Shown in pieces: positions 1-22,982 of a stretch of DNA of 22,982 bases. Source of the DNA: a virus; IMG/VR virus record IMGVR_UViG_3300024519_000020, positions 1-22,982 of that record. The stretch is one strand, 5' to 3'. The first letter of the stretch is position 1. Every line of letters begins with the position of its first letter. The notes below the pieces were generated by a model that saw only the letters and a list, made by a program, of their open reading frames with translations, was not told the DNA's origin and made no database searches. A program made the position numbers and the translations under genes.

Positions 1-746
1 CCACAGTATTTCGGCGTGCACACCCATCCAGGATAGACAGCAGGCGGTAGAAAAACTCCGGCCTTGATCATGGCAACGAAAGCCGCGATCTTTTTTTTGA
101 CGATATCGTGTTGAGCTTTCCCCACCGTGATTTTTTGATGCGTTACCGTGGGGATTTTTTTAATGACGATGTTGTCAAATGCAAACTCGGTCTCTGTCCT
201 GCCGCTTTCGATGCTGTCAGCCAGACCGTAAAATCCTGGCTGTAGCTCTGTCTTGATCTGATCTGCCATCATGGTTTGTGCTGTGATTTTCAGATCGCGG
301 ATCCCGGTTTTTGTTTTGACGTCCATCCTCCCTTTAATTACGATATCGATATCCTCCACGTAGACTGCAAAAGACTTTTCGATCGACACCGCATCGTTTA
401 TCACAGGTGCCACGTCCTGGTTGTAAATCTCTGTTATTGTTAATGATTTTTCCAGACACTCATTCAGCAGTCTGGATTTCGCGCTGATTTCATCGCGCGT
501 CAGCAGCACCCCATCGCTGACAGTCCTGCAAAAGCTGTCGCGTGTGCAGTCGAGCATGTCAGACAGGGGCATGTCTTTTTTCGATGTGATTTTTTGTGAT
601 AAGTTGATGTCATTTGTTTTGTGCACAGATCTCCCACGGACCATGGCCAGGCTGGGCGGCAATTTGATGTGCTCTATATATCGCATGCGATATTTTTCAC
701 CGCACGACAGGCCCAGCGACATTGCGGATGGACTTAACTCTATCAC
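1..746 (-). CDS. RecB/Cas4-like PD-(D/E)XK nuclease, 3' end beyond the left edge
   Basis: This minus-strand frame is open for 248 codons from a GTG at 746 and runs off the window. It has the order of motifs of the RecB-like PD-(D/E)XK exonucleases of phages: an LSPSAM start with Cys15, a G-x-x-x-H motif (His42), Gly139 and Asp142, Asp151-Leu-Lys153 and QPGFY (QxxxY, 169-173), then Cys243 and Cys248, which with Cys15 suggest a Cas4/AddB-type Fe-S cluster whose last Cys lies outside the window. Such enzymes degrade one strand of DNA ends to feed annealing recombinases. The GTG start is set by a strong AGGAGGTGA site (750-758); no ATG lies near it. It is the last visible gene of the left operon. 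Catalytic class is confident; the Fe-S cluster is inferred. Confidence 0.85.
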   Translation of the reverse strand, partial: MIELSPSAMSLGLSCGEKYRMRYIEHIKLPPSLAMVRGRSVHKTNDINLSQKITSKKDMPLSDMLDCTRDSFCRTVSDGVLLTRDEISAKSRLLNECLEKSLTITEIYNQDVAPVINDAVSIEKSFAVYVEDIDIVIKGRMDVKTKTGIRDLKITAQTMMADQIKTELQPGFYGLADSIESGRTETEFAFDNIVIKKIPTVTHQKITVGKAQHDIVKKKIAAFVAMIKAGVFLPPAVYPGWVCTPKYC

Positions 747-761
747 CGTTCACCTCCTTGT

Positions 762-781
762 GCCACGGCCTGAGCCGGGGC
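762..781 (-). other. Intergenic GC hairpin, copy 1
   Basis: Read on the minus strand, an 8-bp GC stem with one mismatch closes a UCAG loop. It lies between the stop codon of the 88-residue protein gene and the ribosome-binding site of the nuclease gene. No U-run follows, so it is not a typical intrinsic terminator. It belongs to a set of five related hairpins in the two accessory operons. Confidence 0.65.
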
Positions 782-788
782 TATGTGG

Positions 789-1055
789 TTAGCTTGCTAC
801 GTAGACGTTGTTTAAAAGCTTTACTATCCCATCTGTTTTTAGTCTATTTAGTGTCCTAGCTGTCACATAGCGATAATATATAGTGCGTGTCGTCTCTCCC
901 GGACGGGGCTCTAATGTCACCGTTTTAATCCAGCTCACATGCCGGTTTATCTTATCGATATTCGCGCCTTTGATATTTCGCAACGACCGCTTTGCGTTTT
1001 CGATCGACACTGCCCTGCCCTTATACACTGTTGTGATTGTCCTGTGATTTGTCAT
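789..1055 (-). CDS. Hypothetical 88-residue basic protein
   Basis: I do not recognise this protein. It is rich in Arg, Lys, Thr and Asn, has no Cys pattern and no membrane segment. The second half (TARTLNRLKTDGIVKLLNNV) could be a small helix-turn-helix or winged-helix segment, which is a guess. The start is uncertain: ATG at 1055 follows a weak GTGGGA site, and an in-frame GTG at 1064 would add three residues. I prefer 1055 because the other genes placed after the same type of GC hairpin also have their ribosome site between hairpin and ATG. It is the middle gene of the left operon, between a Cys-rich protein and the PD-(D/E)XK nuclease. Confidence 0.6.
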   Translation of the reverse strand: MTNHRTITTVYKGRAVSIENAKRSLRNIKGANIDKINRHVSWIKTVTLEPRPGETTRTIYYRYVTARTLNRLKTDGIVKLLNNVYVAS

Positions 1056-1072
1056 TGTTCCCACTTAGTTAA

Positions 1073-1092
1073 GCCCCGGCCGGAGCCGGGGC
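1073..1092 (-). other. Intergenic GC hairpin, copy 2
   Basis: A perfect 8-bp stem (GCCCCGGC/GCCGGGGC) closes a four-base loop that reads UCCG on the minus-strand transcript, a UNCG-type tetraloop. It sits just after the stop of the Cys-rich 139-residue gene and before the next gene. Its core is identical to the hairpin at 11943-11962. Confidence 0.75.
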
Positions 1093-1100
1093 GGTGTGGA

Positions 1101-1520
1101 TTAGTCCTGGATTGCATCCCATGCAGCATGCAAGTTTGCCCATCTTTGATCCGGTCTCTCTATGTAGTAACTGTCATACCCGCATCCGGTCGTTATTGAA
1201 GCGAGCTGACCCGCTTTTTCCGCCTGCTTCAGGCAGCAAAACTGGCATGGGTCATAGTTGATCTTAGATATATCGCGATGGGCGTGCAGCTGTCTAGAGA
1301 CTGCGCACAAGATAAAGTACTCCTGCCGTGATACGCATTCTGGAGATCCTAGAGAGTTTTCCAGGCCCTTGGTGATGCGCTCGATTTCTTGCGCGCAAAA
1401 AGTCATGTCGTCATTATCGAGGCGCTTAAAGCATGCGCCTGATGCTGCGATGTCTTCTCTTACCATCTCGGCTTCTAAAGCCTCTTTCCGCATCCTTTTT
1501 TGCTCGGCTGTAAATTTCAT
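1101..1520 (-). CDS. Cys-rich hypothetical protein, probable metal binder
   Basis: This 139-residue protein has eight cysteines (30, 42, 62, 72, 92, 95, 96, 113), including a DPCQFCC motif. The spacing C72-x19-C92-x2-C95-x17-C113 resembles that of two proteins at 12197 and 12569, so it may bind zinc or an Fe-S cluster; no family is recognised. The N-terminal third is charged and helical. The start is the ATG at 1520, not the one at 1526: the GGGAGG ribosome site abuts the first ATG but stands at normal distance from the second, as in the related leader before 11684. It is the first gene of the left operon and lies directly behind promoter-module copy A. Confidence 0.7.
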   Translation of the reverse strand: MKFTAEQKRMRKEALEAEMVREDIAASGACFKRLDNDDMTFCAQEIERITKGLENSLGSPECVSRQEYFILCAVSRQLHAHRDISKINYDPCQFCCLKQAEKAGQLASITTGCGYDSYYIERPDQRWANLHAAWDAIQD

Positions 1521-1650
1521 GTCCATCCTCCCTTTTGGTTACGCTCTCTCTCCATGAGCTTGATTACATTATATACCCTGTAACGGTAGTGTCAAGCTTT
1601 TTTTTGCAAAAAAGTTTATTTTTTTTCGGATAGTCAAATTAATATAATAA
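1521..1650 (-). promoter_or_regulatory. Promoter module copy A, driving the left operon
   Basis: On the minus strand this has -35 TTGACA (1595-1590), a 16-bp spacer and -10 TATAAT (1573-1568), preceded by an A/T-rich tract that resembles an UP element. The spacer carries TACCGTTA, a variant of the dyad TTACCGGTAA seen in copy B. AGCTTGA and TCAAGCT flank the core as an inverted repeat. The leader ends in a GGGAGG ribosome site. The sequence is largely repeated at 11020-11119 and 11570-11683, so the three are probably controlled by one regulator. Confidence 0.85.
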
Positions 1651-1691
1651 ATACAAGCATTTAGACGATAAAAAAGTTTGATGGTGAAAGG

Positions 1692-1738
1692 TTGACACAT
1701 CAAAAAGACTTGACACTAGCAGCACAAAGACCCATGAT
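1692..1738 (+). promoter_or_regulatory. Candidate promoter for the early right operon
   Basis: Two TTGACA boxes occur at 1692-1697 and 1710-1715. The second has a CATGAT -10 candidate at 1733-1738 with a 17-bp spacer. The second box continues as CACTAGCAG, resembling the start of the left promoter spacer (CACTACCG), so one regulator could read both. A perfect TATAAT at 1643-1648 lacks a good -35. The AAAGGAGGG ribosome site of the XRE gene follows at about 1759-1767. Confidence 0.5.
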
Positions 1739-1769
1739 CAGGACATCACATTAAAAAAAAGGAGGGATC

Positions 1770-2072
1770 ATGCAAAAAAAAAGCTACCGGGCAGTTGGCG
1801 AGCTGCTGAAATCGGTGCGCAAAAAACGCGGGCTTAGACAGCGCCATGCAGGTGACATGATGGGAGTCACCTACGCGTATGTGAGCCGGATTGAAAAAGG
1901 TGAGGTGCAGCTTCGCCGTGGCGATATGCAGGAGAGGCTTGCGAAATTTCTGGGGATCAGCACAGGGGCTCTTGGATTCTTGCTCCATGACATCCCGGAC
2001 GAGTTGACCGGCGACGACGTTAAATCGTATGAAAAAATCCGCGAAAAAATTACAACAAGCTGTATCCAATGA
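1770..2072 (+). CDS. XRE/Cro-CI family transcriptional regulator
   Basis: The 100-residue protein is a single HTH_3/XRE domain: residues about 8-64 carry the helix-turn-helix, with the ...AGDMMGVTYAYVSRIEKGE segment matching the recognition-helix region of Cro/CI-like repressors. There is no LexA/CI peptidase domain, so it would be a Cro-like or small repressor. An AAGGAGGG site precedes the ATG. It is the first gene of the right operon, overlaps the initiator gene by 4 bp (ATGA), and lies next to the divergent control region, so it probably regulates the left operon and perhaps all three promoter modules. Which operator it binds is inferred, not shown. Confidence 0.85.
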   Translation: MQKKSYRAVGELLKSVRKKRGLRQRHAGDMMGVTYAYVSRIEKGEVQLRRGDMQERLAKFLGISTGALGFLLHDIPDELTGDDVKSYEKIREKITTSCIQ

Positions 2073-2866
2073 AATGGTTCCGGCACATGACCAGGGCCTT
2101 TCGCGATGAGTCTCTTCTTGAGCTTCGCGATGAGTTTGGCCTGGCTGGATATGGTGCGTATTGGATCATCCTGGAGCTCATCGGCGAAAAGCTTGGTGAG
2201 AAACCAGAGGACAAAGAAGACCCATCTTTAAGACTTTCTGACAAAAATTGGCGAAATTTTGTCAACTTTTCGCCAAAAAAGTTTCAAAAATTTCTCACTT
2301 TTCTGCAGAAACTTGAACTTTTTTTGGTGGAAATTGACGGAGCGTTTATTACTATCAAATGTCCTAACCTACTGAAATACCGGGATGAATGGGCCAGAAA
2401 AAAGAATAAGAAAATAGTAAAAAACTCCGGAGTCACTCCGGAGTCACTCCGGAGCAAAGAAACAGAGACAGAGACAGAGACAGATACAGATACAGAATCT
2501 AGTATATATACTAGATACAAATCTTGTAACGATATTAGCTCGGAGCCTCCGGCTCCATCGCCGGTGACGAAAGAAGACCATGTCCTGGAAATCCCATTGA
2601 AAAACGGCAAAATGTACGCTGTCAAAGCTGACGATATTGATAGGTGGAAACAATCGTATCCGGCGCTGGACGTGGATTTGGAGCTGCTCAGGATCAGGGA
2701 TTGGAATCATGCGAATCCAGGGAAGCGCAAGACCAGCCGAGGCATATCGCGGCACATAAACTCGTGGCTTTCAAGATGCGAAAAAAGCCCTGTATCGCAT
2801 ACTGGGACTAGGGCTCATCGTAACGCAAGTGCCTGTTTTGACTTTATGACCGAGGAGGAGAGATGA
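2069..2866 (+). CDS. Phage replication initiator, DUF4373/Lin1244-like N-terminal domain
   Basis: The N-terminal 90 residues (MKWFRH...LELRDEFGLAGYGAYWIILELIGE) match the winged-helix domain (DUF4373, Lin1244/Lin1753 type) of phage initiators that act like lambda O. A middle linker (about 120-175) is acidic and repetitive (TETETETDTDTE), and the C-terminal part is a separate basic domain. The linker DNA holds iteron-like repeats and a 20-bp palindrome, as expected for an origin inside the initiator gene. The ATG overlaps the XRE stop, and the next gene overlaps it by 4 bp, implying translational coupling. Initiator function is from family and position; DNA binding is not demonstrated. Confidence 0.75.
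   Translation: MKWFRHMTRAFRDESLLELRDEFGLAGYGAYWIILELIGEKLGEKPEDKEDPSLRLSDKNWRNFVNFSPKKFQKFLTFLQKLELFLVEIDGAFITIKCPNLLKYRDEWARKKNKKIVKNSGVTPESLRSKETETETETDTDTESSIYTRYKSCNDISSEPPAPSPVTKEDHVLEIPLKNGKMYAVKADDIDRWKQSYPALDVDLELLRIRDWNHANPGKRKTSRGISRHINSWLSRCEKSPVSHTGTRAHRNASACFDFMTEEER
2424..2516 (+). repeat. Candidate phage replication origin: iterons, 6-bp repeats, palindrome
   Basis: Within the initiator linker there are three 10-bp palindromes at 11-bp period (ACTCCGGAGT at 2424-2433 and 2435-2444; ACTCCGGAGC at 2446-2455), then six ACAGA(G/T/A) units (2462-2497), then a perfect AT-rich palindrome (2497-2516). Iterons next to an AT-rich segment inside an initiator gene is the lambda-O arrangement. 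Origin function is inference. Confidence 0.55.
2497..2516. repeat. 20-bp perfect palindrome, copy 1
   Basis: ATCTAGTATATATACTAGAT is its own reverse complement and lies in frame in the initiator gene, encoding part of ESSIYTRY. The identical 20 bases occur again at 7641-7660. It contains two CTAG tetramers. Confidence 0.95.
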
Positions 2867-3372
2867 CAAACGACGACAAACAAAAATTTGCGGAAATCAT
2901 GTGGGGCCTGGCCGATGTTTTTGGCGGCGAAATCTCACAATCTGGCCTTAAGGTGCGGTTTGCAGCACTGTACGAGTACCAAATCGAAGACATTGAGGCA
3001 TCAGGGGCGTATCTTTTGAGATATCGCAAAGCGAAATTCCCGGCCGTGCCGACTGTCTCTGAAATTATTGAAATCATTGAGCAAAAAGAATCTCCTGACA
3101 TAGCTGCAAGACGCCAGGCTGATTTTGTTATCAGTCAGCGTGGCGTAGTATACATGCCTGATTTCGACGACGAAATTACGAAAAGGCTTATGTCGGAAAC
3201 CTGGCCGTATCGCAAGTGGGTACAGACCGTACAGGACAAGGATCTGGCCTGGTGGCGCAGGGATTTTGTCGCTGCATATGTCGGGATCGCGGAGCGCGAA
3301 AGGTACAGATCAATCCGTGAATCTATAGGCAAAATTGACTATAAAGGCTTGAAAAGATTGGAAAAACCATGA
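2863..3372 (+). CDS. Probable replicative helicase loader (lambda P / G39P-like role)
   Basis: The 169-residue protein starts with a helical domain, followed by a segment around residues 35-70 (...ASGAYLLRYRKAKFPAVPTVSEIIEIIEQ) typical of phage helicase loader/inhibitor proteins, in which a helix is followed by a proline-rich KFP-x-P-T element and a further helix. The remainder is charged and Trp-rich with no known motif. Position between the initiator and the RuvC-like gene, with 4-bp overlaps on both sides, supports a replication role. I see no ATPase motif, so it is not a DnaC-type loader. Function is inferred mainly from order and weak similarity. Confidence 0.5.
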   Translation: MTNDDKQKFAEIMWGLADVFGGEISQSGLKVRFAALYEYQIEDIEASGAYLLRYRKAKFPAVPTVSEIIEIIEQKESPDIAARRQADFVISQRGVVYMPDFDDEITKRLMSETWPYRKWVQTVQDKDLAWWRRDFVAAYVGIAERERYRSIRESIGKIDYKGLKRLEKP

Positions 3373-3878
3373 AATTTTTTTTGGGCGTGGACCCGGGACG
3401 CTTGGGGGGCGCTGCTTTGATAGACGAAAACTCAGAGATCGTTGATGCCATTGGATTTTCGGCAAAAACATATCGCGATAAGGGATTTCACATAGAGCAG
3501 CTACGTGGCTCTGTCTGTAACGGCGATGAGCTTTTCGCGATGGTCGAAAAGCCGCGTGTCTGGCCTGGTGTCAGGATGCGACACCTGTCGCAACTCATCC
3601 GCGATGCCGGGATCTGGGAAGGTTGGTTACAGGCGAAAGGCGCGAAAGTCTCCACGGCGACACCAAGGGAGTGGCAACAGCCGATAATGTCCGCCTGTGG
3701 TGAGCGCTATGGGGTCAAAAATTCACTTACGAAAAAAACGAGGGTCTATACACTCGTAAAATTTTATTATGGGGAAAAGGCTCTTAAAACTCACTGTACT
3801 GGGAAAAGGGGTGGACTGCTTGATGGAGTGTGTGATGCTTTACTAATAGCTAAGTTTTTACAAATGAGGAAAAAATAA
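3369..3878 (+). CDS. RuvC-like Holliday junction resolvase
   Basis: The protein has the RNase-H-fold features of RuvC-type resolvases: GVDPGRLGGAAL with Asp8, MVEKP with Glu60, and a C-terminal LLDGVCDALLIAKF helix with Asp152 and Asp156. These acidic residues would bind the two metal ions that cut four-way junctions. At 169 residues it has normal length for phage RuvC-like enzymes. It would resolve recombination or replication branches before packaging, fitting its place just ahead of terminase. It overlaps the preceding gene by 4 bp. Family call is strong; junction specificity is inferred. Confidence 0.85.
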   Translation: MKFFLGVDPGRLGGAALIDENSEIVDAIGFSAKTYRDKGFHIEQLRGSVCNGDELFAMVEKPRVWPGVRMRHLSQLIRDAGIWEGWLQAKGAKVSTATPREWQQPIMSACGERYGVKNSLTKKTRVYTLVKFYYGEKALKTHCTGKRGGLLDGVCDALLIAKFLQMRKK

Positions 3879-4232
3879 ATGCCACGCGATGTAAAAAATA
3901 TACAAAAATATCAGTTTGTTAAAGGTAAGTCCGGCAACCCGGAGGGGTCGAAAAAAGGCCACGTGAAATTACGATATCATCTGGCGAAAGTCCTTGCGAC
4001 GAAAGTCAGCGTCAAAGATGGTGATAAAATGATTAAGCTCACAGCTGCAGATCTCATTATTGACCAGCTTTTCGTCAAAGCCTCGAAAGGCAACATGGAG
4101 GCGATAAAGCTTATATTTCAGTACGTTGAGGGTATGCCTGTGCAGGCGATAACAACCGAAGATGGTCTCAAAGCTCCTACGATTAACATCCAAATCAACA
4201 AGCTTACGGATGGAAATAAACTTACAAATTGA
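3879..4232 (+). CDS. Terminase small subunit (DUF5681-like)
   Basis: The 117-residue protein begins with the basic FVKGKSGNPEGSKKG motif (12-26), the hallmark of DUF5681 proteins that commonly precede large terminases. It is followed by helical segments that may bind DNA or form the oligomer. The gene begins directly after the resolvase stop and overlaps the large terminase by 23 bp. The small subunit would recognise the packaging site and load the motor; cos or pac type cannot be told from the sequence. The role rests on motif plus position. Confidence 0.75.
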   Translation: MPRDVKNIQKYQFVKGKSGNPEGSKKGHVKLRYHLAKVLATKVSVKDGDKMIKLTAADLIIDQLFVKASKGNMEAIKLIFQYVEGMPVQAITTEDGLKAPTINIQINKLTDGNKLTN

Positions 4233-5442
4233 CCATCCGTTTGACGTCCTTTACGATCCTTACGATTACATTGGGCTGTTCGGTGGGCGTGGTGGTGGTA
4301 AATCCCATGCCATCGCCGAGTTTCTCGTTATCGCGGCGATGCAGAAAAGGGAACGCATTCTGTGTGGCCGCGAAATTCAGCTTTCGATCAAGGATTCCGT
4401 CAAATTTCTGCTTGAAAAAAAGATCGAAAAGCTTGGCGTCGGCCAGTATTTTGAGATTACACGCGATACGATCAAGTGCCTGACCACCGGAACTGTCTTT
4501 ATTTTCAAGGGGTTGAGTGACCAGACCTCGGAGTCTATAAAATCGTTTGAGGGGATCACGATCTGCTGGGTGGAAGAAGCTCATATGCTCACTCAAAGAT
4601 CGCTTGATTTGCTCTTGCCGACGATCCGCGAGGATGGAGCGAAAGTCATTTTTTCATGGAACCCGAAACTCCCGAAAGACCCTGAAGTCGGGGCTCCTGG
4701 CGATCCTGTGGCGAAATTTTTGTTGTGGGATGGAGGCCCAAAAAACTCAATCACGCGAAAAGTCTCCTGGCGCGATAATAAATTTTTCCCGGCAAGGCTC
4801 AATGAACTCCGGCTCTGGTGGAAAAAACACGATCCTAAGCGCTACATGCACGTGTGGGAGGGCGAGGAGGACGTGCGGTCCGATGCCATTATTTTCTATA
4901 GATGGAAAATCGCCAATTTCGTAGCTCCTCCAGGGACAAATTTTCTTTTCGGAGCTGACTGGGGGTTTTCACAGGCTCCCACCACCCTGGTGCGATTTTG
5001 GGTGGATATGGATTCGCGAAAAATCTACATCGATCATGAGGCATACGGCGTGGGAGTAGAGGTAACGGACACTCCGGCACTTTTTATGCAGGTTCCAGGA
5101 GCGCTGAATTGGCGTATTATCGCTGACTCGGAAAACCCACAGTTAATATCGCATATGCGAAGACAGGGCTTTAATATCGTTGGCGCTAAAAAAGGCCAGG
5201 GCAGTGTTGAGGTGGGGGTGAAGTGGCTGCAGGATTTTGATATCGTCGTGCATAGCAGATGCAAAAACACGATCAGTGAATTGTCAACATATAGCTATAA
5301 AATCGATAAGTTAACCGACAAACCAACCCAGGTGATCGTAAGAGAGCATGACCATATCATGGATGCATTACGATATGGTGCGGAGGACCTGATCCGCAAG
5401 GGCGATCTCATAAGTAGGACGATAAAAATGGTTGCGATATAA
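4210..5442 (+). CDS. terL: Terminase large subunit (PBSX/Terminase_3 type)
   Basis: This is the ATP-driven DNA packaging motor and nuclease. The ATPase domain has Walker A GGRGGGKS (25-32) and Walker B ICWVEEAH (118-125). The C-terminal RNase-H-like nuclease domain starts at LFGADWGF (Asp250), with IIADSE (Asp306) and HDHIMDALRYG (Asp381/Asp385) as further metal ligands. At 410 residues the length is normal for the family. I choose ATG 4210 (MEINLQIDHPFD) because the protein homology starts there; an upstream ATG at 4162 would add 16 residues and overlap the small subunit further. The Shine-Dalgarno site is weak, consistent with coupling to the small subunit. GATC sites are dense here (at least 15). 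Confidence 0.92.
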   Translation: MEINLQIDHPFDVLYDPYDYIGLFGGRGGGKSHAIAEFLVIAAMQKRERILCGREIQLSIKDSVKFLLEKKIEKLGVGQYFEITRDTIKCLTTGTVFIFKGLSDQTSESIKSFEGITICWVEEAHMLTQRSLDLLLPTIREDGAKVIFSWNPKLPKDPEVGAPGDPVAKFLLWDGGPKNSITRKVSWRDNKFFPARLNELRLWWKKHDPKRYMHVWEGEEDVRSDAIIFYRWKIANFVAPPGTNFLFGADWGFSQAPTTLVRFWVDMDSRKIYIDHEAYGVGVEVTDTPALFMQVPGALNWRIIADSENPQLISHMRRQGFNIVGAKKGQGSVEVGVKWLQDFDIVVHSRCKNTISELSTYSYKIDKLTDKPTQVIVREHDHIMDALRYGAEDLIRKGDLISRTIKMVAI

Positions 5443-5449
5443 AAAACAC

Positions 5450-5477
5450 TTGACAAAAAGATCAAAAATCATATCAT
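5450..5477 (+). promoter_or_regulatory. Sigma70-like promoter after the large terminase
   Basis: TTGACA at 5450-5455 and TATCAT at 5472-5477 stand 16 bp apart, just past the terminase stop. A perfect AAGGAGGTAAT ribosome site follows before the ATG at 5509. It lacks the TACCGGTA dyad of the three-copy module, so it is probably controlled differently and could start a separate unit through the nucleotide-metabolism genes. Confidence 0.7.
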
Positions 5478-5508
5478 ACAGGGGATGTTAACCAAAAAAG
5501 GAGGTAAT

Positions 5509-5904
5509 ATGGCGTTTAAATCGTTTGAAAACCCTATAATCATTAGACAAAAGACATGTGACCAGATCTCTGTCAGAGAAAGGTTAATTTCGCTAGGTGT
5601 GGCGTTTTGCAAAAAATACGATATCGCAAAACATACACATATGCTGCTTTTTTATGATCGCGATAAAGACAGGATGGCGCTCAGACCTATCAACACCGAT
5701 GATTACGATGCGGTGAAAATCCACATTGTCAAAGAGGGAAAGACCCATGGACATATAACTTGTTCTGTCCAGTGTACGAAATTTCTGTGCTGGTGTGGGC
5801 TGAAAGGTGACGATATTGGTATCCTGGAAATGCATTTTGACAAAAATCTGGATCTTATCGTATCGGAATCATTAGGAAAATTAAGGGAGAACAAAAATGT
5901 TTGA
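5509..5904 (+). CDS. Hypothetical protein, paralogue of the next gene
   Basis: The 131-residue protein is not recognised. Its central pattern (VAFCKKYDIAKHTHMLLFYDRDKDRMALRPI) matches that of the next protein (MVKKYQIYEKNKSARIYFDDETGRAAIEL), and the C-terminal halves also align (strand, turn, K-x-F-x-x-x-x-G/R-I, then a final D-x-x-x strand), suggesting a tandem duplication. This pattern of a short helix and an acidic strand resembles small AbrB-like phage proteins, but I would not assign that fold. It has extra cysteines (SVQCTKFLCWCG). The AAGGAGGTAAT site fixes the ATG at 5509 rather than the one at 5485. Confidence 0.65.
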   Translation: MAFKSFENPIIIRQKTCDQISVRERLISLGVAFCKKYDIAKHTHMLLFYDRDKDRMALRPINTDDYDAVKIHIVKEGKTHGHITCSVQCTKFLCWCGLKGDDIGILEMHFDKNLDLIVSESLGKLRENKNV

Positions 5905-6283
5905 AATGTATAAAAATAGTGGGACATACAGCGGATTATCTCATCAGTTTATGTCAATTTGGCCGTGTCATAATATTTATTTTAGCAAATCCATGGTCAA
6001 AAAATATCAAATTTACGAAAAAAATAAATCGGCGAGGATTTATTTTGACGACGAAACGGGTAGGGCTGCTATAGAGCTGGTCAATGGCGATAAAGATCCA
6101 AAGCAGCTTTTTCGCATCCAGAGCAACGGCAAATCTGCTGGTTGTTTTTTGATAGCAAAAAGCTTTATCCATCATCATCGCATCAGGCATGACAAAAAGT
6201 TGCGTTACGATTTCGTCTATGATCGAGAGACCGGTTTTTTTATCTTTGAGCCTGAGATCGAGGAGAAAATCTTAAATGTCTGA
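5897..6283 (+). CDS. Hypothetical protein, paralogue of the previous gene
   Basis: At 128 residues it is close in length to its neighbour and shares the KKY-x-I and Y-(F/D)-D-x-(E/D)-x-x-R-x-A-(I/L) pattern and the general order of strands. It lacks the Cys cluster of the neighbour, having instead SIWPCHNIYFSK near the N terminus and a His-rich KSFIHHHRIRHDKK stretch. The ATG overlaps the previous stop by 8 bp and follows AAGGGAG. It probably forms a pair or complex with its neighbour, by analogy only. Function unknown. Confidence 0.65.
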   Translation: MFEMYKNSGTYSGLSHQFMSIWPCHNIYFSKSMVKKYQIYEKNKSARIYFDDETGRAAIELVNGDKDPKQLFRIQSNGKSAGCFLIAKSFIHHHRIRHDKKLRYDFVYDRETGFFIFEPEIEEKILNV

Positions 6284-6551
6284 TGAGAGCATCTACGAAA
6301 AAAGCAAACAACGAGTGGAGTTTGAGGAGATGATGTCATATGCGGCGTATCGTGGTGCTCAAAAAGCCCTGTCAGAGGTTGGTCTTGCTGACGAAAAGGC
6401 AACCGAGGACATCCGGACAGTGCGGAGTCTCATACGATCTATCCGGATCGCCCAGGTGACTTTTTGGAAAACTGTAGTTCGGTGGGTGACGATAGGAGTT
6501 TTGACCGCTGTGCTCTATGAGACAGCAAGCCGACTTAACATACTGAAATAA
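6276..6551 (+). CDS. Small single-pass membrane protein, DUF6127-like
   Basis: The 91-residue protein has a charged N-terminal helix (YAAYRGAQKALSEVGL), the segment DEKATEDIRTVRSLIRSIR and then one hydrophobic membrane helix (about 64-87, WKTVVRWVTIGVLTAVLYETA). This order matches the DUF6127 type of small phage membrane proteins. The orientation would leave the long charged part in the cytoplasm. It overlaps the previous gene by 8 bp. It could be a lysis-related or membrane-anchor protein, but no function is established for the family to my knowledge. Confidence 0.65.
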   Translation: MSDESIYEKSKQRVEFEEMMSYAAYRGAQKALSEVGLADEKATEDIRTVRSLIRSIRIAQVTFWKTVVRWVTIGVLTAVLYETASRLNILK

Positions 6552-6560
6552 GGGGAGAAA

Positions 6561-7004
6561 ATGACACGCGTATCCTGGGAGAGCTATTTTTTGGGTATCG
6601 CAAAGCAGGTGGCGACACGGTCTACGTGCATGCGGCGCAAGGTTGGTGCCGTCATCGTCAAAGACGATCGCATCCTTGCGACTGGCTACAACGGGGCGCC
6701 TGCAGGTTTTGATCACTGTGATGAGATTGGCCGATGCAAAAAAGACTGTGCGAAAGCCCCGTCAGGAGCATATCACGACAAATGCGTCGGTGTGCATGCT
6801 GAACAAAACGCTATAGTGATGGCGGCGTACCACGGAGTATCTATTGCAGGAGGGTCGCTTTATTGCACCATTCAGCCGTGCGCGATATGTGCACGCATGC
6901 TGATCAATGCCGGGATCAGGGCGATATACCACACCGACGAATACCTGGATACCGATGCGATAGATGCGTTTATTGCGGCGGATGTGAATATCAAAAATCA
7001 CTGA
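6561..7004 (+). CDS. dCMP deaminase
   Basis: The protein has the cytidine/deoxycytidylate deaminase zinc site: HAE (79-81) with His79 as ligand and Glu81 as proton shuttle, and PCAIC (106-110) with Cys107 and Cys110. GYNGAPAGFDHC (42-53) is the standard dCMP-deaminase substrate loop, and Cys53, Cys59 and Cys63 in an insert could bind a second zinc as in T4-type enzymes. It converts dCMP to dUMP, the substrate of thymidylate synthase. No thymidylate synthase is in the window, but the next gene is a thymidylate kinase, so both raise dTTP supply. Length (147) is normal. AAGGGGAG precedes the ATG. Confidence 0.93.
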   Translation: MTRVSWESYFLGIAKQVATRSTCMRRKVGAVIVKDDRILATGYNGAPAGFDHCDEIGRCKKDCAKAPSGAYHDKCVGVHAEQNAIVMAAYHGVSIAGGSLYCTIQPCAICARMLINAGIRAIYHTDEYLDTDAIDAFIAADVNIKNH

Positions 7005-7017
7005 AAAAGGGGGAAAA

Positions 7018-7698
7018 ATGGAGAAAAAAAGAGGAAAATTTATCGTGCTTGAGGGCGTCAACGGGGCGGGAAAAACGACCCAAGCCGAACTGCTGGCGAA
7101 AAAGATAGGGAAAACTGGCAGGGATGTTGTTTGCACCAAAGAGCCTACACAATGGACGCTGCCTGGAATAATCCTGAATGGCGATTACGAGCTGATGAAA
7201 AAAGGCGATGGGATCACAATGACAAATGATGACGTCGAAGCGAATCTTTTTTTCCTTGATCGCCTGCAGCATATCCTTGATCCGCGATTAGGTATTTTGC
7301 ATATCCTGGATAGCGGTAAAGATGTCGTATGTGACCGTTTTTACTGGACATCTTATGTCTACAACGGACTTAATATTGGTTACGATAAAGCTGTGGAGCT
7401 AAACGAGATCTGCACAAAACTGCTTACCCCAGATCTGACTTTTTTTATCGATGTGCCCCCGGATGTGTGCCGCGAAAGGATCGTAAAAAGAAACGATCGC
7501 GAAAAAAATCGAACAGAAGCAGAGCTTTGCGATTTGAGAGACAGGTATTTTGACGCATTTAGCAGAAAGACCGAGTCTGATGGGCCCGTGATACAAGTAG
7601 AGTGTGGTTCTAGAGACAAAGAAGACGTTGCAGAGTTTATATCTAGTATATATACTAGATTCTGTTGCGATATGGAGAGAGGCAAAGCAATTTTTTAG
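7018..7698 (+). CDS. tmk: Thymidylate kinase
   Basis: It phosphorylates dTMP to dTDP. The P-loop is LEGVNGAGKTTQ (11-22), followed by the substrate segment NLFFLDRLQH (76-85) and the DRF motif (106-108) with the SYVYNG continuation typical of Tmk. An Arg-rich lid (KRNDREKNRTE) comes around residues 155-170. Length (226) is slightly above the usual 205-215. The last 20 residues are unusual: codons 208-214 (SSIYTRF region) are made by the 20-bp palindrome that also lies in the initiator gene, so this tail may have been added or overwritten by that element. GGGGGAAAA precedes the ATG. Stop is TAG. Confidence 0.92.
   Translation: MEKKRGKFIVLEGVNGAGKTTQAELLAKKIGKTGRDVVCTKEPTQWTLPGIILNGDYELMKKGDGITMTNDDVEANLFFLDRLQHILDPRLGILHILDSGKDVVCDRFYWTSYVYNGLNIGYDKAVELNEICTKLLTPDLTFFIDVPPDVCRERIVKRNDREKNRTEAELCDLRDRYFDAFSRKTESDGPVIQVECGSRDKEDVAEFISSIYTRFCCDMERGKAIF
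7641..7660. repeat. 20-bp perfect palindrome, copy 2
   Basis: The same 20 bases as at 2497-2516 lie near the 3' end of tmk. In both places they are in frame and encode SSIYTR. The flanks downstream (TCTTGTAACGATAT there, TCTGTTGCGATAT here) are also somewhat alike, suggesting a slightly larger element. Confidence 0.95.
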
Positions 7699-7769
7699 TT
7701 TTGGATGCGAAAAAAAGACTGTGAAGACTCAATTTTTAACCAATGAGAGAAGCAAAACGAGGAGGAAAA

Positions 7770-8081
7770 ATGAGGGGATGGTTGGTGGTTACGACGGGAG
7801 GCGAAAAAGTTTTGAACCCTGAGAAAATTTTATTTATGGAAGCGGACTCGGATAGGGCTTGTAAAATAACTATGGATAATGATGAGGAATTTTGGGTCAT
7901 CGCTACTGTCAAAGAGGTCCGGGACAGCCTTATGGAAAGCGATATGGCGTGGATTGGGGCAATTGAGCGAGCGAAAGAAGAGACAAGAACGGTGAAAATG
8001 AGTGAAGCGGAATTGACCGAGTTATTTGAGTCTGGCCGACAAGATGTAGGGCGGAGCTTTGGAGGGGAAGAAAAATGCTAA
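7770..8081 (+). CDS. Small protein with FlbD-like N-terminal half
   Basis: Residues 3-55 (LVVTTGGEKVLNPEKILFMEAD...EEFWVIATVKEVRDSL) follow the pattern of FlbD-like proteins: beta strand, LNP turn, strand, then V-x-(E/A)-x-x-x-E-(V/I). The C-terminal half (about 60-103) is helical and charged and unlike FlbD. In bacteria FlbD-like proteins act in flagellar regulation; in a phage this may simply be a small all-beta fold. An AGGAGGAAAA site fixes the ATG at 7770, not the in-frame ATG at 7743. It overlaps the holin gene by 7 bp. Function is unknown. Confidence 0.6.
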   Translation: MRGWLVVTTGGEKVLNPEKILFMEADSDRACKITMDNDEEFWVIATVKEVRDSLMESDMAWIGAIERAKEETRTVKMSEAELTELFESGRQDVGRSFGGEEKC

Positions 8082-8533
8082 CTTTGTTCGGCAGTATAAT
8101 CGGTTTCCTGACCTCGGCGATCCCGGACTTGCTTGAGCTTGTACGGGATCGCTCCGACCGGCGACATGAGCTTGCGATCATGGACAGACAGCTGGCAGCT
8201 CAAAAACAGGGGCACACGGAGCGTCTCGATGAGATCCGTATTATGGGCGATATCGCGGAGACGAAAGCGCTTTACTCACACGCCGGCACTCCGGCTGGTG
8301 TCCCCTGGGTGGATGCCATGCGTGCAGCTGTGCGGCCGGTCATAACATACTGTTTTTTTGGGCTTTTCTCAGTAGTGAAAATTGCAGGACTCTGGCAGCT
8401 GGTCAGCAGTGGTGAAGCTGTGGCCGAGGCTTTTTTAGCGATCTGGGACTCTGAGACACAAGCACTTTTCGCCGCTGTAATGAGCTTTTGGTTTGGGCAA
8501 AGGGCGTTGACGAAATTTAAGGGAGATAAATGA
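8075..8533 (+). CDS. Holin, three-TM GTA/phage type
   Basis: The 152-residue protein has a hydrophobic N-terminal helix (4-20), a charged coiled-coil-like middle (22-65), and two C-terminal membrane helices (about 87-107 and 126-142) separated by a short acidic loop. The GTPAGVPWVDAMRAAVRPVITY segment preceding TM2 is characteristic of the holin family of phages and gene-transfer agents (Holin_3TM). It would open the inner membrane to let the endolysin at 9644 out. The N terminus overlaps the FlbD-like gene and the stop overlaps the next start (ATGA), so it is part of a coupled unit. Confidence 0.85.
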   Translation: MLTLFGSIIGFLTSAIPDLLELVRDRSDRRHELAIMDRQLAAQKQGHTERLDEIRIMGDIAETKALYSHAGTPAGVPWVDAMRAAVRPVITYCFFGLFSVVKIAGLWQLVSSGEAVAEAFLAIWDSETQALFAAVMSFWFGQRALTKFKGDK

Positions 8534-9003
8534 TGGAAGAAAGAATTGACGAAATTAAATCAAAGGCATTGGATCTTGAGATCAAACGACATCAGAAAAT
8601 CATGTCAGGAGGCTATCTTAAAGGGTCTCAAGAGGATCTAAAATATTTTCATCTGGCTTCTGAAGAATTGGCGAAAGTTGCTGGCGAAAAAATGATTCCG
8701 GCATGCATCAGGCCGCCACATTTAAGACATCTCAAAATTGAGGATATATCAAAGGTCGTTTTCAGCGGATCGCTTTGCTGCTCAGCAGCAGTGCTTATCG
8801 TCAAAACGTGGGGATTGGGCAAAGATAAAGGGTTTTGTCTTGTCGCCGATGCGATTAATAAAGGCATCGTAGATCAGACATATTACGGCGACACATCTGG
8901 CGCATACTCAGTCTGCAAATTTTGTACAAAAAATTTCTATACCGTATATTTCCTTTACGACCTATTAAAAATCAAGGAGTGGGCCAATGGCAGGCATAAA
9001 TAA
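8530..9003 (+). CDS. Hypothetical protein with Cys-rich C-terminal half
   Basis: This 157-residue protein is not recognised. The N-terminal half is helical and charged; the C-terminal half has [15 protein letters not shown] and [10 protein letters not shown] (CxxC), with an extra Cys at FCLVAD. The pattern might be a metal site but is not the same as in the small Cys-rich proteins at 12 kb. Two adjacent ATG codons are present at the start; the first overlaps the holin stop. The 3' end overlaps the SSB gene by 17 bp. No membrane helix is certain, although [20 protein letters not shown] is moderately hydrophobic. Confidence 0.6.
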
Positions 9004-9388
9004 AGTAATTCTCATCGGCAACCTGGGCAGGGACCCGGAGATCAGTTATTCCAAGCAGGGATTGGCAGTGGTAAATTTCCCAATTGCTACCAGTGAACAG
9101 TGGACTGACAAAAATACCGGAGATAGGCAGGAGAAAACAGAATGGCACAAGGTGGTTGCGTTTGGCAAACCTGCTGAGACCCTTGCGAAATATCTGTCTA
9201 AAGGGAGGCCGGTTTATATTGAAGGTCGGTTACAGACCAGAAGTTACGAAAAGGACGGGCAGACTCACTATATCACGGAAGTGGTGGTGACCGGCTTTCA
9301 GTTTTTGGGCGGCGGTGAAAAAGGTGGAACTACTCGCAAGCCTGGGTCGGGCGGTTACCACAGTCAGGATGATGATATTCCGTTTTAA
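8987..9388 (+). CDS. ssb: Single-stranded DNA-binding protein
   Basis: The OB-fold domain is clear: [19 protein letters not shown] (1-19), [23 protein letters not shown] (49-62) and [24 protein letters not shown] (78-101). A Gly-rich linker leads to the acidic tail ending DDDIPF, which binds partner proteins of replication and repair. It is 133 residues long, shorter than bacterial SSB because the linker is short, as in other phages. AAGGAG precedes the ATG. It would protect single strands formed at the origin and by the nuclease at the left edge. Confidence 0.95.
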
Positions 9389-9419
9389 CGCGTACTACTT
9401 ATTTTAACTTGGAGGGAAA

Positions 9420-9647
9420 ATGAAACTTAAAGAAGCAATAGTAAAAAGTAAAAATGATGGCGTCACAATCAGGAGACTCGCTTGGTTATGTAATCGGCAA
9501 ATACGCGATCGGCAAATTAGATATGTAAGAAAAATGGGCGAATTCCCGCCATTTTTAGCTAGGAGATCCATGCTGGGCGATTTTGTCCCATGGATGCCAT
9601 CGCCATCAGATAGGTATGCCGATGACTGGGAAGTAATTGAGCCTTGA
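9420..9647 (+). CDS. DUF2829/Tad2-like small protein, possible anti-Thoeris
   Basis: The 75-residue protein begins with KLKEAI and R-R-x-x-W and ends with the pattern FVPWMPSPSDRYADDWEVIEP (residues 55-75), which corresponds to the W-x-P-S-x-x-D-x-x-A-x-D-W ending of DUF2829 proteins. Members of that family include Tad2, which binds signal nucleotides of the Thoeris defence system and so blocks it. Whether this one binds such a ligand cannot be told from sequence. It sits between SSB and the endolysin, and its stop overlaps the TTG start of the endolysin. An AGGGAAAA site precedes the ATG. Confidence 0.7.
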   Translation: MKLKEAIVKSKNDGVTIRRLAWLCNRQIRDRQIRYVRKMGEFPPFLARRSMLGDFVPWMPSPSDRYADDWEVIEP

Positions 9648-10090
9648 GACACGCGACATCCATGGGTGTTGATCTCATCAAGCGATTTGAGGGATTTTCT
9701 CCGGCTCCGTACGTGTGTCCTGGTGGTCACGAGACGATCGGCTACGGTCACGTGATCAGAGATCGCGAGATATGGGACACGATCGATGAGCAGACAGCAA
9801 CCTTGCTGCTCATGCAGGATATTGCAGTTGCTGAGAGTGCAGTATAGCGACTGATCACTGTGCACCTGGTCGACTGCCAGTTTGACGCGCTCGTGTCTTT
9901 TGCTTACAACGTCGGCTCCGGTGCTCTCCAGAGATCGACGCTCAGGCGCAAGGCGAATCGCGGAGACCACCAGCTTGTACCGCGTGAGCTGATGCGATGG
10001 GTCAAGGCCGGTGGGCGACGGATGCTTGGGCTTGTGCGGAGACGGAGAGCCGAGGGGAAATTATACGAGGAGGGAAAATTATGGATTTAG
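9644..10090 (+). pseudogene. GH24 phage lysozyme (endolysin) split by an in-frame amber codon
   Basis: The catalytic triad Glu16-x8-Cys25-x5-Thr31 of P22-type lysozymes is complete (FEGFSPAPYVCPGGHETIGYGH). The frame then stops at TAG (9845-9847) after AESAV. The same frame resumes with RLITVHLVDCQFDALVSFAYNVG, the standard C-terminal lobe, and runs to a TAG at 10090. One C-to-T change (CAG to TAG, Q68) would explain it. So it is either a broken gene, a suppressible amber or a sequencing error. Start is TTG 9644 or ATG 9662; the TTG overlaps the previous stop. The enzyme cuts peptidoglycan once the holin opens the membrane. Confidence 0.85.
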
Positions 10091-10707
10091 ATAAGGGGCA
10101 AGAGCTAGTCTTGTGCGTTGATAGATCGGATTTGTCAAATCACTGGTTTAGCGATCGCGTGATATCTGTCGCATATCTGCACAAAATGCAACAGACGATT
10201 TTATCCGGGTGTGTATTTATCGCAAGGCGCGACGTCGAAGAAGATCCCGGCTGGAAGCAGATCATCCCCTGGGTCGTGATACAGACACCGACAAAAACAG
10301 CGATATACCAGATAGCGGGAGCCGAAAAGCGGCTGCACGATCTGTGGTCGGTGGGTATCGGAGGGCATGTGAACTCTTATGATGCGCTATGTACGTCTCG
10401 AGACGGCAAAATTATTTTAGACGATGCCATCAGGGCTGGTATGAGCCGGGAGCTGGATGAGGAGTTGCCTGGGAGACCACCCGGTGAAGAGCCTGTCTTT
10501 TGCGGTGTTATAAATGATGACAGCACAGAGACCGGCAGGCATCACCTGGGGTTGGTTTTTAAAATTGATGCGGCAGATTATAAAGGATACGCTCCAGGCG
10601 AGGAGCTAAAAAATTTTAGATTTGTTGAAACCCTTGGCTGTCAAGGGTTTTACGAGTTTGACAGCTGGTCAAAACTGTCACTGGATTTTTTCATGAGTGA
10701 AAAGTGA
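10081..10707 (+). CDS. Nudix/MutT-like predicted phosphoesterase (COG4112 type)
   Basis: The 208-residue protein follows the COG4112 pattern: an N-terminal strand, GCVFIARRDVEED, IPWVVIQT, YQI, then SVGIGGHVNSYDAL (91-103) and the Nudix-box remainder AIRAGMSRELDEELPG (116-131) with the metal-binding Glu residues. The insertion between the first Gly and RELxEE is normal for this group. Substrates for the family are not settled; Nudix enzymes hydrolyse NDP-X compounds. ATG 10081 follows AGGAGGGAAAATT, overlapping the endolysin end by 10 bp, and is preferred over 9997. The 3' end overlaps an inverted gp46 fragment. Confidence 0.75.
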   Translation: MDLDKGQELVLCVDRSDLSNHWFSDRVISVAYLHKMQQTILSGCVFIARRDVEEDPGWKQIIPWVVIQTPTKTAIYQIAGAEKRLHDLWSVGIGGHVNSYDALCTSRDGKIILDDAIRAGMSRELDEELPGRPPGEEPVFCGVINDDSTETGRHHLGLVFKIDAADYKGYAPGEELKNFRFVETLGCQGFYEFDSWSKLSLDFFMSEK

Positions 10708-10827
10708 TGTTGTGATTGCTGATTCAAACCCTTCGACACTCTCAAAATCATCATCTTTAATCGAGATATCATAGAGTCCAGAATTCTCCTGGGTCAGCTT
10801 TATGTCTATGCTTTGTTCAGTCGCCAT
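10678..10827 (-). pseudogene. Truncated Mu gp46-like baseplate protein fragment
   Basis: Read on the minus strand this is a 49-codon ORF starting at ATG 10827. It begins MATEQSIDIKLTQENSGLYDIS and continues KDDDFESVEGFESAITTSLFT, the typical N-terminal third of phage GP46 baseplate proteins, and then stops at HEKIQ. The rest (about two thirds) is missing, and it overlaps the Nudix gene 3' end by 30 bp. No ribosome site is evident. It looks like a leftover brought in by recombination in reverse orientation. A short functional peptide cannot be excluded. Confidence 0.6.
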
Positions 10828-11019
10828 CGTTAAAATATGCCAATAATATCAAGTATTTGCGTTTGAGTGTATTTTCCAACACCTCTTCCATGCGGCTGTG
10901 ATGCAGGACTGACGCGGCTCTTAGCGTTTTTTCGATTTAAGACATGGCGCATATACATGTATACACCATGAGGAGAAAGTGCGCTATACAGCATCCTCAC
11001 GCATCGATTTTCTGCGAAA
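10828..11019. other. Spacer without a supported gene
   Basis: Together with the gp46 fragment this fills the roughly 400 bp between the Nudix stop and the next promoter-led unit. A 54-codon ORF on the minus strand (10830-10994) ends just before the gp46 fragment, with no family pattern or ribosome site, so I do not call it a gene. A 12-bp palindrome TATACATGTATA lies at 10952-10963. Confidence 0.6.
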
Positions 11020-11119
11020 AAAAATAATCTTTTTACAAAAAAAAGCTTGACATTACCGGTAAGGGGTATATAATGTAGTCAAGCTCAGGGAGAGAGCGTA
11101 ACGCAAAAGGGAGTACGGA
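11020..11119 (+). promoter_or_regulatory. Promoter module copy B
   Basis: TTGACA (11047-11052), a 16-bp spacer beginning with the perfect dyad TTACCGGTAA (11053-11062), and TATAAT (11069-11074). AGCTTGAC (11044-11051) and GTCAAGCT (11078-11085) form an 8-bp inverted repeat around the core. An A-rich tract lies upstream. The leader GGGAGAGAGCGTAAC and a GGGAG ribosome site follow. It matches copies A and C almost throughout. Confidence 0.88.
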
Positions 11120-11320
11120 ATGATGAGTGGATGGATTATCAAAAAAAAAGAGACTGGATCGATCAGATCTTACATGGCTGATGACAGCACCGGTTGGAGA
11201 GTATCACAACATCACACGATTAGCACCGGATCGACTTTGGACAAACTCGGAATCACGGCAGAAAAAATCGAGGCCGCCAGAGCCGCCAGGGATAGGGTTT
11301 TGAGAGCGATCGGACAATAA
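11120..11320 (+). CDS. Hypothetical 66-residue protein
   Basis: I do not recognise this protein. It has a basic N terminus (WIIKKKETGSIRSY), a mixed middle, and an amphipathic C-terminal helix rich in Ala, Arg and Glu (KIEAARAARDRVLRAIG). No Cys and no membrane segment. Two ATG codons are adjacent (11120 and 11123); GGGAG precedes them. It is the first gene behind promoter copy B, which may mean early and high expression, and it is followed within 15 bp by a Cys-rich gene. Confidence 0.65.
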   Translation: MMSGWIIKKKETGSIRSYMADDSTGWRVSQHHTISTGSTLDKLGITAEKIEAARAARDRVLRAIGQ

Positions 11321-11334
11321 AAAAAGGGGGAACG

Positions 11335-11514
11335 ATGAATCAGGAATTGAGAGATGCCGAGACGGAGAGACATTGCCTGCATTGCAGACACCGCCAGGAT
11401 TTTGAGTCCGGCAGATATTATGATTGTAAGCGCTACTTTTGCAAACGCAATCATGATGGATTCCGATGGGAGGACATCGACCAGGCCCTTGATTGCGACG
11501 ACTACATCTACTAA
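11335..11514 (+). CDS. Small Cys-rich protein, possible zinc ribbon
   Basis: This 59-residue protein has the spacing Cys14-x2-Cys17-x13-Cys31-x4-Cys36 plus Cys54 in DCDDY at the end, with many charged and aromatic residues between. Such CxxC...C...C peptides usually bind zinc. No family is assigned. An AAGGGGGAACG site precedes the ATG, and the stop falls before a terminator-like hairpin at 11536. It is the second and last gene of the unit led by promoter copy B. Confidence 0.7.
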   Translation: MNQELRDAETERHCLHCRHRQDFESGRYYDCKRYFCKRNHDGFRWEDIDQALDCDDYIY

Positions 11515-11535
11515 ATACTTGTATTTAAAAGACAC

Positions 11536-11565
11536 TTTGCTACCGACATTCATGTCGGTAGCAAA
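11536..11565 (+). terminator. Strong hairpin ending the copy-B unit
   Basis: A perfect 13-bp stem (TTTGCTACCGACA/TGTCGGTAGCAAA) closes a TTCA loop. It is followed by only short T runs, so it is a weak or imperfect intrinsic terminator, or an RNA-end stabiliser. Copies A and C share sequence on both sides of this place, so the hairpin looks inserted into the upstream part of copy C. Confidence 0.55.
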
Positions 11566-11569
11566 TTAA

Positions 11570-11683
11570 TTCGACTATCCGAAAAAAAATAATCTTTTTT
11601 GTAAAAAAAGCTTGACATTAGCGGTAAGGGGTATATAATGTAATCAAGCTCAGGGAGAGCGTAACCAAAATGGAGGATGGAAC
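11570..11683 (+). promoter_or_regulatory. Promoter module copy C
   Basis: TTGACA (11612-11617), a 16-bp spacer with TTAGCGGTAA (one change from the copy-B dyad), TATAAT (11634-11639), then TCAAGCT pairing with AGCTTGA. The upstream GACTATCCGAAAAAAAATAA is shared with copy A. The leader carries GGAGGATGGAAC ahead of the ATG at 11684. It would drive the long unit to the terminator at 14490. Confidence 0.88.
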
Positions 11684-11911
11684 ATGAGAGCATTATCAAA
11701 AAAAGCAGTATTGTCAGCACTGAGATCAGTACCGGATGCCCGCATCATGCGCAATGGACATGTGGACTGGGACAATGACGCATACGTGCCGAGAGAGACG
11801 ATACATGAATTATCCTGGGAAGATGATGTGCTGGATGCAGTTTTTGAGGACTGCGAGGGCTCAAGGCCGGTCCGTTACTACAAAGCCAGCACTTATTTTT
11901 TAACTCATTAG
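11684..11911 (+). CDS. Hypothetical 75-residue acidic protein
   Basis: I do not recognise this protein. The N-terminal 20 residues are basic and helical (RALSKKAVLSALRSVPDARIMR); the rest is acidic with many Trp, Asp and Glu (VDWDNDAYVPRETIHELSWEDDVLDAVFEDCEG). Such acidic small phage proteins often mimic DNA or bind host enzymes, but I have no evidence for that here. GGAGGATGGAAC precedes the ATG, and it is the first gene behind promoter copy C. The stop is TAG, followed by a short hairpin and the GC hairpin copy 3. Confidence 0.65.
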   Translation: MRALSKKAVLSALRSVPDARIMRNGHVDWDNDAYVPRETIHELSWEDDVLDAVFEDCEGSRPVRYYKASTYFLTH

Positions 11912-11942
11912 ATTATCCCGCCGGACAGGCGGATTACTAACC

Positions 11943-11962
11943 GCCCCGGCTCCGGCCGGGGC
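11943..11962 (+). other. Intergenic GC hairpin, copy 3
   Basis: A perfect 8-bp stem (GCCCCGGC/GCCGGGGC) with a UCCG loop lies between the stop of the 75-residue gene and the ribosome site AAGGGGG of the next gene. No U-run follows. A smaller hairpin, CCGCC-ggaca-GGCGG, lies at 11918-11932. Confidence 0.75.
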
Positions 11963-11981
11963 ACTAAAAAAGGGGGTGGCT

Positions 11982-12152
11982 ATGAGTTACGAGGCTGTCA
12001 CATGCATGAGATGTCAAGTTTTTATTTTTGACAAATGCACACGCTACACGCCAGCTAACTACAAAGTCGACATGTACCAAAAAAATTTACAGGCCCGGAA
12101 ATCGGTCCAGGCCATCGGCTGTAAAAATTTTTTGCACCTCGACGCAAAATAA
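11982..12152 (+). CDS. Small Cys-rich protein of 56 residues
   Basis: The protein has Cys8-x2-Cys11-x7-Cys19 and Cys47 in AIGCKNF, a likely four-ligand zinc site with a long loop before the last ligand. The end (GCKNFLHLDAK) is like that of many small phage zinc proteins. No family name is given. AAGGGGGTGGCT precedes the ATG. The gene is shorter than usual annotation cut-offs and easily missed. It lies between GC hairpins copy 3 and copy 4, in the unit led by promoter copy C. Confidence 0.7.
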   Translation: MSYEAVTCMRCQVFIFDKCTRYTPANYKVDMYQKNLQARKSVQAIGCKNFLHLDAK

Positions 12153-12160
12153 TCCACACC

Positions 12161-12178
12161 GCCCCGCTTCGGCGGGGC
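12161..12178 (+). other. Intergenic GC hairpin, copy 4, UUCG loop
   Basis: A perfect 7-bp stem (GCCCCGC/GCGGGGC) closes a UUCG tetraloop. It lies after the stop at 12152 and before the AAAAAGGAGG site of the next gene. The shorter stem against copy 3 keeps full pairing, as expected for a conserved RNA structure. Confidence 0.8.
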
Positions 12179-12196
12179 TTAAAAAAGGAGGACGAC

Positions 12197-12541
12197 ATGG
12201 ACAAAAAACTTGCAGCGCTCGAAGCAGACATTGAGCGCACATCAGATATTTTGATAGGCGTGTTTGACCAAGGTGGCGAAGTGGATCTTGAGTTTTGCAG
12301 AGACAAAGCGGATGAGATTTGTCCTGAGGTTGGAACATATTGCGACACAGTGCCGCCCCGCATCTCATGCATAATAGCTGCAAAAATCGCGTACATGGAA
12401 AACGCCACGGAAGATCAATCTGATTGTGAGTTTTGCCTCATGTCTGATATGGGGGGCAAGAGCAGCTGCAACCCGAGGCTGACAAGTGATATTTTGGGTC
12501 GGATGAAGAATCTTAGGAAAAAAATTATCAAAAAAACATGA
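12197..12541 (+). CDS. Cys-rich hypothetical protein of 114 residues
   Basis: Seven cysteines occur (34, 42, 49, 58, 77, 80, 91), including DCEFC. C58-x18-C77-x2-C80-x10-C91 resembles the spacing in the proteins at 1101-1520 and 12569-12919, so they may be distant relatives with one metal site. The N terminus is a charged helix (LAALEADIERTSDILIG). A basic C-terminal tail (MKNLRKKIIKK) could bind nucleic acid. AAAAGGAGGACGAC precedes the ATG. Function unknown; a metal-binding role is inference from the Cys pattern. Confidence 0.7.
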   Translation: MDKKLAALEADIERTSDILIGVFDQGGEVDLEFCRDKADEICPEVGTYCDTVPPRISCIIAAKIAYMENATEDQSDCEFCLMSDMGGKSSCNPRLTSDILGRMKNLRKKIIKKT

Positions 12542-12568
12542 GAGCCGGCGGGGGCACAGGAGGAAATT

Positions 12569-12919
12569 ATGAAACGAGAGACATTGCACAGAGCAAAAAT
12601 TGTTGGAAAAAAAGTAATGCTTGCATTAGTTGCTGACTATGATGCTGAGACCGAAGTAATTGATTTTTTTGAAAAACATCTCTACATTTTAGACCCAGAT
12701 GGCGGCCGCCGTGAACATCATGGGGAAAAAACTTGTGACGCTATGCATGAGCTCTGGAAATCAGGCAAAAGAAATTCTGCATGTCGAATGTGTCCATTTG
12801 CGATGGCTGAGGACCGGGGAATGATCGTCGCATGTGATGAGCTGCCGGAAGAAAATTGCGATGCAATTGATGCGGGCAGGACTGTTGTCGACGCCGCAAT
12901 CGACGCTGCGTTTAATTAA
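12569..12919 (+). CDS. Cys-rich hypothetical protein of 116 residues
   Basis: The N-terminal part (about 10-45) looks like two strands and a helix (KVMLALVADYDAETEVIDFFE). The C-terminal half has C56-x15-C72-x2-C75-x13-C89 plus Cys97, in the motif ACRMCPFAMAEDRG, close in spacing to the 114-residue neighbour and to the left-operon Cys protein. A metal site is likely; no family is recognised. CAGGAGGAAATT precedes the ATG. The 27-bp gap before it holds GCCGGCGGGGGC, possibly the decayed right arm of another GC hairpin. Confidence 0.7.
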   Translation: MKRETLHRAKIVGKKVMLALVADYDAETEVIDFFEKHLYILDPDGGRREHHGEKTCDAMHELWKSGKRNSACRMCPFAMAEDRGMIVACDELPEENCDAIDAGRTVVDAAIDAAFN

Positions 12920-12928
12920 CCAACCACC

Positions 12929-12946
12929 GCCCCGCTCCGGCGGGAC
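12929..12946 (+). other. Intergenic GC hairpin, copy 5
   Basis: A 7-bp stem with one mismatch closes a UCCG loop, between the stop at 12919 and the ribosome site of the recombination-like gene. It is the last of the five related hairpins. Confidence 0.65.
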
Positions 12947-12964
12947 TTAATCAAGGGAGACGAT

Positions 12965-13915
12965 ATGACAGATTTTCAAAACGTTCCGGCGTATACTTCC
13001 GGAAATCTGCCGGAAATCGCAAAAACCGGAGCAATACAGACAAAAAACGAGTATTTTACGGCTCAACGGGTCCAGGTGCCGCGTGAGATCGAGATAGTGC
13101 GATCCCAGCTGCTGGCAGAGGCCAGATTTGCGGGTGAGGATTTTTATTACAGTTTTGAGATAAAAACAAAGCATGGTCCGCAGATTATCGAGGGCCCATC
13201 GATTGGGCTTGCAAGTTCAGCTACGAGACTCTATCGTAATTGTTTCACCGACATTTTTTTGGAGGAGGAAAAAGAGTATTCTTGGGTTTTCAAGGCTGTT
13301 TTTGTTGATCTGGAAAACGGCTTTCACTGCTCGCGAATCTATGTGCAGCCACGTCCGATCCCTCTGTCAAAATCAAAAAGTTTAAATTTTGCTGATAAAA
13401 GAAAGGTCCTGATGGAGTGCCAAAGCGGAGAGTCAAAAGCGATCAGAAACGTTGCGGTCATGGGCTTGCCAGGCTGGTTGCTTGCTCACGCTGTCGAGAC
13501 TGCAAAAAGATCGGTAGTGGAATCATCAGGGGATGACAGCAAAAAAAAGCTGGATTCCGTGATCCGATATTTTGATAAGATCGGGGTGAAGCCAACTGAC
13601 CTGACGAGATTCCTTGGGGGCCCGGAAAAAAGCTGGACAGAGTTTGAAATCGCGAAATTGAGGGAGACAGCATCTACGATCAGACAGGGCGTTGCCACCG
13701 TAGATGAGATTTTTCACACTGGGGAGCAGCACCAGGAGACGCGGCGTGATCCACAGCTCGATACGCTAAAACCTGATCCGCCAGAGATACCATTATTGAA
13801 ACCAGCAGATGAAAAAACAGCTGCTGCATATGATAGACTTGATGACGGGATTTTTGACAACGACGGGGTGGAGACCCAGGAGGAGCGAAAACAGAATAGG
13901 AAAATGAGGTTGTGA
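12965..13915 (+). CDS. Conserved phage protein, probable recombination/annealing role
   Basis: The 316-residue protein has a segment I associate with phage proteins that accompany RecB-like nucleases: FAGEDFYYSFEIKTKHGPQ (56-73), EGPSIGLASSATRLYRNC (76-93), VDLENGF (114-120) and QSGESKAIRNV (153-163). Past residue 200 it has a helical DNA-repair-like part (YFDKIGVKPTDLTRFLGG) and a disordered acidic tail. It may be a single-strand annealing protein pairing with the left-edge nuclease, but this is inference: I see no RecT, Erf or Rad52 motif that settles it. GGGAGACGAT precedes the ATG. It lies downstream of promoter copy C. Confidence 0.5.
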   Translation: MTDFQNVPAYTSGNLPEIAKTGAIQTKNEYFTAQRVQVPREIEIVRSQLLAEARFAGEDFYYSFEIKTKHGPQIIEGPSIGLASSATRLYRNCFTDIFLEEEKEYSWVFKAVFVDLENGFHCSRIYVQPRPIPLSKSKSLNFADKRKVLMECQSGESKAIRNVAVMGLPGWLLAHAVETAKRSVVESSGDDSKKKLDSVIRYFDKIGVKPTDLTRFLGGPEKSWTEFEIAKLRETASTIRQGVATVDEIFHTGEQHQETRRDPQLDTLKPDPPEIPLLKPADEKTAAAYDRLDDGIFDNDGVETQEERKQNRKMRL

Positions 13916-13925
13916 AAGGAGGGGT

Positions 13926-14288
13926 ATGGACAAAAAAGGGGCAGAAGTGGTCGTTGAGGTGCACGGGCTTGATGATGTTTTTAAAAACCCCATGGAACAG
14001 GTTATAACATTTGACCCGTGGGGGAAGACCAAAATCCCGCTTTTGTATCCAGCCAGGAAGCTCATACGTACAGGGTGCAGGCTGGAATCAGGCGATGATG
14101 ACCCGGTCCTGGTTGATATTTCTATACGTGGAGAGGATCAAAAAATCCTGGATCTTTTTTTTACTGTCAGTGCGGAATTGGATGATGATATAGTGCCAAT
14201 GCAGGAGCTATCAACCTGTAAATTTATCAACGGTGTGTGTATGTATCTGTATTTCTTGAAATTTAGCGATAAACGGAGGATGAAATGA
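13926..14288 (+). CDS. Hypothetical 120-residue protein
   Basis: I do not recognise this protein. It is acidic in the middle (ESGDDDPVLVDISIRGEDQK), mostly predicted beta by eye, with an N-terminal EVVVEVHG strand and a FDPWGKTKIP segment. Two Cys near the C terminus (STCKFINGVCMYLYF) are six residues apart and do not form the metal pattern of its neighbours. GAGGGGT precedes the ATG. The stop overlaps the following small gene start (ATGA), so the two are translated together. No membrane segment is certain. Confidence 0.6.
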   Translation: MDKKGAEVVVEVHGLDDVFKNPMEQVITFDPWGKTKIPLLYPARKLIRTGCRLESGDDDPVLVDISIRGEDQKILDLFFTVSAELDDDIVPMQELSTCKFINGVCMYLYFLKFSDKRRMK

Positions 14289-14428
14289 TTAAAAAAATGA
14301 GTGTGATTATGTGTGGTGTAGCGATGTGTTTATATTTGATACTGCCGCCGACGTGGCATGTACCGGATGGGTGGCATTTTCCTTATCCGCCACCGCCCGG
14401 GTGGATCGTTGAAACAAAAAATGTCTGA
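14285..14428 (+). CDS. Small membrane or exported Pro/Trp-rich protein, spanin-like at most
   Basis: The 47-residue protein begins MIKKMSVIMCGVAMCLYLIL, a basic end followed by one hydrophobic helix, and continues with a Pro/Trp/His-rich tail (PPTWHVPDGWHFPYPPPPGW). This could be a signal anchor or a lipoprotein-like signal, although neither Cys has a good lipobox (VIMC and VAMC). Pro-rich short outer-membrane lipoproteins are typical of Rz1-type spanins, but without an overlapping Rz partner I do not assign it. GGAGG precedes the ATG, which overlaps the previous stop. It is the last gene before the terminator at 14490. Confidence 0.5.
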   Translation: MIKKMSVIMCGVAMCLYLILPPTWHVPDGWHFPYPPPPGWIVETKNV

Positions 14429-14475
14429 TGCAGCAATAAATCAGCTGCTAAGCAGGGACCAGGCACAATAAGTGC

Positions 14476-14504
14476 TTGAAAAAATAGACAAACTCGGGTA
14501 TGCT
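14476..14504 (+). promoter_or_regulatory. Weak candidate promoter overlapping the terminator
   Basis: TTGAAA at 14476-14481 and TATGCT at 14499-14504 stand 17 bp apart. The -10 lies in the terminator stem and loop, so a transcript would begin near the right arm and avoid the full hairpin. It would explain how the head genes are transcribed after the terminator, but the match is modest. Confidence 0.3.
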
Positions 14505-14526
14505 CATGTGTACCCGAGTTTTTTTA
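14490..14526 (+). terminator. Rho-independent terminator
   Basis: An 11-bp perfect stem (AAACTCGGGTA/TACCCGAGTTT) with a 10-base loop is followed by a run of T. It closes the accessory unit led by promoter copy C and separates it from the methylase and head genes. Confidence 0.9.
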
Positions 14527-14544
14527 TTTTCGGAGGGGAGAAAA

Positions 14545-15288
14545 ATGGTATACATGGGGAGCAAGAAAAAAATCAGGCGCCAGCTTTTGCCTTATATTTT
14601 GAGAGACAGGAAGCCGGGACAGGCGTATGTTGAGCCTTTCCTTGGCGGCTCAAATATGATGGAAATAGTGCCGGGCGCTAACAGGATCGGGAATGATCTC
14701 AATTACTATGTGATCGAGATGTGGAAGGCTCTGCAAAACGGGTGGCAGCCGCCGATGTGGGTGAGCAAAGAAGATTATATGCACATAAGGAGAAACAAGG
14801 AAAAATATCCGCCCCAGCTTGTGGGTTTTGTTGGGAGCTGTTGTGCTGCTTTTGGCACGTGGTTCCACGGTTACGCTCAAATAGACGGGGTCAATTTTGC
14901 TACCAGGGGGCACAAGGTTTTGCTTCAGCAGATCCAGAAATTGACTGATGTGAAATTATATTGCAGAGACTACAGGCGGCTTGATTATCCTGATAACTCT
15001 ATCATTTATTGTGATCCTCCGTACGATGGGGTTTCAGAATACGATGGAGTTCCTGATTTTGACACAGATAATTTCTGGCCCTGGGCTAGGGAAATGTCCA
15101 GAGACCATAGCGTGTATGTCAGCGAGTATAAGGCGCCAGCTTATTTTAAGTCAATTTGCGACATAGAAGTGAGCAGAATTTTCCCGGGGAAACCAACTAC
15201 AAGGGTAACCGAGCGTCTTTTTGTGCTCGATGACGGCAGATGCGACAGGGTGCCAATTTTGAGCCAGCGGAACGGGGAGCTGTTTTGA
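14545..15288 (+). CDS. dam: DNA adenine-N6 methyltransferase, D12/Dam class
   Basis: It transfers a methyl group from SAM to adenine N6. The first motif is YMGSKKKI at the N terminus with YVEPFLGGSN (28-37) as SAM-binding loop, and the catalytic DPPY is at 157-160 (IIYCDPPYDG). The 247 residues are near the usual 260-280. The recognition site cannot be read from the protein; Dam-type enzymes of this class usually act on GATC, which is frequent in this DNA. ATG 14545 follows GGAGGGGAGAAAA; an upstream ATG at 14500 lies in the terminator and is rejected. The stop overlaps the TTG start of the radical SAM gene. Confidence 0.88.
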   Translation: MVYMGSKKKIRRQLLPYILRDRKPGQAYVEPFLGGSNMMEIVPGANRIGNDLNYYVIEMWKALQNGWQPPMWVSKEDYMHIRRNKEKYPPQLVGFVGSCCAAFGTWFHGYAQIDGVNFATRGHKVLLQQIQKLTDVKLYCRDYRRLDYPDNSIIYCDPPYDGVSEYDGVPDFDTDNFWPWAREMSRDHSVYVSEYKAPAYFKSICDIEVSRIFPGKPTTRVTERLFVLDDGRCDRVPILSQRNGELF

Positions 15289-16187
15289 AAATATCGTTGC
15301 TTACAGATGCACGTGATCACAATCTCGCCTTGATGAAAATTTCAGCATGGCACAAAGCCCAGGGAGATGAGGTGATGCTTAATGCTCCGATTTTTCCAGC
15401 TGATTTTACTTATGCTTCTGTCTTGTTTGAAAAAAATCTTGACGAGTATAGCTTGCTTGCCGATGAGATAGGCGGACCCGCGGTGGATGGCTCTGAGTTA
15501 CCAGCTGAGATCGAATCTATGATGCCTGATTACGATCTGTATCCCCACAACCAATTTAGCCTCGGGTATACATATCGACCGTGTGATAACCAATGTGATT
15601 TTTGCAAAGTCCCAAAAATGGCTGGTGATCGCGATCATCACTCAATACATGAGTTTTACGACCACCGATTTAAGACTATCTGTCTGCTAAACAACAACAC
15701 CTTCCAAGATCCCCGGTGGAAAGAGACATTTGAAGAGATATGGGAGCTTGACCTTTCAGTAAAAGACGAAAACGGGTATGATATCAGGCTGTTGGATGAC
15801 GATAAAGCGGCTGCACTGAAAAAGACAAGATGGGATAGCTGTCTGCATTTTTCCTGGGACAGGATGTCCGATGAGGACCTCGTCATGCACAATGTAGAGA
15901 TCCTAAAACGACATAAAATTAGAAATGTGGTCTTCCATGTATTGATAGGATACAACACGACAGATGAAGATGATCTCAGACGATGCGAGATGCTTGCAAG
16001 GGCTGGCGTACCAGCTGTATATCCTATGCCATACAAGTATACTGATTTCGGGAGCAGGTTGAGACGGTTTATGTTTTCACATTTCTACGCCAATCAAAAA
16101 TATAAAGGAGTGCCTTTTGCTGAGTCTTTTAGGGATTATCGATCCTCTGGATTTAGAGGCCAGGAGCAGACAGAGGGCTTGTTTTGA
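15285..16187 (+). CDS. Radical SAM protein with cobalamin-binding-like N terminus
   Basis: The 300-residue protein has Cys100-x3-Cys104-x2-Cys107 (YRPCDNQCDFCK), the [4Fe-4S] site of radical SAM enzymes. The N-terminal 50 residues (ISLLTDA...LALMKISAWHKAQGDEVMLN) resemble the start of B12-binding-domain radical SAM proteins, although the short length suggests a reduced domain. The core continues as a partial TIM barrel with HFSWDRM and VVFHVLIGYNTTDEDD. The substrate is unknown; place between a DNA methylase and the portal gene could mean DNA or virion modification. Start is TTG overlapping the methylase stop, with GGGGAG upstream; no ATG fits. Confidence 0.8.
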   Translation: MKISLLTDARDHNLALMKISAWHKAQGDEVMLNAPIFPADFTYASVLFEKNLDEYSLLADEIGGPAVDGSELPAEIESMMPDYDLYPHNQFSLGYTYRPCDNQCDFCKVPKMAGDRDHHSIHEFYDHRFKTICLLNNNTFQDPRWKETFEEIWELDLSVKDENGYDIRLLDDDKAAALKKTRWDSCLHFSWDRMSDEDLVMHNVEILKRHKIRNVVFHVLIGYNTTDEDDLRRCEMLARAGVPAVYPMPYKYTDFGSRLRRFMFSHFYANQKYKGVPFAESFRDYRSSGFRGQEQTEGLF

Positions 16188-17500
16188 AACTCAGCATTAA
16201 AGACATCATAGCCAAGATCCTGCCGGGACCGGCTGTTGAAAAAAGTTTGTCCCAGGACCAGGTGAGACAGTATCTCAGATCCGGGATGGCTTTTTGTTGG
16301 GATGGGTGCGACGAGCATTTTTTGTCCCAGCAACAGGCCTACTACTATTTTGAAAATATCTCGCCGCTGCAATCCACGGTCAAAAAGATCGCTCAGACTG
16401 TAGCAGGCCTCCCGTTGGTTATCGTGTCTGACAACAATCCGGATGAGATGATCACGGATCACCCAATCCTGGATATCCTCCGCGGCCCAGGATATGGCCT
16501 GACAGGGCAAAATCTGCTTACAGATCTTTGTATCTCATACCTGCTTACAGACGAGGCCTGGTTGTTACTCATAGGTAGGGTTGCAGCTGAGCCTATAGCG
16601 TCAATGGCAGTACGTCCGTATGCAGTAGGCACGGATGGGGGCGGGAGCGAGGAAGAGGATTATCCAAATATAATCCGAGTTACACAGGCCAACAAGCAGT
16701 ACATTTTTGAGTCTGTATCATATGGAGGTGTTACAAGATACTTTGATACCCCTGGCGGCAAGGGGGCGATGAAAGAGCTTGTCCCTGTGATCGGGACCAA
16801 AGCCCGCAACCGCGCCTTCCGCGGTCTGTCTCGCCTTATGCCTTTGCAGAGGGTTTTGATGCAGATGATGAGCGGCGATATTTATAACGCAAAGCTGTTA
16901 CAGAGTGGCGCCAAACCTTTTATGGTTTTAAGCCCAAAGGAAGGGCTTAGTGACAAAGAAATGGAAACCATTGTGCAGTCGTTGGAAGATCTGAAAGGCA
17001 CTCAGAACGTGGGTGGGATTTTTATCCTGCCTACATCAATGGATGATGTTTCAAAGCCGAATACGAACCGGGATATGGAGTACCAGGAAGGGCTTAAAGA
17101 AAACAAACAACGGATCGCCGATGCATATTTTGTACCACTGGCTTTGATCAGCACCGAAACAATGACTTACAGTAACTACACTACTGCACAAACGGCGTTT
17201 TATGACGGGCCGGTGAACAACCTGGTTAGCAACCTTTTCCCCCAAATCGTCAACGTGCTGAGTGTGCGGCTTGGGATTGCTGGTGAAAAATGGAGAGTCA
17301 CTTACAATCAGCATGATGTCCCGGCACTCCAGTCACGCCAGGCTGAGCGTATGTCTCAGCTTGCAAAGACATACACGATGACACTCAATGAGCTGAGGGA
17401 TGTCATGGGACTTGAGCCGGTACCGGTGGGCGAGGAAATCTATATGCCCGGCAATTTAATCCCAGTCACTATCCCGGGCATGGTGGGGGATGATATCTGA
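16184..17500 (+). CDS. Portal protein, HK97-like
   Basis: The 438-residue protein has the HK97/Phage_portal pattern: an N-terminal segment, HPILDILRGPGYGLTGQNLLTDLC (about 90-115), AWLLLIGR, a long central stem region, and NKQRIADAYFVPLALISTETMTYSNYTTAQTAFYDG (about 306-340), the conserved portal helix and turn. It forms the 12-subunit ring at the head vertex through which DNA is packaged. Start is TTG, overlapping the radical SAM stop (TTGA). The next gene starts at its last base (TGATG). It leads the head operon: portal, minor head, protease, capsid. Confidence 0.9.
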   Translation: MKLSIKDIIAKILPGPAVEKSLSQDQVRQYLRSGMAFCWDGCDEHFLSQQQAYYYFENISPLQSTVKKIAQTVAGLPLVIVSDNNPDEMITDHPILDILRGPGYGLTGQNLLTDLCISYLLTDEAWLLLIGRVAAEPIASMAVRPYAVGTDGGGSEEEDYPNIIRVTQANKQYIFESVSYGGVTRYFDTPGGKGAMKELVPVIGTKARNRAFRGLSRLMPLQRVLMQMMSGDIYNAKLLQSGAKPFMVLSPKEGLSDKEMETIVQSLEDLKGTQNVGGIFILPTSMDDVSKPNTNRDMEYQEGLKENKQRIADAYFVPLALISTETMTYSNYTTAQTAFYDGPVNNLVSNLFPQIVNVLSVRLGIAGEKWRVTYNQHDVPALQSRQAERMSQLAKTYTMTLNELRDVMGLEPVPVGEEIYMPGNLIPVTIPGMVGDDI

Positions 17501-18507
17501 TGCCAGAGTTTGCATTGACGCCAGAGGAGCAGAGGCGGTTTGAAAACGACACTCGAAAAAAAATCGTGCTCGAAAAAAAGCTGGCTGCAAAATTTCTCAA
17601 GTGGGGCGTGGCTGTGGCCAACGAGGTAGCAAGAGAGAGAGCTTTCAACGGCGCAATCAGTCAGTATTTGCGTGATGCTCTTTGGCAGATCCTGAGAGAT
17701 CACTATATTTTGACCATGGACCGTTTTCTGAGATACGATTTTAAAGCGTACGCCGAGTCTGGGGTCATCGATGAACCGGATGATGCTGTGAGATCAGGAC
17801 TTCTTAATATATCTGCTGATCTTGCAGGACTCATCATGACACGCGGGCGCGCATCACAAAAGAGCATCCTTGAGACGACTACCAAAAACATCATGCAGGC
17901 AATAGAGGCAGCACGTGACACTTTCAAGTCTTTTGGAAACGACATCGTTACAAAGCAGGAGCCACCTCAGCCGGAGGCGGTACCGACTGCTGATGATGTT
18001 ATGTCAATAGCCAGGCGTCTATTGATCGTGAGGCTAAATCACAGGGCAAATTTGATCGGCATCACGGAAACCCAATGGGCAGCCGAGGGCGCTAAATACA
18101 AATCTGTTGACCATGGTACAAATGTACTCAACGTCCTGCTGCGAGGAATAAACGATGACATAGCAGCCGGGCGGCCAGATCTGGCAAGACGCAAGCTGGA
18201 AAGTGCCGTCCGTATGGCCGAGAAATCCTACACTGATTTTGCAAAGAGCGAACTCTCAAAAGCCCGTGAAGATGTCGAACAGGGGCGAGTGCGGAAAACT
18301 CCAAGAAATGTTGTGTCTTTTAAAGCATGGGTAACACGCATGGATAAACGTGTCCGGGCCACTCACCGCCTGGCCCTGGGTCAACGGGTACGGAATGATG
18401 AGCCTTTTTTGGTTGGCGACAGCAAGCTTATGTATCCTGGTGATCGGTCGTTGAATGCCGAAAAGGCCGAGACGGCAATGTGTCGGTGTTGGGTCATATA
18501 TAACTAA
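17500..18507 (+). CDS. Minor head protein, SPP1 gp7 / Mu gpF-like
   Basis: The 335-residue protein ends with the phage head morphogenesis domain (PF04233 type): WVTRMDKRVRATHRLALGQRV, an acidic middle, LMYPGDRSLNAEKA and then CRCWV, which stands for the usual NCRC ending. The N-terminal 200 residues are mostly helical. Proteins of this family are minor head components bound to the portal, often injected with the DNA. ATG 17500 shares one base with the portal stop. The last codons are followed by a hairpin at 18507. Confidence 0.82.
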   Translation: MPEFALTPEEQRRFENDTRKKIVLEKKLAAKFLKWGVAVANEVARERAFNGAISQYLRDALWQILRDHYILTMDRFLRYDFKAYAESGVIDEPDDAVRSGLLNISADLAGLIMTRGRASQKSILETTTKNIMQAIEAARDTFKSFGNDIVTKQEPPQPEAVPTADDVMSIARRLLIVRLNHRANLIGITETQWAAEGAKYKSVDHGTNVLNVLLRGINDDIAAGRPDLARRKLESAVRMAEKSYTDFAKSELSKAREDVEQGRVRKTPRNVVSFKAWVTRMDKRVRATHRLALGQRVRNDEPFLVGDSKLMYPGDRSLNAEKAETAMCRCWVIYN

Positions 18508-18531
18508 GAAATTCGGGATTTCCGAATTTCT
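18507..18531 (+). other. Hairpin between minor head protein and protease genes
   Basis: A perfect 10-bp stem (AGAAATTCGG/CCGAATTTCT) with a GATTT loop begins at the stop codon. No T-run follows; the protease ribosome site GGAG comes 3 bp later. It may process the transcript or tune translation of the protease; termination is unlikely. Confidence 0.6.
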
Positions 18532-18544
18532 GTGGAGAACAAAA

Positions 18545-19165
18545 ATGAGTGACAATTTTGAATATAAAAGTGTTGGATTTTCCCTCAAGTCATCCAAAGT
18601 CATTAAGGGTGACGGCGGGTCTGAATATTTTGTTTTTTCTGGGTACGGGTCCACCTGGCAGGTAGATTCCGATCAAGACCAGATCCTGCCTGGAGCTTTT
18701 GACAGCTCGGTGCGTAAGGGTCTGCCGGCACTGCTTTGGTCACACGACAGCTGGGAGCCTGCAATCGGTCTGATCACTGATGCAAAAGAGGATGATGTCG
18801 GGCTTTTCATCAAAGCAAAAATGCCGCTTGAAGACACCAGAGTTGCGACGATGTTTAAGCCCCAAATCGAGCTTGGGTCTATCGACCGGATGTCCATCGG
18901 ATTCCGTATCCTCCGTGATGAGCGTGTAAGAGAACCGGAGACTGGAGGGGCTGATAGGTTGATCAAAGACCTGGATCTCATGGAAATCAGCCTGGTCAAC
19001 AAAAACTTTGCCGCCAACGATGGCGCCAGAATCACAGCCCTGGAGAAAGAGCTGAAGAGGCTAAAGGGATTTGATGAAGAGAATAGTGAGTTAAAACAAC
19101 TACTTGAACTCTCAAGAGTTGTGAAAAAATTGAATGACGGCTTGTCAAAAACAAAAAGGAGCTGA
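18545..19165 (+). CDS. Prohead maturation protease, HK97 gp4-like (S78/U35)
   Basis: The 206-residue protein has the assemblin-like features: FSGYGSTWQVDSDQDQILPGAF (31-52), LLWSHDSWEPAIG with His67, and IDRMSIGFRI with Ser117 as likely nucleophile, followed by DLMEISLVNKNFAAND. A helical C-terminal tail (165-206) may bind the capsid protein. It would cut the capsid scaffold (delta) domain during head maturation, and the next gene has such a domain. ATG 18545 follows TGGAGAAC; the longer reading from 18455 overlaps the minor head gene and adds unrelated residues. Confidence 0.9.
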   Translation: MSDNFEYKSVGFSLKSSKVIKGDGGSEYFVFSGYGSTWQVDSDQDQILPGAFDSSVRKGLPALLWSHDSWEPAIGLITDAKEDDVGLFIKAKMPLEDTRVATMFKPQIELGSIDRMSIGFRILRDERVREPETGGADRLIKDLDLMEISLVNKNFAANDGARITALEKELKRLKGFDEENSELKQLLELSRVVKKLNDGLSKTKRS

Positions 19166-19166
19166 A

Positions 19167-20531
19167 ATGTCTGAAATCCAGGACGTCGTCAAAGACGTCA
19201 AAAAAATCACGGCTAACATCCACTCAGAGATGGAAGCGCGCAAGACCAGAGATGGTGAGTTAGACTTGACTATCATCAAAATGAAACAAGAGTTTGCAGA
19301 TCTGATCGAAAAACACCAGCAGCTTAATTTTGCAAAAGAAGCCGCAGATGAAAAAATCCAGGACCTGGAAACTGCTATCGAGGAAGGCAAGAAGCGAGGC
19401 GATGATTTGGAAGTGGCCCTGGCGATGAAAGCCAAGCTCGGCTCTGACATGGATCTGAAGATCTCAAGTCGAGAGTATGTCGAAAAGTTTTACGACTGTG
19501 TCAGAGCCAACAACAAAAACTACAAAATGCCGGATAACGTATATGCAGAGGAGCAAAGACGTTACCTGCGTTACAAGATGCCCTACAAATCTAATTCCGA
19601 CATCAATTACATCCAAAAAGAAATCTCAGCTGCGTACGGCCCGGCTATGGGATGGATGATGCCTGTTGATCAGCAGATGTTGATGGAGCAACGGAGGTAT
19701 GAGCTTACGCCTCTGAGATCCCTGGCAACAGTGACGACTACTGGCACAGACAGCATTGAGTTTCCGACCGATGACACTTTCATCACCCCCAACAACCGCG
19801 GCGAGCTTGGAGACCAGTCGCCTAAAACCGAGATTGAAGAGATCTTTATGATCGAAATCAAGCTCCACGAGATGGACGTCAACCCTGAGGTCACTCAAAA
19901 GATGCTCCGCAACCGGACCTTTGACCTGGAAGGGTGGATCACCAGGCGGAAAGTTACGATGGGGTTTGCTTTGCAGGAGAGCTACGATTATACTGTTGGA
20001 GACGGTGTCCAAAGAGCACGTGGTCTTTTTACCTATCCCGCGTGGGATGACCCGGAGGTTTACCAGCGGAATGCACTGGGAACCCTTGTCACTACAGGCG
20101 TTACGCTTGATGACGATCACCTGCGTAAGCTGTACATGAGCCTGATCGAGGCATGGCAGCCAGGCGCAAGATGGCTGATGCACCGCAACACTTTTACGCA
20201 TATCATGGGACTTAAAGATGAGGAGGGCCGCTGGCTTATCAACCCCCAGTTGCTTTTCCTTGGTACCCAACTCCAGCTTTTCGGCAAACCTGTAGTTTTT
20301 GGTGGTGATGTGCCGAGACCCACGCTGGAGGGGACTTTCACGGCTGGACAAAAAGTCATTGCTTACGGGGATTTTTCCCAGTACGTCATTTTGGACGGGG
20401 TCGAGGGGATGAATTACACGATCCGGGACGAGATCACTCGCAAGGGATTTGTCAACTGGTACATCACCCAGAATACCGGTGGAGGCCTGGTTGGATTTCA
20501 GGGGATCAAAATGATTGAGATCGGCGCGTAG
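19167..20531 (+). CDS. Major capsid protein, HK97 fold
   Basis: The 454-residue protein has a helical coiled-coil N-terminal delta domain (1-100) that is rich in Lys and Glu, followed by the HK97-fold body: MGWMMPVDQQMLMEQRRYELTPLRSLATV, TDSIEFPTDD, EIKLHEMDVNPEVTQKMLR, WITRRKVTMGFALQESYDYTVGDG and the C-terminal KVIAYGDFSQYVI. It forms the head shell after the protease removes the delta domain. AAGGAGCTGAA precedes the ATG, so 19167 is preferred to 19134. The stop is TAG. A 72-bp gap follows, with a weak TTGTGT/TATAAG promoter candidate. Confidence 0.93.
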   Translation: MSEIQDVVKDVKKITANIHSEMEARKTRDGELDLTIIKMKQEFADLIEKHQQLNFAKEAADEKIQDLETAIEEGKKRGDDLEVALAMKAKLGSDMDLKISSREYVEKFYDCVRANNKNYKMPDNVYAEEQRRYLRYKMPYKSNSDINYIQKEISAAYGPAMGWMMPVDQQMLMEQRRYELTPLRSLATVTTTGTDSIEFPTDDTFITPNNRGELGDQSPKTEIEEIFMIEIKLHEMDVNPEVTQKMLRNRTFDLEGWITRRKVTMGFALQESYDYTVGDGVQRARGLFTYPAWDDPEVYQRNALGTLVTTGVTLDDDHLRKLYMSLIEAWQPGARWLMHRNTFTHIMGLKDEEGRWLINPQLLFLGTQLQLFGKPVVFGGDVPRPTLEGTFTAGQKVIAYGDFSQYVILDGVEGMNYTIRDEITRKGFVNWYITQNTGGGLVGFQGIKMIEIGA

Positions 20532-20603
20532 TGTGCCATCCACGAGACACTAATTATTTTGTGTAACCGTTTTTAAAAAATATAAGACACAAAGGAAAAT
20601 ATA

Positions 20604-21116
20604 ATGCCGCTTTTGAGAGAGAAAATGTCAGAGCTGCTTTTGCTGGCTCCCAAGGCTATCACCATCCCTCTGTCCGTGACTGACACGGACTACGAGGGAG
20701 ACGCTATTGATCTGCAGATACCTGCATCCCTGAGTTTTGGTTTCAAACTCGATGCTGAGCTGCCGGAGCTAGACGAGGGTAAAATCACCTATCGTTTTCA
20801 ATTTGCTCCGGATGACGCTGGGTCGCCTGGAGTCTGGTTTGAGGGCTCATCTGCTGCGATCATGCCGCGATACAAACGGCCGCCGAACAACACGATCGAA
20901 AATACCGAGATCGATATCAACTCCAACCCATACCAACAACCAGCTGGCGTTGCTGGTGATGCACCTGGCCGGTATTGCCGGATCGTGTTGAACATAGGGA
21001 GCGTTGCCCTGACAGAGGCCCGGACTATAACAATAACTCCGATTATCAAGCCGATGATCACTCCATCACAGCTGTGGAAAAAGACCAACATTTTCCCCAA
21101 TGACGGTAGGCCGTAG
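20604..21116 (+). CDS. Hypothetical structural protein after the capsid gene
   Basis: I do not recognise this 170-residue protein. By eye it is mostly beta strand, with ITIPLSVTDTDYEGDAIDLQIPASL near the start and RTITITPIIKPMITPSQLWKKTN near the end. Its place directly after the major capsid gene and its beta-rich make-up suit a head decoration or head-fibre protein, which is inference. AAAGGAAAATATA precedes the ATG. The stop is TAG, and the next gene begins 10 bp on. Confidence 0.6.
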   Translation: MPLLREKMSELLLLAPKAITIPLSVTDTDYEGDAIDLQIPASLSFGFKLDAELPELDEGKITYRFQFAPDDAGSPGVWFEGSSAAIMPRYKRPPNNTIENTEIDINSNPYQQPAGVAGDAPGRYCRIVLNIGSVALTEARTITITPIIKPMITPSQLWKKTNIFPNDGRP

Positions 21117-21125
21117 GAGATAGCA

Positions 21126-21305
21126 ATGCCCCAAAAAAGAGTGATTTTGCTAAAGACAAAAAAGCTCGCCATTGATGGCGTGCAGATACGAGAATATCCA
21201 AAGGGCGAGCTTTTGACGATCCGCGACCAGCTTGCTGATAACTTGATCAAAGCCAAGTGGGCCAAGGAATTCCGGGCCCGATTTAGCAAAGCCGATGACG
21301 AATAA
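21126..21305 (+). CDS. Small 59-residue basic protein in the head-tail operon
   Basis: The protein is basic with a strand-rich N terminus (RVILLKTKKLAIDGVQIREY), then GELLTIRDQLADNLIKAKWA, and a charged end. Small proteins of this size often lie between capsid and connector genes but have no established function. The ATG at 21126 follows AGGAGATAGCA. The stop overlaps the connector gene start at 21295 by 11 bp. No domain is recognised. Confidence 0.65.
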   Translation: MPQKRVILLKTKKLAIDGVQIREYPKGELLTIRDQLADNLIKAKWAKEFRARFSKADDE

Positions 21306-21912
21306 TTGCGACTGCCAACATCCGGCAACTATCGAGTATGATGGGCCTGCTCCAACTGAGCTGCCTGTCACGTTGGCTTTTGCTAAACAGCAGGCGGCGA
21401 TTGATCCGAGTGACTCGAGCTTTGATGATCTCCTGACCTCATACCTGCAAGCCGCGACCACTATGGTCCAGGACTGGATTGGCAAAACGTTGATCACCAC
21501 CAGCTATATAGCCAACTGGAATTTTGAGTTTCCGATGTGCATGAAAATTAGGGAAAATCCAGAGCTTTTTGTGGACAGGATCGAGTACATCCCGGCTGGT
21601 GAAGAAGATTATGTTGTGCTTGATCCCGATATGTACTTGCTCGCAAAAACTCAGCATGTCAGATATGTTTACCCGGTTGTGCACTGGCCGGATACTGATC
21701 AAGTGTCCGATACTGCACGGCTATATTACTCAGCAGGGTTTGGTCCGGACGAAAGCAGCATACCAGCTGAGATCAAGTTAGCCATCACAATGATCACGAC
21801 CAAAGCCATTGCCCAGCGGGGCGATTGCGGCAGTGAGTGTGGATCGGATTTGCTGAAACCTGCCCAGAAACTTTTGCGGTCATGGAAAGAGCATCGAGGG
21901 TTATATGTCTGA
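21295..21912 (+). CDS. Head-tail connector, gp6-like (DNA packaging protein)
   Basis: The 205-residue protein has the pattern of phage gp6-like connectors: LPVTLAFAKQQAAIDPSDSSFDDLLTSYLQAATTMVQDWIGK (about 20-61), then the VDRIEYIPAG, PVVHWPD and ARLYYSAGFGPDESSIPAEIKLAITMI segments, ending in a helical part. It would form the ring below the portal. The N terminus has an unusual TNNCDCQHP with two Cys. It overlaps both neighbours, as is common in such operons. Confidence 0.8.
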   Translation: MTNNCDCQHPATIEYDGPAPTELPVTLAFAKQQAAIDPSDSSFDDLLTSYLQAATTMVQDWIGKTLITTSYIANWNFEFPMCMKIRENPELFVDRIEYIPAGEEDYVVLDPDMYLLAKTQHVRYVYPVVHWPDTDQVSDTARLYYSAGFGPDESSIPAEIKLAITMITTKAIAQRGDCGSECGSDLLKPAQKLLRSWKEHRGLYV

Positions 21913-22309
21913 TACTTGCGATGTGATGCGGATCAAAAAAAAGCGCCTATGTGCTGGTGATCTCAGACACCTGGCCCAGGTCTTGTCTCGCGACCAGGTG
22001 GTTGGGAGCTTTGACTCTGTAGAGCCTGAGGAGATATTCACTGAGATTGCGAGGTCCTGGATGGCGATTAAAACAGTTGCTGGCAAGTCACTCGTTTCCG
22101 GGATCCAGGTTTTAGATGAGACCACACACATGTTTTTTTGTCGCTATACGCCAGTGCTAGCCGAGATGGATATCACAAAAACGTTTTTTCTTTGGAGTGG
22201 TGGATACTATCGTGTGCTCAAGCTGGACAAGATCAATGAGGACAATTTGACGCTTGCTATCCAGTGTGCATTGCGCGGCGACAGCACCAAAGCCGCGGCG
22301 GAGGCCTGA
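21905..22309 (+). CDS. Head-tail adaptor / head closure protein
   Basis: The 134-residue protein follows the Phage_H_T_join pattern: GDLRHLAQVLSRDQVVGSFDSVEPEEIFTEIARSWMAIKTVAGKSLV, then a strand-rich part ending with YYRVLKLDKINEDNLTLAIQCALRG, the conserved final strands. It would close the head and link it to the tail. It overlaps the connector gene by 8 bp, and its stop shares a base with the next ATG. The N terminus has Cys residues (SDTCDV, RLCAG) with no evident pattern. Confidence 0.8.
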   Translation: MSDTCDVMRIKKKRLCAGDLRHLAQVLSRDQVVGSFDSVEPEEIFTEIARSWMAIKTVAGKSLVSGIQVLDETTHMFFCRYTPVLAEMDITKTFFLWSGGYYRVLKLDKINEDNLTLAIQCALRGDSTKAAAEA

Positions 22310-22788
22310 TGCCAGATCCTGGGATATCAGCTGACATAAAACCCACTGGGACTACGCGCGAGTTTGTTGTCAAGATGTCCAACACTCATCAGTTGACAAA
22401 TGCTGTGAAAAAGGAGATGCGCAAGGCGCTCAGGAAAGCTGGCAGAAATATGGAGCGCGAGGTCGTGTATCTGCTGCTCACACCTCCAAAGACCGGGCGG
22501 ATTTATCCGCTCCGTGGCGCTAAACATCAGGCTTCTGCACCTGACGAAGCTCCGGCAAACCGGACCGGAAAGCTGATCCAGAGTCTGTACTCAGAGGTCA
22601 GATCATGCACGGAGCTTGAGATCGGAGAGACTGAGCCATACGCGATCTACCTGGAAGAAGGCACTGAGAAAGAAGATGGATCTGTGCTTATGGCACCGCG
22701 GCCCCACGTGTATAAGGTTGCAGACAAGTACGAGAAAAAAATTGCAGACTTAATAGTAACCGCATTAGATAAGGCTTTTCCCCTATGA
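22309..22788 (+). CDS. HK97 gp10-like tail/neck protein
   Basis: The 159-residue protein has the HK97-gp10-like order: a helical N-terminal part (TNAVKKEMRKALRKAGRNMEREVVYLLLTPPKTGR), the PANRTGKLIQSLYSEV segment, and YAIYLEEGTEKEDG followed by APRPHVYKVADKYE. Such proteins are needed for tail assembly. ATG 22309 shares one base with the previous stop; a start at 22264 would add 15 unrelated residues. The stop overlaps the next ATG (ATGA). Confidence 0.8.
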   Translation: MPDPGISADIKPTGTTREFVVKMSNTHQLTNAVKKEMRKALRKAGRNMEREVVYLLLTPPKTGRIYPLRGAKHQASAPDEAPANRTGKLIQSLYSEVRSCTELEIGETEPYAIYLEEGTEKEDGSVLMAPRPHVYKVADKYEKKIADLIVTALDKAFPL

Positions 22789-22982
22789 CACCCCTACTTA
22801 TTAGCGACATCGTGAAGCAGCTGAGGGTTTATATGCCCTGGCATACGGACATTTTCACCAACTTTTTGACGATCGATTATTTTACCGGTCCGGGTCCTTT
22901 ATTTGATGCTCCGGACAGTGTCCGAGTACCTTTTGCATCCCCCCATGGACTATCTGTCGGTGATGTGGTGATAGTCAAATCC
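22785..22982 (+). CDS. Tail-region protein, 3' end beyond the right edge
   Basis: Only the first 66 codons are visible. The segment starts MTPLLISDIVKQLRVYMP, continues with aromatic and Thr-rich residues (WHTDIFTNFLTIDYFTG), and ends SPHGLSVGDVVIVKS, which looks like a beta strand and turn. I do not recognise the family from this part. Its place after gp10-like and head-closure genes suggests a tail completion or baseplate protein. The ATG overlaps the previous stop by 4 bp. Confidence 0.6.
   Translation, partial: MTPLLISDIVKQLRVYMPWHTDIFTNFLTIDYFTGPGPLFDAPDSVRVPFASPHGLSVGDVVIVKS

Follow-up and report, generated by a model that had tools for sequence, protein, structure and literature searches.

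Three sites in the genome of a tailed phage appear to be diverged copies of one strong early-promoter cassette for the host σ70, in which a UP-like A/T tract and consensus -35 and -10 boxes are followed by TCAAGCT as the initial transcribed region and by a short leader that holds a ribosome site. Duplication and inversion would have set this cassette before the nuclease operon on the left and two units on the right, all of which would be turned on at the same time once the phage has infected its host. Most likely, the 16-bp spacer would carry a repressor site whose quality differs between the copies, with one of them (R1) having the best, and a phage HTH protein, perhaps the divergently encoded XRE-type one, would bind the spacers and turn the three promoters down together. 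To this reading as a whole, with its duplicated cassette, graded spacer operator and joint shutdown by a phage HTH protein, we give a probability of about 0.5; the copies, how far they extend and the genes behind them are observed, and transcription, timing, the operator and the operator's protein are the parts that we infer. Co-regulated early promoters are ordinary as such, and the interest lies in a map of early control, with three predicted starts and one candidate regulator, for a phage of which no close sequenced relative was found.

The DNA analysed (the window) is the 22,982-base IMG/VR record IMGVR_UViG_3300024519_000020, part of a tailed phage whose genes include those for portal, capsid, terminase and lysozyme, together with a dCMP deaminase and a Holliday junction resolvase. 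The copies are L, on the minus strand (1598-1557), and R1 and R2, on the plus strand (11044-11085 and 11609-11650). When aligned, the three regions are homologous over ~110 bp, from the A/T tract, where the alignable stretch begins at CGAAAAAAAATAA, to the ribosome site. The core of each is TTGACA-N16-TATAAT flanked by AGCTTGA/TCAAGCT: in L, the -35 box lies at 1595-1590, the spacer (CTACCGTTACAGGGTA) at 1589-1574, the -10 box at 1573-1568 and TCAAGCT at 1563-1557; in R1, the same elements lie at 11047-11052, 11053-11068 (TTACCGGTAAGGGGTA), 11069-11074 and 11079-11085; and in R2, at 11612-11617, 11618-11633 (TTAGCGGTAAGGGGTA), 11634-11639 and 11644-11650. By the repeat alignment, the A/T tracts upstream occupy 1599-1626 (minus strand, UP-element-like) for L, and 11015-11043 and 11580-11608 (plus strand) for R1 and R2, respectively. 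Transcription is predicted to start near 1561 (L, from the position of the -10 box), 11081 (R1) and 11646 (R2), and TCAAGCT sits where that start is expected.

The strict pattern AGCTTGACA-N14..20-TATAATGTARTCAAGCT has exactly three matches in the window and a mean of 0.00 in shuffled sequences, and in a scan of positions 1-20000 only L, R1 and R2 match the σ70 hexamers at 12 of 12 positions. That all three are perfect, against zero in shuffles, and that the homology continues through the leader, are arguments for a copied cassette. A profile built from the three copies scores 110-115 bits on each of them and detects no fourth copy in the window. All of this bears out the first-pass annotation, which had described three near-copies from the A-rich tract to the ribosome site, each with both consensus boxes, a 16-bp spacer, the AGCTTGA/TCAAGCT pair and a kept leader. 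Separately, a near-consensus promoter (TTGACA-16-TATCAT) is found in an intergenic gap at 5450-5477 (plus strand), without the tract, spacer or leader of the module.

The likeness between L and R2 extends further upstream (11548-11609 versus 1599-1660; 62 nt, 82%). Because R2 resembles L in this far-upstream part and in the leader, but R1 in the spacer, it seems to be the copy closest to the common form. The leader of L, with its GGGAGG ribosome site, spans 1527-1556 on the minus strand (30 nt, 93% with R2) and precedes a start codon that is probably at 1520, by analogy with R2, or else at 1526; that of R2, aligned with it, spans 11651-11683, and that of R1 (11086-11119), placed by the repeat alignment, is the most diverged of the three. 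The retention of the leader had been taken as a hint of either RNA-level control or duplication. Attenuation or translational control through the leader would explain its conservation, and a 4-bp AGCTC/GAGC pairing is possible in all three; however, the leaders fold no better than shuffled sequences (z of +0.41, -0.85 and +0.06) and their conservation can be explained by the age of the copies alone, which makes this explanation very improbable. The other half of the proposal, a single promoter-leader module duplicated into opposite operons, is the one that the data support.

The three consensus promoters precede non-structural operons, in which a nuclease gene and small genes of no known family lie downstream. 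The left operon (minus strand) starts with a gene for which no family was found in the family searches (1101-1526), continues with a second one of no assigned function after a family search (789-1064) and ends with a PD-(D/E)XK nuclease gene that runs off the contig (3-746; PF12705, 2e-9; phrog_69 exonuclease, 1.7e-5). On the plus strand, the R1 unit consists of a 66-aa gene with no accepted family (11120-11320) and a 59-aa gene with no family found (11335-11514), while the R2 operon opens with a 75-aa gene, again with no family found (11684-11911), and includes downstream a 316-aa protein (12965-13915) that belongs to phrog_3657, of function not known (1.6e-34); from its position alone, it is possibly an annealing protein. 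Between the R1 unit and R2 there is a 13-bp perfect hairpin (11536-11565, z -8.0) with TACCG/CGGTA arms, which has a T-rich tail on the minus strand only and is a possible terminator.

A hairpin, GCCCCGGC-UCCG-GCCGGGGC or variants of it, is repeated between the genes of the L and R2 operons, on the transcribed strand and just upstream of ribosome sites, and occurs nowhere else in the window. Four of the five copies have a C(UNCG)G loop: in the R2 operon (plus strand), those at 11943-11962 (UCCG), 12161-12178 (UUCG) and 12929-12946 (UCCG, a weak fold), and in the left operon (minus strand), that at 1073-1092 (UCCG, z -3.2). The fifth, at approximately 762-782 on the minus strand of the left operon, is degenerate, with a UCAG loop, and not significant by itself. 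The R2 stretch 11940-11962 is identical over 23 nt to the transcribed strand at 1095-1073. Since they lack a T-run, these hairpins more likely serve processing or stability than termination. Promoter, leader and hairpins are thus common to the operons behind L and R2, which speaks for a common origin of the two and for the directions in which they would be transcribed.

The first-pass annotation had also placed an operator dyad common to the three copies within the spacer, and this part fared worse. The TTACCGGTAA dyad pairs at 5/5 positions in R1 (11053-11062), 4/5 in R2 and 3/5 in L, and is thus perfect in R1 only; when each spacer is shuffled, its p value is 0.011 in R1, 0.26 in R2 and 0.24 in L. 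The spacer is also more variable than the core that flanks it: L and R2 agree at 11/16 spacer positions, but at 6/6 in each hexamer and 11/11 from the -10 box through TCAAGCT, and across the copies -35, -10 and TCAAGCT are near invariant. This pattern is the opposite of what is expected for a strictly conserved operator. There is no excess of TTACCGGTAA sites in the window (7 with up to 2 mismatches, 6.5 expected), and none lies near the start of the XRE gene itself. An alternative dyad, TACC-N7-GGTA, pairs at 4/4 in L and R1 and 3/4 in R2, but arms of 4 bp are not significant within 16 bp.

A rival explanation is that the three are unregulated strong early promoters, copied for their strength, whose spacers drift with no operator in them, the R1 palindrome being due to chance. 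That the spacer varies more than any other part of the core, that the dyad p values are ~0.25 in L and R2 and that neither an integrase nor a CI-like repressor was seen among the ORFs and family searches of this partial genome are all in line with it. Against it stand the R1 dyad (p ~0.01), the frequency of spacer dyads in comparable phage promoters and the XRE gene divergent to L, and we regard it as possible, if somewhat doubtful. Imperfect operators of graded strength are, however, common in phages. A candidate repressor site in the spacer is plausible, at roughly even odds, and spacer repressor control stays so because the same design is found in Streptococcus prophages and, in part, in an unrelated phage (L004), both of which are described below.

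As to the protein that would act on the spacers in the cassette reading, the candidate is an XRE-type protein of 100 aa with one HTH domain (PF13560, 2e-10), encoded at 1770-2072 on the plus strand, divergently from L. The stop of its gene overlaps by 4 bases the start of the next one, whose N-terminus is of the Lin1244 type and which weakly matches a replication initiation family. Given its size, its single HTH and this overlap, the protein looks Cro-like rather than CI-like, and the overlap with a replication-type gene means that it may not be the repressor. Its predicted structure (mean pLDDT 50) is too poor for a fold search, and the protein bears no notable likeness to the XRE proteins that other phages encode close to TASCGKTA spacers. 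Accordingly, of the proposed joint control of the left operon and the two units by a spacer-bound repressor, one half holds up better than the other: co-regulation of the L, R1 and R2 operons is likely, judging from the duplicated module, whereas the unconserved dyad, the lack of a site at the XRE start and the Cro-like character of the protein count against the repressor as it was drawn.

In phage λ, operators overlap the PL and PR promoters, two opposite early operons are under similar promoters, and the first gene of the rightward one encodes a small HTH protein and adjoins a replication gene. The window is similar in having opposite, predicted early operons under similar promoters and a small HTH gene by a replication-type gene, but differs in that no multiple tandem operators, CI-like protein or lysogeny genes were seen in it.

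A further candidate for the operator is the outer pair, with a regulator bound at both halves. AGCTTGA (over the -35 box) and TCAAGCT (over +1) are 28 bp apart and identical in L, R1 and R2, and they also occur together in L004 and in a Geobacteraceae prophage (L127). Nevertheless, TTGA belongs to the -35 box and many other phage promoters carry TCAAGCT with no upstream AGC, so that the pairing needs explaining for 3 bases only (~1/64), and these would have been copied along with the cassette. TCAAGCT after TTGACA-N17-TATAAT-N4 is widespread among the promoters of Streptococcus prophages, which form a large family, and is seen in a handful of other phages as well, nearly always without AGC. 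Compared with 17 stretches for a scrambled heptamer, more than 118 were found with the real one, but as most of the 118 come from one redundant Streptococcus family, the enrichment outside it is only modest. The Geobacteraceae instance, the only match in 84,980 GTDB species representatives, faces antisense DNA, amounts to about the chance expectation and was discarded as such. As operator evidence the pairing is weak, and an operator made of the outer pair is improbable.

The Streptococcus prophages are instructive for the spacer operator of the cassette reading. In them, a constant frame, TTGACA-17-TATAATNNNNTCAAGCT, and a constant leader enclose varied palindromic spacers (with dyads such as TTGCGGTTAAACCGCA, TACGATTTAAATCGTA and CTTGAGAAAATCTCAAG; shuffle p mostly 0.0004-0.06), and wherever a divergent repressor-like HTH gene is readable, each spacer type is matched to its own HTH type. 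Prophages with paired spacer and HTH types include L012, L018, L011, L013, L014, L026, L037, L022 and L024, among others, and they represent a natural experiment, in which the operator changes along with the repressor in an otherwise constant promoter. With these (among them phiARI0285-1, IPP46 and Javan phages) the window shares the A/T tract, TTGACA, TATAAT-N4-TCAAGCT, a leader with a ribosome site and a divergent HTH gene. They have, however, a 17-bp spacer, strong dyads, one copy per record examined and a CI-like repressor of ~250 aa, in contrast to the 16-bp spacer, weak dyad, three copies and 100-aa XRE of the window. Their leader, TAAGGAAATAACAAAAACAAACCGGAGG, is not homologous to that of the window beyond TCAAGCT, and the best profile match outside the window has an E of ~0.005. 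As the window has only the 100-aa XRE and no divergent CI-like repressor of ~250 aa, its promoter is not filed as a member of this spacer-operator group. A literature search found no paper on the pneumococcal prophage repressor and operator.

L004 offers a partial parallel. Two of its promoters (3573-3601 and 5742-5770, minus strand) share TTGACAAAGGGAAAG and both have AAGGGAAAG beside the -35 box; in one of them the spacer is the full palindrome GGGAAAGCTTTCCC, of which the second promoter has the first half only, and the outer AGCTTGA/TCAAGCT pair of L004 stands before a gene. Spacer palindromes of the form ATAGCG-TTA-CGCTAT or TTACCG-TTA-CGGTA were also seen between perfect -35 and -10 boxes in other phage contigs (L129/L143, L134, L136, L138, L144, L146 and L132). 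A more speculative and rather unlikely generalization is that a fixed promoter frame (UP tract, TTGACA, TATAAT, N4, TCAAGCT) has been reached by convergence, or passed around, among unrelated phages and acts as a socket into which different spacer operators fit; the window phage would then use the socket in three places, with operators of graded quality. If so, a new immunity would take no more than the replacement of 16-17 bp and of the repressor.

Repeated sites before phage genes are known from other systems. The SAS/ESAS of cluster K mycobacteriophages are short start-codon sequences, some with 17-bp inverted repeats upstream (PMC3203893); the window resembles them in having a repeated element before several genes, some with an inverted repeat, but what is repeated here is a whole σ70 promoter and leader up to the ribosome site. 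The stoperators of cluster A mycobacteriophages are asymmetric genome-wide sites that stop elongation (PMC9283540, PMC6550527), and in both cases a single regulator could act at several genome sites, although those of the window are confined to three promoters.

No close relative of the phage was found in IMG/VR, INPHARED or the GTDB representatives, and none turned up in IMG/VR or INPHARED when the XRE and the 316-aa proteins served as queries. Its terminase has distant relatives only (up to 47%), and TTGACA-N15..18-TATAAT is absent from three of these distant terminase-relative records. The module DNA has no match in INPHARED; in IMG/VR, the strict module was found only in L004, and with no AGC required, in L004 and one Streptococcus-type record (L090).

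Elsewhere in the window, the lysozyme gene (9644-10090, plus strand) is interrupted at 9845-9847 by a TAG codon in frame, which is flanked by the N- and C-terminal halves of PF00959 with no change of frame between them, and this may be a broken gene, read-through or a sequence error. A radical SAM-type protein (phrog_9298, 1e-48) is encoded at 15240-16187 (plus strand), between the DNA adenine methylase and portal genes. Finally, an identical 20-nt perfect palindrome, ATCTAGTATATATACTAGAT, occurs at 2497-2516 and 7641-7660, within two unrelated genes.
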